The notes under the pieces: generated by a model
What the model was told of the DNA's origin: nothing
What the model saw: only the letters and a program-made list of their open reading frames with translations
Databases searched by the model: none
Assembly (NCBI RefSeq): GCF_003854935.1
Contig: NZ_CP033970.1
Location: forward strand, 1,240,001 to 1,304,000
Source of the DNA: Cupriavidus pauculus
Lineage (GTDB): Bacteria; Pseudomonadota; Gammaproteobacteria; Burkholderiales; Burkholderiaceae
Direction of reading: 5' to 3'
Length of the DNA stretch: 64,000 bases
Program-made: the position numbers and the translations under genes
Shown here: positions 1 to 64,000 of the stretch, piece by piece
Layout of the letters: every line of letters starts with the position of its first letter
How positions within the stretch are numbered: position 1 is the first letter of the stretch

Positions 1-1275
1 GTGTTCCCGCACAACCAGGCGGACCAGCCGGCGCGGCTGCGCGTGGGCCGCTATTGCACGATCGCGCACGACGTCAAGGTCATCCTGGGCAGCTACCACC
101 GTCACGACTGGCACACGATCTACCCGTTCACGGCGCCCAACTTCGGCACGCTGTTCCGGCCGGCCCGGCCCGTGCCGGACTTCTCGTCCACGCGCGGCGG
201 GGTCAGCATCGGCAACGACGTCTGGATCGGCGCGCATTCGGTGATCCTGTCGGGCGTGACGATTGGCGACGGCGCGGTGATCGGCGCCGGCTCGGTGGTG
301 TCGCGCGACGTGGGCGCCTACGAGGTCTGGGCCGGCAATCCTGCCCAGTTCGTCAAGCGCCGCTTCGACGAGGCCACCAGCGCCCGGCTGCAGGCGCTGC
401 GCTGGTGGGACTGGCCGAAAGAGGAAGTGGAAGCCAGCATCGGCTGGATCATGAACGAAGGCGGCCCCGCGCTGGACAAGCTCGCGCAGCACAAGGCCGC
501 GATGATCCACAAGATGCGCGCCACCACCAAGGGCGAGCGCATCGTGGCCGGTGCCAGCGGCATCGTCCGGCTGCGGCTGCCGCAGCAGTGGAAGGCCGGC
601 GCGCCCACCTGGGTGGTGCTGCATGGCTCGCTGGGCTCGATCGATGGCGTGAAGGACTTCGAGGCCGCCGCGCCCGGCGTCAACCTGGTCTTTGCCGATC
701 TGCCGGGCTCGGGTGCGTCGTGGTGCCCGGCCGACTACTCGGCCGAAGGGTTCGCGCGCGAGCTGCGCCCGGCCATCGACCAGGCCATCGACGGCGACTA
801 CCGCATCGTGGGCGTCAGCTTTGGCGGCGCGGTGGGCCTGGCGATGGCGCGCGACAACGGCCGCTGCCGGGGCGTGCTGCTGCTGGACACGCCGTTCGAG
901 GCGAAGAAGCTCTGGCACAACCACCAGTTCCTGCGCGGCGCCATTGCCGGCGACCCCGACAACCAGCACGTGCGCCGCTTTGCCTGGGAAATCTACGGCG
1001 TCACCGAGCACGCGCTGACCGAGCGCACCTACTGGCACCTGCTGGACGACCTGCCCACGCCGGTGCAGGTGCTGACCGGCGACGTGCCGATGCATCCGCC
1101 GCGCCGCACCGCCAAGGTGGCGTGCTGCCTGGACAAGGAAGACCTGGCCGCGCTGCGCCGCCGGGGGATTGGCGTGCAGCAGGTGGCCGGCGGCCACGAC
1201 CTGATCCACGACAACCCCGCGGCAGTCGTCAAGGCCATGGACGCGTTCGCGGCCGAGGCCGTGGCCGCCGCCTGA
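1..1275 (+). CDS. Hexapeptide acyltransferase fused to alpha/beta hydrolase (5' end outside window)
   Basis: The N-terminal ~150 residues are a left-handed beta-helix acyltransferase of the xenobiotic (CatB-like) type: repeated VSIGNDVWIGAHSVI, VTIGDGAVIGAGSVV units and the closing WWDWP segment. From about residue 200 an alpha/beta hydrolase follows, with VVLHGS near residue 202, a nucleophile elbow GVSFGG (Ser about 273), an acid candidate in LLLDTP and a catalytic His in GGHD (about 399). The reading frame is open from base 1 and the usual first helix coils are missing, so the true start lies upstream. It is followed 52 bp later by rfbH on the same strand, so it probably acylates or processes the sugar made by this locus. 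The fusion is unusual; which half is active in vivo cannot be told from sequence. Confidence 0.8.
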   Translation: MFPHNQADQPARLRVGRYCTIAHDVKVILGSYHRHDWHTIYPFTAPNFGTLFRPARPVPDFSSTRGGVSIGNDVWIGAHSVILSGVTIGDGAVIGAGSVVSRDVGAYEVWAGNPAQFVKRRFDEATSARLQALRWWDWPKEEVEASIGWIMNEGGPALDKLAQHKAAMIHKMRATTKGERIVAGASGIVRLRLPQQWKAGAPTWVVLHGSLGSIDGVKDFEAAAPGVNLVFADLPGSGASWCPADYSAEGFARELRPAIDQAIDGDYRIVGVSFGGAVGLAMARDNGRCRGVLLLDTPFEAKKLWHNHQFLRGAIAGDPDNQHVRRFAWEIYGVTEHALTERTYWHLLDDLPTPVQVLTGDVPMHPPRRTAKVACCLDKEDLAALRRRGIGVQQVAGGHDLIHDNPAAVVKAMDAFAAEAVAAA

Positions 1276-1327
1276 TCCGCTACTACAACGGACCTGCCCA
1301 CCATGCCGGGGCAGGCCAGCATGAGTC

Positions 1328-2650
1328 ATGGGAATGAGCAAAGAATCTCTACGCGCAAAGATTGCCGGTCTCGTCGAAGAGTACGCGGCACTGGTCCAGA
1401 GCGAGACGCCGGGCTTCCGGCCCGGTGAAACCGTCATCCCGCCGTCGGGCAAGGTGGTGGGCGCCCCGGAAATGAAGGCGATGGTCGAGGCGTCGCTGGA
1501 CGCCTGGCTGACCACGGGCCGCTTCAACGACGCGTTCGAGCAGCGGCTGGGCCAACTGCTGGGCGTGAAGCACGTGCTGACGGTCAACTCGGGCTCGTCG
1601 GCCAACCTGGTGGCGTTTGCCACGCTGACGTCGCCGCGCCTGGGCGATCGCGCCATCCGCCCCGGCGACGAGGTGATCGGCGTGGCTGCTGGCTTTCCGA
1701 CCACGGTCAACCCGATCCTGCAGTGCGGCGCCGTGCCGGTGTTCGTCGATGTGGAACTGGGCACGTACAACGTGGACGCCAGCCGCATCGAGGCCGCCAT
1801 CACGCCGCGCACCAAGGCGATCATGCTGGCCCACACGCTGGGCAACCCGTTCAACCTGGAAGTGGTGACGGCGCTGTGCCGCAAGTACAACCTCTGGCTG
1901 GTGGAGGACTGCTGCGACGCGCTGGGCGCCACCTACAACGGCCAGCTGGTCGGCACGTTCGGCGACATCGGCACGCTGAGCTTCTACCCGGCCCACCACA
2001 TCACGATGGGCGAGGGCGGCGCGGTGTTCACGAACAACCACGCGCTGAAGACCATCGCCGAGTCGTTCCGCGACTGGGGCCGCGACTGCTACTGCCCGCC
2101 GGGCAAGGACAACACCTGCAACCGGCGCTTCTGCTGGAAGCTCGGTAACCTGCCCGAGGGCTACGACCACAAGTACACGTACTCGCACCTGGGCTACAAC
2201 CTCAAGATCACCGACATGCAGGCCGCCTGCGGCCTGGCGCAGATCGACCGCGCCGAGGGCTTCATCGCCGCGCGCCGCCACAACTTCGGCTTCCTGCGCG
2301 AGCGCCTGGCCGCCTGCAGCGAGATGCTGATCCTGCCGGAAGCCACGCCGAACTCGGACCCGTCGTGGTTCGGCTTCCCGGTGACGCTGCGGCCCGAGGC
2401 CAACGTGCGCCGCACCGACGTGGTCACCTACCTGGACCAGTACCGCATCGGCACGCGGCTGCTGTTCGCGGGCAACCTGACGCGCCAGCCGTACATGATC
2501 GGCCGCAACTACCGCGTGGTGGGCGACCTGACCAACTCGGACATCGTCATGAACGACACGTTCTGGCTGGGCATCTATCCGGGGCTGTCGGAGTCGATGC
2601 TCGACTTCGTGGGCGAGAAGCTCGAACAGTTCTTCGGCGTCGGGTTCTGA
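1328..2650 (+). CDS. rfbH: CDP-4-dehydro-6-deoxyglucose 3-dehydratase (E1, RfbH/AscC)
   Basis: A 440-residue B6-fold enzyme of the DegT/DnrJ/EryC1 superfamily that removes the 3-hydroxyl of CDP-4-keto-6-deoxyglucose using PMP and an iron-sulfur centre. The PLP-lysine of ordinary members is replaced by His in [16 protein letters not shown], the hallmark of this subgroup, and the Cys cluster [17 protein letters not shown] fits the [2Fe-2S] ligands. Length matches the family. The start at 1328 is preferred; ATG at 1334 is an alternative. It lies in a plus-strand operon, with the next gene 2 bp downstream. The enzyme needs a reductase partner (E3, RfbI/AscD) that is not in this window. Confidence 0.93.
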
Positions 2651-2652
2651 CC

Positions 2653-3219
2653 ATGCAGTGCGAGGCGCTGGCGCTGCCCGGCTGCTTTCTGCTGCACGGC
2701 GCCCGCCTGGGCGACGCGCGGGGCGACTTCATGAAGCTGTTCCACGCGCCCACGCTGGCCGCCCAGGGGCTGGAGACCGCGTTTGCCGAATCGTACGTGT
2801 CGACGTCCCACGCGGGCGTGATCCGCGGCATGCACTTCCAGCGGCCGCCGCACGACCACGCCAAGCTGGTGAGCTGCCTGACCGGCCGCGCGCGCGACGG
2901 GCTGGTGGACCTGCGGCGCGGCTCGCCCACCTTTGGCCGTAGCCTGAGCCTGATGCTCAGCGCCGACGTGCCGGCCATGCTCTACATCCCGCGCGGCATC
3001 GCGCACGGCTTTGCCGCCCATGTCGACGACACGCGGCTCTGGTACCTGGTTTCCAGCGTGCATGAGCCGGCGGCCGACGCCGGCATCCATGTGGACGACG
3101 TCGGCATCGACTGGTGGGACGGTGCGCCCGCGCTGGCCGGCGCCACGCCGATCCTGTCGCCGCGCGACACCGCACACCCGTCGCTGGCCGCGTACCTGGC
3201 CCACACCGACTTTTCCTGA
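2653..3219 (+). CDS. RmlC-like cupin sugar epimerase
   Basis: A 188-residue protein of the dTDP-4-dehydrorhamnose 3,5-epimerase fold. It keeps the catalytic-His segment GVIRGMHFQ, the KLVSCLTG strand and the VDLRRGSPTFG and PRGIAHGF signatures. The tail segment that normally carries a catalytic Tyr (Y-x-P) reads SSVHEP here, so the acid residue may be changed. Next to rfbH the likely job is 5-epimerisation of a CDP-4-keto-3,6-dideoxyhexose, as AscE does in ascarylose synthesis. It begins 2 bp after rfbH, so translational coupling is likely. A role in dTDP-rhamnose synthesis is less likely because no rmlABD genes are nearby. Confidence 0.8.
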   Translation: MQCEALALPGCFLLHGARLGDARGDFMKLFHAPTLAAQGLETAFAESYVSTSHAGVIRGMHFQRPPHDHAKLVSCLTGRARDGLVDLRRGSPTFGRSLSLMLSADVPAMLYIPRGIAHGFAAHVDDTRLWYLVSSVHEPAADAGIHVDDVGIDWWDGAPALAGATPILSPRDTAHPSLAAYLAHTDFS

Positions 3220-3225
3220 ACCGCC

Positions 3226-4140
3226 ATGCCGACCGTCTTGCTGACCGGTGCATCGGGCTACGCGGGCGGCGCCATCCGCGACGTCCTGCGCCAGGCCGGA
3301 ATGACCGTGCTGACCGCCGGCCGCCGTGCCGATGACGACCTGCCGTTCGATCTGCTGCGGCCCGACCGCCTGCCCGCGCTGCCCGCCGGCATCGACGCCT
3401 GCGTCCATGCCGCCGCCGCCAACGAGGTGCTGTGCCGGCAGGACCCGCTGGCCGCGTTCACGGCCAACGTGACCGCCACGCGCGCGCTGGCCGGCCGGTT
3501 GCGCGACGCGCAGGTCGGTCACGTGGTCTACCTGTCCACGTTCCACGTATTCGGCCGCCCGGCCGGCCGGCTCGACGAGACCGCCGAGCCGGTGCCGGCC
3601 AACGACTACGGCCTGACCCATCTGCTGGCCGAGCACCTGCTGCGCGCGCAGCCGTTTCGCACCACCGTGATTCGCCCGGCCAATCTGTTCGGCACGCCGG
3701 CCGACTGGTCGACGTTCAACCGCTGGACGCTGGCACCGTTCGACTTCATGCAGCAGGCGCTGCGCGACGGCGCGGTGCGGCTGCTGTCCGACGGCTCGCC
3801 GGTGCGCTGCTACGTCTCGCTGGAGCGGCTGGCGGCGGCGGTCGTCCAGGGGCTGCAGGGCCACCTGCCGCCCGTGACGCACGTCTCCGGCCAGCCGTGG
3901 CGCATGGACGCGCTGGCGCGGCTGTGCGCCGGCGTGGCCGCGCAGGCCAGCGGGCGCGACGTGCCGGTATCGCTCGGCACGCACCGGCCCGCGGAAGCGG
4001 CCTACACGTTCGGCTCGGGGCACTGGGCCGATGAAACCGACGCAGAAGGCGAAGGCGAGGGCGAACGGTTGCGCATGGCGACGTTCGCGCGCCACGTCGC
4101 CGACAGACTGCTGCAAGACAGCAAGGCAGGAACACCATGA
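3226..4140 (+). CDS. NAD(P)-dependent sugar epimerase/reductase (extended SDR)
   Basis: A 304-residue extended short-chain dehydrogenase. The N-terminus TGASGYAGG is the dinucleotide-binding glycine motif and the STFHVFG strand supplies the catalytic Ser/Thr. The expected YxxxK reads YGLTH (around 3607-3621), so Lys is replaced by His, which is unusual for an active reductase. By position after the cupin epimerase it would reduce the 4-keto group of the CDP-dideoxy sugar (AscF/AbeJ role). It starts 6 bp after the previous stop and its end overlaps the next gene by 4 bp. The function is inferred from context; substrate and activity are unproven given the changed Lys. Confidence 0.78.
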   Translation: MPTVLLTGASGYAGGAIRDVLRQAGMTVLTAGRRADDDLPFDLLRPDRLPALPAGIDACVHAAAANEVLCRQDPLAAFTANVTATRALAGRLRDAQVGHVVYLSTFHVFGRPAGRLDETAEPVPANDYGLTHLLAEHLLRAQPFRTTVIRPANLFGTPADWSTFNRWTLAPFDFMQQALRDGAVRLLSDGSPVRCYVSLERLAAAVVQGLQGHLPPVTHVSGQPWRMDALARLCAGVAAQASGRDVPVSLGTHRPAEAAYTFGSGHWADETDAEGEGEGERLRMATFARHVADRLLQDSKAGTP

Positions 4141-4625
4141 ACCGCATCTCCACGCTGGCAAAGATCTCGCCGCTGGCCGACATCGAACGCTCGGTGCGCG
4201 GCAACCACGTGGCCGTGGGCGACGACGTGACCATCGACAGCTTCGTCAAGATCAAGTTCGCGGGCGGCGACGGCAACGTCGAAATCGGCCCGCGCTGCTA
4301 CCTGAACTCGGGCGTGGTGATCTACTCGGGCAATGGCGTGCGGATGGGGGAGGGCGTGCTGATCGCGGCCAACACCACGCTGGCGCCGACCAACCACGAG
4401 TACCGCTCGCGCGAACGTACGATCATCGCGCAGCGCTTCATGCCGTCGCGCGGCGGCATCGTGATCGGCGACGACTGCTGGATCGGCGCGAACTGCGTGC
4501 TGCTGGACGGCACCGTGCTCGGCACGGGCTGCGTGGTGGGCGCCGGCACCGTGCTCAAGGGCGAGTGGCCGGATTACGCGGTGATCGCTGGCAATCCGGC
4601 CCGCATCGTCAAGTATCGCGACTGA
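4137..4625 (+). CDS. Hexapeptide-repeat acyltransferase
   Basis: A 162-residue left-handed beta-helix protein with repeats such as VEIGPRCYL, VRMGEGVLI, IVIGDDCWIGANCVL and VVGAGTVL, the His-containing loop TNHEYRSRERT and the closing AGNPARIVKYRD seen in sugar O-/N-acetyltransferases. The start overlaps the previous stop (ATGA), so it is the last gene of the plus-strand operon. Its stop codon lies 17 bp inside the end of the convergent rfbG gene. It probably acetylates the finished deoxysugar; the acyl donor and acceptor cannot be read from sequence. Confidence 0.85.
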   Translation: MNRISTLAKISPLADIERSVRGNHVAVGDDVTIDSFVKIKFAGGDGNVEIGPRCYLNSGVVIYSGNGVRMGEGVLIAANTTLAPTNHEYRSRERTIIAQRFMPSRGGIVIGDDCWIGANCVLLDGTVLGTGCVVGAGTVLKGEWPDYAVIAGNPARIVKYRD

Positions 4626-5685
4626 CGAACGCGTCGATCTGGGCCTCGGTGATGGCGCGCGCGTGGGCGGGCGATGCCTGCACCTGGCGGTACCAGTCGG
4701 CCGTGGCCAGCAGGGCGCGGTCGAGCGTCCAGCGCGGCTGCCAGCCGAGCGTGCGCATGGCCTTCGACGAATCCAGGTACAGATAGCCGGCCTCGTGCGG
4801 CGCCGCCGCGCGCATCGCGGCATCGAGTTCCCAGCGCAGTTGCGGCCAGTGACGCTGCAAGCCTTCCAGCACGGCCTGGACGGGCCGGTTGTCGCTGGCG
4901 GCCGGGCCGAAGTTGAAGGCGTCGGCAAAGGCGGCCGCGTCGTCGCCGAGCAACCGGGTGCCGAGCAGCAGGTAGCCGTGCAGCGATTCCAGCACGTGCT
5001 GCCACGGCCGCGTGGCTTCCGGATGGCGGATGCGCAGCGGCTGGCCCGCCGCCGCGGCGCGCGCGGCATCGGGGATCAGCCGGTCGGCCGACCAGTCGCC
5101 GCCGCCGATCACGTTGCCGGCGCGGGCGCTGGCCAGATGCTGGCCGGCCGACGCCAGGAACGCCCGGCGATAGCTCGCCACGACCAGCTCCGCGCCGGCC
5201 TTGCTGGCGCTGTAGGGGTCGTGGCCGCCTAGCGGATCGGTCTCGCGGTAGCCCCAGAGCCATTCGCGGTTCTCGTAGCACTTGTCGGTCGTGACGACCA
5301 CCACGGCGCGCACCGATGGACTGGCGCGCACCGCTTCGAGCACGTTGACGGTGCCCATCACGTTGGTCGACCACGTATCGACCGGCGTGCGGTAGCTTTC
5401 GCGCACCAGCGGCTGGGCCGCCAGGTGGAACACGATCTCGGGCTCGGCCGCCTGCATGGCCTGCTGCAGGCGCGCGGCGTCGCGGATATCGGCGACGTGG
5501 TGCGCGTGCAGGTCGCGGGCGACATCGGCCAGCGTGAACAGGTTGGGCTCGGTGGCGGGGGCCAGCGCGTAGCCGGTGACGCGGGCGCCGGCACGCGCGA
5601 GCCACATCGACAGCCACGCGCCCTTGAAGCCGGTGTGGCCGGTCACGAACACGCGCCGGCCGTGGTAAGCGGCGAGCGCCTCCAT
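4609..5685 (-). CDS. rfbG: CDP-glucose 4,6-dehydratase
   Basis: A 358-residue extended SDR that converts CDP-glucose to CDP-4-keto-6-deoxyglucose. It has the nucleotide motif TGHTGFKGAW, the VVVTTDKCYENREW strand with the catalytic Thr-Asp-Lys typical of RfbG, the active-site motif YSASKAG, and ARAGNVIGGGDW. The ATG at 5685 overlaps the rfbF stop by one base (TGATG), giving a coupled operon ogt-rfbF-rfbG. The product feeds RfbH, encoded on the opposite strand. Its end runs into the convergent acyltransferase gene. Confidence 0.93.
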   Translation of the reverse strand: MEALAAYHGRRVFVTGHTGFKGAWLSMWLARAGARVTGYALAPATEPNLFTLADVARDLHAHHVADIRDAARLQQAMQAAEPEIVFHLAAQPLVRESYRTPVDTWSTNVMGTVNVLEAVRASPSVRAVVVVTTDKCYENREWLWGYRETDPLGGHDPYSASKAGAELVVASYRRAFLASAGQHLASARAGNVIGGGDWSADRLIPDAARAAAAGQPLRIRHPEATRPWQHVLESLHGYLLLGTRLLGDDAAAFADAFNFGPAASDNRPVQAVLEGLQRHWPQLRWELDAAMRAAAPHEAGYLYLDSSKAMRTLGWQPRWTLDRALLATADWYRQVQASPAHARAITEAQIDAFVSRDT

Positions 5686-6458
5686 CACCAGACCTTCCAC
5701 GGCGCCTTGCCGGTCTGCCAGAGCTGTTCGAGCTGGTTCTTCTCGCGCAGCGTGTCCATCGGCTGCCAGAAGCCGCCGTGCTCGAACGCCAGCAGGTGGC
5801 CCTCGCGCGCCAGGCGGCCCATCGGCTCCTGTTCCCAGCTGATGTGGTCGCCGTCGATCAGGTCGAGCACCTCGGGCTGCAGCACGAAGAAGCCGCCGTT
5901 GATCCAGCCGCCGTCGCCGCGGGGCTTTTCGGCAAAGCCGGTGACCATGTCCTCGTTCGTGCGCTGCAGCGCGCCGTAGCGGCCCGGGGGCTGCACGGCG
6001 GCCACGGTGGCCCAGCGGCCGTGGCGGCGGTGGAACGCAATCTCGGCACTGATGTCGATGTCGGACACGCCGTCGCCGTAGGTGAAGCAAAACGTCTCGC
6101 CGGCGGGCAGGTAGTCGCGCACGCGGCGCAGGCGGCCGCCGGTCTGCGATTCCTCGCCCGTGTCCACCAGGGTCACGCGCCACGGCTCTGCCTTCTGGCA
6201 GTGCACTTCCATGCGGTTGCCGGACATGTCGAACGTGACGTCGGACATGTGCAGGAAGTAGTTGGCGAAGTATTCCTTGATGACGTAGCCCTTGTAGCCC
6301 AGGCAGATCACGAACTCGTTGACGCCGTGCGCCGAGTACATCTTCATGATGTGCCACAGGATGGGCTTGCCGCCGATCTCGATCATCGGCTTCGGCCGCA
6401 GGTGCGATTCCTCGGAAATGCGGGTGCCAAGGCCACCGGCCAGGATCACGGCTTTCAT
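5685..6458 (-). CDS. rfbF: Glucose-1-phosphate cytidylyltransferase
   Basis: A 257-residue nucleotidyltransferase that makes CDP-glucose from CTP and glucose-1-phosphate, the entry step to CDP-3,6-dideoxyhexoses. The N-terminus [21 protein letters not shown] is the NTP-binding signature of the family; [14 protein letters not shown] carries the metal-binding Asp. Length matches RfbF/AscA. The ATG overlaps the stop of the glycosyltransferase gene (ATGA), so the sugar-nucleotide enzyme is translated together with the glycosyltransferase, which suggests a shared purpose. Confidence 0.95.
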
Positions 6459-8689
6459 GCGACGGCCTCCTCCTGCGCGTCCACGACCTCGACCTTCATG
6501 CCGGCGATCTCGAACGCGGTGGGCACGGGGCCGGCTTCGAGCGTGGCCAGGTCCAGGCCGAACTGCTCGGCCAGCAGGCCGGCCAGCGCGGACTTGTCGT
6601 AGTCGTTCTCTTCCAGCCACGCGGCCAGCAGGCGGTACAGCGGCAGCGCGTACGGGCGCTGGCCGATGGCCTCGATCAGCAGGTCGATGGCCTCGGTGCG
6701 CGACGCCATGTGGTACTTGTAGACGGCCAGCCCGTAGGTGACCATCCAGTGGCGGTACCACGTGGAACTGAGGTTTTCCAGCACGTTGTGCAGCTTGTCG
6801 TACTGGCCCGTCTCGATGTGGGCGGCCACGCTCAGCGCCATGTCGGTGGTGGAGTACCACGTGCCGCCGAAGTAGACACCCTGCTCGCGCGCGGGCATCG
6901 CCTCGGGCAGGCCCTTGCGCGCGTGCGACAGCGCGTAGGCCTGCTGCTCGAACCACGCGGCGAAGGCCGGCGCGTCGGTCATCGCGCTGGTCTCCACGCG
7001 CTGGCGCAGCGACAGGCGCAGTTCGTTGAGCCGGCCCACGTCGGACGCCAGCTCGCAGGCCACGTTGACGTACGCGGCCTCGTCCTCGCAGATCAGCGGG
7101 TCGAGCCCGCAGTCCTTGAGGAACACGGCAGAGATGCGCTGGTGGAAGGCCGGGCCGGTCAGCGACACCACGGGCACGCCCATCCACAGCGCATCGCACG
7201 TGGTGGTGCCGCCCGTGTACGGCGTGGCGTCCAGCGCGATGTCGATGCGGTGGTACATCACGTACTGGTTCTCGGCCACGCGGTCGATCAGCTCCACGCG
7301 GTCCAGGTCGATGCGGTGCGCGGCCAGGCGGGCCTCGAACAGCTCGCGCACGCCTTCGCGGGCCACGTTCTGGGCCTCGATCAGCAGCCGGCTGTCCGGG
7401 CAGGCGGCCAGCACGGCGGACCAGAGCCGCAGCGTCAGGTCGCTCAGCTTGGTCAGCCCGTTGCACGAGCCGAACGTGATGTAGCCGTTGCGCAGCGCGG
7501 GAGTGTCCTTGACGCGGTACTTGTCCTCGTAGACCTGCAGCGGGCTGGTGACCAGCGGATGGAACGCGCAGAACACCGGCGCGCGCAGCAGCGTCTCGGT
7601 GTAGTGGCTCTCCGTGCCGGCCGGGTCGCCGGTCCAGTCGGAGATCCGGTAGTCGATCGACGGCATGCCGGTGGTGCCCGGAAAGCCCAGCCACGTCATC
7701 TGCACCGGCGCCACGCGGTGCGCCAGCACCAGCAGCGGCGACTGGCCGGTGTAGCCGCCCAGGTCGACCATCACGTCGATGTCCTCGCGGCGGATGCGCT
7801 GCACGGTGTCCAGCGTGGACAGGGTGCTCACGTCGATCATCGCCGTGGCGTACTGCGCCAGCTTCTCGGTCAGCACGTCGTGCTTCCGGTTCATGCGGAA
7901 CAGGTAGACATCGAAGCGGTTGCGGTCGATGTTGGCGATCAGCGGGATCAGGAAGTAGGCAATGGCGTGCCAGCCCAGGTCGGCGGACAGGAAGCCGATG
8001 CGGATGCGCGGCGCCGTGCTGCCCAGCGGCGCCGTGGCGGGCACGGCATCGCGCGTCAGCATCGCGGCAAAGTCCTCGGCCTCGGCGCGCAGCGTCTGGG
8101 CGGTGGTGTCTTCGGCGCTCAGCATGCCCAGCAGCACGTTGGAGCGGTTGGTTGCCAGCGACGGATCGCCGTAGCGGGCCACGCGGTACGCCTGCAGGCC
8201 GCCGGCCGGGTCGCCGTTGGCGCGGCGTTCGTTGCCCAGGTTGGCGAACGCGATGTAGTTGGTGGGATCGGCCTCGACCAGACGCTGGTAAAGGTCCTGC
8301 GCGGCGCGGCGCTCGTTCATCATCGTGTGGACGCGCGCCATCGACAACTGCAGGTTCGTGTCGTCCGGACGGGCCACCAGCGCGCGTTCCAGCAGCGGCC
8401 GGGCGTCGCGGGCATTGTCCTGGCGGGTCAGCAGCATGCCCAGCAGGCCCTGCAGGGCCAGGTCGTCGGGCCACCTGGCCAGCGCCTGCTCGGCCAGCGG
8501 CAGGGCCTCGGCGTCGCGGTCCAGCAGCAGCAGCGAGTAACCCTTCAGGTATTCCACCTGCGCCGGTGGCGCGCCGCGCCGGCCGGCCTGGTCGGCCGTG
8601 CCGTAGGCGGCCTGATAGTTGCCGATCCGGAACAATGCCCACGCTTCTTCCAGCGCGTGCGATCCGCTTCCCCTTGGCTGTCTTTTCAT
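6455..8689 (-). CDS. TPR/SPINDLY-type O-linked glycosyltransferase (GT41-like)
   Basis: A 744-residue cytosolic protein. Residues about 10-200 are tetratricopeptide-like repeats. The following ~400 residues match the O-GlcNAc transferase/SPINDLY catalytic region: [47 protein letters not shown] and [18 protein letters not shown] further helical C-terminal domain of about 150 residues is not explained by the family core. Start at 8689 was chosen because an upstream in-frame extension has no homology-like content. It is the first gene of the operon with rfbF and rfbG and lies next to the flagellar filament genes, so flagellin (Ser/Thr) is the likely acceptor. The donor sugar is inferred, not shown. 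Confidence 0.85.
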
Positions 8690-8727
8690 TTGCTTGTGTC
8701 TTTCGATGGCCTGCAGACGCCCGGACG

Positions 8728-8741
8728 ATCCATTAATGGAT
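8728..8741. promoter_or_regulatory. 14-bp perfect palindrome upstream of the glycosyltransferase operon
   Basis: ATCCATTAATGGAT is a perfect palindrome 38 bp upstream of the glycosyltransferase start, in the only intergenic space that could hold its promoter. It could be an operator for a dimeric regulator. No clear sigma-28 or sigma-70 boxes were found with confidence. Confidence 0.35.
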
Positions 8742-8803
8742 GGTCTGGTCCCATGCCAACAAATTAACAAGCCGCCGTGCGGGGCGACGGCGCGAACACA
8801 ACG

Positions 8804-8840
8804 CAAAAAAAGGGCTATTTCGGCCGGTAGCGCGGCCGGC
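8804..8840 (-). terminator. Possible terminator of the flagellar operon
   Basis: Reading the minus strand after the flhB-like gene, a short GC-rich stem (GCCGG/CCGGC, 8823-8840) is followed after about a dozen bases by a run of seven T (A run at 8805-8811). The stem and T-run are not directly joined, so this is a weak call. Confidence 0.3.
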
Positions 8841-8876
8841 GTGGCGGATCGGCCCCACCGGTCGGGGCCGGGGGCG

Positions 8877-9179
8877 TCAGGCCGGCGTCAGGGCGAGCGG
8901 GTTGGCCGCGTCGGGGCCGGCTTCCATGCGGTGCAGCCACGCCAGCAGTTCGGCCACGGCCACGTAGAGCTGGGGCGGGATCTGGCTGTCCAGGTCCACT
9001 TGCATCAGCAGATTGACGAGCGCGGGCGATCCGTGCACGTAGACGCCGGCCTCGCGGGCGCGGGCGATGATGGCCTCGGCGGACATGCCGTAGCCCTTGG
9101 CCACCACGCGCGGGGCGTTGTCGCTGGACTGGTAGGAGAGGGCGACGGCGGCGCCGCGGTCGGACGGGTGGTCGCTCAT
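8877..9179 (-). CDS. FlhB C-terminal-domain-like export switch protein
   Basis: A 100-residue protein resembling the cytoplasmic C-terminal domain of FlhB/YscU: AVALSYQSSDNAPRVVAKG, then AREAGVYVHGSPALVNLLMQ, IPPQLYVAVAELLAWLHRM. The autocleavage Asn-Pro-Thr-His of real FlhB is absent and there are no membrane helices. It overlaps the fliK stop by 4 bp, so it is co-translated with the hook-length ruler. In known FlhB, the C-terminal domain is the target of FliK during the substrate switch, so this stand-alone copy may tune that switch. Many Proteobacteria have such a gene; its exact function is not settled. Confidence 0.8.
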   Translation of the reverse strand: MSDHPSDRGAAVALSYQSSDNAPRVVAKGYGMSAEAIIARAREAGVYVHGSPALVNLLMQVDLDSQIPPQLYVAVAELLAWLHRMEAGPDAANPLALTPA

Positions 9180-10519
9180 GCTGGCAGCGCGATGACGGTG
9201 GGCGTCGACGGGGCGTCCTCGGTCGACACGTTCATGTTCAGCAGCGCGATGCCGCGTGCCTCCAGTTGCGCGCGAAAATCGGCGCGGCCCTGGATCAGCC
9301 GCGCGGCGGCGTCGCTGTCGGCGGCGACCAGCCGTGCTTCGAGCCCGTGGGCGCCCAGCGTCAGCACCGCATCGACGCTGCCCAGCATCGGCAGGTTCAG
9401 GCGCAGGCGCGTGCTCCAGCTTGCGGCGGCGGCCGGCGCGCCGCCGGCTTCGCGTTCGGCCACGTGGTCCGGATGGTGTGTGATTTCCCAGTCGACGGGC
9501 ATGCCGGGCCAGGCGTCGATCGTCGCGCGAAACTGCTGCGAGGCCAGCAGTTCAAGCTGCTGGCGCACCACGCCCTCGCTGGACGGATGGATCGGCGGGC
9601 CTCGGTCGGGCTGCGGCTGGGTGGCGCTGTTGTCGGGGGCGTTCCAGCTCGCCACGATGGCGGCATGCTGGGCGCGCGCGATATGGTGGCCCTCGTGTGA
9701 GATCTCGGCCGTGAGCTGGTAGGCGTGCGCGGCGGCGCTGGCATGGGCGGCCAGCCGCTGCTCGGCGGCGGGGCTGGACGGCGTCTGTGGTGCCTGCGCG
9801 GTGGCCGCGTTGCCCGGCGACGGCTGGGCCGGTTTGGCGGGGTCGCCGTGCGCGGGCACGCCGGTCGACAGCGGATAGATGACCGGCCGCGTCAGTTCGG
9901 CCAGGATCGTCGCGCTGGGCGGCGCCATCGGGCTGGGCGTGGACGGACCGCCGTAGGGCAGCAGCGCAGCCGGTGCCGGCGCCGGGGCCGATGGCGTCGC
10001 AGCGGGCTGGCCTTGCGGCTGGGGCTGGGCGGGGTTGCGCAGCGTGGCCTGCGGCTCCTGCAGCAGCGTGGCAAGCGGGCGCTGGCCCGTGACCCATTGC
10101 GTCAGGTGCGATTCATAGAACAGCCCGCTCTGGTCGACAAAGCGCGCCAGTGCGCTGGCCAGGTCCTGCGTGGCGCCGGGCTGGCCGGCCGGCGCGGTGG
10201 CCAGCAGCGGCGCGCCGGGGCGTGCCGGCGCGGCGTCGCCGCCTTCGAACAGGTCCAGGATCGCCTTGGCGGCAAAGCTCAGTGTTTCGCGCGTGGAGGT
10301 GGTCTGGCCGGCCAGCCGGGGGTCGGTGCCGCCCGGCGTCAGCGTGCCGGGCTGGCGCGCCTGCACCGTCTCGCCGGTGGACGACTGCACGTCGCCCTGC
10401 GACACGTCGGGCACCGGCATCAGCGCGGCGAGCTTGTCGATGGCCAGCGCCGGGCGCGATAGCTGCGGGTCCGGGGCCTGATGCGGGATCAGGCTGGGAG
10501 GAATCTGGATGCCGGTCAT
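9176..10519 (-). CDS. fliK: Flagellar hook-length control protein FliK
   Basis: A 447-residue protein. The first ~300 residues are Pro/Ala/Gln/Thr-rich and of low complexity, as expected of the unfolded ruler. The C-terminal ~100 residues (LRLNLPMLGSVDAVLTLGAHGLEARLVAAD and RADFRAQLEARGI) match the conserved Flg_hook domain that switches export specificity. It lies after fliT (74 bp gap) and before the flhB-like gene (4 bp overlap). The low-complexity N-terminal part should diverge quickly between species. Confidence 0.85.
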   Translation of the reverse strand: MTGIQIPPSLIPHQAPDPQLSRPALAIDKLAALMPVPDVSQGDVQSSTGETVQARQPGTLTPGGTDPRLAGQTTSTRETLSFAAKAILDLFEGGDAAPARPGAPLLATAPAGQPGATQDLASALARFVDQSGLFYESHLTQWVTGQRPLATLLQEPQATLRNPAQPQPQGQPAATPSAPAPAPAALLPYGGPSTPSPMAPPSATILAELTRPVIYPLSTGVPAHGDPAKPAQPSPGNAATAQAPQTPSSPAAEQRLAAHASAAAHAYQLTAEISHEGHHIARAQHAAIVASWNAPDNSATQPQPDRGPPIHPSSEGVVRQQLELLASQQFRATIDAWPGMPVDWEITHHPDHVAEREAGGAPAAAASWSTRLRLNLPMLGSVDAVLTLGAHGLEARLVAADSDAAARLIQGRADFRAQLEARGIALLNMNVSTEDAPSTPTVIALPA

Positions 10520-10593
10520 GGCCGCGTGTCAGCGATGGGAACGGATGCGCTACGCGCGCGCGCGGCGCCCCGGTCGGCCCGGGGGCGCGTGGG

Positions 10594-10926
10594 TCAGACG
10601 GCGCCGTAGGCCGTGGAAAGTTCGAGCTTGCGGCGCGAATTGTTGAGCAGGGCGCCCAGTTCGGCCAGGCGCGGCATGGTCAGGTCGCGGATGCGGGCGT
10701 CGTGGGCCAGGATGCGCTCCAGCAGCTGGAAGCGGCGCAGGCGCTCGGCGTCGGTGAACGGCGCGCTGTGGTCCAGTAGGCGCAGGCGGTCCACTTCGGC
10801 CATGTAGACCTTCTGCAGGTCGGCCAGCGCGTCCCAGTTCGACGCGCGCGCGGCGTCGAGCATCTGCTCGGACAGCACCAGCAGCTCTTCGTAGCTGCGA
10901 ACGATGGGGGACATGGCAAACATCAT
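10594..10926 (-). CDS. fliT: Flagellar chaperone/regulator FliT
   Basis: A 110-residue all-helical protein at the normal fliT place directly after fliS. SYEELLVLSEQMLDAARASNWDALADL is the typical first helix pair, followed by LLERILAHDARIRDLTMPRLAELGALL. In the family it binds FliD as an export chaperone and can inhibit the FlhDC master regulator. The ATG at 10926 overlaps the fliS stop by one base (TGATG); a second in-frame ATG at 10914 is also possible. Confidence 0.82.
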   Translation of the reverse strand: MMFAMSPIVRSYEELLVLSEQMLDAARASNWDALADLQKVYMAEVDRLRLLDHSAPFTDAERLRRFQLLERILAHDARIRDLTMPRLAELGALLNNSRRKLELSTAYGAV

Positions 10927-11375
10927 CAGTTGTCCTGCAAAACGGGTTGGGCCGCCACGGCCGGCTCGTGCGGCATGGCGTCGGCGGGGGCCGCCGGGTC
11001 GATGGCCGCCCAGGCCGAGGCCAGGTTTTCCAGCAGGGTGTCGACTTCGGCCAGCAGGGCCGGGTCGCTGCGCAGGTTGGCCAGCATCAGGCGGCGGGTC
11101 ATGTATTCGTACAGCGATTCGAGGCTGGCGGAGATCTCTCCGCCCGCCTCGTGATCCAGCACCGCGCGCAGGCCGTTGTCGATGATGTTGATGGCCTTGG
11201 AGATTGCATTGCCGCGCGCTTCCAGCTCGCCGTTTTCCATATGGAACTTCGCCCGGGCGATGGCCGAGCGCGCGCCGTCGTACAGCATGGCGATCAGCTT
11301 GTGCGGGCTGGCACTCATGACCCCGGTCTGGACACCGACCTGGGCATAGGCGTTGATACCTTGGCGCGCGAACAT
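10926..11375 (-). CDS. fliS: Flagellin export chaperone FliS
   Basis: A 149-residue protein with the FliS signature YAQVGVQTGVMSASPHKLI and MLYDGARSAIARAK near the N-terminus, and the LYEYMTRRLMLANLRSD helix. FliS wraps the C-terminal helices of unexported flagellin. The last ~25 residues are an Ala/Pro-rich tail beyond the usual family end. It lies 17 bp after fliD and is coupled to fliT. Confidence 0.93.
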   Translation of the reverse strand: MFARQGINAYAQVGVQTGVMSASPHKLIAMLYDGARSAIARAKFHMENGELEARGNAISKAINIIDNGLRAVLDHEAGGEISASLESLYEYMTRRLMLANLRSDPALLAEVDTLLENLASAWAAIDPAAPADAMPHEPAVAAQPVLQDN

Positions 11376-11392
11376 GGCGAGACTCCGTTGGA

Positions 11393-12814
11393 TTACTTCT
11401 TGGTGCTGCTGCCGTTGAGGGCCGAGAACTGCTGCGTCAGGTAGCTGCTGGTCTGGTTCATCTGGGCGACCAGCAGGTCGAGCTGCGTGAACTGCTTGCG
11501 GTAGCGGTCCATCGTCGCGGTGATCTGGTCCTGGGTGAACGTGTACTTGTCTTCCAGGTCCTTCAGCGTCGACGTGATGCCGTCGGTGGCCGCGGACAGC
11601 GCGCCGCCGGTGGCGTTCAGCGAGTCGTTGTAGTCGGTCACGGTCTTGCCGATGCCGGCAGCGCCGTTCACGCCGGCAAACACGGCCTTCAGCTTGTCCA
11701 TGTTGTTCGTGATGGTCTTGGACAGCTTGTCGTCGTTGACCTTCAGCGTGCCGTTGTTGCTGCTGTCCAGCGAGAACTCCACGCCGATATCGGAAAGCGT
11801 GATGGTCTTGCCGTTGCCGTCGGACATCGGCGTGTTCAGCATGGCGCGCATGCGGGCCTGGATGTTGCGCAGCGTGCCGTCGCCGTTGAGCGCGCCCTTG
11901 GTGCCGGCGTCGGTGTCGAAGGCGGTCAGCGTCTTGGCGGCGGTCAGCACGTTGTTGTACGCGGCCACGAAGCCGGCCACGGCGGTCTTGATCGACGCTG
12001 TGTCCACCGTCATGTCGAGGCTGGTGGTGCCCAGGCTCTTCAGGTTCAGCGTGACGCCCTGCGCGGCCTCGGAGATCGTGTTGCTCTGGCTCGTGACGGC
12101 GATGTTGTTGATCGTCAGCGCGGCGTTGGCGGCCTTGACCTTCTCGGACATGCCGTTGGGCTGCGTGGCCAGGGTGGGGTCGAAGGCGACCACGTCACCC
12201 ACGGCGCTGTCGCTGGCGGAAACCTTGAAGCCCGACTTCGTGCCGGTCTGGTCCGACGTCAGCACCAGGCGGTAGGGCGTGCCGCTGCCGTCGTTGATGA
12301 TGCTGGCCGTCACGCCGATGCCGGCCTTGTTGATCGAGTCGCGGATGCCTTGCAGCGACGTGTCCGAGCCGATCGTCACGGTCTTGGTGCTGGTGGGCGT
12401 GCCGCCCGAGCCCAGGTTCTCGCCAAAGTCGAACGTGATGGTGCCGCCGCCGATGGCGGCCTTCTGGTCGGCCACCTGCTTGGAGACCACGCTCTGCGCG
12501 GCGGCCAGCGAGGTGACGTTGACCGTGTACTTGCCGGACACGGCCGTGGCGTCGTTGGTGGCCGTCAGCACGCTGTCGCTGCCCACCTTGGCGGTCACGG
12601 CGCTGTAGGTCTGGGCGTTGGCCAGCGTCTTGGCGGCGGCCGCGTAGGCGTCCAGCACGCTCTTGACGGTGCCGTAGCCGCTCAGCTTGGCCTGGTAGCT
12701 CTTGGCCTGGGTGTTGATGGCGTCCAGCCGGGTGTTCTCGCTCGCTTCCAGCTTGTCGAGCAGATCGCCAAGCTGGAGATTGGAGCCTACGCCGATGTTC
12801 GAGATCGCTGCCAT
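11393..12814 (-). CDS. fliD: Flagellar filament cap protein FliD
   Basis: A 473-residue HAP2-type cap protein. The N-terminal NIGVGSNLQLGDLLDKLEASENTRLDAIN and the C-terminal TLKDLEDKYTFTQDQITATMDRYRKQFTQLDLLVAQMNQ...YLTQQFSALNG are the conserved coiled-coil ends that assemble at the filament tip. The middle is Ser/Thr/Gly-rich and variable. It follows flaG by 48 bp and precedes fliS by 17 bp. No convincing own sigma-28 promoter was found, so it is likely read from the flaG promoter. Confidence 0.93.
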   Translation of the reverse strand: MAAISNIGVGSNLQLGDLLDKLEASENTRLDAINTQAKSYQAKLSGYGTVKSVLDAYAAAAKTLANAQTYSAVTAKVGSDSVLTATNDATAVSGKYTVNVTSLAAAQSVVSKQVADQKAAIGGGTITFDFGENLGSGGTPTSTKTVTIGSDTSLQGIRDSINKAGIGVTASIINDGSGTPYRLVLTSDQTGTKSGFKVSASDSAVGDVVAFDPTLATQPNGMSEKVKAANAALTINNIAVTSQSNTISEAAQGVTLNLKSLGTTSLDMTVDTASIKTAVAGFVAAYNNVLTAAKTLTAFDTDAGTKGALNGDGTLRNIQARMRAMLNTPMSDGNGKTITLSDIGVEFSLDSSNNGTLKVNDDKLSKTITNNMDKLKAVFAGVNGAAGIGKTVTDYNDSLNATGGALSAATDGITSTLKDLEDKYTFTQDQITATMDRYRKQFTQLDLLVAQMNQTSSYLTQQFSALNGSSTKK

Positions 12815-12862
12815 GTTCTTTTACCTGTTTTTGTTGTGCTTCAACTGACGGGTTGCGAGGAA

Positions 12863-13234
12863 TCAGACTGCCTGGCTGACGAACAGCCCCTGGAGCTTGT
12901 CGATGGCGCGCGCGAAGCGCAGCACCTCTTCACTGGGCAACTGGCGGATCAGTTCGCCGGTTTCCTTGTCCACGACCTTGGTGATCACGCGGTGCGTGGT
13001 GTCGTCGATTTCGAACCGCAGGCCGATGGAGGTGGTCTTGAGCACGTCGACCAGTTCGTCGACGGCGGCCGTCATGTCGCCCGGGCCGGTGCGGCCACCC
13101 ATGTCCTGGGCGGCGGCGGCCGGCCGGACGGCACCGGCGGTCACGGCCGCCGCGGCGGGCGCGGGGGCGTGGGTGACGGCGGGTTCGGCGGGAATGCGTG
13201 CCGCCGGGATGGAAACGGGTTGGGTGGATGCCAT
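12863..13234 (-). CDS. flaG: FlaG family flagellar protein
   Basis: A 123-residue protein. After an Ala/Pro-rich N-terminus the C-terminal ~70 residues carry the FlaG fold: LRFEIDDTTHRVITKVVDKETGELIRQLPSEEVLRFARAID. FlaG affects filament length in several bacteria. The ATG at 13234 was chosen over an upstream ATG because it has a GGAG ribosome site six bases away. It sits between fliC and fliD as in many betaproteobacteria. Confidence 0.87.
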   Translation of the reverse strand: MASTQPVSIPAARIPAEPAVTHAPAPAAAAVTAGAVRPAAAAQDMGGRTGPGDMTAAVDELVDVLKTTSIGLRFEIDDTTHRVITKVVDKETGELIRQLPSEEVLRFARAIDKLQGLFVSQAV

Positions 13235-13278
13235 GGTCAGCTCCGTCCGGTAGGGCAGGGATAACACTACGGTTGAAA

Positions 13279-13310
13279 TGTTTTGCAGGCAGTGGTCTGC
13301 CTGCAAAACA
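13279..13310. repeat. Perfect 14-bp inverted repeat in the flaG upstream region
   Basis: Arms TGTTTTGCAGGCAG (13279-13292) and CTGCCTGCAAAACA (13297-13310) are exact complements around a 4-base loop TGGT. It lies between the fliC terminator and the flaG start, so it could be an operator or a leader hairpin of flaG. The half-site GCAGGCAG also occurs near the fliC promoter. Confidence 0.7.
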
Positions 13311-13317
13311 CTCCGGC

Positions 13318-13346
13318 AAAAAAACCGGGCCTTGCGGCCCGGTTTT
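13318..13346 (-). terminator. Rho-independent terminator of fliC
   Basis: On the minus strand, just 14 bp after the fliC stop, the stem CCGGGCC/GGCCCGG (extended by AAAA/TTTT) with a 4-base loop runs into seven T residues (A run at 13318-13324). This is a textbook intrinsic terminator that separates fliC from flaG. Confidence 0.9.
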
Positions 13347-13360
13347 CTGCGGCGCGGCGA

Positions 13361-14542
13361 TTAACGCAGCAGCGAGAGCACGTTTTGCGTGGTCTGGTTG
13401 GCTTGCGACAGCACCGACGTACCAGCTTGTTGCAGGATGTTCGCGCGGGTCATGTTCGACACTTCCGTTGCGTAGTCTGCGTCTTCGATGCGCGAACGCG
13501 AGGCCGACAGGTTGTTGATCGTCGTGCTCAGGTTGTTGATCGCGGATTCGAAGCGGTTCTGCACGGCACCCAGCGAGGAGCGCAGGGCGTCGACCGAAGC
13601 CAGGGCCTTGTCCAGCGTTGCCAGCGGGTTGGCCGTGGCAGCGTTGGTGACAGCCGACGTCGTCGTGGCGGCCTTGATGGCAACCACACCGGTCGTCGTG
13701 TTCAGCGTGCCCATCGACGAGTCGATGGCGATGTACACGTTGGCTTGCGTGTCGTCCAGGTTCTTGGCGTTCAGTGCCTTGACGTCGGCAGCGTTCGTTG
13801 CCGTGGTCAGGGCCACTTGCATGAACAGCTTGCCGTTGCTGTCCTTGACCAGCGAGGCGGTAGCGCCCGTGTTGGTCGACACGCCCAGGGCGGTGCGCAG
13901 GGCAGCCGTCGTGTTGGCGGTGGTAGCGTCGGCAGCGGCGGTTGCGCCAGCGCCGAACACGTCGGTCACGGCCTTGTCGCCAGCGGTCACAGCGGTCACG
14001 CCGCCTTGCGGGCCGTTCACGTTGAAGCCCATGGCGCCCAGGGTCTTCGAGGTGATTTCCTTCAGGTCGATCGAGATCGTTTCGCTGTCGTTGGCGCCAA
14101 CCTGGATCGTCATCTTCTGATCCTTGGCCAGAACCTTCACGCCGTTGAATTGCGTTTGGGCCGACACGCGGTCGATTTCAGCCAGACGTTGTGCGATTTC
14201 GTCCTGGACCGACTTCAGGTCCGACTGCGAGTTCGTGCCGTTGGCGGCTTGCACCGACAGTTCACGGATACGTTGCAGGTTGTTGTTGACTTCGGTCAGC
14301 GCGCCTTCGGTCGTCTGCGAGATCGAGATACCGTCGTTGGCGTTGCGCGAAGCTTGCGTCAGGCCCTTGATGTTGGCGGTGAAGCGGTTGGCAATGGCTT
14401 GGCCAGCTGCGTCGTCCTTGGCGCTGTTGATGCGCAGACCCGACGACAGGCGTTGGATTGCGGTGTTCAGCGACGATTGCGACGTGTTCAGGTTGCTCTG
14501 CGTTTGCAGCGACAGAATGTTGGTGTTGATGACTTGCGCCAT
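13361..14542 (-). CDS. fliC: Flagellin FliC
   Basis: A 393-residue flagellin. The N-terminal D0/D1 region ([54 protein letters not shown]) and the C-terminal [20 protein letters not shown]...[13 protein letters not shown] are the conserved filament core. The middle (about residues 170-300) is Thr/Ala/Asn-rich and surface exposed in this family, so it offers many Ser/Thr acceptors for O-glycosylation by the neighbouring SPINDLY-type enzyme (inference). It has an AGGAG ribosome site, a sigma-28 promoter about 100 bp upstream and its own terminator, so it is monocistronic and strongly expressed. Confidence 0.97.
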
Positions 14543-14638
14543 GGTACGACTCCTATTTGCAATGTTTTAGGCATTCCGGCAGTTGCCGTAACGTTGGCTG
14601 CCTGCGTTGCAGGGCGTAGAGTGCCTCCGTTGCAAAGG

Positions 14639-14665
14639 TTATCGACCGTGGGTGAGAAGACTTTA
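14639..14665 (-). promoter_or_regulatory. Sigma-28 (FliA) promoter of fliC
   Basis: On the minus strand TAAAGTCT (14665-14658), an 11-base spacer and GTCGATAA (14646-14639) match the FliA consensus TAAAGTTT-N11-GCCGATAA with two mismatches in all. It predicts a leader of roughly 90 bases before the fliC ATG. Confidence 0.85.
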
Positions 14666-14797
14666 GAGTGACTTTTGCGCGCGTTGCGGGCGCAGGCAAA
14701 ACGTGTGCAGGCAGCTTGGCCGGGCCATCGGCGCGCCACCCGCGCGGCGCTATATATATAGGGGCGCGCACTTGGGGGCGGCCGCCGGCCGGGCCGC

Positions 14798-15118
14798 TCA
14801 GCGGCGCTTGCGGGTGCGCGGGATGAACAGGCGCACGAAGTCCGGCGACGCCTCGGCGTCCAGCATGGCCGTGGCCTCGCCCGCGCCATGGGCGGGCGTC
14901 ACCACCGTGATGGCGCGCTTGTAGATCAGCGTGGGGGTGGCATCTTCCGCGGAACGCCCCAGCAGGATCATGTAGTTGTCCGACGCCAGCACCACGCCGT
15001 TGAGACGCGTGCCGTTCGACAGGTGGACAACCACCGCGGCGCGGCTGGCGCTGTGCGCGGCGAACTGCAACTGCTGCAGCTTTCTGCTGGGTCTGGGAGC
15101 CTTGATTTCCTTCTTCAC
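14798..15118 (-). CDS. Hfq-like Sm-fold RNA-binding protein
   Basis: A 106-residue protein whose core follows the Hfq Sm1/Sm2 pattern: LQFAAHSASRAAVVVHLSNGTRLNGVVLASDNYMILL and then LIYKRAITVVTP, parallel to the YKHAIS motif of Hfq. Both ends are extended: a basic N-terminus (KKEIKAPRPSRK) and a C-terminal tail ending in IPRTRKRR. The GTG at 15118 was chosen because GGAG lies five bases upstream; a TTG at 15160 would add 14 residues. The normal Hfq gene is usually beside hflX and miaA, so this is probably a paralog. Its position beside fliC suggests, without proving, a role in flagellar RNA control. Confidence 0.7.
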   Translation of the reverse strand: MKKEIKAPRPSRKLQQLQFAAHSASRAAVVVHLSNGTRLNGVVLASDNYMILLGRSAEDATPTLIYKRAITVVTPAHGAGEATAMLDAEASPDFVRLFIPRTRKRR

Positions 15119-15537
15119 AACTTCTCCGGAAGAGCCCGCGAGGGTTCTGGCGGCTGACAACGGTCCGATGGTCGGGGCCTGTGGGCGGCGTCGCTCTAAA
15201 AGTGACGTTCCGGCCAGGCCGACGGCGGCGAGAATTGAAACATTCGCTCTCGGAACCGGCGCTGGGACGTGCCACCATCATTGCAGCAGACAAGCGTTTC
15301 ACGAAAGTGGCGAACGCTGCCCAACTGCGCCGGCGTGGCGGCACTGCCAGGAGAGAAGGGGAATACTTCAGGTGGGAGAGTAACAAAGTTTTACAAGCGT
15401 TGACGAAGCCCCGGTGATGCTGGGCCTAGAGGATTTGCTCTATTTCACCGATTGCGTGATGCTTCTGATTCGGGTAGCACTTTTGCTCGCGAGCTTGCAG
15501 GCGGTAGCCGGAGGCGCGTCCCGCAGCCCGCGCCAGC

Positions 15538-15564
15538 TAAAGGTTTGCGGGTATCGTCCGTAAA
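15538..15564 (+). promoter_or_regulatory. Candidate sigma-28 promoter for a structured RNA or chemoreceptor leader
   Basis: TAAAGGTT (15538-15545), an exact 11-base spacer and TCCGTAAA (15557-15564) resemble the FliA consensus; the -35 has one mismatch and the -10 three. It points toward the chemoreceptor, whose family is commonly sigma-28-controlled. Confidence 0.5.
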
Positions 15565-15570
15565 TCATCG

Positions 15571-15776
15571 ACAAGTACAAAAGTGAGTCGGACCATCACT
15601 TTTGGCAGTCATGTGCGCCATACGTTACACCCGCCATCAGGGGAATCCCTGATAGAAACGCGATTTACACCTCATGTAAGCGGGTTTATATTCCCGGTTC
15701 GGGTCCGGGTACAGCCGGTCCCTTCACAGCAGTCCTGAAAGCCTACGAGCACCCCGCGCGTGGGCTTCTTTTTTTT
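15571..15776 (+). ncRNA. Candidate structured small RNA or leader RNA (~205 nt)
   Basis: The stretch between a sigma-28-like promoter and an intrinsic terminator contains strong hairpins: CAAAAGTGA/TCACTTTTG (15578-15586 with 15596-15604, perfect 9 bp), ATCAGGG/CCCTGAT (15636-15642 with 15647-15653, GAAT loop), a GC-rich CCCGG/CCGGG pair, and the terminator stem. No sizeable reading frame with a ribosome site was seen. It could be a free sRNA or an attenuated leader of the chemoreceptor gene. I do not recognise it as a known riboswitch; the c-di-GMP GEMM signature is absent. Confidence 0.4.
15741..15776 (+). terminator. Rho-independent terminator
   Basis: Stem GCCTACG (15741-15747) with CGTGGGC (15759-15765), 11-base loop, followed at once by TTCTTTTTTTT. 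It ends transcription coming from 15571 and lies ~270 bp before the chemoreceptor start, where it would act as an attenuator if the same promoter serves that gene. Confidence 0.75.
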
Positions 15777-16048
15777 GAGCCCGCGTCCTGCGCGGCGATC
15801 CGTCTGATCGCGGTACCTGCCGCGTCCGCCGTTTGCGGCGGCACTCGGAGTGCACGAGGCAGATTAGACGCCATGCGCTGCCCCACCAATTTGTGGAAGA
15901 GCAGCGACTTTCCCCCCCATTTCATTTTTTCGCTCAAGTGCCCAGCCTGCCGCGCCGATACCGGGCGGTGCGATGCCCCTTGGCGGGCTTATGCAGCGCG
16001 TACACGCACAAAACCGAACAAGGCGAACAACGTGAAAGGTACGAAGTG

Positions 16049-17998
16049 ATGGGCTTGCGGAAAATGGGGATCGGCGCGCGGATGTCGCTGGCGTTCCTGG
16101 CCGTGGTGGTGCTGCTGGCCGTGGTGGCCACGGTGGGGGTCAGGGCGCTGGGCAGCATGAACGACGCGATGCATCTGGCCGTGGAGCAGCGGCTGATGCG
16201 CGTGATGGAACTGAAGGTGGCCAAGGAGCGGGTGCTGACGATCGGCATCCTGGTGCGCGACGCGGCATTGACCGAAGACCCCGCGCTGGCCGAGCAGAAC
16301 GCCGAGAAGGTGAACAAGCTGCGCGGCCAGGTCAGCGCCACGCTGGAAGACCTGGGCAAGGTGATGCGGGCATCGGCCAATCCGGAGTCCGCCGGCAAGC
16401 TGGACGCGCTGACCAAGGCGCGCGCCGACTACAACGGCCAGCTCGACCTCGTGCTGCAGCAACTGCGCAGCGGCGCCTTCGATGGCGCGCGCGCCGGGCT
16501 GGTGGTGACGCTGCCTGCCGCGCAGGCGGCCTATTTCGAACAGCTCGACGGCGTGGCCGAGATGGGCCGCCAGTTGGCGATGGCCGCGGTGGCCGATGCC
16601 ACGCGCCAGTACCAGTTCACGCGCAACGTGCTGATCGGCATGTCGGTGGCGGCGGCCATCATCGCCGCGCTGCTGGGTGTGGCGCTGACGCGGTCGGTCA
16701 CGCGGCCGGCGCATCAGGCGCTGGATGCCGCCGAGGCGCTGGCGCAGGGCCAGCTTGGCCACGCCATCGTCGTGCGTAGCCAGGACGAGATGGGCCGCAT
16801 GCTGGGCGCGCTGGAGCGGGCGTTTGGCCAGCTCGGCGTGCTGGTGCGTGGCATCCAGCAGGCGGCCGGGTCGATCGACACGGCCGCGCGCGAGATTGCC
16901 AGCGGCAATACGGACCTGTCGCAGCGCACCGAGGAGCAGGCGGCGTCGCTGGAACAGACCGCCGCGTCGATGGAGCAACTGACGTCGACCGTGCGCCAGA
17001 ACGCCGAGAATGCCCGCCAGGCCAACCAGCTGGCGGTCAACGCGTCGGACGTGGCCACCGAGGGCGGCCGCGCGGTGCGTAGCGTCGTCGACACGATGGA
17101 CGGTATTTCCAAGTCGTCGGCCCGTGTGTCGGAAATCATCGGCGTGATCGAAGGCATCGCGTTCCAGACCAATATCCTGGCGCTGAACGCGGCGGTGGAA
17201 GCGGCCCGCGCCGGCGAGCATGGCCGCGGCTTCAGCGTAGTGGCGGCGGAAGTGCGCACGCTGGCGCAGCGGTCGTCGTCGGCGGCGAAGGAAATCGGCG
17301 AACTGATCAACGGTTCGGTGCGTCAGGTGCAGGACGGCGCCAGGCAGGTGGAAGTGGCCGGCAAGACGATGGACGACATCGTCAGCGCCGTGCGCCGCGT
17401 GACCGACATCATGGGCGAGATCACGGCGGCCAGCCAGGAGCAGACGGCCGGCATCGAGCAGGTGAGCCTGGCGATTACCCAGATGGAAAGCGTGACGCAG
17501 CAGAACGCCGCGCTGGTGGAGCAGGCCAGCGCCGCCGCCGAAAGCCTGATGCAGCAGGCCGGCAGCCTGGTGACCGAGGTGGCGCGCTTCGACCTGGGCC
17601 AGCACGGCGGCCCGTCGGGCCGTGGCGTGGTGGGCCGGGCCGTGGCCGAGGTGGAAACGATTGCGCCGCGCGCGGTGCGGCAGATCGCCGCCAAGCCCGC
17701 GCCCGCGCTGCCGCGCCCGGCCGCCCGGCCGCAACCGGCGCCGGCCCGTCTGGCGCCGGCCGCCCGGCCGCAGCCGGCAGCCCGCGTGGCCGCCGTGCCG
17801 GCCGCGGCGCGTCCGCCGGTGCAGCGCAAGCCGCAGGCCGATTCGGTGCTGTCGCGTCAGCCGGCCAAGCCGGCCACGCCGCGCGCGCCGGTGTCGCACC
17901 AGCGCAAGGAACCGGTGCTGGGCGCCACGGCGCGCCGCCGCCCGGCTGCCGCGCCGGTGCCCGCCACCGCCGATGCCGGCAACTGGGAAACGTTCTGA
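16049..17998 (+). CDS. Methyl-accepting chemotaxis protein (Tar-type topology, NWETF tail)
   Basis: A 649-residue chemoreceptor. TM1 lies at about residues 11-31, then a helical periplasmic four-helix-bundle sensor (about 32-193), TM2 (194-214), HAMP, and a cytoplasmic coiled coil with the signalling tip [37 protein letters not shown] near residues 365-405. The last ~100 residues are a Pro/Ala/Arg-rich flexible linker ending in NWETF, the pentapeptide tether for CheR/CheB methylation enzymes. Start at 16049 (MGLRK) places TM1 correctly; longer in-frame starts add an implausible leader. The ligand cannot be predicted. Confidence 0.93.
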
Positions 17999-18193
17999 CC
18001 TTGTCCGCGCCGGGCTACCCGGCGGCGGCGCAGCCGCCGGGCCGTGATCCCGCTGTCGCCCCGGCGGGCGGCGCACTGCTGAAAGGGACCGGACAAGCAC
18101 GGTTTTCAGCAGTCGCATAAAATACCGGCTCTCCTTCACCGACAGAAGAGCAGCGGAGCCCGGCCGGGCTTCATCTGCCAGCCGAGCCATTCC

Positions 18194-19747
18194 ATGTCCG
18201 CAGCGCCCGCCTCCAGCCTTACTCCCGACGCACCGCCGCCCGATGTCCCTGTCATGCAGGTGATCTTCGGCCTGATGCTGGCCATCCTGCTCGGCGCGCT
18301 GGAACAGTCGATCGTGGCCGTGGTGCTGCCCGACATCGCGCTGCAGCTGAACGGCTTCGAGGACATGGCGTGGGTGATTTCCGCCTACCTGGTGGCGTCG
18401 ACCGTGGTCACGCCGATCTACGGCAAGCTGTCCGACGTGCTCGGGCGGCGCTCGGTGCTGACGTTCTCGATCGTGCTGTTCCTGCTGGCGTCGGTGGCGT
18501 GCGCGATGGCCACGACCATGCCGATGCTGATTGGCGCCCGCATTCTGCAGGGGCTGGGCGGCGGCGGGCTGATCTCGGTGTCGCAGGCGACCATTGCCGA
18601 CGTGGTGCCGCTGCGCGAGCGCGGCAAGTACCAGGGCTACGTGAGCGGCGTGTGGGCCGTGGCGAGCATGGCCGGCCCGGTGATCGGCGGCTACCTGGCG
18701 CACTTCCTGTCCTGGCGCTGGATTTTCTGGATCAACATTCCGCTGTCGCTGCTGGCGCTGGTCGTGGTGCGGCGCGCGCTGCGCCATCTGCCGGTGAGCG
18801 GCCGCCGCCATCGTATCGACTATCTGGGCGCGCTGCTGTTTGGCGGCGGCCTGTCTGGCGTGCTGGTGTTCCTGACGCGCCTGGGGCAAGGTCATTCGCC
18901 GCTGGAGCCGCAGACGATTGGCCTGCTGGCGGCCGGACTGGTCGGCCTGGCGCTGTTCGTCTGGCAGGAGCGCCGCGCGACCGATCCCGTGATTCCGCTG
19001 GCGATGCTGGGCGTGCCGACCGTGGCCATCTGCTGCCTGACGCTGTTCCTGTGCTTCTTCCAGTTGATCGCGATGTCGGTGCTGCTGCCGCTGCGCTTTC
19101 AGGTGGTGGGCGGCGCGCACGCGGACACGGCAGCGCTGCGGCTGGTGCCGCTGACGCTGGCGATTCCGTTCGGCGCCTATATCTCGGGCCGGCTGATGTC
19201 GTGGAGCGGCCGCTACAAGCCGCTGCAGATGACGGGCTGCCTGGTGGCGCCGGTGGCCATCGTGGCGCTGGCGTTCACGCCGCCGCACGCGGTGCTGCCG
19301 GCGGCGCTGGTCATGATCGTGCTGGGCCTGTCGATCGGATTGCAACTGCCGAGCGGGCTGGTGGCCACGCAGAACTCGGTGCCGCCGCAGCAGGTGGGCA
19401 TCGCCACGGCGCTGACCGCGTTCTCGCGGCTGCTGGGTGGCGCGGTGGGCGTGGCGGTGCTGACGACGGTGCTGATCGCGCTGCTGCGCCATAGCGGCGT
19501 GGCCGTATCGGACCTGAGCGGTGGCGAGGACGTGCTGATGAGCATGTTCCGCCGCGCCATCGCCGCAACGGATCAGGGCGATGCCGCCGCCGTGCGCGTG
19601 GCCGCCGAGCGCGCGTTCCGCGTGCTGTTCCTGCTGAGCGCGGGGGTGTCGCTGATCGCGCCGTTCTTTGTGGCGCGGCTCAAGGAGACGACGCTGCGCG
19701 GCAGCCCTGCCGCGGCGGCCAAGGCGGCTGCCGCGACGGCGGATTGA
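18194..19747 (+). CDS. MFS drug efflux transporter (DHA2/EmrB-type)
   Basis: A 517-residue inner-membrane protein with about 14 hydrophobic helices. The early LGALEQSIVAVVLPDIA, motif A GKLSDVLGRRSVLT and the motif C-like GVWAVASMAGPVIGGYLA define the DHA2 drug:proton antiporter group. No membrane-fusion or outer-membrane partner gene is adjacent, so it probably works alone across the inner membrane. The upstream 195 bp (17999-18193) hold GC-rich inverted repeats and a possible -10 (CATAAAAT) but no gene. Confidence 0.88.
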   Translation: MSAAPASSLTPDAPPPDVPVMQVIFGLMLAILLGALEQSIVAVVLPDIALQLNGFEDMAWVISAYLVASTVVTPIYGKLSDVLGRRSVLTFSIVLFLLASVACAMATTMPMLIGARILQGLGGGGLISVSQATIADVVPLRERGKYQGYVSGVWAVASMAGPVIGGYLAHFLSWRWIFWINIPLSLLALVVVRRALRHLPVSGRRHRIDYLGALLFGGGLSGVLVFLTRLGQGHSPLEPQTIGLLAAGLVGLALFVWQERRATDPVIPLAMLGVPTVAICCLTLFLCFFQLIAMSVLLPLRFQVVGGAHADTAALRLVPLTLAIPFGAYISGRLMSWSGRYKPLQMTGCLVAPVAIVALAFTPPHAVLPAALVMIVLGLSIGLQLPSGLVATQNSVPPQQVGIATALTAFSRLLGGAVGVAVLTTVLIALLRHSGVAVSDLSGGEDVLMSMFRRAIAATDQGDAAAVRVAAERAFRVLFLLSAGVSLIAPFFVARLKETTLRGSPAAAAKAAAATAD

Positions 19748-19751
19748 ACGG

Positions 19752-20690
19752 CTAATCCTGCGGCGGCGCCAGCGCGCGCCGCCGGGCCCTGGCCGCCAGC
19801 CCCGGGCCCAGCGCCCAGCGCAGCGTCGGCGCCAGCCCGCGCATGCCGGCCAGCGCCAGCGAGCGGCGCAGCGACGGCCGGTGCAGCCCCAGCATCTGGC
19901 GCGCCCACGGCGGCAGCAGCGCCACGCCGGCGTCGGCCATCGTCCGCACGGCCGGTATCAGCAGCGGGTTGGCCACCGGCATGGCCATGATCAGCCGCAC
20001 CACTTCGCGCGTACGGTCGGTACTGGCCAGCCCGGCGCGCTGGGCTTCCAGGTAGGCGTCGATCTGCGCACGCGTGCGCGGCACGTCGGGCGCGCCCAGC
20101 AGGGCCGCCACTGTCGCTTCTTCCTGGAAATACCGGTCCTGCTCGGCCAGTGACAGCGGCTTCACGTAGCGCAGGTAGCCGGCCAGGAAGCTCGATACCT
20201 CGGCCACGTGCACCCAGGTCAGCAACTCGGGATCGTCGGCGGCATAGGGCTGGCCGTCCGGCGCGGTGCCGCGGATCGAGGCGTGGATGCGGCGCACGCG
20301 CTCGATCAACTGCATCGCATCGGCACGGCTGCCGTAGGTGGTGCCGGCGATGAACTGCGCGGTGCGGCCCAGCCGGCCCTGCATGTCGGTGCGGAACGAG
20401 GAGTGGTCCCACACGCCGGCCAACGCGCGCGGGTGCAGCGCCTGCAACAGCAGGGCGCTGACGCCGCCCGCCAGCATCGCCGGGAAATCGGCGTGGACGC
20501 GCCAGCAGACGGCGTCCGGGCCGAACAGGCCGGGGTCGCCGGGCGGGTTGTCGTAGTCGAGCGTGAGACCGGAATTGCTGCGGGTGAGCGCGCGGACCTG
20601 CGCGCCGGCATGGCTGCGCAGCCGCTGCAGCAGCAGCCCGCTGGCGGCGCCGGCGGGCGGGCGGTTCGATGGGTCGGGTGTAGCGGCCAA
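19752..20690 (-). CDS. DUF2236/MpaB-type oxygenase-like protein
   Basis: A 312-residue mainly helical protein of the oxygenase MpaB/latex-clearing-protein superfamily (DUF2236). Typical features are FGPDAVCWRVHADFPAMLAGGVSALLLQALHPRALAGVWDHSSFRTD, GRLGRTAQFIAGTTYG and LLTWVHVAEVSSFLAGY, where the His residues are the likely haem/metal ligands of the family. It is read from a TTG codon at 20690 because no ATG exists before the conserved region. The gene ends 4 bp beyond the convergent efflux gene. The substrate is unknown. Confidence 0.8.
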   Translation of the reverse strand: MAATPDPSNRPPAGAASGLLLQRLRSHAGAQVRALTRSNSGLTLDYDNPPGDPGLFGPDAVCWRVHADFPAMLAGGVSALLLQALHPRALAGVWDHSSFRTDMQGRLGRTAQFIAGTTYGSRADAMQLIERVRRIHASIRGTAPDGQPYAADDPELLTWVHVAEVSSFLAGYLRYVKPLSLAEQDRYFQEEATVAALLGAPDVPRTRAQIDAYLEAQRAGLASTDRTREVVRLIMAMPVANPLLIPAVRTMADAGVALLPPWARQMLGLHRPSLRRSLALAGMRGLAPTLRWALGPGLAARARRRALAPPQD

Positions 20691-20757
20691 GGTGACGAGT
20701 CGGGGGCGATGGCGCGATGTACGCCAGCATACACCCCCGGCGCGCGCGGTCGGCGGG

Positions 20758-21795
20758 TCAGTCGTAGCGCAGGTCCGTGGCCTTGCCCCAGAACACGCGG
20801 TAGGCGTAGGCGGTGTAGCCGAGGATCGTCGGCAGCACGATCACCGCGCCGACCAGGATCGCCATCAGCGATTCCGGCGCGCTGGCCGCCTGCCAGATGT
20901 CGATGCGGTCCACCACGAGGTACGGGAACAGGCTGTAGGCCAGCCCGTTGAACGCCAGCAGGAAGATCACGGCCGTGCCCGCGAACGGCACCCAGCACCA
21001 GCGGTCGTTGCCGCCCGCGTGGAGGTTGCGCATGCGCCGCAGGAACCGCTCGATCGCCACGAACAGGCCCATCGTCAGCAGCGGGATCGGCGCCAGCATG
21101 ATGATGTTGGGCAGCGCGAACCATTTGTCGAAGATGCGCGCGCTGACCATCGGCGTGACCACCGAGATGGCCGCCACGCCGGCCGCCGTGAGCCACAGGC
21201 TGCGCCGCGCCCAGTAGATGGCGCGCAGCTGCAGGTTGCCCGTGGTTTTCATGATCAGCCACGTGGCGCCCAGCAGGCAGTAGCCGGCCACCAGGCACAG
21301 GCCGACGGCCACGGCGAACAGCAGGTTGGGCAGGTCGTAGCGGAAGCCGGTGATGTAGAGCCCGAGCATCAGCCCCTGCGAGAAGCTGGCCAGCAGCGAG
21401 CCGGCGTAGAACGCGAAGTTCCACCACGGCTTGTGCGGATCGCGTGCCTTGACGCGGAAGTCGAACGCCACGCCGCGGATGATCAGCCCGGCCAGCATCA
21501 GCGCCACGGGCAGGTACAGGTTGGTCAGGATCACGCCGTGGGCCAGCGGAAAGGCCGTCAGCAGCAGGCCGACGCCCAGCACCAGCCACGTCTCGTTGGC
21601 ATCCCAGAACGGGCCGATCGACGCGATCATGGTGTCCTTGTCGGCATCGTCGGCGCGGCGCAGCAGCACGCCGACGCCCAGGTCGTAGCCGTCCAGGATC
21701 ACGTAGATCAGCATCGACAGCCCCATCAGCGCCAGAAACACCAGCGGCATCCAGCCGGCCGGCTGGCTCAGGTCGTGCATCGTGGCCGGGTTCAT
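20758..21795 (-). CDS. cydB: Cytochrome bd-type (CIO) ubiquinol oxidase subunit II
   Basis: A 345-residue membrane protein with about eight helices: LVFLALMGLSMLIYVILDGYDLGVGVLL at the N-terminus is the CydB signature, then GPFWDANETWLVLGVGLLLTAFP and the C-terminal NGLAYSLFPYLVVDRIDIWQAASAPESL. It pairs with CydA to reduce oxygen to water with quinol electrons. It starts 4 bp inside the end of cydA, so the two are translated together. The CydA sequence places the pair in the cyanide-insensitive CIO branch. Confidence 0.95.
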   Translation of the reverse strand: MNPATMHDLSQPAGWMPLVFLALMGLSMLIYVILDGYDLGVGVLLRRADDADKDTMIASIGPFWDANETWLVLGVGLLLTAFPLAHGVILTNLYLPVALMLAGLIIRGVAFDFRVKARDPHKPWWNFAFYAGSLLASFSQGLMLGLYITGFRYDLPNLLFAVAVGLCLVAGYCLLGATWLIMKTTGNLQLRAIYWARRSLWLTAAGVAAISVVTPMVSARIFDKWFALPNIIMLAPIPLLTMGLFVAIERFLRRMRNLHAGGNDRWCWVPFAGTAVIFLLAFNGLAYSLFPYLVVDRIDIWQAASAPESLMAILVGAVIVLPTILGYTAYAYRVFWGKATDLRYD

Positions 21796-23162
21796 TGCTG
21801 GCTCCTGGGGTGGGCGAGGACGGGTTGCGGGGTGGCGATGGCCGGCCCGGCGCCGGGCTGGCCGGCCTTGCGGGCCAGGTGGAACACCACCGAGATGTAG
21901 GCGACGATCAGCACGAGGTAGAGCGACAGGTACATGGCCAGCGTGCTGCCGATCATCGTGGCGGGCACCTTGGACGCCGCCTGCGCCGTGGTCAGCACGC
22001 CGTAGACCAGATAGGGCTGACGGCCGATCTCGGTGACGTACCAGCCGGCCACCAGGGCGATCCAGCCAGAGAACGTCATCGCCACCAGCACGCGCGCCAG
22101 CCAAGGGGCCGGGGCGACGCGCCGGCGGATCTGCCAGGCGCCCAGCCACGACACGACCAGCATCAGCAGGCCCACGCCCACCATGATCCGGAACGCAAAG
22201 AAGAGCGGGGCCACGGGCGGGTGGCGGTCGGCAAAGGCATCGATGCCCAGGATCTCGCCATCGGCCTTGTGCGTCAGGTAGATCGACGCGAGCTTGGGAA
22301 TGGCGATCTCGAAGTCGTTCTGCCGCGTGGTGGCGTTGGGCAGCCCGAACAGCACGGCCGGCGCGCCTTTCTCCGTCTTCCAGATGCCTTCCATGGCGGC
22401 GATCTTGGCGGGCTGATGGTGCAGCGTGTTCAGGCCGTGCAGGTCGCCGGCGACGATCTGCAGCGGAATCAGCATCGCGGCCAGCATCACGCCGGTGCGC
22501 AGCGAATGCATGACCTCGCGGCTGCGATCATGGCGCAGCCAGCGGTAGGCCGAGATGCCCGCCAGCAGAAAGGCGACGGTCAGGCCAGAGGCCAGCAGCA
22601 TGTGGACCAGCCGGTAAGGGAACGACGGGTTGAAGATGACGGCCAGCCAGCTCACCACGTGGGCGCGGCCGTCGATCATCTCGAAACCGGCGGGCGTCTG
22701 CATCCACGAGTTCAGCGCCAGGATCCAGAACGCCGACAGCGTCGTGCCGCCGGCCACCAGCAGCGTGGCGATGGTGTGCATGCGGTTGCTGACGCGGCGC
22801 ATGCCGAACAGCATGATGCCGAGGAAGGTGGCTTCCAGGAAGAAGGCGGTCAGCACCTCGTACGCCAGCAGCGGGCCGGCGATATTGCCGACGGTCTCCA
22901 TGTAGCCCGGCCAGTTGGTGCCGAACTGGAAGCTCATGGTGATGCCGCTGACCACGCCCAGCGCGAACGTCAGCGCGAAAATCTTGACCCAGACGCGGTA
23001 GGCGTCCATCCAGCTTTCGTCGCCGGTCTTGCCGTAGCGCAGCTTGAAGAACAGCAGCACCCAGGCCAGCGAGATGCTGATGGTCGGAAACAGAATGTGG
23101 AACGTGATATTCGCGGCGAACTGGATGCGGGCCAGTATCACCGGATCGACACTTGCAAACAC
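21792..23162 (-). CDS. cydA: Cytochrome bd-type (CIO) ubiquinol oxidase subunit I
   Basis: A 456-residue membrane protein. RIQFAANITFHILFPTISIS contains the haem-ligand His, and GTNWPGYMETVGNIAGPLLAYEVLTAFFLEATFLG and LHGLNTLHHQPAKIAAMEG (quinol-binding side) are typical. The Q loop is short, as in the cyanide-insensitive CIO (CioA) branch rather than E. coli CydA. It lies 3 bp after the GbsR/MarR regulator stop, forming an operon regulator-cydA-cydB. No cydX-like gene was seen after cydB. Confidence 0.95.
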   Translation of the reverse strand: MFASVDPVILARIQFAANITFHILFPTISISLAWVLLFFKLRYGKTGDESWMDAYRVWVKIFALTFALGVVSGITMSFQFGTNWPGYMETVGNIAGPLLAYEVLTAFFLEATFLGIMLFGMRRVSNRMHTIATLLVAGGTTLSAFWILALNSWMQTPAGFEMIDGRAHVVSWLAVIFNPSFPYRLVHMLLASGLTVAFLLAGISAYRWLRHDRSREVMHSLRTGVMLAAMLIPLQIVAGDLHGLNTLHHQPAKIAAMEGIWKTEKGAPAVLFGLPNATTRQNDFEIAIPKLASIYLTHKADGEILGIDAFADRHPPVAPLFFAFRIMVGVGLLMLVVSWLGAWQIRRRVAPAPWLARVLVAMTFSGWIALVAGWYVTEIGRQPYLVYGVLTTAQAASKVPATMIGSTLAMYLSLYLVLIVAYISVVFHLARKAGQPGAGPAIATPQPVLAHPRSQQ

Positions 23163-23165
23163 GGG

Positions 23166-23828
23166 TTACTCCTTGCGGGGGCGGGCAGGCTTGGCGGGGG
23201 ATTTGCTGCTGGCCGGCGTGACGGTCGACTTGGCGGCCTTGGTGGCCTTGTCGGCGCCTTTCTGCCGGGCGCCGCCGCCCATGCCGATGGCGGTGGTCAG
23301 CCGGTCCTTGACGTCCAGCAACTTGGTGACGCGCGAGCCCAGGCGCATCAGTTTTTCCAGCGTGGCGACGTCGAGCTTCTGCATGTCGCCAAACCACGTG
23401 GTGACCAGCAGGATCAGCCCGTACATCTCTTTCATGCGGGCCTGCGCGTGGCGGTCTTCGTCGGACAGAGGTGTCTCAAGCTGCACTTCACGCAGCATCG
23501 ACAGCGTCGGATCAATCTCGCGCCGGCGCCGCTCCTCGGCCAGCGTGCGAAAGATGGCCCAGACATCATCGGGCGCGGAGAAGTACTCACGCCGGTCCCC
23601 CGGCTGGTGAGACAGCCGCACGAGGTTCCAGGACTCCAGTTCCTTGAGCCCGATGCTGACATTGGAGCGAGAAAAGCCCAACGATTCGGCAATTTCGTCG
23701 GCATTGAGCGGACGCGCCGCCGTGAAAAGCAGGGCGTAGATCTGACCGACCGTTCGGTTGATTCCCCACCGGCTACCCATCTCACCGAAGTGGAGGACAA
23801 ACCGCTGGACCAGGGGCGAGAGCTGCAT
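23166..23828 (-). CDS. GbsR/MarR family transcriptional regulator
   Basis: A 220-residue winged-helix protein. RFVLHFGEMGSRWGINRTVGQIYALLFTAARPLNADEIAESLGFSRSNVSIGLKELESWNLV is the GbsR-type DNA-binding domain, with the recognition helix in FSRSNVSIGLKEL. The last ~45 residues form a Lys/Ala/Pro-rich, probably disordered tail. It is the first gene of the operon with cydAB (3 bp before cydA), so it probably controls the alternative oxidase and itself. The ligand or redox signal is unknown. Confidence 0.85.
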   Translation of the reverse strand: MQLSPLVQRFVLHFGEMGSRWGINRTVGQIYALLFTAARPLNADEIAESLGFSRSNVSIGLKELESWNLVRLSHQPGDRREYFSAPDDVWAIFRTLAEERRRREIDPTLSMLREVQLETPLSDEDRHAQARMKEMYGLILLVTTWFGDMQKLDVATLEKLMRLGSRVTKLLDVKDRLTTAIGMGGGARQKGADKATKAAKSTVTPASSKSPAKPARPRKE

Positions 23829-23833
23829 TGTCT

Positions 23834-23874
23834 GTTTTGAATTTTCAGAAAGTTGTGAAAGTTTAGAACAAAAC
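23834..23874 (-). promoter_or_regulatory. Repeat-rich operator candidate upstream of the regulator-cydAB operon
   Basis: Within 46 bp of the regulator start are two tandem GAAAGTT copies (23848-23854 and 23857-23863, nine-base period), flanked by GTTTTG (23834-23839) and its complement CAAAAC (23869-23874). Such arrangement suits autoregulation by a dimeric MarR-type protein. The core promoter is not resolved. Confidence 0.4.
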
Positions 23875-23879
23875 GTTGC

Positions 23880-24454
23880 AGGACGTGTGCAGGTGTGACG
23901 GGGTGTCGCAGATGGGGTGGGTTACGGGGGGCAGGGTGGGCTGGGGCGGGTGTCACGTCCCAAAGCTAGTGCGATCGCGCTGTGGCGAGGCGAGATAGCG
24001 GACGACGCCCAGGGGTTGCCCAGATGACGGGACGCCGACGGGACGTGCTGGGATGGAATTGCGTCGGCAAAGGGCCGAGTTGCGGCAGGGCGTCGGCAGC
24101 CGGTGTATGCGTTAGAGCGAAGATTTAATGGAGCAGGAGTTCGTCGGCCGCTTCCTGTTGTGTTGGGGTCGCTAGGTATACAGAAAGATTGTCTCTGAAC
24201 GACCCAAAGCGGAAGTTTCCTATTCCTCAAAACGGCCGCTCGGCGACTTCCTAGTCGGCGAACATTCCTGACAGTGGCGCGACGAGGTTGCTGGGTGCAA
24301 GAGCCCAGCATTCTCCCGGCGCGGGATCCGTCAGATCCTGCGCCCCCCCTTTGTAGGGGAAACTCTGGCGCTTCATGAGGCTGCCATCGAGTATTCTCTT
24401 GCGAGCTAGATGTCGCGGCTTAGTCAAGAACAAGCACGTCCTGGAGATCGGCAG
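23880..24454. other. Gene-poor lower-GC spacer at the left edge of an island
   Basis: About 575 bp without a supportable gene. GC content falls through this stretch from the high backbone level toward the low level of the following gene. No tRNA, integrase, terminal repeat or clear promoter was found; a C-run/G-run pair near 24343-24360 could form a small hairpin. Confidence 0.5.
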
Positions 24455-25495
24455 ATGCATTACGAGAAATTCGAAGTGGTTATGGCAGAATTAACCAAGA
24501 AAAGGCGAACTGTTCATTTGCTGCTCGGGAATGGTTTCTCCATGGCATATGACCGAGATATATTCTCGTACAACGCACTCTACGATTTCATTTCAAGTCT
24601 AAATGACCCTATGTTGGCGGGTGTCTTGAAGGCAATGAAGACGAAAAATTTCGAGCTAATGATGGAGCAGCTCGATACGTTTAGTGAACTACTAGATGTT
24701 TTTGGTGCTAACGGCGAGCTGAAAGCGAAGATCCAGTCCGCACATCTGGGGCTGCGCAGAAGCCTGATTGAGGCTATCAAGTCAATGCATCCGGAACATG
24801 TATTTAAGATTCCTCAAGAGCGCAGCCAATGCTGCGCAAGCTTCGTGAGCCGATTTCTAAAATCGGGGGGCTCGATATTTACTTCAAATTACGACCTGCT
24901 TCTTTATTGGGTGCTCATGCGACAGGGGATCCCCAACGCAGTCGATGGCTTTGGGCGTGAACTTCTCAATCCAATCGAGGTTGAGGCAAAGACCGAGGAG
25001 CCAAGCTGGTCTGACCTTCGCTGGGGGCCGAATCGATCGGGCCAGAACATATTCTATGTGCACGGCGCACTTCCTCTTTTCGATACTGGCCTCGACGTAG
25101 AGAAGGAGCAGTACGATCAAGCAGGCTATCTTCTGGAGAAGATCAAGGGACGTATCGAGCGGGACGACTATCCAGTTTTCGTTACGGCTGGGAACGGGCA
25201 AGAAAAACTTGCACAGATACGCTCAAATCCATATTTATCAAATTGTTATGAGAATCTCTGTGGCATCGATGGTTCAGTCGTTAGTTTTGGATTCGGCTTC
25301 GGAGAGTACGATTCGCATATCATAGACGCTTTGAATCGAGCCACCCATTTGCCGGGTAACGCACCGCCAAAACTACGAAGCGTTTATATAGGTGTATTCT
25401 CGGATGCTGACAAACAACGCGCGGCTGAACTCGAAAAGCAATTGCATGCTAAGGTTCATACCTTCGCAGCGCAAACGGCGGTTATCTGGGGCTAA
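24455..25495 (+). CDS. SIR2-like DUF4917 family protein, possible defence effector
   Basis: A 346-residue soluble protein. LLLGNGFSMAYDRDIFSYNALYDF near residue 25, then FTSNYDLLLYW (about 144), YVHGALPLF (about 202) and SFGFGFGEYDSHI (about 278) occur in the same order as the NAD-binding GxG..S, TxNYD, HG and late Gly/Asp motifs of SIR2-fold proteins. The pattern fits the DUF4917 family. SIR2-like domains are NAD-depleting effectors in several phage-defence systems, so a defence role is plausible but unproven. Base composition is near 50% GC against about two-thirds around it, a sign of transfer. ATG at 24455 has GGAG eight bases upstream. No partner gene is evident. Confidence 0.7.
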   Translation: MHYEKFEVVMAELTKKRRTVHLLLGNGFSMAYDRDIFSYNALYDFISSLNDPMLAGVLKAMKTKNFELMMEQLDTFSELLDVFGANGELKAKIQSAHLGLRRSLIEAIKSMHPEHVFKIPQERSQCCASFVSRFLKSGGSIFTSNYDLLLYWVLMRQGIPNAVDGFGRELLNPIEVEAKTEEPSWSDLRWGPNRSGQNIFYVHGALPLFDTGLDVEKEQYDQAGYLLEKIKGRIERDDYPVFVTAGNGQEKLAQIRSNPYLSNCYENLCGIDGSVVSFGFGFGEYDSHIIDALNRATHLPGNAPPKLRSVYIGVFSDADKQRAAELEKQLHAKVHTFAAQTAVIWG

Positions 25496-25738
25496 CTTGG
25501 TGGCCCCGGCTGTCCACTGCGCCATTTTCTTTACGGAATCGAACGCCGCGGTAATACTACTCGACAGCAGTGTCACCCACGCTCCTCGAAAAGGTGATTG
25601 TCGACGATCTACGGCGCACTGTCGAACGTCTCATTGTGGCCGGACGCCGCCTTCAGTCCGTCCGCACCCGAGCTTTCGGAAGTTGAGGCGGGCGACAATC
25701 GAGTGACTGCGGTCGGTGTCTCGGAGCGCCGCCCTGTA

Positions 25739-26157
25739 CTACGGCCGCGAATAATCTACGTTCGCTTCACCGAAATGACGCTTTACCGCTAGAGGACGCC
25801 TCTCAGAAACGTCCTCGCTTGGAATCATTTGGTCCGGATAGATCAGGTCCATGCTGAACTTGCCATTGTTAATCGCATAGCTCATCGCCCGCCACTCGCG
25901 GTTCCCTGGACTAATCTTCCACGTTTGCCAGAGCGCGTAGACCGCTTCTACCATCTGCGCTGGGCAGTAGCGAAATCGAACTGAGTGATCGGAAATTCGA
26001 TAAAAAAGGTGGCAGAGACGATCCCGTCTTCAACCTCCGCATACAGCAGCAATTGATCTACCGGTCCTTCGGCGGCTTCGAATGCCATTCTGCCGATATC
26101 TTGGTAGAGCGATTCGAGTGTTGTTGTACCCATGTGGCCTGATCCCGATTTATTCAT
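25739..26157 (-). pseudogene. Frameshifted YezG/DUF600-type immunity-like gene
   Basis: Two overlapping frames on the minus strand together give one YezG-like protein: TTTLESLYQDIGRMAFEAAEG...QLLLYAEVEDGIVSATFFIE from 26157 to 25948, then VEAVYALWQTWKISPGNREWRAMSYAINNGKFSMDLIYPDQMIP...SERRPLAVKRHFG to 25739. The break is at about 25948-25955, where the first frame stops and the second picks up after a one-base shift. YezG/DUF600 proteins are immunity factors for secreted toxins. A sequencing error or two separate small proteins remain possible. No toxin gene is next to it. The start could also be 26133. Confidence 0.6.
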
Positions 26158-26270
26158 ACTGGTAGGTCGATTGTCGATGATTTGGCTCCAGAGGTCGACC
26201 GGCCGCTTCTGGCCGAAAAGCAACCACCTGCCGGCCAACCGTAGTCAACTGCGAACGCCGGAAATGGTCT

Positions 26271-26789
26271 TTAGATCGCCGAGATCATGGTAGCAATCTG
26301 CTTACGGTCGTCGCTTGAGAGTCGCATTGCCGTCATGGTGTCGTTGAGCGTAGCCGTGGCAGCTTGGATGGCCGAAGACAGCGTTCCAACGGCGCTCCGG
26401 ATGGCATCAACCTTCATTTCGCGCTGACGGGCTGGCAGTTTTTGGTCGGATGCCGCCTCTTGTAGCTCGGCTGCCTTGTCGCGCAACTGTTGTTGAAGGT
26501 CTCGTATCTTGATCATCAGCTTCTTGATCGCGTCAGGGTACTTGCTGTCCTCGATCGCCCGAGTCGTCGCATCCTTGTCTTCCGTTTTCGACAAGACACG
26601 GCCGCCATGGGACATCGTAATCCGGTCGGATGCGGACTTCGGCGTACCATCGGCTTTTGTGGCGAAGCTATTTTCGGCAGGACGCGTCGCCTCGGGCCTG
26701 TCCTGCGCAACTGGTGAAGAGGAAGCTGCGTTCGACGGAAGCTCTGTAGTCGCCAGGGGCGAGACCGTTGTAACAACATCAAAATACAT
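26271..26789 (-). CDS. Hypothetical protein with coiled-coil C-terminal half
   Basis: A 172-residue protein of unknown function. The N-terminal third is Ser/Thr/Ala/Pro-rich; a short motif SDRITMSHGGRVLSK leads into a charged helical stretch (about residues 85-150) with KIRDLQQQLRDKAAELQEAA and LSSAIQAATATLNDTMTAM, which looks like a coiled coil. There is a good AAAGGAT ribosome site nine bases before the ATG. Base composition is lower in GC than the backbone, as in its neighbours. It may form a transcription unit with the downstream immunity-like gene on the same strand. No signal peptide or membrane segment was seen. Confidence 0.6.
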   Translation of the reverse strand: MYFDVVTTVSPLATTELPSNAASSSPVAQDRPEATRPAENSFATKADGTPKSASDRITMSHGGRVLSKTEDKDATTRAIEDSKYPDAIKKLMIKIRDLQQQLRDKAAELQEAASDQKLPARQREMKVDAIRSAVGTLSSAIQAATATLNDTMTAMRLSSDDRKQIATMISAI

Positions 26790-27139
26790 TATGGTTATCC
26801 TTTAAATTTCGCGTGATCTGGCCCAAGGGCCACAACGTATGACGCGATTCACTAACGGATAACCTCGGCTAACGTTTAACCGCAGAAACGAAAAAATGTG
26901 TTTCGAGAATCACAACAATAGGTCGTGAGAATATAAACCCAACGGTCATGGGGGATCATCCGTCTGACCAGCTGCTACTGGCCGGTCCCCGCCCTCGGCT
27001 TCCCCCCGCAGGGCTTGTCGGCGCCATAGACGACTTCAGAACCGAAGCGGTCTATGGTGTTGCGCCAACTAAACACCCATCCATCAGGGGGTATTCGTGC
27101 CCGCAGGGGGGCGAGGCGTACGGCGATGGCCCTGGTCTG
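26790..27139. other. Intergenic stretch with an extended inverted repeat
   Basis: About 350 bp without a gene. It contains the interrupted inverted repeat at 27020-27066. The GC content rises back to the backbone level here, so this is the likely right edge of the low-GC patch. No terminator with a T-run or direct repeat matching the left edge was found. Confidence 0.5.
27020..27066. repeat. Nested inverted repeat
   Basis: CCATAGAC (27024-27031) pairs with GTCTATGG (27050-27057); inside, CTTC pairs with GAAG (27034-27037 with 27044-27047); outside, GGCGC (27020-27024) pairs with GCGCC (27062-27066). The result is an imperfect hairpin of about 47 bases at the end of the catabolic operon. It has no T-run, so a simple intrinsic terminator is unlikely. 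Confidence 0.5.
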
Positions 27140-28018
27140 CTACCCCCTCATCGCCTGAAACGCTGCCAGGATAGTGCGGGCGCGCTCCACGAAGGGGCGA
27201 TCCACCATCTTGCCGTCGACCAGATAGGCGCCCACGCCCTTGGCGTCGGCCTCGTCGGCGGCCGCCACAATGCGCTGTGCCGCGGCGATCTCTGCCTCGG
27301 TTGGCTGGAACACGGCGTTAGCCATTGCAATCTGGCTTGGATGGATGCAGCTCTTGCCCAGATAGCCCAACCGGCGTGCCAGTTCGGCTTCGGCGCGATA
27401 GCCGTCCGCGTCCTTTACATCCGCGAACGCGGCGTCATAGGCGAATACGCCAGCTTCGGCGGCGGCCATGCGCATCTGGTACATCGTCTGCGCCACGGCC
27501 AGCGTCTCGCGCCGGTGGATGCCGGCCGGCTCGAACAGGTCGGCATAGCCGAGCTGCAGCCCCGCCACGCGCGGATCGGCGGCTGCCAGTTCATGCGCCT
27601 TGCGCAGCCCGCGCGGCGACTCGATATTGAGCAGCAGCTTCACCGGCGTGGTCACGCCGTTGGCGGCCTCGGCCTGTGCCACGGCGTGGGCGGCCAGGTG
27701 CACCTGCTCGACTTCCTCCACCTTCGGCACGTTCACCAGATGCAGCCCGGAGCGCACCACGGCGACGATGTCGGGCGCGAAGTGCGCGGTGTCCGGCGCG
27801 TTCACGCGCACGATCAGGGTCTTGCACGATGCTGCCGTGCGGCCCGAGGCCAGCAGGTCCTGCAGCGCGGCGCGGGCTTCGGCCTTGCGCGGCTCGGCCA
27901 CGGCGTCTTCCAGGTCGAACGACAGGGCATCGGCGGCGCTGGCCAGTGCCTTGTCGAACAGCTCCGGGCGCGATCCCGGTACAAACAGTTTGCTGCGCAT
28001 GATCGTCCTCACCGTCAT
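27140..28018 (-). CDS. CitE-like (HpcH/HpaI family) acyl-CoA lyase
   Basis: A 292-residue TIM-barrel lyase related to CitE, citramalyl-CoA lyase and malyl-CoA lyase. RSKLFVPGSRPELFDKALASAADALSFDLEDAV is the family N-terminus; the acidic DLEDAV and later LLLNIESPRGL supply the Mg ligands, and GKSCIHPSQIAMANAVF is the C-terminal signature. The ATG at 28018 overlaps the previous stop (ATGA), so the gene is coupled to the Bug gene. With the CoA-transferase of this operon it would activate a hydroxy acid to its CoA ester and cleave it, probably releasing acetyl-CoA or pyruvate; the exact substrate is unknown. Confidence 0.87.
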   Translation of the reverse strand: MTVRTIMRSKLFVPGSRPELFDKALASAADALSFDLEDAVAEPRKAEARAALQDLLASGRTAASCKTLIVRVNAPDTAHFAPDIVAVVRSGLHLVNVPKVEEVEQVHLAAHAVAQAEAANGVTTPVKLLLNIESPRGLRKAHELAAADPRVAGLQLGYADLFEPAGIHRRETLAVAQTMYQMRMAAAEAGVFAYDAAFADVKDADGYRAEAELARRLGYLGKSCIHPSQIAMANAVFQPTEAEIAAAQRIVAAADEADAKGVGAYLVDGKMVDRPFVERARTILAAFQAMRG

Positions 28019-28974
28019 TCGGCCCGGATGTTGCGCTGCTTGACGAGCGCCCCCCAGCGTGCCGCCTCGCCCTGCACGAACTTGCCGAACTGCTGCGGCG
28101 TGTTGCCGACGGGCTCCAGCCCCATCTGGCGCAGCTTGTCCTGCACCTGCGGGTCGGCCACGGCGTCCTGCACTTCCTTCGCCAGTCGCGCCACCACGTC
28201 GGGCGGCGTACCCTTGGGCACCCACACGCCGTTCCATTCCAGCACCTGGAACTCCGGCAGGCCGCTTTCGGCCAGCGTCGGCGTATCGGGCAGGCCGGGG
28301 TTGCGCTTGAGCGACGTTACCGCCAGCGCCTTGAGCTTGCCGCTCTTCGCATAGTTGAGCGTGGATGCCACGTTGCCGAAATAGGCCGACACCTGGTTGC
28401 CCATCACGTCGGTCAGCGCCGGCGCACCGCCCTTGTACGGCACGTGCAGCAGGTCGATGCCGGCCTTGGCGTTCAGCAGCTCGCCCGCCAGGTGCGACCC
28501 GCTGCCCGAGCCTGCCGACGCAAACGTCAGCTTGCCGGGATTGGCCTTGGCATAGGCGATGAAGTCCTTGACCGTCTTGTATGGCGCATTGGGCGGCACG
28601 ACCAGGATGTTGGCCGCGGTGGCCACCAGCGAAATCGGCACCAGATCCTTGAGCGGGTCGAACGACATCTTGCGCAGGCTCGGATTGACCGCGAACGCCG
28701 AGGCGTCGTAGAGCACCGTGTAGCCATCGGGCGTGGCCTTGGCCACAGCTTCCTCGCCAATCACGCCGGCTGCGCCGGGACGGTTGTCGATGACCACCTG
28801 CTGGCCCATCGACGCGCTCATGCGCTGCGCGATCACGCGCGCCGTGTTGTCGGCGCCACCGCAGGCGGAATAGGGCACGATCATGCGGATAGGGCGGTCG
28901 GGATAGGCAGCGGCGGCCAGCAGCGGCGCGCACGCGGCCACTGCGACCAGCAGTTTGCGGCAGGTCGGATGCAT
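28015..28974 (-). CDS. Bug family periplasmic solute-binding protein
   Basis: A 319-residue tripartite tricarboxylate transporter (TctC-like) receptor. A signal peptide (about residues 1-22, hydrophobic VAVAACAPLLAAAA) precedes YPDRPIRMIVPYSACGGADNTARVIA, the family start; NRPGAAGVIGEEAVAKATPDGYTVL and YKGGAPALTDVMGNQVSAYF are standard ligand-pocket segments. It lies 37 bp after the cyclase gene. No TctA/TctB membrane genes are nearby, as is common for orphan Bug proteins of Burkholderiales. It probably binds the organic acid that the operon degrades. Confidence 0.9.
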   Translation of the reverse strand: MHPTCRKLLVAVAACAPLLAAAAYPDRPIRMIVPYSACGGADNTARVIAQRMSASMGQQVVIDNRPGAAGVIGEEAVAKATPDGYTVLYDASAFAVNPSLRKMSFDPLKDLVPISLVATAANILVVPPNAPYKTVKDFIAYAKANPGKLTFASAGSGSGSHLAGELLNAKAGIDLLHVPYKGGAPALTDVMGNQVSAYFGNVASTLNYAKSGKLKALAVTSLKRNPGLPDTPTLAESGLPEFQVLEWNGVWVPKGTPPDVVARLAKEVQDAVADPQVQDKLRQMGLEPVGNTPQQFGKFVQGEAARWGALVKQRNIRAE

Positions 28975-29011
28975 GAACAGGTCTCCAGGTTTCTTGGAAT
29001 TGTGGGGATCG

Positions 29012-30031
29012 TCAGACAGTGGCGATCGGATTGGCCGGCGATCCCACGGCGCGCGGCAGATGCATCGGCGGCGCGGTCAGCAGGAACGATGCGCGCCCGG
29101 CCTGGTGCAGCCACGCCGCCAGCGGCGTCAGGTGCCACATCTCGCCCAGCGGCATGCCAAGCTTGACCAGGCAAAGCTCATGCAGCGGCAGCAACGGTCC
29201 GGTCGTGCCCGGCGGCAGGGCGTGGCGGCGTTCTTCCACCGCATGGTTGTCGGCGGCGATGGCGGCAATCCCGGCGTCGTCGATCCAGCGCAGCAGCCGC
29301 GCGTCGGTGCCATCCAGCACGGCGCAAGCGTTGCGCAGCCCGGCGTGGTCGTCAGCGGCGGACAGTTGCAGCGCCATGTCGGCCAGCCCGGTATGCACGC
29401 AGAGGATGTCGCCGCGCCGCACATCGGCGCCATCGGCCTCGATCACGCGCATCAGGTCGTCGTAGCCCACGGCGCGACGGGCCGGCCCGAAATGCCGGTG
29501 CAGGTCCACGAGCGTGCCGCGCCCCTGGATGCCGCGCGCCGCCATCGGCGCAACCGACAACGCCTGTGCCCCGATGAACGTGCCATCGGCCGCGCTGCCG
29601 GTGCCCACCGAGAAGCCGTTGTAGCCCACCGTTTCGGCGTGGCCGTCGCCATCGGCATCGAACAGGCAGTTCACGTGCCCCAGGGCGTCCCACTGCGTCG
29701 AGTACTGCGGTGACAGCGTGACGTGGTCGTCGCTGATCACATCGGTGGCGCCCGGAGTATCGCCAGCCATTGGCCGGTTGAACACGCGCTGGCCGTCTTT
29801 CTCTGATGGATGCAACACCGGTGGACGGCGGCGCGGGTTCAGCACGCCGGCACGCGGCACGTCGAGCGGCAGGCTGAGCGAGAACGTCAGCCCTTCGCGT
29901 ACCTCGCGTACGGCGGCCAGCACCTGCGCGGGGCCGATCAGGTTGAGCCGGCCAAGCTGGTCGTCGGGGCCAAAGTCGCCCCAGTTGGATCCTTCCGGAC
30001 GATGCGTCCAGCGTGGGTTCGTGGCCATCAT
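29012..30031 (-). CDS. Cyclase family protein (kynurenine-formamidase-like fold)
   Basis: A 339-residue metal-dependent hydrolase of the cyclase family (PF04199 type). WDALGHV near residue 115 takes the place of the family metal motif HxGTHxDxxxH, and DILCVHTGLAD and AIAADNHAVE are the other conserved strands. The ATG overlaps the CoA-transferase stop by 4 bp. In this operon it may hydrolyse an amide, lactone or ester to release the acid that enters the CoA pathway. The metal motif is partly changed, so the reaction is uncertain. Confidence 0.82.
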   Translation of the reverse strand: MMATNPRWTHRPEGSNWGDFGPDDQLGRLNLIGPAQVLAAVREVREGLTFSLSLPLDVPRAGVLNPRRRPPVLHPSEKDGQRVFNRPMAGDTPGATDVISDDHVTLSPQYSTQWDALGHVNCLFDADGDGHAETVGYNGFSVGTGSAADGTFIGAQALSVAPMAARGIQGRGTLVDLHRHFGPARRAVGYDDLMRVIEADGADVRRGDILCVHTGLADMALQLSAADDHAGLRNACAVLDGTDARLLRWIDDAGIAAIAADNHAVEERRHALPPGTTGPLLPLHELCLVKLGMPLGEMWHLTPLAAWLHQAGRASFLLTAPPMHLPRAVGSPANPIATV

Positions 30032-31269
30032 CGATCCTTGCCGGCGTCGCTGGCGTCAATCACCACCCCGGCGGCGCGCAGCGCGGCGATGCGTGCATCG
30101 TCCAGGCCGGCGGCGCGCAGCGCTTCCACCGAATGCTCGCCCAGCGCAGGCGCCGCGCGCCGGAAGGCGCCCGGGGTGCCGCCCAGCCGGGGAGAGATGT
30201 TATGCACGGGAATCTGGCCCATCTCGGCATCGGGAATCTCCACCACGATATCGCGCGCCTGGAAGTGGGGGTCCTGCTCGATATCGGCGATGTCGTAGAT
30301 CGGGCCAATCGTCACGCCGGCCTTGTCGAAGAACGCCACGCAGTCGGGCTGGGTCATCGTGCCCAGGAATTCGCCGATGATGCCGTCCAGCAGCGCGGCA
30401 TGCTTCACGCGCTCGCCATTGGTGGCGAAGCGTGGATCGGCAATCAGTTCGGGCCGGCCGATGGCGCGGAACAGCCGTTCGGTCATGGCCTGCGTCGATG
30501 CCGACAGGCACACCCATTTGCCATCCGCCGTCTGGTAGGCATTGCGCGGCGCGCTGTTGGTGGATCGGCTGCCCGTACGCGGCTTGACCTTGCCGGTCAG
30601 TCGATAGTTGGCGGCCTGCGCGCCCAGGATGGCGAAGATCGGGTCCAGCAGCGGCAGGTCGATGACCTGGCCCACGCCGCCGCGCACTTCCACGTTGCGC
30701 ACGGCGCTTAGCACGCCAATCGCGCCATACAGGCCGGCGGTCATGTCGCCCAGGTAGATCGGCGGCAGCACCGGCTCGCGGTCGGCAAAGCCGTTCATCG
30801 ACGCAAAGCCCGACATGCCTTCCACCAGCGTGCCAAAGCCGGGGCGATGCGAATACGGGCCGTCCTGGCCCCAGCCCGAAACGCGCACGATGACCAGCCT
30901 CGGGTTGCGCGCCATCAGCACGTCGGGCCCCAGGCCCATGGATTCGAGCGTGCCTGGCTTGAAGCTTTCCACGAACACATCGGCGTGCGCCACGAGGTCC
31001 AGAATCACGTCGATGGCGCCTTCGGCCCGGAAGTTCAGGCACAGGCTGCGCTTGTTGCGGCAGTACGCCTTCCACGCCGTGGGCACGTCCTTGACCTTCC
31101 AGTCGCGCAGCGTGTCGCCGCTGGCCGGCTCTACCTTGAGCACGTCGGCGCCCAGGTCGGCCAGCGCCATCGTCAGCGTGTTGCCCGCCACCAGCCGGGA
31201 AAGATCGAGGATGCGGATGCCGTCGAGCGGTCCGGTGGCGTCGGGCGCCAGGGGTTGCTGCCTGAACAT
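30028..31269 (-). CDS. CaiB/BaiF (class III) CoA-transferase
   Basis: A 413-residue family III CoA-transferase. LDGIRILDLSRLVAGNTLTMALADLGADVLKVEP is the N-terminal signature; YCRNKRSLCLN and ADVFVESFKPGTLESMGLGPDVL follow, and the catalytic Asp is expected in LGDMTAGLYGAIGVLSA. It moves CoA between carboxylic acids, usually from a succinyl-type donor. The stop overlaps the cyclase start (ATGA) and the gene begins 17 bp after a Bug gene, so the five genes form one operon. Pairing with a CitE-like lyase resembles citramalate or itaconate degradation schemes. Confidence 0.92.
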   Translation of the reverse strand: MFRQQPLAPDATGPLDGIRILDLSRLVAGNTLTMALADLGADVLKVEPASGDTLRDWKVKDVPTAWKAYCRNKRSLCLNFRAEGAIDVILDLVAHADVFVESFKPGTLESMGLGPDVLMARNPRLVIVRVSGWGQDGPYSHRPGFGTLVEGMSGFASMNGFADREPVLPPIYLGDMTAGLYGAIGVLSAVRNVEVRGGVGQVIDLPLLDPIFAILGAQAANYRLTGKVKPRTGSRSTNSAPRNAYQTADGKWVCLSASTQAMTERLFRAIGRPELIADPRFATNGERVKHAALLDGIIGEFLGTMTQPDCVAFFDKAGVTIGPIYDIADIEQDPHFQARDIVVEIPDAEMGQIPVHNISPRLGGTPGAFRRAAPALGEHSVEALRAAGLDDARIAALRAAGVVIDASDAGKDR

Positions 31270-31286
31270 GGGAAAGACTCGGTGGA

Positions 31287-32309
31287 TTATTCGGCGGTGA
31301 TGTTGCGGGCCTTGGCCACCTGCTTCCAGCGCGCGCTGTCGCGGCGGATATGCTCGGCGAACTGGGCCGCGGTCATCGCGGACGGCTCGGCGCCCTCGCG
31401 CGAGAAGATCTCGCGCATTTCGGGCGTGGCGATGATGTCGCGGATCTCGGCGTTGAGCTTGTCCACCAGCGCCTGCGGGGTGCCGGCCGGCGCGAACACG
31501 CCCCACCAGAGTTCGGCGGAATAGTTCGGTACGGTCTCGGCCACCGATGGCCACTGCGGCGCAAACCGCGAGCGCGACGGCGACGTCACGCCCAGCGCGC
31601 GCACCTTGCCGCTCTTCACCTGCGTGGCCACCGACGGGAAGCTGGCAATCACGAACTGCACCTGCCCGGCGATCAGGTCCGTCAGCGCGTTGGAAATACC
31701 CTTGTAGGGCACATGCGTGAACTCGATGCCGGCGTCGCCGGCCAGCAGTTCGCTGGACATCTGGTTGATCGATCCGACGCCGGCCGATCCGTAGTTGATC
31801 GCGCCCTTGTCCTTCCTGGCGGCGGCAATCAGGTCGCCCACGGTCTTGTATGGCGACTTGTCGGACACGGCCAGCACCATCGGGCCGCTGGCCAGCATCG
31901 CCACGGGCGCGAAGCTCCTGTTCACGTCGTAGCTGGTCTTCGGCTGGACGGCGGCATTGGCGGTCAGCGTGGAAGACGTCACCAGCAGCGTCGCGCCGTC
32001 GGGCGCGGAACGGGCCACGAACTCGGCACCGATGGCGCCGCCGGCACCGGGCTTGTTGTCGACGATGGCCGTGACGCCAAGCTTCTTCGACAACTTGTCG
32101 CTCACCAGTCGCGCGAACACGTCGTTGCTGCCACTGGGCGGGAAGGGCACCACCATGCGGATGGACTTCGGAATCGCCGCGTCCGCCGCATGCGCGATTG
32201 GCGTGACGCCGAAAGTCAGGCCAACGGCGGCAAGGGCGGCAAGGGACGGGATTCCGGGAAGGGCCAGAAAGGCGGTGGCGCGGGTGCGCAGACGCGGGCG
32301 ATGCGGCAT
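31287..32309 (-). CDS. Bug family periplasmic solute-binding protein (first gene of operon)
   Basis: A 340-residue TctC-like binding protein. After a basic start (MPHRPRLRTRAT), the hydrophobic segment FLALPGIPSLAALAAVGLTF and AHAAD form a signal peptide with likely cleavage near residue 42. SIRMVVPFPPSGSNDVFARLV, DNKPGAGGAIGAEFVARSAPDGATLL and YKGISNALTDLIAGQVQF are family segments. ATG at 32309 was chosen over 32360 for its GGAGA site and because it gives a normal leader. It is not a close duplicate of the second Bug protein of the operon, so they may bind different ligands. Confidence 0.9.
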   Translation of the reverse strand: MPHRPRLRTRATAFLALPGIPSLAALAAVGLTFGVTPIAHAADAAIPKSIRMVVPFPPSGSNDVFARLVSDKLSKKLGVTAIVDNKPGAGGAIGAEFVARSAPDGATLLVTSSTLTANAAVQPKTSYDVNRSFAPVAMLASGPMVLAVSDKSPYKTVGDLIAAARKDKGAINYGSAGVGSINQMSSELLAGDAGIEFTHVPYKGISNALTDLIAGQVQFVIASFPSVATQVKSGKVRALGVTSPSRSRFAPQWPSVAETVPNYSAELWWGVFAPAGTPQALVDKLNAEIRDIIATPEMREIFSREGAEPSAMTAAQFAEHIRRDSARWKQVAKARNITAE

Positions 32310-32435
32310 CACGAAGTTGTCTCCAGATATTGTGCGGTGCGGCGCCTGTTGGATCGACACCGTCTGGCAAGCATCTTAGCCATGCCAGAGATTGAGCTAA
32401 AGTGACGTTTTTAAACCTATCGGTGAGAAAAACTC

Positions 32436-33308
32436 ATGAAGGTGGAGTGCTTCCAGACGCTGGCCGCGGTGCTGCGCTGCGGCAGCTTTGCCGGGGCGGC
32501 GGCCGAGATGAACCTGTCGCCAAGCGCCGTCAGCCTGCAGATGAAGCAGCTGGAGTCGTATTTCGGGCAGCCGCTGTTCGACCGCTCGGCGCTCCAGGTG
32601 CGGCCCACGCCGTTCGCGCTGGAGGTGAGCGCCACGCTGGACGGTGCGATCCATGCGATGGAGTCGCTGCGGCGCCGTTCCGCGCCCGTGGTAGAGGGCA
32701 AGGTGACGCTGGGCATCATCGAGCCGATGCAGGTGAAGCTGTTGCCGCCATTCACCACGCTGGTCCGCGAGCGCTATCCCAATCTGGACGTGCGGCTGGA
32801 ACGCGGCCGTTCGACCGCACTGGTGGAAGCGCTGCGCTCCGGCACCATCGACGCCGCCGTGGTGGCCCAGCCGGAATCCGGCGCTTCCGCGCGCGTGCGT
32901 TGGGCGCCGCTGTTCCGCGAGCCGTGCGTGCTGGTAGCGCCGCTCGATTCAACGGCCCGCACCGTCAAGGCGCTGCTCAAGGCGTATGAATGGATTCGCT
33001 TCGATACCTCGACCATCGCCGGCTCGGCGGCGGCGGAGTTCGTGCGCCGCACGGCGCCCGATACGCGCTCGCGTATCGAGCTGCTGTCCATTCCGGCCAT
33101 CGTTGCGATGGCGTCGCGCGGGCTGGGCGTGTCTGTGCTGCCGCAGCCCGACCCCTATCTGCTTGAGGCATTCCCCGTGCGCGTGGTAGCGCTGGGCGAC
33201 GCGCCACCGTCTCGCCAGATATCGTTCGTCTCGCGGATCGCGCCGGCAGAAGATCGCGTCATCGCAGCGCTGCTGGAAACGCTCCGTAGCGCGATTCAAC
33301 GTCCGTGA
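32436..33308 (+). CDS. LysR-type regulator of the divergent CoA-transferase operon
   Basis: A 290-residue LysR protein. The winged-helix part is ECFQTLAAVLRCGSFAGAAAEMNLSPSAVSLQMKQLESYFGQPLFDR; the remaining ~200 residues are the effector-binding domain. It is divergent from the Bug/CaiB/CitE operon with 126 bp between starts, the classic layout of a local activator. In that spacer TTAGC (32376-32380) and GCTAA (32396-32400) form a small inverted pair that could be part of its operator. Confidence 0.9.
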   Translation: MKVECFQTLAAVLRCGSFAGAAAEMNLSPSAVSLQMKQLESYFGQPLFDRSALQVRPTPFALEVSATLDGAIHAMESLRRRSAPVVEGKVTLGIIEPMQVKLLPPFTTLVRERYPNLDVRLERGRSTALVEALRSGTIDAAVVAQPESGASARVRWAPLFREPCVLVAPLDSTARTVKALLKAYEWIRFDTSTIAGSAAAEFVRRTAPDTRSRIELLSIPAIVAMASRGLGVSVLPQPDPYLLEAFPVRVVALGDAPPSRQISFVSRIAPAEDRVIAALLETLRSAIQRP

Positions 33309-33321
33309 TCGGTGGGGCGCT

Positions 33322-34191
33322 TCAAGCGGGACGAAGCGATACAAGCTCGCCCAGAACCGTGTCCAGTGCAACGTGGCCGCGCAGGATCTGGTCAGGACTG
33401 CTTTCGAAATCGATCCAGCCTTCGTTGAAGCCATCCAGCATGCGCATGCGGGCCAGCGGATGCTTCATGCCCTGCGCGCGGAACAGTGCTTCCCACATCG
33501 GCCGGTCGACCACTTCCGCGCGTACCGGGCGGGACAGCACTAGGGCAAAGGCCGACGCGAGGTCGTTGGGACTGACCCGCCGGGGGCCCTCAAGCTCCAC
33601 GACGCGCACACCGTGCCATGTCTGCTGCAACAGCTGGGCCGCAACGCGGCCTACGTCTGCGGTGGCAACCATTGGCACCGGCTTGTCGAGCGGCTGCAGG
33701 TAGCTGGCGATGACGCCATCGTCGCGCGCGGACGCGACATCCCACGCGGCGTTCTCCATGAACCAGCCGGGCCGCAGGAACGTGACCGGCATCGGCATCT
33801 CGCGCAGCGCCTGCTCCATCAGCGTACGCTGGGTCAGCAGGTTGAACTCGTCGGCCTGAGCGCCAATCGTCGACAGGCAAACGACCTTTTCGGGCCGTGC
33901 CTTCCGCAGCGCCGTGCACACGGCTTCAATGACCTTGCGCGCCTCGGGAAAGCCGGGCGCCGGATCGAACTCCGAAGGCGGCAGGATGAAGACGCCCGTC
34001 GCGCCTTCGAACGCGGCGGCGAGCGACGAGCCATCTTCCATCACGGCCGTCGCGATCTCGCAACCGCGCTTCGCCCATGAGCCGGCCCGTGTCGCGTCGC
34101 GCACGACGGCGCGTACTGACCCGCCCGACGCCAGCAACTCGCGGGCCAATGCGCCGCCGACCTTTCCGGTGATTCCAGTGATTGCATACAT
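33322..34191 (-). CDS. NmrA-like NAD(P)-binding protein
   Basis: A 289-residue atypical short-chain dehydrogenase. YAITGITGKVGGALARELLASG is the GxxGxxG nucleotide motif; VFILPPSEFDPAPGFPEA and ENAAWD are typical of the NmrA/quinone-reductase-like group. No YxxxK dyad is evident, as usual in NmrA-like members, so it may sense NAD(P) rather than reduce a substrate. ATG at 34191 has an AAGGAG site. It is divergent from the next LysR gene (207 bp between starts), which probably controls it. Confidence 0.83.
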   Translation of the reverse strand: MYAITGITGKVGGALARELLASGGSVRAVVRDATRAGSWAKRGCEIATAVMEDGSSLAAAFEGATGVFILPPSEFDPAPGFPEARKVIEAVCTALRKARPEKVVCLSTIGAQADEFNLLTQRTLMEQALREMPMPVTFLRPGWFMENAAWDVASARDDGVIASYLQPLDKPVPMVATADVGRVAAQLLQQTWHGVRVVELEGPRRVSPNDLASAFALVLSRPVRAEVVDRPMWEALFRAQGMKHPLARMRMLDGFNEGWIDFESSPDQILRGHVALDTVLGELVSLRPA

Positions 34192-34398
34192 TCCTCGTTC
34201 TCCTTGTGTGAATACGCCGGACGCATTCTGGCTACTCACCGAGCCAAACAAAATGACAGGGACGGCATCAGATAAGTGACAACACGTCATCAATTTGGCA
34301 TGATCGCCGCAGACGCTCGGCATGCCGCACCGTGGCGATGGCGCGTCAGCCGCGGGTGGGTCGCCCGCGCTCTTCCACGCCTGTTCACTTGAACCACA

Positions 34399-35331
34399 AT
34401 GAGATCGCGTAGCGAGAAACTGTCCGGCAGCATCAGCGTGTTCGCCGCCGTGGTGGATGCCGGGACATTCGCGGCTGCGTCAGAAGTCATCGGCATGACG
34501 CCGCCGGGCGTGAGTCGGGCGATTGCGCGACTGGAGAAGCGGCTGAACATCCGGCTCTTCAACCGAACCACGCGCTCCGTCTCGCTGACGGAAGAGGGCC
34601 GGCGCTTCTACGAACAGGTCATGCCCCATCTGGCCGGCCTGGAGGAGGCGGCCGCAGCGGCTGCGGGCAGTGCCTCGGCCGTGCGCGGAAAGCTGCGAAT
34701 CAATCTGGATCCTGTTGTCTACCGGGCCGTGCTCGGGCAGCAATTCGATGCATTCATGGACGCGCATCCGGAACTCGAAATCGAGCTCATCGCGCGCGAC
34801 AGCCTGGGCGACCTCGTCATGGACGGCTTCGACCTTGCCGTGCGATTCGGCGAACCGCGGGCGTCCAGCCTGGTCGCGCGAAAGCTGCTGGATACCGGCA
34901 TCGTGACGGTCGCGGCGCCCGCGTATATTGCTCGCCGGGGACGGCCGGCAAAACCGCAGGACCTGGAAAGCCGAGACCACCGGTGCCTTGAGTTCCGCAA
35001 TCCGGAGACCGGCAAGCCATTCGCCTGGGAGTTCCATCGCGGGCGCAAACGCCTTGTGGTGGACACGCGGGGGCGCCTCACGGTCAACGATCCGGGCGCG
35101 CTGCTCAATGCGTGCCTCGCCGGCTCCGGCATCGCGCAGATGCTGCTGCTGGGTGCCGAGCCGCTGATCGCAGCCGGCCAGTTGATCAATCTCTTTCCCG
35201 AGTGGGCCGACGAGCGTTTTCCGTTGTACGCGTACTACCCGTCCCGACATCACGTGCCGGCAAAGACCCGGGCGTTCCTGGATTTCATGGTCGGATTGAC
35301 GGGGGCCAATGGCCGCTTTGGAAAGGGCTAG
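34399..35331 (+). CDS. LysR-type transcriptional regulator
   Basis: A 310-residue LysR protein: SISVFAAVVDAGTFAAASEVIGMTPPGVSRAIARLEKRLNIRLFNRTTRSVSLTEEG is the DNA-binding domain of the CrgA-like subgroup, and GFDLAVRFGEPRASSLVARKL belongs to the effector domain. It is divergent from the NmrA-like gene, its likely target, and is followed by another LysR gene 96 bp downstream on the same strand. Confidence 0.9.
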   Translation: MRSRSEKLSGSISVFAAVVDAGTFAAASEVIGMTPPGVSRAIARLEKRLNIRLFNRTTRSVSLTEEGRRFYEQVMPHLAGLEEAAAAAAGSASAVRGKLRINLDPVVYRAVLGQQFDAFMDAHPELEIELIARDSLGDLVMDGFDLAVRFGEPRASSLVARKLLDTGIVTVAAPAYIARRGRPAKPQDLESRDHRCLEFRNPETGKPFAWEFHRGRKRLVVDTRGRLTVNDPGALLNACLAGSGIAQMLLLGAEPLIAAGQLINLFPEWADERFPLYAYYPSRHHVPAKTRAFLDFMVGLTGANGRFGKG

Positions 35332-35427
35332 CGCTGTTCGAGATCGCGGCGCTCATCAGCCCGCGCGTATCATCTCCGGCGTTGCCGACCCGGATGTCCC
35401 GTCCCCCATTCGACCGCATCAACTCCC

Positions 35428-36336
35428 ATGATCGATCTCAACGACGTCTACTACTTTGCGAAGGTCGTCGAACACCAGGGCATCACCGCCGCCGCCCGCG
35501 TGCTCGATGTGCCGAAGTCCAGCATCAGCCGCCGCATTCTCGCGCTGGAGGCGGCGCTGGGTGCGCGTCTGATCCAGCGCACGTCACGCCGGTTCGTGAT
35601 TACCGAGCTTGGCATCGAGTTCCATCGCCACGCGCTGGCGATGCTGGTGGAGGCGGAGGCCGCGGAGAACGTCGTGCGCACGCGCACGGCCGAGCCGAGC
35701 GGCACGATCCGGTTCACGTGTTCGGTGGCAGTGGCGCAGCTGGTGCTGGCGACGCTGATTCCGCGTTTCATGGCCCGGCATCCGCGTGTGCGCATCGTCG
35801 AGCACGCGACGAACCGGCATGTGGATCTGGTGCACGAGGGCTTTGACATGGGGCTGCGCGCGCATATTGCGCCGCTGCCAGATTCGTCACTGGTGCAGCG
35901 CCCGCTGGCGCAGATTCCCTGGACGCTGTTCGCCAGCCCCGGCTATCTCAAGCGCAGGGGGACGCCGGATTCGCCCGAGGCGCTGGCCGGGCACGATGCC
36001 ATCGCGCTGGGCGCGCCGCAGGACGCCTATGTATGGAACCTGCGCGACGTCCGGCATGCGGGACAGATCCATGCGGTGACATACGACCCGTCGCTGGTCA
36101 GCGACGACATGGCCACGCTGAAGGCAGCCGCGTGCGAAGGGGTGGGCATCGTCGCGCTGCCCGGCTATGTCGGCAAGGCCGAGATGGCGGCCGGCAAGCT
36201 TGTGCGGGTGTTGCCGCAGTGGATCGCGGGCGTGGCCACGCTGACGCTGCTGATGCCGTCGCGGCGCGGGCTGCTGCCGTCCGTGCGGGCGTTCAGCGAG
36301 TTCCTGGCCGAAGAGGTGCCGCTGCTGGTCCAGTAG
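35428..36336 (+). CDS. LysR-type transcriptional regulator
   Basis: A 302-residue LysR protein: NDVYYFAKVVEHQGITAAARVLDVPKSSISRRILALEAALGARLIQRTSRRF is the winged-helix domain and GFDMGLRAHIAPLPDSSLVQRPLAQ belongs to the effector domain. It is upstream of the isochorismatase-GMC pair and separated from it by a 157-bp spacer with three copies of an 11-base operator-like element. It is therefore the best candidate to control that pair. Confidence 0.9.
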   Translation: MIDLNDVYYFAKVVEHQGITAAARVLDVPKSSISRRILALEAALGARLIQRTSRRFVITELGIEFHRHALAMLVEAEAAENVVRTRTAEPSGTIRFTCSVAVAQLVLATLIPRFMARHPRVRIVEHATNRHVDLVHEGFDMGLRAHIAPLPDSSLVQRPLAQIPWTLFASPGYLKRRGTPDSPEALAGHDAIALGAPQDAYVWNLRDVRHAGQIHAVTYDPSLVSDDMATLKAAACEGVGIVALPGYVGKAEMAAGKLVRVLPQWIAGVATLTLLMPSRRGLLPSVRAFSEFLAEEVPLLVQ

Positions 36337-36368
36337 TACTGGCGGCGCGTTTCCTGTGTTCAGCGTTG

Positions 36369-36432
36369 CCATCATCCCAAAAATGGGACGATGGTTCCTG
36401 TTTTGCCTCGCTGTTTTTCCATCGTCCCATTT
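36369..36432. promoter_or_regulatory. Triple operator-like element CCATCrTCCCA before the isochorismatase gene
   Basis: CCATCATCCCA at 36369-36379 (plus), TGGGACGATGG at 36384-36394 (its inverted form) and CCATCGTCCCA at 36419-36429 (plus). The last two extend to a perfect 14-bp inverted pair, AAATGGGACGATGG (36381-36394) and CCATCGTCCCATTT (36419-36432), with a 24-base spacer. The layout fits a LysR-type tetramer binding two sites upstream of the downstream gene pair. Confidence 0.65.
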
Positions 36433-36492
36433 GTAAAGTGGTTCTCACGCCGCGACCGATGCCGGAGCGGTACCAACCGAACGGAGAGAACC

Positions 36493-37107
36493 ATGCCCCC
36501 TCGCAACAACCGCCTGACCCGTGACAACGCCGTGCTGCTGCTGGTGGACCACCAGATCGGCCTTTACACCGGCGTGCGCGATATCGACACGCTGGAGCTG
36601 ACGCATAACGTAGTTGGCCTGGCCAAGGCCGCCGTGGCGCTTGGCGTGCCCGTGATCCTTACCACGACGACCGAGAACGTCTGGGGTCCGATGATCCCGG
36701 CGCTGCGCGAAGCGCTGCCGGGCGTGCCCGTCATCGAACGCACGACCGTGAACGCATGGGACGAGCCGCGCGTGGTGGCCGCGGTGGAGGCCACGGGCCG
36801 CAAGAAGCTGGTCGTCACGGGCATCTCTACCGACGTGTGCCTGGCGTTCCCCGCCATGTCCGCGCTCGACGCCGGATACGACAGCTTCGCCGTGATCGAT
36901 GCCTCTGGCGGCTTCTCGAAGACCCAGGTGCGGATGGGCGTGGCGCGCATGCTGCAGGCCGGCGTGGTGCCGGTCTGCTATTCGAACGTGGCGGTCGAGA
37001 TCCTGGCCGACAACGCTGCTCCGGAGGCCCAGGCCGTCTACGCCGCGCTTGGCATGCCGTTCGGCGGGCTGGTGTCCGGCCTGAAGCAGTACTTCTCGCG
37101 CGTCTGA
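36493..37107 (+). CDS. Isochorismatase-like cysteine hydrolase (YcaC-type)
   Basis: A 204-residue alpha/beta hydrolase of the isochorismatase superfamily. The catalytic triad can be read as Asp in LLLVDHQIGLY, Lys in TGRKKLVVTGISTDVCLAF and Cys in that same STDVC motif. The sequence is closest in style to YcaC-type hydrolases of unknown substrate. A GGAGAG ribosome site precedes the ATG. It forms an operon with the GMC oxidoreductase 26 bp downstream, behind the triple repeat element. Confidence 0.88.
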   Translation: MPPRNNRLTRDNAVLLLVDHQIGLYTGVRDIDTLELTHNVVGLAKAAVALGVPVILTTTTENVWGPMIPALREALPGVPVIERTTVNAWDEPRVVAAVEATGRKKLVVTGISTDVCLAFPAMSALDAGYDSFAVIDASGGFSKTQVRMGVARMLQAGVVPVCYSNVAVEILADNAAPEAQAVYAALGMPFGGLVSGLKQYFSRV

Positions 37108-37133
37108 GCGTGGTGTCGATCCGGAGAGCGACC

Positions 37134-38642
37134 ATGGAACACGACATCGTCATCGTCGGCGGCGGCAGCGCGGGGGCCGTGCTGGCGCGCCGGCTCAGCG
37201 ACGTGCCGCATCGACGCGTGCTGTTGCTGGAAGCGGGCCTGGCCTACCGCCCGTCTGGCTATCCCGATGCGCTGGCCCTGGCCGACAACGTCGGCGGCGA
37301 CGCCGCGCATGACTGGGGCTACAAGTCGGAGTCGGGCGCCATCGGCCACGCGATTCACGCGCGCCGGGGCCGCGTGCTTGGCGGCAGTTCCGCCATCAAC
37401 GCTGCCGTGGCGATGCGGGCCCGGGCCGCGGATTTCGACCGCTGGGCGCGGCGCGGCATGACGGGCTGGTCTGCGGCGGAAGTCCTGCAAAGCTTTCGCA
37501 AGCTCGAATCGGCACCGTATGGTGACGATGCCTGGCATGGCCGGGACGGTCCGTTGCCGGTCCGGCAGATGACGGCCGAAGCCCTGACGCCGTCGCTGCG
37601 CGGTTTCGTCGACGCCACCGCCGCGCTGGGTTTCGAGCGTATCGCCGATTTCAATGCGGACGTCCAGCACGGTGTGGGCCCTTATCCGCTCAACGTGGTC
37701 GATGGCGTGCGGCAGAACACCGGCATCGCCTATCTGACGGCCGATGTGCGCCGCCGCGCGAACCTGGAAATCCGTGCCGAGGCGGAAGTCGATCGCGTGC
37801 TGCTGGAAGGCGGCCGTGCGTGCGGCGTGCGGCTTGTCGACGGCACGCTTATCGCGGCCGGTGCGGTCGTGCTGTCGGCCGGCGCCTACGGCAGTCCCGC
37901 GATCCTGATGCGCTCGGGCATCGGCCCCGCCAACGACCTGCGCGCGCTCGGCATCGCACCGGTTGCTGATCTGCCGGTGGGACGACGGCTGATGGACCAT
38001 CCGTTCTACTACAACGTCTACGCGTTGCGGCGCGAGTTCAGTGCGATGACACCGGCGGCTGGCGCGATCCTGTGGACACGCTCGCAGTCCGCCGCGCCGG
38101 ACGAACTGGACCTGCACGTCTCCGCAACGCATATCTGGGATCCCGCCGCGAGCCCCACGGGCGGCGCCATCGTGCTGGCCACCGCGCTGACCCTGCCGGA
38201 ATCGACGGGCACGGTACGGCTGGCGAGCCCCGATCCGCGTGTCGCGCCGCGTATCGATTTCAATTTCCTCTCCACTGCGTGCGACCGGCGTCGGCTGCTG
38301 GAGGGCGTGCGCCTGTCGCGGCGCATCGGGTCCACGGCGCCGTTTGCGAACCTCGTCGCGCACGAAATGGAGCCGGGGCGCAGCGTGCAGACCGATGCCG
38401 AACTCGAAGCCGCCATCGTTGCCGGGCTGGATACCTATCAGCACGCCACGTCGACGGCCCCAATGGGGGCGGCGGGGGACCCCCACGCCGTCGTCGATAC
38501 GCTGGGCGCAGTGCATGGCATTGGCAGGCTGCATGTCGTCGACGCGTCGATCCTGCCCGAGATTCCGTCCGTGGCAACCAACCTCACGACCATCATGGCG
38601 GCGGAGCATATCGCCGCACGCGTAACGGACTGGAGCCGATGA
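37134..38642 (+). CDS. GMC family FAD-dependent oxidoreductase
   Basis: A 502-residue flavoprotein of the glucose-methanol-choline group. DIVIVGGGSAGAVLARRLS binds FAD ADP; RRGRVLGGSSAINAAVAMRA is the first GMC signature and VVLSAGAYGSPAILMRSGIG the second. YQHATSTAPMG carries the active-site His and EIPSVATNLTTIMAAE the Asn partner. It oxidises an alcohol; the natural substrate is unknown. It starts 26 bp after the isochorismatase-like gene and its stop overlaps the start of a decayed hydrolase gene. Confidence 0.92.
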   Translation: MEHDIVIVGGGSAGAVLARRLSDVPHRRVLLLEAGLAYRPSGYPDALALADNVGGDAAHDWGYKSESGAIGHAIHARRGRVLGGSSAINAAVAMRARAADFDRWARRGMTGWSAAEVLQSFRKLESAPYGDDAWHGRDGPLPVRQMTAEALTPSLRGFVDATAALGFERIADFNADVQHGVGPYPLNVVDGVRQNTGIAYLTADVRRRANLEIRAEAEVDRVLLEGGRACGVRLVDGTLIAAGAVVLSAGAYGSPAILMRSGIGPANDLRALGIAPVADLPVGRRLMDHPFYYNVYALRREFSAMTPAAGAILWTRSQSAAPDELDLHVSATHIWDPAASPTGGAIVLATALTLPESTGTVRLASPDPRVAPRIDFNFLSTACDRRRLLEGVRLSRRIGSTAPFANLVAHEMEPGRSVQTDAELEAAIVAGLDTYQHATSTAPMGAAGDPHAVVDTLGAVHGIGRLHVVDASILPEIPSVATNLTTIMAAEHIAARVTDWSR

Positions 38643-39021
38643 TGACGACAGCTTGGGGTACCACCCAACTCATACCGCTGCGTGAGGCCGATCAATGCTG
38701 GTGCTCGACTATCCGCTGGCGCCCGAGCAAGCACTGCCGGTGGCGCATGACATCGCACTGACCGCGGTGAAATGGCTCGTCAGGCAGGACGTGCGGCGGC
38801 TGGCAATCGTCGGCGATTCGGCGGGCGGCGGGTTGGGCAGCGAGGAACTGCTGCGCGACGATGCGCTGCGTTACGCCGGGCAGGCGCGCGCGCAGGGCAA
38901 TACCGTGACGCTGGAGATCTGGCAGGGGCTGCATCACGTGTTCCACTTCAACGTGGCCGAACTGGAGAGCGCACGCATCGCACTGGATCGGGTGGCGGCG
39001 TTTGTGGTCGAACATCTGTAG
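38639..39021 (+). pseudogene. Remnant of an alpha/beta hydrolase (HSL/esterase type)
   Basis: An ATG overlaps the GMC stop (ATGA), but the frame runs only ~40 codons. In another frame (from 38695) the protein LVLDYPLAPEQALPVAHD...VRRLAIVGDSAGGG jumps directly to LGSEELLRDDALRYAGQARAQGNTVTLEIWQGLHHVFHF. The HGGG oxyanion segment is missing, and about 80 residues between GDSAGG and the C-terminal EELL region are deleted in frame. Ser of GDSAGG and the late His remain, but the fold cannot be complete. It was probably the third gene of this operon. Confidence 0.75.
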
Positions 39022-39370
39022 GTTGCCGCCAGCAAGATTGGCAGGGATGGGCGAAAGCGCGCCGGCGTGCATTCGGTAGTCCCAGTCGCAGTTCCTCTCC
39101 GTTCCGCCAACGCCACGTCGGCACAGGCGGCGCAGGCTCAGAAGATCGCGCGCCGCCTTACTACGACTATCGCAGTCCTAGATTTGATAGCGGTTACCCG
39201 CATGCTGTGATCGCAAAAGGGGATCGCAAGACCCCTGCAAGAAAACTTCTTGCACGCCTTAACTACGACTACTAGAATCGGAGTTAAGGCGTGGCGATTG
39301 ACGCGGCGCGGATACCCAGGCGGCGCCGCCGCTGGTCAGTGCAGTAAAGAATCGATCAGGAGCAGTAGTG
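39022..39370. other. Intergenic stretch upstream of the NDH-2-like gene
   Basis: About 350 bp without a gene. It carries two related copies of a short direct element (TACTACGACTA near 39160 and AACTACGACTA near 39261) and the inverted repeat listed separately. The flavoprotein gene promoter must lie here, but no consensus boxes stand out. Confidence 0.5.
39255..39291. repeat. Perfect 10-bp inverted repeat upstream of the NDH-2-like gene
   Basis: CGCCTTAACT (39255-39264) and AGTTAAGGCG (39282-39291) are exact complements 17 bases apart, about 80 bp before the flavoprotein ATG. There is no T-run after it, so an operator role is more likely than a terminator. The nearby Rrf2 gene is one candidate regulator. 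Confidence 0.6.
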
Positions 39371-40582
39371 ATGTCACAACGCATTCTTGTTATTGGCGCC
39401 GGCTTTGCCGGCATGTGGAGCGCCCTGGCTGCGGCCCGTCTGCTCGACGAGGCCGCGCGCACCGATGTGGAGATCGTGCTGGTGGCGCCCGAGCCCGCGC
39501 TGCACGTGCGGCCCCGCCTTTACGAACAACATCCGCTCAAGATGAAGGCGCCGCTGCTGGAGATATTTGCAGCCACTGGTGTGCGGTTTGTGCAGGGCAT
39601 CGTCGAGCAGATCGACGTGGCGGCGCGCCAGGTGACGGTCAAGTGCGCGGGCGCCGATACATCGCACCAGACGCTGGGCTACGACCGCCTTGTGCTGGCG
39701 GCGGGCAGCCGGCTGTTCCGGCCGGCGATCGACGGCCTTGACGCGCATGCTTTCAACGTCGATCAGGTGGCCGATGCTTCCCGGCTGGAAGCGCATCTGC
39801 ATGGCCTGGCGAGCCGGCCCGATAGCAAGGCCCGGAACACCGTCGTGATTGCCGGCGCCGGCTTCACCGGTATCGAAACGGCGGCCGAGATGCCCGCGCG
39901 ACTGCGTGAGGTGCTTGGTGCCGATGCCGCCGTGCGCGTCATCATGGTGGAGCGCAATAACGAGATCGGCCCGGACCTGGGGCAAGGGCCGCGCCCCGTC
40001 ATCACACAGGCGCTAACCGAACTGGGCGTGACGTGGAAGCTGGGCTCCGGTGTGGCATCGGTGGACGCGCAAGGCGTCACGCTGCAGAGCGGCGAGCGCA
40101 TCCAGGCCCAGACCGTGATCTGGACTGCCGGCGCACGGGCCAGCGCGTTGACCGACCAGATTCCCGCGCAGCGCGACAACTTCGGCCGCCTGTATGTCGA
40201 TCGCAACCTGCAGGTGGAGGGCGTGGACCACGTCTACGCCACGGGTGACGTGGCCCGTGCCGCCACCGACGACGACGGCAACGTGACCATGATGTCTTGC
40301 CAGCACGCGATGAACCTCGGTCGCTCGGCGGGACACAACGTGGCCGCTGACCTGCTGGGCCAGCCGCCGATCCCGTACAGCCAGCCAAAGTACGTCACGT
40401 GCCTGGACCTGGGCCCGTGGGGCGCGGTGTACACGGAAGGGTGGGACCGCCAGGTCAAGCTGTCCGGCGCCGAAGCCAAGGCGTTGAAGACCCGGATCAA
40501 CACGGAGTGGATCTATCCGCCGAGCGCCAACCGGGCCGAGGCGCTGGCATCCGCCGATCCGCGCCGTATCGTGGTGGCCTGA
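39371..40582 (+). CDS. NAD(P)/FAD-dependent oxidoreductase, type II NADH dehydrogenase-like
   Basis: A 403-residue two-dinucleotide-binding flavoprotein. ILVIGAGFAGMWSALAA binds FAD, VVIAGAGFTGIETAAEM binds NAD(P)H, and VYATGDVARA is the FAD-flavin Asp motif. No redox-active CxxC is present, which fits NDH-2-type quinone reductases. No C-terminal amphipathic membrane anchor is obvious, so a soluble reductase is also possible. ATG at 39371 has AGGAG eight bases upstream. A strong intrinsic terminator follows. Confidence 0.85.
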   Translation: MSQRILVIGAGFAGMWSALAAARLLDEAARTDVEIVLVAPEPALHVRPRLYEQHPLKMKAPLLEIFAATGVRFVQGIVEQIDVAARQVTVKCAGADTSHQTLGYDRLVLAAGSRLFRPAIDGLDAHAFNVDQVADASRLEAHLHGLASRPDSKARNTVVIAGAGFTGIETAAEMPARLREVLGADAAVRVIMVERNNEIGPDLGQGPRPVITQALTELGVTWKLGSGVASVDAQGVTLQSGERIQAQTVIWTAGARASALTDQIPAQRDNFGRLYVDRNLQVEGVDHVYATGDVARAATDDDGNVTMMSCQHAMNLGRSAGHNVAADLLGQPPIPYSQPKYVTCLDLGPWGAVYTEGWDRQVKLSGAEAKALKTRINTEWIYPPSANRAEALASADPRRIVVA

Positions 40583-40602
40583 CCGGCCGCCAGCAAGAAG
40601 AA

Positions 40603-40630
40603 GGGCGATCCATCGGGATCGCCCTTTTTT
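40603..40630 (+). terminator. Rho-independent terminator after the NDH-2-like gene
   Basis: Perfect 9-bp stem GGGCGATCC (40603-40611) and GGATCGCCC (40616-40624) with loop ATCG, followed by six T. It lies 21 bp after the stop codon. The opposite strand has a broken T-run, so it may also serve the convergent Rrf2 gene. Confidence 0.93.
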
Positions 40631-40645
40631 ATCGGCTGCTGGACC

Positions 40646-41167
40646 TTACCGGCTACCGCGCCGATTCTCCGCGCGATCGGTCAGCCACTGTACGACCTGA
40701 CCGCCGTAGGCAGCGGGCGCCTTCTCCACGGTACGCTCGGCAATGTCGGCCAGCGTATGGTTCTTCAACTCCGCGCGCATCGCCTTTTCGGCCGACTGCA
40801 TGACCGCATGGATCGAGCAGACCCCGCGCGTGGCCCACGCGGGTGCGCAGCCTTCGAACACAGCGTTGCGCTCGCGAATCTCCCGGCACTCGAACAGCGC
40901 TTTGTCCCCGTCGATGGCGACGACGACGTCATGGACCGTGATGCGCGACGGCGGCCGCGCCAGCCGGAAACCGCCCTTGATGCCTTCGGTGGCCACCACG
41001 AGCCCGGCCTTCGCGAGCTTGGTGAACAGCTTGGCGAGGAAGTCGTGGGGGATGCCTTGCAAGTCGGCGAGGTCTCGTACGCTTGCTTCTTCCACCGCGA
41101 TGCTGGAGCGGGACAGGTGGAGCAGGCAGTGCAGGCCGTACTCCACGCCCGTGCTGATGTGGGACAT
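40646..41167 (-). CDS. Rrf2 family transcriptional regulator
   Basis: A 173-residue Rrf2 winged-helix protein: GVEYGLHCLLHLSRS, VRDLADLQGIPHDFLAKLFTKLAKAGLVVATEGIKGGFRLARP is the DNA-binding region. Three Cys lie in the loop FECREIRERNAVFEGC...ATRGVC, in the place where IscR/NsrR bind an iron-sulfur cluster, so it may sense redox or nitric oxide. ATG at 41167 starts the conserved MSHISTGVEYGL; an upstream in-frame ATG at 41308 adds an unlikely leader. It converges on the NDH-2-like gene and is a candidate regulator of it. Confidence 0.87.
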   Translation of the reverse strand: MSHISTGVEYGLHCLLHLSRSSIAVEEASVRDLADLQGIPHDFLAKLFTKLAKAGLVVATEGIKGGFRLARPPSRITVHDVVVAIDGDKALFECREIRERNAVFEGCAPAWATRGVCSIHAVMQSAEKAMRAELKNHTLADIAERTVEKAPAAYGGQVVQWLTDRAENRRGSR

Positions 41168-41382
41168 ATCTAACTCGGACAGGCTAAATCGTAGTTGGAA
41201 GCCTACACCAGCAGGCAAGCGGCAGCAACCGCGGGTTATATGCCAAGAATGTGAATTAATCTGCGCCCGACGGCCACTCGCCAGCGAGGACACGCGCGAA
41301 ATGGGCACAGCTTGTCGCGTAAGCCGGCCTCGACTAGCCTGATAATCGGTTCAAATTACTCGCCGCCCCGCGACCCACCTTG

Positions 41383-44028
41383 ATGCCAGAACCGTTCGCC
41401 ACCCGATATGGCTGGGCGCTGCAGCGCCTGCGCGGGGTTTTCTCCCCATTGAACGTGGCTGCGGCGGCATGGCTGATCGCAACATGGTCGTTCGCGGCCT
41501 ATCAGCTTGTGAGCGAGCGCGACCGCCTGCTGCATGTCGCCGCCGAGCGCACCCAGGCGGAAGCCCGCGCGTTTGGCGCCTATTCCAAATCCAGCATCCT
41601 GCGGCTGTCCGAGTTCCTGCTCGACCTGCGGGCTAGTTGGCTGGTGGGCCAGGACGGCTTTGTCGAGCTGGTGCGGGAACGGGAAAACCTGGTGGTGGAC
41701 CTGTCGTTCCAGGTGGCGGTGATCGACAAGCACGGCATGCTCGTCTACTCGTCCATCGGTTCCCCGGCGCGCGGAGAGAAGGTCGATCTGAGCAAGCGCG
41801 AGCATTTTCGCGTCCATCAGAACGCCGGGGGTCGGGACGTACTGTTTATCAGTGACCCGGTGAAGGGCAAGGTCTCCGGCAAATGGTCGATCCAGTTCAC
41901 CCGTCCCATCCTGCGCGGTGGCGTTTTCGACGGCGTCATCGTGGTGTCGGTCAGTCCCGAACAGTTCGCCAGCTTTGCGCAGACCTTTACCTCGCTCGAC
42001 GGCGAAGTCGCGTCGGTCATCAAGACGTCCGGCCAGGTCATGGCCAGGGTCCCGGCACTGGAAGGCGCGCTGGGCAGGGCAGTCACCAACAACCGGCCTT
42101 ACCTGGCCACCGACGCCCCCGTCGCCGGCAGTTTCCGCGGAGTGTCCGGCTCCGAAGGCGTGGAGCGTCTCTTCGGTTACTACCGCATGCCGGAGTTCGG
42201 GCTGAACTTCGTCGTCGGCGAGTCGATCGATCTTGTGCTGGCGCCGTACGAGTCGTACCGACGCATTGCCTTCGCCAGCGCCATTGCATCCACATTGTTG
42301 CTGGGGCTGCTGTACTACAGCCTGCGCCGTTCCATGGCCGAGCGGCAGCGCCATATGGAAGAGATGCGGCTGGCGTCGCTGGTCTACTCGTCCAGCAGCG
42401 AGGCGATGGTCGTCACATCGCTGGACGGCACCATCATCGACGCGAACCCGGCATTCTCGGCGGCCACGGGCTATGCAGCGGACGAGGTCAGGGGGCGCTC
42501 CGGCTACAGCCTCGGCGGCACGGAAACGACGCCCGGGCTGATCGAACGGCTGCGGGCCGCCGTGGAGGCCACGGGAAAATGGAGCGGCGAGATCGCGGTG
42601 CGGCGCAAGGACGGTAGCGAGTTTCCGGCCTACCTGACGGTGGATACCTACCTGGCCCACGCCTACGGGGAGCGCCGCCGCGTGGCGCTGATCCATGACA
42701 TGACCGAGAAGCGTCAGGCGGAGGAAGTCATCCGGCACCAGGCTAACTTCGACGCGCTGACCGATCTGCCCAACCGCCGGCTGTTCTTCGACCGGCTCAG
42801 GCAGGAGATAGAACGCCCGCGTGGCGCCCAGGATTCGCTGGCGCTGCTGTTCATCGACCTCGACCGCTTCAAGGAGGTCAACGATACGCTGGGCCACGAC
42901 CAGGGCGACCAGTTGCTGCTGGAGGCCGTACGTCGTATCGCCGCATCGGTGCGCGCATCGGACACCGTGGCGCGGCTGGCCGGCGACGAGTTCACCGTGA
43001 TCCTGCCGACGGTCAACGATGTCGGCGTGGCGCAGGGCATTGCCCAGGCGATCCTGGAACGCATCGCGGCACCTTACCGGCTGGCCGGCGAACTGGTGGT
43101 CGTGTCGGCCAGCATCGGCGTGGCCCTGTATCCCAAAGACGCCGATAACGCCGAGGCGCTGCTGGTGTGCGCCGACCAGGCGATGTTCGCGGCCAAGAAG
43201 GAGGGCCGCAATCGCGCGAAGGTTTTCAGCAAGGCGCTGCTGCACGCCGAGAAAGAGCGCCTGCGCATTACGCAGGACCTGCGTGCGGCGCTGACCGCGG
43301 GGCAGTTCGCCCTCCATTACCAACCCATTGTCGACCTCCGGACCGGAAAGGTCTGCAAGGCCGAGGCGCTGATCCGCTGGGATCATCCGGTACGCGGGTC
43401 CATCCCGCCCGACGATTTCATCCCCGTTGCGGAAGAGTCCGGCCTAATCATCGACATCGGCCGCTGGGTGCTGGCGGAAGCGCTGGACCAACTGGCGCGC
43501 TGGCAGACCGTGCTGGGCAATGGCTTCCAGATGTCCGTCAACAAGTCGCCGATGGAGTTCTGCGCGCCCGCCAGCGGGCCGGAATCCTGGTCCGGGCTGA
43601 TCGAGCGTCGAAACGTGCCGGTCGGCAGCCTTGTCATCGAGATAACCGAAAGCTCGGTGATGGAGCAGGGCGCCGACGTCATCAATCAACTGTCCCGCTT
43701 CCAGGCCGCCGGCATCGAGATCGCGCTCGACGATTTCGGCACGGGCTATTCGTCGCTGTCGTACCTGCGGCGTCTCGATATCGACTACATCAAGATCGAC
43801 CGCTCCTTCATCCGGTCGCTGACGCGAGGCCCGGACGACGTGGCCCTGTGCCGCGCCATCATCAGCATGGCCCACGCGCTGCGCATCCGCGTGATCGCCG
43901 AGGGCATCGAGACCGAGTCGCAACGCAGGATCCTGCTGGAGGCTGGCTGCGACTACGGCCAAGGCTTCCTGTTCTGCCCGCCCGTAGACGCCCGGGCGTT
44001 CGAGGCATTTGCAAGCGCGGTGACTTGA
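41383..44028 (+). CDS. Membrane GGDEF-EAL cyclic-di-GMP protein with Cache and PAS domains
   Basis: An 881-residue membrane sensor. TM1 at about residues 25-43, a periplasmic dCache-like sensor (about 45-285), TM2 (about 293-312), PAS (about 330-450), GGDEF (about 455-615) and EAL (about 625-875). The signature reads AGDEF (near residue 532) with an RxxD inhibitory site five residues before it (RASD). The EAL domain keeps EALIRW (about 660) and DDFGTGYSSLSYL (about 782), so phosphodiesterase activity is likely; the cyclase may be active or only regulatory. The gene stands alone. Confidence 0.92.
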   Translation: MPEPFATRYGWALQRLRGVFSPLNVAAAAWLIATWSFAAYQLVSERDRLLHVAAERTQAEARAFGAYSKSSILRLSEFLLDLRASWLVGQDGFVELVRERENLVVDLSFQVAVIDKHGMLVYSSIGSPARGEKVDLSKREHFRVHQNAGGRDVLFISDPVKGKVSGKWSIQFTRPILRGGVFDGVIVVSVSPEQFASFAQTFTSLDGEVASVIKTSGQVMARVPALEGALGRAVTNNRPYLATDAPVAGSFRGVSGSEGVERLFGYYRMPEFGLNFVVGESIDLVLAPYESYRRIAFASAIASTLLLGLLYYSLRRSMAERQRHMEEMRLASLVYSSSSEAMVVTSLDGTIIDANPAFSAATGYAADEVRGRSGYSLGGTETTPGLIERLRAAVEATGKWSGEIAVRRKDGSEFPAYLTVDTYLAHAYGERRRVALIHDMTEKRQAEEVIRHQANFDALTDLPNRRLFFDRLRQEIERPRGAQDSLALLFIDLDRFKEVNDTLGHDQGDQLLLEAVRRIAASVRASDTVARLAGDEFTVILPTVNDVGVAQGIAQAILERIAAPYRLAGELVVVSASIGVALYPKDADNAEALLVCADQAMFAAKKEGRNRAKVFSKALLHAEKERLRITQDLRAALTAGQFALHYQPIVDLRTGKVCKAEALIRWDHPVRGSIPPDDFIPVAEESGLIIDIGRWVLAEALDQLARWQTVLGNGFQMSVNKSPMEFCAPASGPESWSGLIERRNVPVGSLVIEITESSVMEQGADVINQLSRFQAAGIEIALDDFGTGYSSLSYLRRLDIDYIKIDRSFIRSLTRGPDDVALCRAIISMAHALRIRVIAEGIETESQRRILLEAGCDYGQGFLFCPPVDARAFEAFASAVT

Positions 44029-44052
44029 CGCGTGGCGCCACTGGTTTATGGT
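44025..44052 (+). promoter_or_regulatory. Sigma-70-type promoter of the MocR gene
   Basis: TTGACG (44025-44030), a 16-base spacer and TATGGT (44047-44052) resemble -35/-10 boxes about 40 bp before the MocR ATG. The -35 overlaps the stop codon of the GGDEF-EAL gene. Confidence 0.5.
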
Positions 44053-44091
44053 GTAGGCCCACTATCGACCCAAATTGGTGAGCCAGTATTT

Positions 44092-45603
44092 ATGCCCAGA
44101 CGCAGACAGGCCGTGGAACTGCCGTTCGTCGGCACCCTGGATCGGGCCCAGGGGCAGCTTGGTCGGCAGTTGACCGTGGTGCTGCGGGCGGCGATCCGCG
44201 CGGGCGAGTTGAAGCCCGGCGATGCGTTGCCATCGACCCGGCATCTGGCCAGTTCGCTCGGGATTTCGCGCGGGCTGGTCACCGATGCCTTTGAGCAGCT
44301 CATTGCCGAAGGCTTTCTGGAGGCGCAGGCCGGGTCCGGGACCCGGGTGTCGACGACGCTCTCCTCGGTGGCGCCGACGGCTGGCGAGACCGCGCCACGG
44401 CGTGTGAAAGGCAAGCCGACGTTGCCGCCCCGGGCCGCCGCATTTGCCGAAGTTGCCCGCCAGTTCTCGCCGCTGCCGTCGGTTCCGTTCGCGGTGTCGG
44501 TGCCGGTCGGGCCGACCGCGCCCGACGATACCTGGCGGCGCGTGGGCAACCGGACGCGCGGGCTGCGCGCGGCGGCGCCATCGGGTTACGACGATCCGCA
44601 GGGCGTTGCCGTGCTGCGTGCCGCCATTGCGGACTACGTGCGCAAGTCGCGCTCGGTGCATTGCTCGCCGGCGCAGGTCATCATCACGGCCGGCACGCAG
44701 CAGGGGCTCTATCTGGCCTGCCAGGTGTTGCTGGAGCCGACCGACCGGGTTTGGGTGGAAGAGCCCGCGTATCGCGGCATCACCGGCATCCTGGAAGCGA
44801 TGGGCGCGCGGGAGCGGATGGTGCGGGTGCCCGTGGACGAGGCCGGCATGGACGTGGACGCCGGCGTGCGCATGGCCGACGACGCGCGCGCCGCGTTTGT
44901 CACGCCTTCGCACCAGTATCCGCTGGGCATGCCGTTAAGCATGGCCCGCCGCACCGCGCTCGTTGCGTGGGCGCGGCGCCATGACGCGTGGATCGTCGAG
45001 GATGACTACGACAGCGAACTGCGCTACGTGGGGCACCCGTTTCCGTCGCTGCAGGGGCTGGCGCCCGACCGGGTCATCTACCTGGGCACCTTCAGCAAGA
45101 TCCTGTTTCCGTCATTGCGGCTGGGCTACGTGATCGTGCCGGAGCACCTGGTGGCGTCGTTCTGCGGCGCGCGCAGCCTGATGGACCGGCATCCGCCCAG
45201 CGCGGACCAGCACGCGCTGGCCGCGTTCATCGCCGAGGGCCACCTTGACCGGCACATCCGGCGCGTGCGGCTGGTGTATGCCGACCGGCGCGCGTACCTG
45301 ATCGACATCATCGCGCGGCTGATCCCGCCGGAGCACGCGTGGGTCCAGCCCGGCGACCAGGGCATGCACCTTGTCCTGTGGCTGGCCGATACGGTCCGTG
45401 ACGAGACCGTGGCTGCGCGGGCGCTGGAGCAAGGCGTCTCGGTGCGGGCCGTGTCGCCGATGTATGCCGACCACGGGCGCCCGGGGCTGATCCTGGGCCT
45501 GGGCGGCTACTCGAACGAGCAGATGGAGCGGGCCGTCAAGACGCTGGCGGCCATCGTCGCTGAGCAGGCCGGCGGCAAGGCTGCCCGGCGGCGCGCGCAT
45601 TAG
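44092..45603 (+). CDS. MocR/PdxR-type GntR regulator with aminotransferase domain
   Basis: A 503-residue regulator. The N-terminal ~75 residues are a GntR winged helix (LKPGDALPSTRHLASSLGISRGLVTDAFEQLIAEGFLEAQAGSGT). The rest is a class I aminotransferase fold: AGTQQGLYLACQVLLEPTDRVWVEEPAYRG, WIVEDDYDSELRY and the PLP-Lys in YLGTFSKILFPSLRLGY. Members sense PLP or amino compounds. It is convergent with mmsA, so it does not share a promoter with it; its target is not evident here and may be itself or a distant gene. Confidence 0.9.
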   Translation: MPRRRQAVELPFVGTLDRAQGQLGRQLTVVLRAAIRAGELKPGDALPSTRHLASSLGISRGLVTDAFEQLIAEGFLEAQAGSGTRVSTTLSSVAPTAGETAPRRVKGKPTLPPRAAAFAEVARQFSPLPSVPFAVSVPVGPTAPDDTWRRVGNRTRGLRAAAPSGYDDPQGVAVLRAAIADYVRKSRSVHCSPAQVIITAGTQQGLYLACQVLLEPTDRVWVEEPAYRGITGILEAMGARERMVRVPVDEAGMDVDAGVRMADDARAAFVTPSHQYPLGMPLSMARRTALVAWARRHDAWIVEDDYDSELRYVGHPFPSLQGLAPDRVIYLGTFSKILFPSLRLGYVIVPEHLVASFCGARSLMDRHPPSADQHALAAFIAEGHLDRHIRRVRLVYADRRAYLIDIIARLIPPEHAWVQPGDQGMHLVLWLADTVRDETVAARALEQGVSVRAVSPMYADHGRPGLILGLGGYSNEQMERAVKTLAAIVAEQAGGKAARRRAH

Positions 45604-45618
45604 GCCGGCGGGCCGGAC

Positions 45619-47139
45619 TTACTTCGCCGTGGGCATGGCGAATTCCGCGCCACGCGCCGTGTCGTTGGGCCAACGCTGCATGACGCTCTTCTGGCGGGTA
45701 TAGAAGCGCACGCCTTCCTCGCCATAGGCGTGCATGTCACCGAACAGCGAGCGCTTCCAGCCGCCAAAGCCGTGCCATGCCATCGGCACCGGGATGGGCA
45801 CGTTGATGCCCACCATGCCCACTTCGATGCGGCGGCTGAACTCGCGCGCGATCTGGCCGTCGCGCGTGTAGCAGGCCACGCCGTTCGCAAACTCGTGGCT
45901 GTTGACCAGCTTGACCGCTTCGGCAAAGTCCTTGACGCGCACGCACCCCAGCACCGGTCCGAAGATTTCCTCGCGGTAGATGCGCATGTCGGGCGTCACG
46001 TGGTCGAACAGTGTGCCGCCCGTAAAGAAGCCGTTCTCATGGCCGGGGACGCGGTAGTTGCGCCCGTCCACCAGCAGCTCGGCGCCTTCCTGCACGCCGA
46101 TGCCGATGTAGTTCTCGATCCGCTCCAGCGCTTCGCGCGTCACCACCGGCCCCATCTCGGCGTCGGCCTCCATGCCGTTCTTGATGACCAGTTCCAGCGC
46201 CCGCGCCTTGAGCCTGGGGATGATCTTGTCCGCCACGTCACCCACCAGCACGGCGACGGAAATCGCCATGCAGCGCTCGCCAGCCGACCCGTAGGCGGCG
46301 CCGATCAGGCCGTCCACCGCCTGGTCGATATCGGCGTCGGGCATCACGACCATGTGGTTCTTGGCGCCGCCCAGCGCCTGCACGCGCTTGCCCAGCCGGG
46401 CGCCGGTCTCGTAGATGTAGTTCGCGATCGGCGTGGAACCGACAAAGCTCACCGCGCGCACGTCGTCATGATGGAGCAGCGCGTCCACCACCGGCTTGCC
46501 GCCCTGCACCACGTTGAACACGCCATCGGGCAGGCCGGCTTCCTTGAGCAGGTTGGCCATGAACAGCGATGCCGACGGATCGCGCTCGCTGGGCTTGAGG
46601 ATGAAGCAGTTGCCGGCCGCGATAGCCACCGGGAACATCCAGCAGGGCACCATGCACGGGAAGTTGAACGGGGTGATGCCGGCCACCACGCCCAGCGGCT
46701 GCCGCAGCGTCCAGTTGTCCATGCCCGTGGAGACCTGATCGGTGAAGTCGCCCTTGAGCAACTGCGGGATGCCGCAGGCGAACTCGATGATGTCGATGCC
46801 GCGGCTCACCTCGCCCGCGGCGTCGCTGAGCACCTTGCCGTGCTCGGCCGTGATGATGGCCGCCAGCGTGTCCTTGTCGCGGTTCATCAGTTCCAGGAAC
46901 TTCAGCATGATGCGGGCGCGGCGGATCGGCGGCGTATCGGCCCACGCCGGAAACGCGGCCCTGGCGCTGGCCACGGCTGCGTCCACGTCCTTGCTGTCGC
47001 CAAGCCGGACCTGCCGCGCCACCGCACCGGTTGCCGGGTTGTACACGGCCTGCGTCTGCGCGCCGTGGCCCACGTAGGGCTTGCCGGCAACGTAGTGGAC
47101 GACTTCGGCGGAACTGGTGAATGGGGCGGTCACGGGCAT
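45619..47139 (-). CDS. mmsA: Methylmalonate-semialdehyde dehydrogenase (CoA-acylating)
   Basis: A 506-residue aldehyde dehydrogenase that oxidises methylmalonate or malonate semialdehyde to propionyl- or acetyl-CoA in valine, inositol or beta-alanine breakdown. [36 protein letters not shown] and [13 protein letters not shown] are the MmsA subgroup segments, and the catalytic Cys is in [11 protein letters not shown]; the usual Glu general base is absent ([13 protein letters not shown]), as in CoA-acylating members. It is divergent from the following LysR gene, a likely local regulator. No mmsB is adjacent. Confidence 0.93.
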
Positions 47140-47275
47140 CTCCTTCGATAGTGGTGCGAGTCAACGGCTGCAGTGTAGGAACCGGCGGCCGGGCGCGGTA
47201 GATGGCCAAACGCAAACTTATTGTTTAGGATTTTGTTCCAGTGAGATGCAGGTTTGCAAAATAATGGGAGTGGCC

Positions 47276-48238
47276 ATGGCGAAGGCGGGCAAGGACAGCG
47301 TGGAGCGCTTGTGGGAGCACTTGCACTGGCTGGCGGTGCTGGACCAGCAGGGGAGCTTCAGCAAGGCCGCGGACCGGCTGGGCGTCAGCAAGGCGTCGAT
47401 GAGCCAGCGCATCGCCGAACTGGAACGCTCGGCCCGCATCATGCTGGTGCAGCGCACCACGCGCAGCGCGGCGCTCACGGACGCCGGGCGCCAGCTTGTC
47501 GAATCGACGCGCGGGGCGTTCGAACAGATCGCCAACGGGTTTGCCAACGTGCGCGAGCTGGCCGAGACGCCCCGGGGCATCCTGCGGGTCACGGCGCCGG
47601 TGGCCTTTGCGCGCCAGCAACTGGTGCCGCTGTTGCCCGGCTTCCTGGCCACGTACCCCGACATCCGGCTGGAACTCGACATGTCGGACCGGCTGCGCGC
47701 GCTAGCGCAGGAAGGGTTCGACATGGCCATCCGCCACACGGCCGCGCCGCCGGAGACCCATGTGGCGTGGATGCTGTCGCAGACCCGCACGGTGCTGGTG
47801 GCCAGCGGCAAGTACCTGAAGACCCACGGCACGCCGGCCTCGCCGGCCGCGCTGGCTGACCACCAGTGTCTGCACTACCCGCGCGCGCACGGGGCGGTGA
47901 CGTGGACCTTTGTCCCGGCGAAGGGCGGACATCAGCGCCGCGTGGATCCGATCACGGTGGCGGTCAGCGGGCCGCTGGGCGTCAACAACAGCGAGGCGCT
48001 GCGCGACGCGGCCATCGCCGGCCTGGGCATCGCCCTGCTGCCGGACTTCAGTGCGCAAAGCGCGGTGGAAAAGCGCCAGCTCGTCGAGGTGCTGCCCGAC
48101 TGGCAGTCGACCGGCGCGTTCGGCGAATGGCTGTACGCGATCCGGCCCTACAGCGCCCATGCGTCCCGGGTGAGCCAGGTGTTTGTCGACTACCTGCGCG
48201 CCGCGTTCAAGGCGGGGTTTTCGTCACATGGCCGCTGA
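47276..48238 (+). CDS. LysR-type regulator divergent from mmsA
   Basis: A 320-residue LysR protein: LHWLAVLDQQGSFSKAADRLGVSKASMSQRIAELERSARIMLVQRTTRSAALTDAG is the DNA-binding domain, and ALAQEGFDMAIRHTAAPPETHVAWML belongs to the effector domain. ATG at 47276 has GGAG six bases upstream. The 136-bp spacer to mmsA contains AAAC-TTATT-GTTT (47214-47226), a small palindrome that could be its binding site. Confidence 0.88.
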   Translation: MAKAGKDSVERLWEHLHWLAVLDQQGSFSKAADRLGVSKASMSQRIAELERSARIMLVQRTTRSAALTDAGRQLVESTRGAFEQIANGFANVRELAETPRGILRVTAPVAFARQQLVPLLPGFLATYPDIRLELDMSDRLRALAQEGFDMAIRHTAAPPETHVAWMLSQTRTVLVASGKYLKTHGTPASPAALADHQCLHYPRAHGAVTWTFVPAKGGHQRRVDPITVAVSGPLGVNNSEALRDAAIAGLGIALLPDFSAQSAVEKRQLVEVLPDWQSTGAFGEWLYAIRPYSAHASRVSQVFVDYLRAAFKAGFSSHGR

Positions 48239-48342
48239 CGGCCGAATACTGGTCTAGTGAAGTCGTTCGAAAATGGCTCTTCAAGCTGGCCCATTGCGCC
48301 AGCAATATTCGCCCACATCGACCCCCCCAGCCAGAACCCACC

Positions 48343-48981
48343 ATGTACGTACCGGCCCATTTCGCAGTCCCCGACATCGACGCCCTGCATCGCCTGATGC
48401 GCGAACACCCGTTTGCCGCCCTGGTGACGAACGGCGCCAGCGGACTCGACGCCAACCATATTCCCTTCGAACTCGAACTGCCGCCCGGCAAGCAGGGCGT
48501 GTTGCACGGGCATGTGGCGCGCAACAACCCGGTGTGGACCGACGTCCGCAATGGCGACGACGTGCTGGTCGTGTTCCGCGCCGAGGACGCCTACATCACG
48601 CCGAACTGGTACCCGAGCAAGCACGAGTTCAAGAAGCAGGTGCCCACCTGGAACTACCGCGTGGTCCACGCGCACGGCAAGATCACGATCCGCGACGACG
48701 AGCGCTACGTCCGCGGCGTGGTGGCCAGGCTGACGCGCACGCACGAGTCGGCCCAGCCAAAGCCGTGGAAGATGGGCGACTCCCCGGTAGACTATATCGA
48801 GACGATGCTCAAGGCGATCGTCGGTATCGAGATCGAAATCGAGAAAATCGTTGGCAAGTTCAAGCTGAGCCAGAACCGCGAGCTGCGCGACAAGCGCAGT
48901 GCCGGCGAGGCGCTGAAAGCCCAGGGCGACGTTGCAATGGGCCAGGCGATGCTCGACGCGATCACCGAGGACCCCCGGTAG
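48343..48981 (+). CDS. PaiB-like FMN-binding protein
   Basis: A 212-residue member of the PaiB / FMN-binding negative transcriptional regulator family. MYVPAHFAVPDIDALHRLMREHPFAALVTNG, NHIPFELEL, VHAHGKITI and the C-terminal FKLSQNRELRDKRSA are family segments. In Bacillus PaiB acts on sporulation and protease genes, but in Proteobacteria the role is unknown; it may be a flavin-dependent enzyme. It stands 104 bp after the LysR gene on the same strand. Confidence 0.9.
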   Translation: MYVPAHFAVPDIDALHRLMREHPFAALVTNGASGLDANHIPFELELPPGKQGVLHGHVARNNPVWTDVRNGDDVLVVFRAEDAYITPNWYPSKHEFKKQVPTWNYRVVHAHGKITIRDDERYVRGVVARLTRTHESAQPKPWKMGDSPVDYIETMLKAIVGIEIEIEKIVGKFKLSQNRELRDKRSAGEALKAQGDVAMGQAMLDAITEDPR

Positions 48982-49030
48982 GCCATTGCGCGCCAGGGGC
49001 CGTGTATGGCAAGCCAACTCCAGGGGAAGC

Positions 49031-50265
49031 ATGAGTTCTGATCGCATCATTGTCATGGGCGCGGGCCACAGCGGATGCAAGGCGGTGCAGGCGCTGCGCA
49101 AGCACGGCTGGACCGGCGGCATCACCATGGTCGGCAAGGAGGGCCGCGTGCCCTACGACCGGCCGCCGCTATCGAAGGCCGTGCTGCTGGGCAAGAAGTC
49201 TCACGACGCCTGCGCGTTCTTTCCGATGGACTGGTACGAGCAGAACGGTATCGACCTGCAGCTGGGGCGGACGGTGCAGCGCATCGACCCGTCCGCCCGG
49301 ACGGTCACGCTCGATGGTGGCGAGACCCTGGGCTACCAGAAGCTGCTGATTGCGACGGGTGCCGACCTGATCGCGCTGCCGATACCGGGCGCCGATCTGC
49401 CCGGCGTGGAAGGACTGCGCACGCCGGAGCAGGCCGCACGCATCGCGGCGTCGCTGCAGGCCGGCAACCGGGTGGTCGTGATCGGTGCGGGTTTCATCGG
49501 GCTGGAGGTAGCCGCTGCGGCGGTAGAGAAAGGCTGCCAGGTCGAACTGCTGGAAGCGGCGCCGCACGCGTTGGGACGCAGCCTGCCGGCGCCGGTGTCT
49601 GACGCGCTGATCGCGTTTCACCGCCAGAAGGGTGTCCAGATTCGCTTCGGCGCGCGCGTGGCCGCAATCGAGGGCCAGGCGCGCGCCGAAACGGTGGTGC
49701 TGGCCGACGGCACCCGCATTGCGTGCGACGTCATCGTCTACGGCATCGGCGTGCGGCCCAACACGGCCGTCGCCGAGGCGGCGGCCCTGACGGTCGACAA
49801 CGGCATCGTGGTGGATGCGCAGCTGCAGACTTCGGCCCCGACATCTACGCCTGCGGCGACGTCACGCGCTATTTCTGCGACCTGTTCCACCAGCCGCTGC
49901 GCCTGGAAAGCTGGAAGAGCGCGGAAGAGCAGGCCGATGCCGTGGCGCGCAGCATGGTCGGGCAGCCGGTGCGCTATGGCCACGTGCCATGGTTCTGGTC
50001 GAACCAGTTCGACCTGACGCTGCAGGTGTCGGGGCTGCCGGCCCTGGGCACGCGCCACGTCGAACGGGCCATCGGCGACAGCAGGCTCTACCTGTCCACC
50101 GACGATGGCGGCACGACGGTCGGCGTCAGCGCGCTCGGGGCGGTCAGGGAGATCGCCATGCCGATGCGGGTGGCCAAGGCGTTCGTCGAAGGGCGCCAGC
50201 AGATTGATCCGGCGCGCTTCGCCGATGCGTCGGTGCCGCTGCAGGCGCTGGCCGGAGAGCCCTGA
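49031..50265 (+). pseudogene. Ferredoxin/rhodocoxin reductase-like gene with a one-base deletion
   Basis: Frame 1 (from 49031) encodes a normal FAD/NAD reductase N-terminus: IIVMGAGHSGCKAVQALR, VPYDRPPLSKA, VVVIGAGFIGLEVAA and VVDAQLQTSAP. At about 49840 this frame becomes nonsense and the homologous sequence continues in another frame: DIYACGDVTRYF...SAEEQADAVARSMVGQP...VPWFWSNQFDLTLQVSG to 50265. Adding one base in the CCCCGACATC region restores QTSAPDIYACGD. It is thus a frameshifted gene or a sequencing error in a GC-run. The full protein would have ~410 residues and reduce a ferredoxin partner, but no ferredoxin or P450 gene is adjacent. Confidence 0.82.
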
Positions 50266-50274
50266 CTGCCCGGG

Positions 50275-51792
50275 TTACGCCTGCTGTGGCACGAACGGCT
50301 GGCCCATCGGCTTCAGGCGGATGCCCGGCGCCAGCCGCGTCCACGGCAGGTCCGCCGGGTCGGCCGTCATCGGGCCGGGCGCCTTGGCCACCAGCACCGC
50401 CTGCGCGATGCCCTGGAAATCCGCGCGGAAATGCACCGAACTCTTGTTGACGAGGATCTTCATCGCCTCGGGCTCCACGCCGGCAACGCGATACAGGTTG
50501 CGATCCAGCATCTGCGCCTTGCCTCCGCTGACCACGACCTTGACGCCGCCGATGCCCAGCAGCGCCACCGGGCCGACGTCGGCCAGCATGCCGTGCATCA
50601 TCGGCCCGCCAAAGCGGCAGACACCGTCGGACAGGCCGAGCACCTCGAAGCTGGCCTGCAGCGGCGCGTCGCCCGGCACGCCCGAGACCCCGCCCAGTGC
50701 AACGTCGATGACCGCGCCCACGCCCGCCGCATGCGCGGTGGCGGCCACGGCCGGGTCCCAGATCAGGCCGATGGCCGCGCCCTGCGCGCCGTGGCGCAGC
50801 AGCGCGCGCAGCATGCCCGTGGTGTTCGAATCGCCGCCGGCGCCCGGGTTGTCCTGCGTGTCGGCGATGACCACCGGCTTTGTCGCGCCCTCGGCCAGCG
50901 CCATGGCCTGCTGCACGGCCTCGTCGGGCGAGAGGAACGGCACCTGCCAAGCGGCTTCCTCGGCCAGCATCCGGTCATGCAGCGCCTGTACGGCGGCCTC
51001 GGCCGCCTCGGCGGTTTCGCCATAGCCCCAGATCACCGGCCCGCATTCGGGAAAATCGGCCGCCGGAAAGCCCGGCGCGAACGATAGCGACACCACGCCA
51101 TCGCGCTCGCGCGCGTCGATCTCGGCGTACATGCCGCACGCGGGCTCCAGCATCGTGCACATGCCGTTGATCGGAATCAGGAAGGGCAGGCGGCGCGCAG
51201 CGCGGTGCCAGCGCGTCTGGCCGTCCAGCAGCCGATGCAGCAGTTCCGCTGCGCGCGCGCCGGTCTGGTCCATGTCCACGTGGGGGTAGGTGCGATACGC
51301 GACCAGCGCGTCCGCCGCGTCCAGCATGGCGCGCGTGACGTTGGCGTGCAGGTCCAGCGACGCCACGATCGGCACCGCCGGGCCCACGACGTCGCGCAGG
51401 CGCGCCAGCAGCGTGCCCTCGCCATCGTCGGTGTGCTCGGTGACCATGGCGCCGTGCAGGTCCAGGTAGATGGCATCGAAGCCGCCCGCGCGCGCGGCCG
51501 CGACGATCTCGCCGGCAATGCGCTCGTAGGCGTCCTCGGTGACGTGCGCAGACGGACTGGCACCGGCCCAGATCACCGGCAGCAGCGTCCAGTCATGGCG
51601 GCGCGCCGCCTGGATGAACCCGCCGGCCGGGATGTTGACGTCGGCCAGCTTCAGTACGTCTTCGCCGCGCGCCATCGCCGGGAAGCCCTCGCCGCGCTCG
51701 AAGTTCGCATAGCCGGCCTTGGACGGCGCGAACGTGTTGGTCTCGTGCTGAAACCCGGCGATCAGGATCCGTGTTGCCAAGTCTTGCTCCAT
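50275..51792 (-). CDS. M81 family metallopeptidase (MlrC-like)
   Basis: A 505-residue protein of the microcystin-degradation MlrC family. RILIAGFQHETNTFAPSKAGYANFERG is the family N-terminus; LDLHGAMVTEHTDDGEGTLLARLR and SLDLHANVTRAML hold probable zinc ligands, and DTQDNPGAGGDSNTTGML is the conserved C-domain motif. Most members in Burkholderiales lie with transporters and act on unknown cyclic or modified peptides/amides, not microcystin. It lies 19 bp after the MFS gene; ATG at 51792 is preferred to 51825, which would overlap it. Confidence 0.88.
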   Translation of the reverse strand: MEQDLATRILIAGFQHETNTFAPSKAGYANFERGEGFPAMARGEDVLKLADVNIPAGGFIQAARRHDWTLLPVIWAGASPSAHVTEDAYERIAGEIVAAARAGGFDAIYLDLHGAMVTEHTDDGEGTLLARLRDVVGPAVPIVASLDLHANVTRAMLDAADALVAYRTYPHVDMDQTGARAAELLHRLLDGQTRWHRAARRLPFLIPINGMCTMLEPACGMYAEIDARERDGVVSLSFAPGFPAADFPECGPVIWGYGETAEAAEAAVQALHDRMLAEEAAWQVPFLSPDEAVQQAMALAEGATKPVVIADTQDNPGAGGDSNTTGMLRALLRHGAQGAAIGLIWDPAVAATAHAAGVGAVIDVALGGVSGVPGDAPLQASFEVLGLSDGVCRFGGPMMHGMLADVGPVALLGIGGVKVVVSGGKAQMLDRNLYRVAGVEPEAMKILVNKSSVHFRADFQGIAQAVLVAKAPGPMTADPADLPWTRLAPGIRLKPMGQPFVPQQA

Positions 51793-51811
51793 GGGGTGTC
51801 GGTAGAAAAGG

Positions 51812-53137
51812 TCAGGCGGCAGCAACGCTGCCTTCGGGCGCGGGCATGCGGTTGGCCAGCAGCAGGATCGCCCCGGCCACCAGCAGCGCCACCATCACGA
51901 GCAGGCCGGCCTGCATGCTGCCCGTTGCGGTGCGCACCGCGCCGATGATCGTCGGGCTAAGAAAGCCGCCGATCAGCCCGATGGTGTTGATCAGCGCGAT
52001 GCCGCCGGCCGCGGCCTCGCCCTTGAGGTATTGCGACGGGATGGCCCAGAACACCGTGTAGGCCGTCCACATCATCGCCGTGGCCACCGTCATGCACAGC
52101 AGCGACAGCGCCAGGTTGCCGCTCGACATCGTGGCCAGCGCCAGTGCGGCGGCGCCGATGAGGGCGGGCACCGCGCTGTGCAGGCGCCGCTCGCCGCGCC
52201 GGTCCGAGCGCCGGCCGATCACCACCATGGCGATGGCGGCGGCGATGTACGGGATCATCGAGTAGAGGCCGATCTGCATCGTGTCGGTCACGCCATCGGC
52301 CTTGAGGATCGACGGCAGCCAGAAGCTCACCGCGTAGATGCCGCAGATCATCGTGAAGTACGCGAACGCCAGGCCATAGACGCGCCGGTCGCGCGCCACC
52401 TCCGCGAACGAGTGGTGGGCGGTGCCCGTGGTGCGCAGCTCCGCTGCCAGCAGCCGCTTCTCGTCGTCATTGAGCCAGCGGGCGTCCTCGGGGCGGTCGG
52501 CCAGCATGCGCAGCGCCAGCACGCCCAGCACGACGCAGGGCAGCCCTTCGACCAGGAACATCCACTGCCAGCCGGCCAGCCCGTGCGCGCCGGCCAGGCC
52601 GGTCATCAGCCAGGTGGAAAGCGGCGAGCCGAAGATGCCGCCGATGGGGCCGGCCAGCATCACCACGGCCATGACGCGGGCCATGCGCGCCTGCCCGTAC
52701 CAGTACGTCAGGTAGAAGATCATGCCCGGCGCAAAGCCCGCTTCGAACACACCCAGCAGGAACCGCATCACGTAGAACGTGGTTTCGTCGCGCACGAACA
52801 TCATCCCGGCCGACGTCAGCCCCCACAGCACCAGAATGCGGCTGATGGTCTTGCGCGCGCCGATGCGCGGCAGCAGCAGGTTGCTCGGGATTTCGAACAG
52901 CACGTAGCCCAGGAAGAAAATGCCGGCGCCCAGGCCGTAGACGGCGTCGGACAGGCCCAGGTCGCTCTGCATCTGCAGCTTGGCAAAGCCGATGTTGACG
53001 CGGTCCAGGTAGGCGAAGGTGTAGCAGATCAGCAGGAAGGGCAGCAGGCGCCAGTTCAGCTTGCGATACAGCGCCTGGCGGGCAGCGTCGGTGAACGGCG
53101 CGGGCGCCGCCGCGCGGTGGGGCAGGGGTGCGGACAT
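51812..53137 (-). CDS. MFS transporter, anion:cation symporter (ACS) type
   Basis: A 441-residue inner-membrane protein with about 12 helices. [66 protein letters not shown] is the ACS-family signature of organic-anion importers (phthalate, 4-hydroxyphenylacetate, hexuronates). GGGAGAG precedes the ATG at 53137. It forms an operon with the MlrC-like gene and is divergent from a LysR gene. The likely substrate is an organic acid that the MlrC-like enzyme processes. Confidence 0.9.
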
Positions 53138-53258
53138 GTCTCTCTCTCCCGTTGGCAGTCCGTGGTGGGAATGGAATGTCGTTGTGCTTTTTTTCTTGGT
53201 GTGGGGCAATCGTCGGGCAGATGGCGGGACAGAGCAAGAGCAACCGAAGTCGGTTATC

Positions 53259-53275
53259 GTTGCCCATTGGGCAAC
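53259..53275. promoter_or_regulatory. LysR-type T-N11-A palindrome between the MFS and LysR genes
   Basis: GTTGCCC-ATT-GGGCAAC is a perfect palindrome with the T-N11-A spacing typical of LysR recognition sites. It lies 19 bp before the LysR ATG and 121 bp before the divergent MFS start, so autoregulation and control of the transporter are likely. Confidence 0.65.
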
Positions 53276-53294
53276 ACGCGAACATGGGAGCAAC

Positions 53295-54275
53295 ATGCGC
53301 GAACTGAACCAGCGCCGGCTGCGCTATTTCCATGAAGTGCTGACGCACGGGTCGATCCGCGGCGCGGCGGACAGCATCAACACGTCGCCGTCGGTCATCA
53401 CGCGCCAGATCCGGCTGCTGGAGGAAGAGGTGGGTGCGCCGCTGTTCGACCGCCACGCGCGCGGCGTGCAGCCCACCGAGGCGGCGCTGCACCTGCTGGA
53501 GTACTGGCGCGGCTGCCGCGCCCAGCAGGAACGGTTCGAGGACCGCATGCAGGCACTGCGCGGTCTGCAGCACGGGCAGGTTCGCATCGCCACGAGCGAG
53601 GGCTACGTCGATGGCCTGATGGACGAGGTGCTGACCGACTTCTGCGCGCGCTATCCGCGCCTGGACATCACCGTCGACATCCTGCCCGTCAACAACGTGC
53701 TGCAGGAGGTGGCGGAAAGCCGCGCGCATATCGGCCTGGCCTACAACCCGCCGTCGCACGCCGACATTACGTGGGTGGCCACGTCGCCCCAGCCCGTGGT
53801 GCTGCTGGTGCGCGCCGGGCATCCGCTGGCGCGGCGCGGCGGCCCGGTGGCGATCAGCGAACTGGCCGATTACCCGCTGGCGATGATGCCGCCCGCGTTC
53901 GGACTCGGCCAGGTCGTGCAGATGCTGGCTTATACGGAGAACGTGCAGATCCGCCCGACGCTGACCACCAACTCGCTGTCGGTGCTGCGGCATTTCGTCA
54001 AGCGCCACGACGGCATCACGTTGATCGGTGCCTTCGCCGCCTACCGCGAACTGCAGTCGGGCGAGCTGGTGACGCTGCCCATCGCCCATCCGCTGTTCGA
54101 GGCAGCCAAGGCGCGCGTGCTGGTGCGCACGGGCCGCCCGCTCGGCGTGGCCGCCGATACCCTGCTGGAAACCCTGCTGCGCCAGATGCGGATGTTCGCG
54201 GAGGTCAGTGCGACGCGGGAGCCCGGCGCCAGCACGGGCGGCGGGGCCAAAGCGCCAGCGCGCCGGAAGCGGTGA
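53295..54275 (+). CDS. LysR-type transcriptional regulator
   Basis: A 326-residue LysR protein: [58 protein letters not shown] is the DNA-binding domain, and the effector domain ends near residue 300, followed by a basic Ala/Gly tail ([12 protein letters not shown]). It is divergent from the MFS/MlrC operon and carries its own T-N11-A site, so that operon is its likely target. A role at the aromatic cluster downstream is possible but its palindrome differs from those sites. Confidence 0.9.
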
Positions 54276-54314
54276 CGAGCCGTCCGCCGCCGTCCCCTTC
54301 CTCGCCCGCGATTA

Positions 54315-54377
54315 GGTTGTAAAAGCAACCGATATATGCTTCAATGCGCCGCAGTTGTATTGGTTGTATCCACAACC
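54315..54377. promoter_or_regulatory. Paired GGTTG-N6-CAACC operators upstream of the aldehyde dehydrogenase
   Basis: GGTTGTAAAAGCAACC (54315-54330) and GGTTGTATCCACAACC (54362-54377) share the arms GGTTG/CAACC with a 6-base centre. Their centres are 47 bp apart; the second ends 26 bp before the ATG. The same element occurs twice at 56947-57005, so one regulator probably controls both promoters. Confidence 0.7.
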
Positions 54378-54403
54378 AGAATTCACCGACAACAGGAGGC
54401 GAC

Positions 54404-55864
54404 ATGAGCACGAAGGCAGAGGCAATGCATTGGATCCGTGGCGAATGGCTGGCGGAGGGGCAGTGCAAGGAGAGCATCGACCCGGCCACCGGGCAGGTGA
54501 TCGGGTATTTCCACGATGCGACGGCGGCCACGATGCAGTTGGCGATCGACGCGGCGGCGGAGGCGTTTGCGGCGGGCCACTGGCGCGATGACGCCTACCT
54601 GCGGGCCACGGCGCTGGGGCATCTGGCCGATGCGTTCGCCCGCCGGCAGCAGGAGGTGGTGGACATGCTGTGCGCGGAGAACGGCAAGCTGCGCGCGGAA
54701 GCCACCTTCGAGGCGTCGCTGATTCCGCGCGCGCTGCGCTTTGTGGCGGGGCTGGCGATGCACAACTTTGGGCGCGTGGTGGAAAGCCGGCCGGGCCAGC
54801 AGAGCATGTCCATCCGCGAGCCGGTGGGCGTGGCCGGGCTCATCATTCCGTGGAATTCCCCGGCCTATCTCTGCATCCGCGCGCTGGCGCCGGCACTGGC
54901 CGCCGGCTGCACGGCGGTGGTCAAGATGCCGCACCAGGCCGCGCAGACCGCTGCGCTGCTGGCCAACATCGTCGCCAGCGTGCCGGAGCTGCCGAAGGGC
55001 GTGGTCAATATCGTGACCGAGTCGGGCGCCGACGGGGCGCGCCTGCTGGTGGATTCGCCGCAGGTGCCGGTCGTCAGCTTTACCGGCAGCACCGCCACCG
55101 GCCGCGCCATTGCCCGCGCGGCCGCCGACCGGCTGAAGCGCGTGGGGCTGGAACTCGGCGGCAAGACGCCGCACCTGATCTTCGACGATGCCGATCTGGC
55201 CGCCGTGCTGCCGGTGCTGGAAAAGTCGTCCACGGTGTTCGCCGGCCAGTTCTGCATGACCGGCAGCCGGATTCTCGTGCAGCGGGGCATCGCCGATGCC
55301 GTGCGCGCCGGCCTGGCGCAGCGGCTGGAGGCAGTGCGCGTGGGCCCGGCCCGCGAGGCGACGAGCCAGATGGGGCCGCTGATCGACAAGGCGGCCGTGG
55401 CGCGCGTGAATGGCTTGGTGGAAGCGGCCATCGCGGCCGGCGCCCGGCCCATCGTGCGCGGCGGCCCGGCGCAGGACTCCGCGCTGGCAGGCGGCGCGTT
55501 CTATCGGCCGACGCTGCTGGAAATCGCCGACCAAAGCCTGCCAATCGCCCGCGAGGAAACGTTCGGCCCGGTGCAGACGCTGCAGGTATTCGATACCGAG
55601 GCGGAAGCCATCGCGCTGGCCAACGACAGCGACTACGGGCTCAGCGCATGCGTGTGGAGCCGCGACGTCGACCGGCCGATCCGTGTGGCGCGGCGCCTGC
55701 AGGCCGGCCTGGTGTCGATCAATAGCTGGGCCAATCTGGCCGTGGAGATGGAAGAGGGCGGTTTCAAGTCGAGCGGGCTGGGCCGCCTGGGCGGCCTGGC
55801 GTCGGTGGAGGACTTCCTGGAGTACAAGCAGATCACGCAGGACTTCATCCCGCATCACCACTGA
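54404..55864 (+). CDS. Aldehyde dehydrogenase, probable ring-cleavage semialdehyde oxidation
   Basis: A 486-residue NAD-dependent aldehyde dehydrogenase. GVAGLIIPWNSPAYLCIRALAPALAAGCTAVVKMP is the cofactor region, FTGSTATGR the NAD loop, ELGGKTPHLIFDDAD holds the general-base Glu and FAGQFCMTGSR the catalytic Cys. AGGAGG precedes the ATG. The operator pair shared with the monooxygenase promoter suggests that it oxidises the semialdehyde made by the extradiol dioxygenase (2-hydroxymuconic-semialdehyde type), which is inference. Confidence 0.88.
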   Translation: MSTKAEAMHWIRGEWLAEGQCKESIDPATGQVIGYFHDATAATMQLAIDAAAEAFAAGHWRDDAYLRATALGHLADAFARRQQEVVDMLCAENGKLRAEATFEASLIPRALRFVAGLAMHNFGRVVESRPGQQSMSIREPVGVAGLIIPWNSPAYLCIRALAPALAAGCTAVVKMPHQAAQTAALLANIVASVPELPKGVVNIVTESGADGARLLVDSPQVPVVSFTGSTATGRAIARAAADRLKRVGLELGGKTPHLIFDDADLAAVLPVLEKSSTVFAGQFCMTGSRILVQRGIADAVRAGLAQRLEAVRVGPAREATSQMGPLIDKAAVARVNGLVEAAIAAGARPIVRGGPAQDSALAGGAFYRPTLLEIADQSLPIAREETFGPVQTLQVFDTEAEAIALANDSDYGLSACVWSRDVDRPIRVARRLQAGLVSINSWANLAVEMEEGGFKSSGLGRLGGLASVEDFLEYKQITQDFIPHHH

Positions 55865-55894
55865 GGCACCGTGCCGGTGCCTCCGGGCGGCGGG

Positions 55895-56911
55895 CTAGAT
55901 GCGCCCCAGCCACGCCGCCGCGTTTTTCCAGCGCAGTTGCTGCACCACGGAGTCCGGCAGGCCCAGCGACGCGATTCGCGCCGCCGGGTCGGCGTCCATG
56001 ATGGCGAACGGGTAGTCGGTGCCGATCATCACGCGTGTCTCGCCCACCAGTTCCACCAGCGCGCGGATGGCCTGCGGGCTGTAGAGCAAATCGTCGTAGT
56101 ACAGCGCGCGCGCGGCGTCGACCGGGGCCGTGGCCATGGCGTCGCGCAAGGCGCGCTGTTTTTCCCACGCGAACTGCATGCGCGGCACCAGCGCCTGGAT
56201 GGAGCCGCCGCCGTGGCTCAGCGCGATCCGCAGCTTCGGAAAGCGCGCCAGCAGCCCGCCCGTGATCAGCGACGCCGCCGCCAGCCCGATCTCGCCGGGG
56301 AACGCGACGATCTGCTCCAGCGCGGGCGGGCCCACCAGCCGGTCCATGCCGGCCGGGCGCAGCGGATGCACGAAGATCGCCGCGTTGCACGCCTGCGCCG
56401 CTTCAAAGAATGGCCAGAAGCGCGGATCGCCAATCGGTACGCCCATCACGTTGCTGCCCACCTCGATGCCCGCCAGTCCCAGCGTGCCCACCGCATGGTC
56501 GAGCTCCGCGATGGCGCGGTCCATGTCCTGCAGCGGCGCCGCACCCAGCGCGCTGAACCGGTCGGGCGCGCGCGCCACCATGCCGGCCAGCGTCTCGTTG
56601 AGGTAGCGCGACAGCACGCCTGCATCCTCGCCATCCATCCAGTACGACAGTAGTTCCGGCATCGGGGACAGCACCTGATGGGCGACGTCGGTGGCGTCCA
56701 TGTCGGCCAGCCGCGCGGCGGTGTCCCATGCGTGATGCGGCACCGTGCGATAGATCTCGCCGGAAATCACGACGTGCCGGTGGCAAGGCTGCGCGTCGCG
56801 CATCGACGGCCACGGCACGTTGGCGCGCTGGCCGATGTAGCGCGGAAACTCGGCCGGGATGACGTGGGTGTGGACGTCGATGCATCCGCAGCGTGCGGGC
56901 AGGGGGTTCAT
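55895..56911 (-). CDS. ACMSD-like amidohydrolase, probable non-oxidative decarboxylase
   Basis: A 338-residue amidohydrolase-2 TIM barrel like aminocarboxymuconate-semialdehyde decarboxylase and gamma-resorcylate decarboxylase. IDVHTHVIP carries the two N-terminal metal His, HPLRP the next and GTDYPFAIMDADP the catalytic Asp; ALSHGGGSI adds a metal His. It is divergent from the monooxygenase gene and shares the paired GGTTG-N6-CAACC operator. In the cluster it could remove CO2 from a carboxylated ring-cleavage product. Its substrate is not proven. Confidence 0.86.
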   Translation of the reverse strand: MNPLPARCGCIDVHTHVIPAEFPRYIGQRANVPWPSMRDAQPCHRHVVISGEIYRTVPHHAWDTAARLADMDATDVAHQVLSPMPELLSYWMDGEDAGVLSRYLNETLAGMVARAPDRFSALGAAPLQDMDRAIAELDHAVGTLGLAGIEVGSNVMGVPIGDPRFWPFFEAAQACNAAIFVHPLRPAGMDRLVGPPALEQIVAFPGEIGLAAASLITGGLLARFPKLRIALSHGGGSIQALVPRMQFAWEKQRALRDAMATAPVDAARALYYDDLLYSPQAIRALVELVGETRVMIGTDYPFAIMDADPAARIASLGLPDSVVQQLRWKNAAAWLGRI

Positions 56912-56946
56912 TGGGGTATCTCCTGATAGGGAAGTGTGCTTCTAAC

Positions 56947-57005
56947 GGTTGCAAAAGCAACTGTCATGCGCTTTAATTCGAGCACGGATAGGTTGCTTTT
57001 GCAAC
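56947..57005. promoter_or_regulatory. Paired GGTTG-N6-CAAC operators in the divergent decarboxylase-monooxygenase promoter
   Basis: GGTTGCAAAAGCAACT (56947-56962) and GGTTGCTTTTGCAAC (56991-57005) repeat the same element as at 54315-54377, with centres 44 bp apart. They lie between the decarboxylase start (56911) and the monooxygenase start (57025) and can serve both directions. Confidence 0.7.
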
Positions 57006-57024
57006 AATTTAGGAGACTCGTTCG

Positions 57025-58275
57025 ATGGCCACACCCCAAGACGTACTGGATCGCCCCACGGCATCGGCACCGGCACCGGCAGCGATTGCCGACACCGCCG
57101 TGCAGGCCAAGCTGATGGAGGCCGTCGCCAGGCTTCGCCCGATCATCGCGGAGCGCGCCCGCCAGACCGAACTCGACCGCCGCGTGTCGGCCGAGGTGAC
57201 CGATCAACTGATTGCCGCGGGCCTGTACCGGGTGGTGCAGCCCAGGCGCTTCGGCGGCCACGAACTCGGGCTCGACGTGCTGCGCCGCCTGGCGTTCGAA
57301 CTGGGCCAGGGCTGCGCCTCCACCGGATGGTGCTACGGCCTGAGCGCCGCGGCGTCGTGGGTGCTGGGCATGTTCCCGGGCGAAGCGCAGCAGGACGTGT
57401 GGGGCGCATCGCCCGACGCGCTGATCGCATCGTGCATCGCCCCCACCGGCAAGGCCGAAGCGGTGGCCGGCGGCTTCCGCCTGCAAGGCCGCTGGAGCTT
57501 TGGCAGCAACTGCGACAACGCCCAGTGGATGTCGCTCGGCGCGATGGTGGCGCAGGGCGAGGGCCAGCCGCCGCGGCCGCTGTTCCTGCTGGTGCCCAAG
57601 GGCCAGTACCAGATCGTCGATACGTGGCATACGGTGGGGCTGGCCGGCACGGGCAGCAAGGACATCGCCATCGAAGAACCGGTCTTCGTGCCGGAACACC
57701 GCACCGTGGCCTTTGCCGACGTGCTGGAGCAGGAGGGCCCCGGCGCCGCCCTGCACGCGTCGGCGATCTACCGGCTGCCGTTCCTGAGCGGCTTCCCGCC
57801 GCTGCTGGCCAACCCGGCGGTGGCGGCGCTGCGCGGGGCGCTCGATGCATTCGTCGACAGCGTCGCCGCGCGGGCCACGCGCGGGGCGTTTGCGGGCGGC
57901 GGGCAGTCGATCGCCCAGTTCGGCCACGTGCAGGCCGCCGTGGCGCGCGGCGAAGCGGCCGTGGACGCGGCGCAGCTGATCCTGCAACGCGACCTGCAAC
58001 TGGCCACGGACCTCGTTGCCGCCGGTACCAAGCTCAGTGCCGCCCAGCGCATCACGCTGCGGCGCGGCCACGCCTATGCCGTGCAGCTCTGCGTGGAAGC
58101 GATCAACGAGCTGTACGACGTGGTGGGCGGCACCGGCATCCAGCTGGACAACGCCGTGCAGCGCGCATGGCGCGACATCAACGCGGTGGCGCACCATATC
58201 AGCGTCAACTGGCATGCCGTATCGAGCATGTACGGGCAGATGCGGATGGGCCTGCCGCCGCGCGGGCAGTACTGA
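57025..58275 (+). CDS. Flavin-dependent monooxygenase, acyl-CoA-dehydrogenase fold (oxygenase component)
   Basis: A 416-residue protein of the group D two-component flavin monooxygenases (HsaA, HpaH-like, C2-type). LRPIIAERARQTELDRRVSAEVTDQLIAAGLYRVVQPRRFGGHEL is the N-terminal helical domain, GFRLQGRWSFGSNCDNAQWMSLGA the beta domain and VCVEAINELYDVVGGTGIQLDNAVQRAWRDINAVAHH the C-terminal flavin-binding bundle. It would hydroxylate a phenolic ring using reduced flavin from the reductase encoded at 59198. It is the first gene of the operon, with the dioxygenase 11 bp downstream. Confidence 0.88.
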   Translation: MATPQDVLDRPTASAPAPAAIADTAVQAKLMEAVARLRPIIAERARQTELDRRVSAEVTDQLIAAGLYRVVQPRRFGGHELGLDVLRRLAFELGQGCASTGWCYGLSAAASWVLGMFPGEAQQDVWGASPDALIASCIAPTGKAEAVAGGFRLQGRWSFGSNCDNAQWMSLGAMVAQGEGQPPRPLFLLVPKGQYQIVDTWHTVGLAGTGSKDIAIEEPVFVPEHRTVAFADVLEQEGPGAALHASAIYRLPFLSGFPPLLANPAVAALRGALDAFVDSVAARATRGAFAGGGQSIAQFGHVQAAVARGEAAVDAAQLILQRDLQLATDLVAAGTKLSAAQRITLRRGHAYAVQLCVEAINELYDVVGGTGIQLDNAVQRAWRDINAVAHHISVNWHAVSSMYGQMRMGLPPRGQY

Positions 58276-58286
58276 AGGGGCGCGCC

Positions 58287-59201
58287 ATGATCCGACACCA
58301 GAAACTGGGCCGCATCGAGCTCAACGTGACCGATCCGCAGCGCTCGCGCCGCTTCTACGAGGACGTGGTGGGCCTGCAGTACGTGGATACCGGCAGCGAA
58401 GGCGAGATCCGGCTGCGCTGCGACCACGATCACCACAGCCTCGTGCTGTATCCCGGCAAGGCGGCCGGGCTGCGCTGCGCGGGCTTCATGCTGCAGGACG
58501 CCGCGCAGTTCGCGCCGCTGCTGGAGCGCCTGGACGCGGCCGGCCTGCCGGTGGAGCACGTGCCGGCCGACACCTGTGCCGCGCGGGCGCAGGCGCGCGC
58601 CATCCGCGTGTTCGAGCCGCTGGTGGGTGCCATGCTGGAGTTCTACGTGCCGGCGCCGGACTCGGCCCGGCCGTTCGCGCCCACGGTGACGCGCATCCAG
58701 CGCCTGGGCCACGTGGTCTTCAACACGCCCGATGCGGCCCGCGCCGTGGCGTTCTGGCGCGACGTGCTGAACTTCCGCGAATCGGATTCGGTGGGCGATG
58801 TCATCACGTTCATGCGCTGCTGGCCCAACCCGTATCACCATGGCATCGGCATCGCCCGCTTCGAGCGGCGCTGCCTGCACCACGTCAACTACATGGTGAC
58901 CGAGATCGACGACATCGGCCGGGCGCTCACGCGGCTGAAGTCGGCCGGCTCCGACGTGGTGTTCGGGCCGGGCCGGCATCCGGCGTCGGACAGCGTCTTC
59001 CTGTACTTCCTGGACCCGGACGGCCTGACGATGGAATACAGCTTCGGCATGGAAGCGTTCCCGGAGACCTTTCCGCGCGCGCCGCGCCGCATCGAGCCGT
59101 CGCCGCTGTCACTGGATTACTGGGGCTCGACCCGCGACCCGCGCTGCTTTACCGGCGCCGGCGCCAATGCCGTGCCCGCTACCGAGGAGGCCCGCCCATG
59201 A
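58287..59201 (+). CDS. Extradiol ring-cleavage dioxygenase (VOC family, two-domain)
   Basis: A 304-residue type I extradiol dioxygenase with two vicinal-oxygen-chelate modules. The C-terminal module has the iron ligands as His in RLGHVVFNTPDA, His in CLHHVNYMV and Glu in GLTMEYSFG. The N-terminal module (LGRIELNVTDPQRSRRFYEDVVGLQYV) is the non-catalytic copy. It would open the catechol produced by the flavin monooxygenase. The stop overlaps the next start (ATGA), so dioxygenase and flavin reductase are translated together. Confidence 0.9.
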   Translation: MIRHQKLGRIELNVTDPQRSRRFYEDVVGLQYVDTGSEGEIRLRCDHDHHSLVLYPGKAAGLRCAGFMLQDAAQFAPLLERLDAAGLPVEHVPADTCAARAQARAIRVFEPLVGAMLEFYVPAPDSARPFAPTVTRIQRLGHVVFNTPDAARAVAFWRDVLNFRESDSVGDVITFMRCWPNPYHHGIGIARFERRCLHHVNYMVTEIDDIGRALTRLKSAGSDVVFGPGRHPASDSVFLYFLDPDGLTMEYSFGMEAFPETFPRAPRRIEPSPLSLDYWGSTRDPRCFTGAGANAVPATEEARP

Positions 59202-59713
59202 GCGCCGACATCATCACCCCGTCCATCGACAGCCGGGACCTGCGCAACGCGCTGGGACGATTCGCCACCGGCGTCTGCGTCGTGACCACCCGTACCGCCG
59301 ACGGCCAGCGCGCGGCGCTGACGATCAACTCGTTCTGCTCCGTGTCGCTGGACCCGCCGCTGGTGGCGTGGTACCTGAGCGACCGCGCGCCGAGCCTGCA
59401 GGCGTTCTCGGAGTCCGAGTACTTCGCCGTGCACGTGCTGACGGCCGAGCAGCAGCACCTGGCGTCGCATTTCGCGCGGCCGTCGCCTGACAAGTTCGCC
59501 ATCCTGGGCGATGGGGTGCGCCCCGGCCTGGGCGACGTGCCGCTGCTGGACGGCGCGCTGGCGTGCTTCGAATGCCGCACCACCACGGTGGTGCCGTTCG
59601 GCGACCACGTGATGATGCTGGGACAGGTGGAACGGTTCGGCTACGGCGCGCAGACGCCGCTGCTGTTCCACGCCGGCAAGTTCATGGCGCGCGAGCCCGT
59701 GCTGCAGACCTAG
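59198..59713 (+). CDS. Flavin reductase (reductase component of the monooxygenase)
   Basis: A 171-residue flavin reductase-like protein of the HpaC/HsaB type. RNALGRFATGVCVVTTRTADGQRAALTINSFCSVSLDPPLVAWYLSDRAPS is the FMN-binding half; FAVHVLTAEQQHLASHFARPSPDKF and a late FGDHVMMLGQVERF are conserved. It supplies reduced flavin to the oxygenase encoded at 57025. GAGG is present before the ATG, which overlaps the dioxygenase stop. Confidence 0.9.
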   Translation: MSADIITPSIDSRDLRNALGRFATGVCVVTTRTADGQRAALTINSFCSVSLDPPLVAWYLSDRAPSLQAFSESEYFAVHVLTAEQQHLASHFARPSPDKFAILGDGVRPGLGDVPLLDGALACFECRTTTVVPFGDHVMMLGQVERFGYGAQTPLLFHAGKFMAREPVLQT

Positions 59714-59764
59714 CGGCCCCGCGCGCCGCCATACACCATAAGACAAGACAATCTGGAGACAAAC

Positions 59765-61042
59765 GTGCACGCCCCCAACCGTCCCACGCAACTGTTTCGC
59801 GGCCACTGGTGGATCGTCATCGGCTCGGTCCTCGGGCTGATCGTCGGCAACGTCACCGTGCTGCAGTTCTCGGCCTCGGTGCTGATGAAGCCGATCATGG
59901 CCGAGTTCGGCTGGAACCGCAGCGTGCTGTCCGCCGCCGTGATGCTGGGCTCGATCTTCGCGGCCATCGCCACGCCGGTGGCCGGCAAGCTGATCGACGC
60001 CCGCGGCATCAAGCCGGTCACGCTCGCGGCCATTACGCTGTTCTCGCTGGCCATCGCGGCCATGTCGCTGGCGCCGCCGGTGCCGGCCGCGTTCCTGGCG
60101 ATGTTCGCGCTGATGGGTTTGTTCAGCGCCGGCCAGGCGCCGCTGCCGTACGCCAAGGCGATTGCGGCGGCCTTCGACCGCCAGCGCGGGCTGGCCATGG
60201 GCATCGCCATGACCGGCGTGGGCCTGGGCGCGGCGCTGGTGCCGCGCCTGACGCAGTCCTACCTGGACCACTTCGGCTGGCGCGGGGCCTTTGTCGCGGT
60301 GGGTGTGACGGTGTTCTGCATCGCGTTTCCCGCCGTGGCGCTGCTGGTCCGCGACGTGTCCGTCGACGCCGGCAACGTGGCGGCGCGGGTGCGGCAACTG
60401 CCGGGGCTGGCCGCGCGCGATGCGCTGCGCCACAAGGACTTCTGGGTCATGGCGGTGGTCTTCCTGTGCATCCCGATCGTCGCCAACGGCACCATCGTCC
60501 ATCTGGTGCCGCTGCTGACCGACCGGGGCATCCCGTCCAGCCAGGCCGTGACGGTGTTCTCGGGCATTGGCGCGTCGCTGATCGTCGGGCGCCTGCTGTG
60601 CGGCTATCTGCTGGACCGTTTCTTCGGCCCCCATGTCGCCATCGCGTTCGTGCTGCTGCCGGCGCTGGGCGTGCTGACGCTGCTGGGCAGCAGCGACGTG
60701 GCGCTGACCACGGTGGGCGCGGTGCTGGTGGGCATCGGCATGGGCGCCGAGGTGGACCTGATCGCCTACCTGCAGAGCCGCTACTTCGGCCTGCGCGCGT
60801 TCGGCCAGATCTACGGCTACCTGTTCGCGGCCTTCACGGTCGGCACCGGCCTGGGGCCGTTCGTGATGGGGGCCACCTACGACCTGGCCGGGTCCTACCG
60901 CCCGGCGCTGCTCGCCTTTGTCGCGGTGCTGGCCTGCGCGGCGCTGATGCTGCTGCGCCTGCCACGCCAGTACCCGTTCCCGGTGCAGGGCGCGCCGCGC
61001 CCGGCCGGCCAGGACGACGCCTCGCGCGCGACGGTGGCCTAG
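59765..61042 (+). CDS. MFS transporter (monocarboxylate/oxalate-formate-like)
   Basis: A 425-residue membrane protein with 12 predicted helices, starting at GTG 59765 behind GGAG. HWWIVIGSVLGLIVGNVTVLQFSASVLMKPIMAEFGWNRSVLSAAVMLGS is typical of the OFA/monocarboxylate-like MFS branch that carries organic acids. It lies 51 bp after the flavin reductase and 49 bp before the FAH gene, so it is probably the uptake system for the aromatic acid of this cluster. Confidence 0.88.
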   Translation: MHAPNRPTQLFRGHWWIVIGSVLGLIVGNVTVLQFSASVLMKPIMAEFGWNRSVLSAAVMLGSIFAAIATPVAGKLIDARGIKPVTLAAITLFSLAIAAMSLAPPVPAAFLAMFALMGLFSAGQAPLPYAKAIAAAFDRQRGLAMGIAMTGVGLGAALVPRLTQSYLDHFGWRGAFVAVGVTVFCIAFPAVALLVRDVSVDAGNVAARVRQLPGLAARDALRHKDFWVMAVVFLCIPIVANGTIVHLVPLLTDRGIPSSQAVTVFSGIGASLIVGRLLCGYLLDRFFGPHVAIAFVLLPALGVLTLLGSSDVALTTVGAVLVGIGMGAEVDLIAYLQSRYFGLRAFGQIYGYLFAAFTVGTGLGPFVMGATYDLAGSYRPALLAFVAVLACAALMLLRLPRQYPFPVQGAPRPAGQDDASRATVA

Positions 61043-61091
61043 TGCCCGATTCCCACGCTTTCCCATCCCTGACTCAACGCATCGCCACACC

Positions 61092-61955
61092 ATGAAGCTC
61101 GTTACCTATCTCCACAACGGCAATACGTCCATCGGCAAGGTCGAGGGCGACCTCGTGATCGATCTGCCGCGCAACGATCCGGCCCTGCCCGACACCATGC
61201 AGGAACTGCTCGAAGCCGGCCCGGCCGCGCTGGACCGCGCCCGCGCCGTGCGCGGCGGCTTTACCGCGCCACTGTCGGCGGTGACGCTGCTGGCACCGGT
61301 GCCCAAGCCGTCGAAATACCTGGCCATCGGCATGAACTACCGCAAGCACGTGGCGGAGGCGGCCAAGGTGGGCGTCCATACGCCGCCCGTGCAGGTCTGG
61401 TTCAACAAGCAGGTGTCGTGCATCAACGACCCGTTCGGCGACGTGCACATGCCGGTGGTCTCGGCGCAGCTCGACTACGAGGTGGAACTGTGCGCGGTCA
61501 TCGGCACCCGCTGCCGGCATGTGAGCCGCGAGGACGCCCCGTCGGTCATCGCCGGCTACATGGTCTGCAACGACGTGTCCGTGCGCGACTGGCAGCTGGC
61601 GTCGCAGACGATGACCATCGGCAAGTCGTTCGACACGTGCGGCCCGATCGGCCCGTGGATCGTCACCCCAGACGAACTGGGCGACCCCCACGCGCTGCGC
61701 CTGCGGATGTGGGTCAACGGCGAACTGCGCCAGGACGACGTGACCGGCGCGATGATCCACGACATCTACGACCAGGTGGTGCATCTGTCGAAGGCATTCA
61801 CGCTGGAGCCAGGCGACCTGCTGGCCACCGGCACGCCGTCCGGCGTGGGCGTGGCGATGGACCCGCCGTCCTACCTGAAGGTGGGCGACGTCATGCGCGC
61901 CGAGATCGACGGCATCGGCCACATCGAGAACCGCGTGGTGGCCGAACCCGCCTGA
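61092..61955 (+). CDS. Fumarylacetoacetate hydrolase family protein
   Basis: A 287-residue FAH-fold enzyme. LAIGMNYRKHVAEA, DYEVELCAVIG (metal-binding Glu pair), YMVCNDVSVRDWQ, KSFDTCGPIGPWIV and GTPSGVGVAM are the family motifs. Such enzymes hydrolyse acylpyruvates, decarboxylate 4-oxalocrotonate or hydrate 2-oxopent-4-enoate in meta-cleavage pathways. Its place after the dioxygenase operon fits one of those late steps; which one cannot be decided from sequence. Confidence 0.92.
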   Translation: MKLVTYLHNGNTSIGKVEGDLVIDLPRNDPALPDTMQELLEAGPAALDRARAVRGGFTAPLSAVTLLAPVPKPSKYLAIGMNYRKHVAEAAKVGVHTPPVQVWFNKQVSCINDPFGDVHMPVVSAQLDYEVELCAVIGTRCRHVSREDAPSVIAGYMVCNDVSVRDWQLASQTMTIGKSFDTCGPIGPWIVTPDELGDPHALRLRMWVNGELRQDDVTGAMIHDIYDQVVHLSKAFTLEPGDLLATGTPSGVGVAMDPPSYLKVGDVMRAEIDGIGHIENRVVAEPA

Positions 61956-62097
61956 CCCGCCCCCGGCGGGAGTAGCCCCGCAGCACCCCAGTACCCAGCG
62001 CCGTCGCCACCAGGCCGGCCCGCCATGTCCGCCGCCGCGCGGGCAGGGCGGCCTGTTGCCCGGCGCCACGGCACACCGGCTGTCCCACCTCACTTTG

Positions 62098-63258
62098 ATG
62101 ACGCCTATGCAAACCAAGAACGAAGTCGTGGACCCCTGTCAGGCCGGCCGTCCGGCCAGCCCGATGCGCCGCCGGATCGGCGCGATGCTGGGCGGCCTGC
62201 TGGCCAGCCAGGCCGTACCCGCGCGTGCGCAGTCGCAACCGCAACCACAGTCGCAGCCGCAGCCGCAGGACGGCATGGCGGGCGTGCAGCGCATCGACGT
62301 CCACCATCACATCCTGCCGCCGGTCTTCCGCCAGGCCATGGGCGAGGAGGCCATCGGCGCGCCGGCGCCGAACCGCGTGGCGCCGCAGTGGAAGGTGGCC
62401 GATTCGCTGGGCCTGATGGACCGGCAGGGCATCACCACCGCCGTGGTCTCGGCGCCGCCGCTGTGGATGCCCGACATGGCCAGGACGCGCCAGCTCACGC
62501 GCGCCTGCAACGAGTTCGCCGCGCAGATGGTCAGCGACCACCCGTCGCGCTTCGGCACGTTCAGCGCGCTGCCGTTGCCCGACGTGCGCGCGGCCATGGC
62601 CGAGATCACCCATGCGTTCGACGTGCTGAAGGCCGACGGCATCGGCCTGATGACCAACTATGGCGACAAGTACCTGGGGCACGCCGATTTCGCGCCGGTC
62701 TTTGCGGAACTGAACCGCCGCAAGGCCGTGGTCTACGTGCATCCCACGTCGTGCCAGTGCCATCGCGGCCTGCTGCCGGAGCAGCCCGATTCGCTGATCG
62801 AGTTCCCGCATGACACCACGCGCGCCGTGTCCAGCCTGATGTTCTCGGGCGTGTTCAGCCGCTGCCCGGACATCCGCTTCATCTTCTCGCACGCCGGCGG
62901 CACGGTGCCCTACCTGGCCACGCGCATGGCTATCCTCGGCTCGCTGGACAAGACGCTGGCCCGCCAGGTGCCAGAGGGCGTGATGCCGTTGCTCAAGCGG
63001 CTGTACTACGACACCGCGATTGCCGCGAACCCGATCTCGATGGCGGCGCTGCGCAAGCTGGTCACGCCGGCCAACATCGTCCTGGGTACCGATTTTCCGT
63101 TTGTTCCGGAAACCGGCACGCAGGCCACGTTTGCCGGGCTGCGGGATGTGGGCTTCAGCGCCGAGGAGCTGCGCGCGGTGGAAGGCGGCAACGCGGCGCG
63201 GCTGCTGGCGCGGGTGGCCAGCCAGGGTGCGCGGCTGGGGACGGCGCAGGCGAGCTAG
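62098..63258 (+). CDS. Amidohydrolase-2 family protein with an export signal
   Basis: A 386-residue amidohydrolase. The N-terminus MRRRIGAMLGGLLASQAVPARAQ (Met at 62164-62166) is Tat-like, with an Arg-rich start and an ARA-Q cleavage site, followed by a short Gln/Pro linker QSQPQPQSQPQPQ. The core IDVHHHILP, YVHPTS, FIFSHAGGTVPYL and LGTDFPFVPE is the ACMSD-like TIM barrel. The start is uncertain: 62098, 62107 and 62164 are possible, none with a clear ribosome site. It is the second ACMSD-like protein of the cluster and probably acts outside the cytoplasm, unlike the gene at 55895. Confidence 0.8.
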   Translation: MTPMQTKNEVVDPCQAGRPASPMRRRIGAMLGGLLASQAVPARAQSQPQPQSQPQPQDGMAGVQRIDVHHHILPPVFRQAMGEEAIGAPAPNRVAPQWKVADSLGLMDRQGITTAVVSAPPLWMPDMARTRQLTRACNEFAAQMVSDHPSRFGTFSALPLPDVRAAMAEITHAFDVLKADGIGLMTNYGDKYLGHADFAPVFAELNRRKAVVYVHPTSCQCHRGLLPEQPDSLIEFPHDTTRAVSSLMFSGVFSRCPDIRFIFSHAGGTVPYLATRMAILGSLDKTLARQVPEGVMPLLKRLYYDTAIAANPISMAALRKLVTPANIVLGTDFPFVPETGTQATFAGLRDVGFSAEELRAVEGGNAARLLARVASQGARLGTAQAS

Positions 63259-63298
63259 CCCGGCCACCCAATTCTCATAAAAAAGACGGAGGAGACCC

Positions 63299-64000
63299 AT
63301 GACAATCAAACTGAAACACCTGGCGCTGGGCTGCGCGGCGGCGCTGCCGGCGCTGGCGGGCGCGCAGTCCGTGACGCTGTACGGCGTGGTCGATACGGGC
63401 GTGGAGATGGTCAACCACGCCGGCCCGACGCAGGGCACCGTGGTGCGCATGCCTAACCTGTCCGCCTCGGTGCCGTCGCGCTGGGGGCTGCGCGGCGTGG
63501 AAGACCTGGGCGGCGGCCTGAAATCGCAGTTCGTGCTGGAATCGGGCTTCGCGCCTGATACCGGCGCGGCCAATTTCGGCAACCGCCTGTTCGGCCGGCA
63601 AGCGTGGGTGGGGCTGTCGGGAGACTGGGGCCAGGTCGCGTTCGGGCGCCAGTACACGATGATGTTCTGGGCCACGCTCGACGCGGACATCCTGGGGCCG
63701 AACACGTTCGGGTCCGGCGCGCTCGATCCGACGATCCCGAACTCGCGCGCGGACAACGCCATCTCGTACAAGGGCAAGTTCGGCGGGCTGACGGTGGGCG
63801 CCACCTACAGCTTTGGCCGCGACGCGGCGGTGGCCGCGCCCAGTCCGTCGAGCAACAACTGCGCGGGCGAGAATCCCGCCGACAAGCGGGCCTGCCGCGA
63901 GTGGTCGGCGCTGCTGATGTACGAGACGCCGCACTTCGGCGTGGCGGCGGCCTACGATTCGTGGCGCGGCGGCCCGGGCGCCTTTGGCGGCCTTACCAGC
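63299..64000 (+). CDS. Gram-negative porin (3' end outside window)
   Basis: A trimeric general porin of the Burkholderiales type (OmpC/Omp32-like). MTIKLKHLALGCAAALPALAGA is the signal peptide, followed by QSVTLYGVVDTGVEMV, SRWGLRGVEDLGGGLKSQFVLESGF, RQAWVGLSGDWGQVAFGRQYTMMF and LTVGATYSFGRD, typical alternating strands. GGAGGAG precedes the ATG at 63299. The window ends after 234 codons, without stop, so about a third of a normal ~350-400-residue porin is missing. It probably lets the aromatic substrate through the outer membrane. Confidence 0.93.
   Translation, partial: MTIKLKHLALGCAAALPALAGAQSVTLYGVVDTGVEMVNHAGPTQGTVVRMPNLSASVPSRWGLRGVEDLGGGLKSQFVLESGFAPDTGAANFGNRLFGRQAWVGLSGDWGQVAFGRQYTMMFWATLDADILGPNTFGSGALDPTIPNSRADNAISYKGKFGGLTVGATYSFGRDAAVAAPSPSSNNCAGENPADKRACREWSALLMYETPHFGVAAAYDSWRGGPGAFGGLTS

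Follow-up and report, generated by a model that had tools for sequence, protein, structure and literature searches.

Genes at the Locus

We analyzed a 64,000-nt window of Cupriavidus pauculus contig NZ_CP033970.1, and all coordinates below are positions in this window (Table 1). The gap between fliE and the flhB-like and fliK to fliC genes holds eight genes in two convergent runs. The plus-strand run comprises the acyltransferase-hydrolase, rfbH, an RmlC-like epimerase, a reductase, and an acetyltransferase, and the minus-strand run comprises a TPR-GT41 glycosyltransferase, rfbF, and rfbG. The genes named in an earlier note on this DNA (rfbF, rfbG, rfbH, a TPR-GT41 gene, and fliC-flaG-fliD-fliS-fliT-fliK) are all present, and curated cut-offs are exceeded where listed for them; the best E-values, such as 5e-225 for RfbH, are too low for chance matches. 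Coupling by overlapping codons, also claimed there, holds for GT41, rfbF, and rfbG (4 nt at 6455-6458 for GT41/rfbF and 1 nt at 5685 for rfbF/rfbG) but not for rfbH, which lies on the opposite strand in the convergent run. This plus-strand run overlaps the tail of rfbG by 17 nt, and within it the SDR and acetyltransferase genes share 4 nt (4137-4140). The flagellin genes are indeed neighbors, but "next to" understates the arrangement: fliE, fliF, fliG, fliH, and fliI lie just beyond the window start, so the cassette sits inside the flagellar cluster. Sugar-nucleotide genes and a glycosyltransferase are thus inserted among flagellar genes, as in flagellin glycosylation islands. The fliC promoter was matched to a sigma-28 consensus that we take to be the standard one, and the hairpin scan gave 2 overlapping matches against 0.4 expected, a weak signal.

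Table 1. Features of the island and adjoining flagellar genes, in window coordinates
Feature	Position	Strand	Basis
Left-handed beta-helix acyltransferase + alpha/beta-hydrolase fusion, 3' part	1..1275	+	PF00132, PF12697
rfbH (ddhC/ascC), CDP-4-keto-6-deoxyglucose 3-dehydrase, [2Fe-2S] + PMP type	1334..2650	+	NF011936
RmlC-like epimerase, AscE-like by gene order	2653..3219	+	PF00908
SDR 4-ketoreductase, AscF-like by gene order	3226..4140	+	PF01370/PF04321
WbbJ/WcaF-like hexapeptide O-acetyltransferase	4137..4625	+	PF00132; NF007240 85 bits, below cut-off 243
rfbG, CDP-glucose 4,6-dehydratase	4609..5685	-	TIGR02622, 497 bits vs cut-off 278
rfbF, glucose-1-phosphate cytidylyltransferase	5685..6458	-	TIGR02623, 466 bits vs cut-off 300
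TPR-GT41 (SPINDLY-like), 744 aa, presumed flagellin O-glycosyltransferase	6455..8689	-	PF13844 E 5e-38 + TPR
Terminator-like hairpin (weak)	8771..8791	-	between flhB-like and GT41 genes
flhB-like, FlhB C-terminal-like protein	8877..9179	-	PF01312 C-terminal part
fliK-like	9176..10519	-	PF02120
fliT	10594..10926	-	PF05400
fliS	10926..11375	-	PF02561
fliD	11393..12814	-	PF02465, PF07195; best E 3.5e-49
flaG	12863..13306	-	PF03646
fliC flagellin, presumed acceptor	13361..14542	-	PF00669, PF00700 (best E 1.7e-43); NF005294 536.5 bits
Sigma-28-like fliC promoter	14639..14665	-	2 mismatches; 0.01 expected in window

Enzymes Encoded by the Cassette

The RfbF, RfbG, and RfbH orthologues of the CDP-3,6-dideoxyhexose pathway all exceed their curated cut-offs. 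RfbH scores 747 bits against NF011936 (cut-off 423; best E 5e-225) and matches the solved E1 structure 3bcx at E 6e-205, with 3bb8 also matched. Aligned to 3bcx, it keeps the His that replaces the PLP lysine and the Cys-rich Fe-S stretch, positions which we take to be the PLP-Lys site and the cluster ligands. The RfbG motif TDK...YSASK is consistent with the triad of a CDP-glucose 4,6-dehydratase. Scans with Pfam and NCBIfam profiles found no RfbI/AscD/DdhD-type (E3) reductase in the cassette. An E3-like candidate gene lies elsewhere in the genome; it is present in 61 of 61 genomes and hence is not specific, and NCBIfam at 3 of 22 Fer2 places singled out no E3. An E3-like match is also absent from 24 of 26 LPS-type loci, so a linked E3 gene is not strictly diagnostic of the pathway.

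The RmlC-like epimerase and the SDR reductase lie directly 3' of rfbH, the arrangement of an ascarylose-type branch; their AscE- and AscF-like labels come from this gene order, not from AscE or AscF sequences. The epimerase scores 129 bits, under the TIGR01221 cut-off of 155.75, and its His61 and Tyr131 align with His62 and Tyr132 of Mycobacterium tuberculosis RmlC. The SDR carries YxxxH rather than YxxxK, a motif invariant among 12 aligned relatives, with His at what is presumably the catalytic Lys position of SDRs. The order E3-F-G-H-epimerase-reductase is present in two other genomes.

The acyltransferase-hydrolase fusion has 506 aa; its gene is cut by the window edge and begins 51 nt past the fliE stop, 246 bases ahead of window base 1. 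Among the four Cupriavidus genomes in which RfbH adjoins the core, its gene is full-length in G000 and G191, a remnant in G204, and without a match in G197; in Achromobacter it is the last gene of the operons, with 0.6 of its length matched in one of the four. Streptogramin and chloramphenicol acetyltransferases gave the best NCBIfam matches for its beta-helix part, but far under the threshold (123.5 against a cut-off of 300), and on this basis it is not taken for a resistance gene.

The glycosyltransferase combines TPRs with a GT-B fold, as GT41 enzymes do, and the fold is common to known GT41s that use UDP or GDP donors (the structural matches cover residues 5-595). Its C-terminal part, about residues 600-735, is extra and helical. 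His241 and Lys414, which we take to be catalytic positions, are invariant in 22 genus rows and align with SPY. No second glycosyltransferase family, Wzx, or Wzy was found in the cassette by Pfam scan. One apparent GT41-RfbF fusion (P0163) was discarded as Rosetta-stone evidence, since the sequence reads as out of frame midway, as a frameshift product would.

Variation of the Island in Cupriavidus and Its Relatives

Gene neighborhoods were compared across 57 Cupriavidus genomes with fliE. Between fliE and the flhB-like gene, 29 of them carry a contiguous GT41-rfbF-rfbG core and 2 a remote GT41 without rfbFG; the site is empty in the other 26. The arm next to the core encodes RfbH in 4 of these 29 genomes, a C-methyltransferase in 24, and neither in 1. 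On the flagellar backbone tree, at least 7 changes of presence or content are forced. Mapped on the GT41 tree, the arms change 10 times, where shuffling gives a mean of 16.2; they are non-random, so arm swaps would be occasional. Gene trees give discordant histories for core and arm, which indicate that cores have exchanged tailoring arms.

In four Achromobacter loci the cassette genes form a single operon that converges on fliC; the GT41 there is of a different lineage and has Arg at the Lys414 position. Of 28 further relatives retrieved from a family sample, 26 have RfbF-G-H in one run that contains none of the searched flagellar genes; these non-flagellar loci belong to a different RfbG clade. 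The RfbF tree splits the 29 flagellar rows (2 changes), and RfbH and RfbG of Sulfuritalea fall outside the flagellar rows, placements that count against a single origin in its simple form.

FliC is shorter in island genomes (median 396 aa, 22 of 29 recovered) than in those with an empty site (429 aa, 25 of 26; Mann-Whitney p 1.3e-4, with the 275-aa reading of G214 counted). The number of Ser/Thr residues is alike (p 0.61), whereas their fraction differs (0.246 vs 0.213, p 0.0066). Under phylogenetic control with five independent pairs, the island went with a short FliC in 2.7 on average and the opposite occurred in none (median p 0.25; G214 and G160 dropped). The length link is lost under this control, and we do not use it as evidence.

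Proposed Pathway and Alternatives

Taken together, these data suggest, with a probability of about 0.77, that the island serves O-glycosylation of flagellin by the GT41 enzyme using an ascarylose-type CDP-3,6-dideoxy-L-hexose, perhaps O-acylated. From family membership, RfbF would form CDP-glucose, RfbG would yield CDP-4-keto-6-deoxyglucose, and RfbH would take off the 3-hydroxyl with an electron donor encoded elsewhere. The RmlC-like enzyme would then invert C5 and the SDR reduce C4, giving a CDP-3,6-dideoxy-L-hexose of ascarylose type with either configuration at C4. One or two acyltransferases may O-acylate the sugar, and the TPR-GT41 would place it on Ser/Thr residues of flagellin while this protein is still in the cytoplasm, ahead of its export. 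The earlier proposal of flagellin glycosylation by a CDP-3,6-dideoxyhexose thus gains good comparative support from 29 of 57 sites and the four Achromobacter loci; of the two sugar types it named, ascarylose is preferred to abequose, since rfbH is followed by genes for an RmlC-like epimerase and an SDR reductase, as in the gene order of the two other genomes. Counted against this assignment were the lack of an E3 gene in the cassette, the His for Lys in the SDR, the differing GT41 lineage of Achromobacter, the non-flagellar setting of 26 of 28 RfbH loci, the RfbF tree, and the lost FliC length link.

That most RfbF-G-H relatives lie apart from the searched flagellar genes would also suit a CDP-sugar destined for LPS or another surface glycan, its genes having landed in the flagellar cluster by accident. 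However, RfbG of those 26 loci falls in a different clade. The flagellar form, for its part, recurs at 29 of the 57 Cupriavidus sites and again beside fliC in Achromobacter. The cassette, moreover, has the TPR-GT41 as its sole glycosyltransferase and neither Wzx nor Wzy in the Pfam scan, and an O-antigen-like locus on another contig supplies its own dTDP-sugar pathway, all of which makes an LPS role very unlikely. In a variant of our preferred reading that we consider improbable, the end sugar belongs to the D series of 3,6-dideoxyhexoses, as abequose and paratose do, and the RmlC-like protein is inactive at C5. Stereochemistry is not fixed by sequence alone, and the epimerase falls below the RmlC cut-off; yet it keeps the His and Tyr, the latter missing from its nearest solved relative (5buv), and rfbH is followed by RmlC-like and SDR genes in Cupriavidus, Achromobacter, Sulfuritalea, Alginatibacterium, an Oceanospirillales, and two cyanobacterial contigs. 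As C3 is deoxygenated, an RmlC-family epimerase would usefully act only at C5.

The donor deserves separate consideration. GT41 enzymes are known to use UDP-GlcNAc, UDP-Glc, and GDP-Fuc, and to our knowledge CDP-sugars are not a known donor class of this family. The enzyme could accordingly add GlcNAc, glucose, or fucose to flagellin from a UDP or GDP donor; an unlinked enzyme would then extend this glycan with the CDP-sugar, or the CDP-sugar would be used elsewhere. The shared fold and the two genomes with a remote GT41 and no rfbFG would fit this. We regard it as unlikely, since rfbFG follow the close GT41 in 29 of 29 genomes while the arms vary, and no second glycosyltransferase family accompanies it. 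It is this linkage that points to a CDP-sugar as the probable GT41 donor.

We lean, somewhat beyond even odds, toward a plug-in system in which the conserved GT41-RfbF-RfbG core makes sugars derived from CDP-4-keto-6-deoxyglucose and places them directly on flagellin, closely related genomes differ by swaps of the finishing arm at a single chromosomal site, including swaps next to one and the same tandem pair of GT41 genes, and the arms perform 3-deoxygenation with C5 inversion, C-methylation with FkbM, or C-methylation with amination. If so, a lineage could change its flagellar sugar with the transferase unchanged, and the donors of the OGT/SPINDLY family would come to include CDP-activated sugars. 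Genomes of this genus with an empty site, a bare core, the RfbH arm, or methyl arms would form a natural series for the study of GT41 donor choice, in which the effect of the flagellar sugar could also be examined directly. Linking the ascarylose-type route with flagella in two genera of beta-proteobacteria would suggest a wider role for 3,6-dideoxyhexoses.

Relation to Known Systems

3,6-Dideoxyhexoses are known chiefly as O-antigen sugars, and the sugar-specific genes of Yersinia pseudotuberculosis are an epimerase and a reductase. Its ascarylose pathway likewise begins with RfbF/G/H (DdhA/B/C), followed by sugar-specific genes, and its E1 (3bcx, 3bb8) is the one that RfbH matches at E 6e-205; there ascarylose is part of the O-antigen, whereas the Cupriavidus genes occupy a flagellar site, have no linked DdhD, and are joined by acyltransferases and a GT41 (PMC3715488). 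Enterobacterial flagellin glycosylation islands, reported in 2016, resemble ours in their flagellar-cluster site, SPINDLY-domain GT41 (198 strains), and acetyltransferases, and also contain methyltransferases; GlcNAc derivatives were suggested for that GT41, with wider specificity allowed (PMC4875605). Genes for CDP-4-keto-6-deoxyglucose occur there in 4 strains (island type 23), for which the sections consulted do not state whether GT41 is present. These islands belong to another taxon; "rfb" does not occur in the main text, and the sections consulted describe no 3,6-dideoxyhexose route (PMC4875605). In Clostridium flagellar islands (2026), RfbF, RfbG, RfbH, and RfbS are predicted to supply paratose for flagellin, and further 3,6-dideoxyhexose cases are predicted. 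That route leads to CDP-paratose, in contrast to the ascarylose-type route here; the candidate transferases of the 3,6-dideoxyhexose strain of C. sporogenes are TPR-GT2 and Maf rather than GT41, and GT41, SPINDLY, Cupriavidus, and Achromobacter do not occur in the text of the paper as available to us (PMC13317340).

The general idea is thus already partly in print, and the earlier view that the combination was undescribed must be narrowed: islands with GT41 and with CDP-sugar genes have been published (PMC4875605, PMC13317340), and what stands is the pairing of an ascarylose-type route with GT41. In the open-access literature searched, we found no report of a CDP-3,6-dideoxyhexose and GT41 flagellin system, of such a system in Cupriavidus or Achromobacter, or of the GT41-rfbF-rfbG core and its arm exchange. 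Arabidopsis SPINDLY, also a GT41, transfers fucose from GDP-fucose onto plant proteins; compared with it, the Cupriavidus enzyme has the extra helical C-terminus and a different sequence in what we take to be the base-binding loop.

A Sugar Cassette within the Flagellar Gene Cluster

The sugar genes at the start of the window lie in two convergent runs with flagellar genes on both flanks, and the cassette thus splits a flagellar cluster. Its first gene is 51 nt from fliE, and a sigma-28-like site precedes fliC. The earlier note had the rfb genes coupled to the glycosyltransferase gene by overlapping codons, which is correct for the contiguous core of GT41, rfbF and rfbG (overlaps of 4 nt and 1 nt, respectively) but not for rfbH, which belongs to the opposite run. 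There, the SDR and acetyltransferase genes overlap by 4 nt, and the latter overlaps rfbG tail to tail by 17 nt. A gene for an Hfq-like protein (PF17209) is located directly upstream of fliC.

Features of the window and related loci
Feature	Position	Strand	Content or basis
Sugar cassette	1-8689	both	two convergent runs
Plus-strand run		+	end of 506-aa acyltransferase-hydrolase, rfbH, RmlC-like epimerase, SDR reductase, hexapeptide acetyltransferase; family matches
Minus-strand run		-	TPR-GT41, rfbF, rfbG; family matches
SDR reductase	3226-4140	+
TPR-GT41	6455-8689	-
Left flank	beyond window start		fliE, fliF, fliG, fliH, fliI
Right flank, in order			flhB-like gene, fliK, fliT, fliS, fliD, flaG, fliC
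Hfq-like protein	14798-15160		PF17209
Low-GC segment	24001-27000
DUF4917/SIR2-like gene	24410-25495		within low-GC segment
A. kerstersii GT41	L203:2732-6235		locus outside the window

Occurrence in the Family and Genus

RfbH was detected (E ≤ 1e-100) in 29 of 201 family genomes. The 28 loci other than that of the window were examined as 11.9-19.3 kb stretches; two (genomes G191 and G197) carry the flagellar cassette, and the GT41 of G191, a Cupriavidus, is 87% identical to that of the window. The other 26 have rfbF-rfbG-rfbH in one run, without any flagellar gene searched for. Among 61 Cupriavidus genomes, GT41 (E ≤ 1e-20) is present in 34, RfbH in six (four at the flagellar site) and fliE in 57. 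The gene-neighbourhood comparison that had been suggested across Cupriavidus bears out the flagellar association: when the site beside fliE was examined in all 57 genomes, 29 had GT41-rfbF-rfbG in a row, with both flanks visible in 26 and only the fliE side in three (G204, G185, G212). The site is empty in 26; in the remaining two (G160 and G090; loci L150 and L156) there is a remote GT41, accompanied by an aminotransferase-like gene but not by rfbFG, perhaps representing another flagellar sugar type. GT41 lies away from the site in 3 of the 34 GT41 genomes (G209, G222, G214). Five genomes have tandem GT41 pairs at the site (loci L142, L143, L144, L155, L165). In G227 the GT41 gene reads as broken, as does one of the two copies in G203.

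Apparent Exchange of Tailoring Arms

The tailoring genes beside the core differ among the 29 loci. A C-methyltransferase arm accompanies 24 cores, either with RmlC-like, FkbM, reductase and 246-aa genes (n = 16), with an RmlC-like gene ahead of the methyltransferase (n = 6), or with aminotransferase, GNAT and hexapeptide transferase genes (n = 2). The RfbH arm accompanies four (the window genome, G191, G197, G204), and one core (G223) has neither, with only a partial acetyltransferase match.

All 29 flagellar rows form one clade in the RfbG tree (100/96); they do not make one group in the RfbF tree. In the RfbH tree, the four flagellar Cupriavidus rows group together (97/99), with four Achromobacter as their sister (84/79, branch not starred) and Sulfuritalea placed elsewhere. 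The RfbG sequences of the four RfbH-arm genomes are not one clade (two changes forced; AU p 0.033), and on the 36-row GT41 tree four changes are required for the RfbH-arm rows, each forced by starred branches. A tandem GT41 pair common to G201, G203, G204 and G205 occurs with methyl, methyl-amino, RfbH and methyl arms, respectively. On a backbone tree built from fliE-fliF-flhB, the island requires nine changes, seven of them forced, and the window genome falls in a nine-member clade with two RfbH-arm genomes, four methyl-arm ones, one that is bare and one that is empty. From the discordance of the RfbG, GT41 and backbone trees, the arms appear to have moved separately from the core at times, yet they remain clustered on the GT41 tree (10 changes vs a shuffled mean of 16.2).

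Donor, Acceptor and Novelty

Known TPR-GT41 enzymes act on proteins, and no other glycosyltransferase was found in the cassette. The window genome has no second close copy of RfbG or RfbH, and the locus taken for its O-antigen cluster, on contig C2, carries rmlBDAC and wecE. The likely acceptor would be flagellin rather than LPS. For the donor, linkage in 29 loci that share ancestry points to a CDP-sugar, which for the cassette of the window would be a CDP-3,6-dideoxy-L-hexose of ascarylose type. E3, the RfbI/AscD/DdhD-type reductase partnering RfbH, is not linked to the cassette; a candidate gene is present in 61/61 Cupriavidus genomes. No signal in FliC was associated with the island under phylogenetic control. 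GT41 residues ∼600-735 form a well-predicted helical C-terminal part, outside the stretch for which known GT41 structures gave matches, and they might bind flagellin.

The combination, which the earlier note did not recognise as described, is partly anticipated: passages of PMC4875605 predict GT41 and, separately, CDP-4-keto-6-deoxyglucose genes in flagellin islands, and passages of PMC13317340 predict 3,6-dideoxyhexose genes there. For the ascarylose-type route with GT41, the GT41-rfbF-rfbG core and arm exchange at one site, no report was found in the open-access literature searched.

Related Loci and Other Features

Scanning genomes with an alignment of the SDR yielded 40 loci, including three already known Cupriavidus loci and four from Achromobacter. 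All four of the latter have the order GT41-F-G-H-RmlC-SDR-AcT-hydrolase, convergent with fliC (in one, the hydrolase match covers 0.6 of its length), and in A. kerstersii flhC, motA and motB come next. A Sulfuritalea MAG has the same gene order, with no flagellar match found on its 12.8-kb contig. Achromobacter GT41 belongs to a lineage other than the Cupriavidus one; that of A. kerstersii is an 1167-aa methyltransferase-TPR-GT41 protein with Arg at the GT41 catalytic Lys position. In the 32 loci outside these three genera, rfbF and rfbG matches both lie near the SDR gene in 26, and GT41 or fliC matches in none. The order is E3-F-G-H-RmlC-SDR in Alginatibacterium and an Oceanospirillales, and F-G-H-RmlC-SDR on two cyanobacterial contigs; according to PMC3715488, the Yersinia ascarylose genes conform to the ddhDABC pattern. 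In the SDR subfamily, YxxxH replaces YxxxK, invariant in 12/12 sequences of alignment A2. Elsewhere in the window, GC dips to 0.53-0.54, vs 0.62-0.74 on either side, in the segment that holds the DUF4917/SIR2-like gene, which is possibly a mobile or defence gene.
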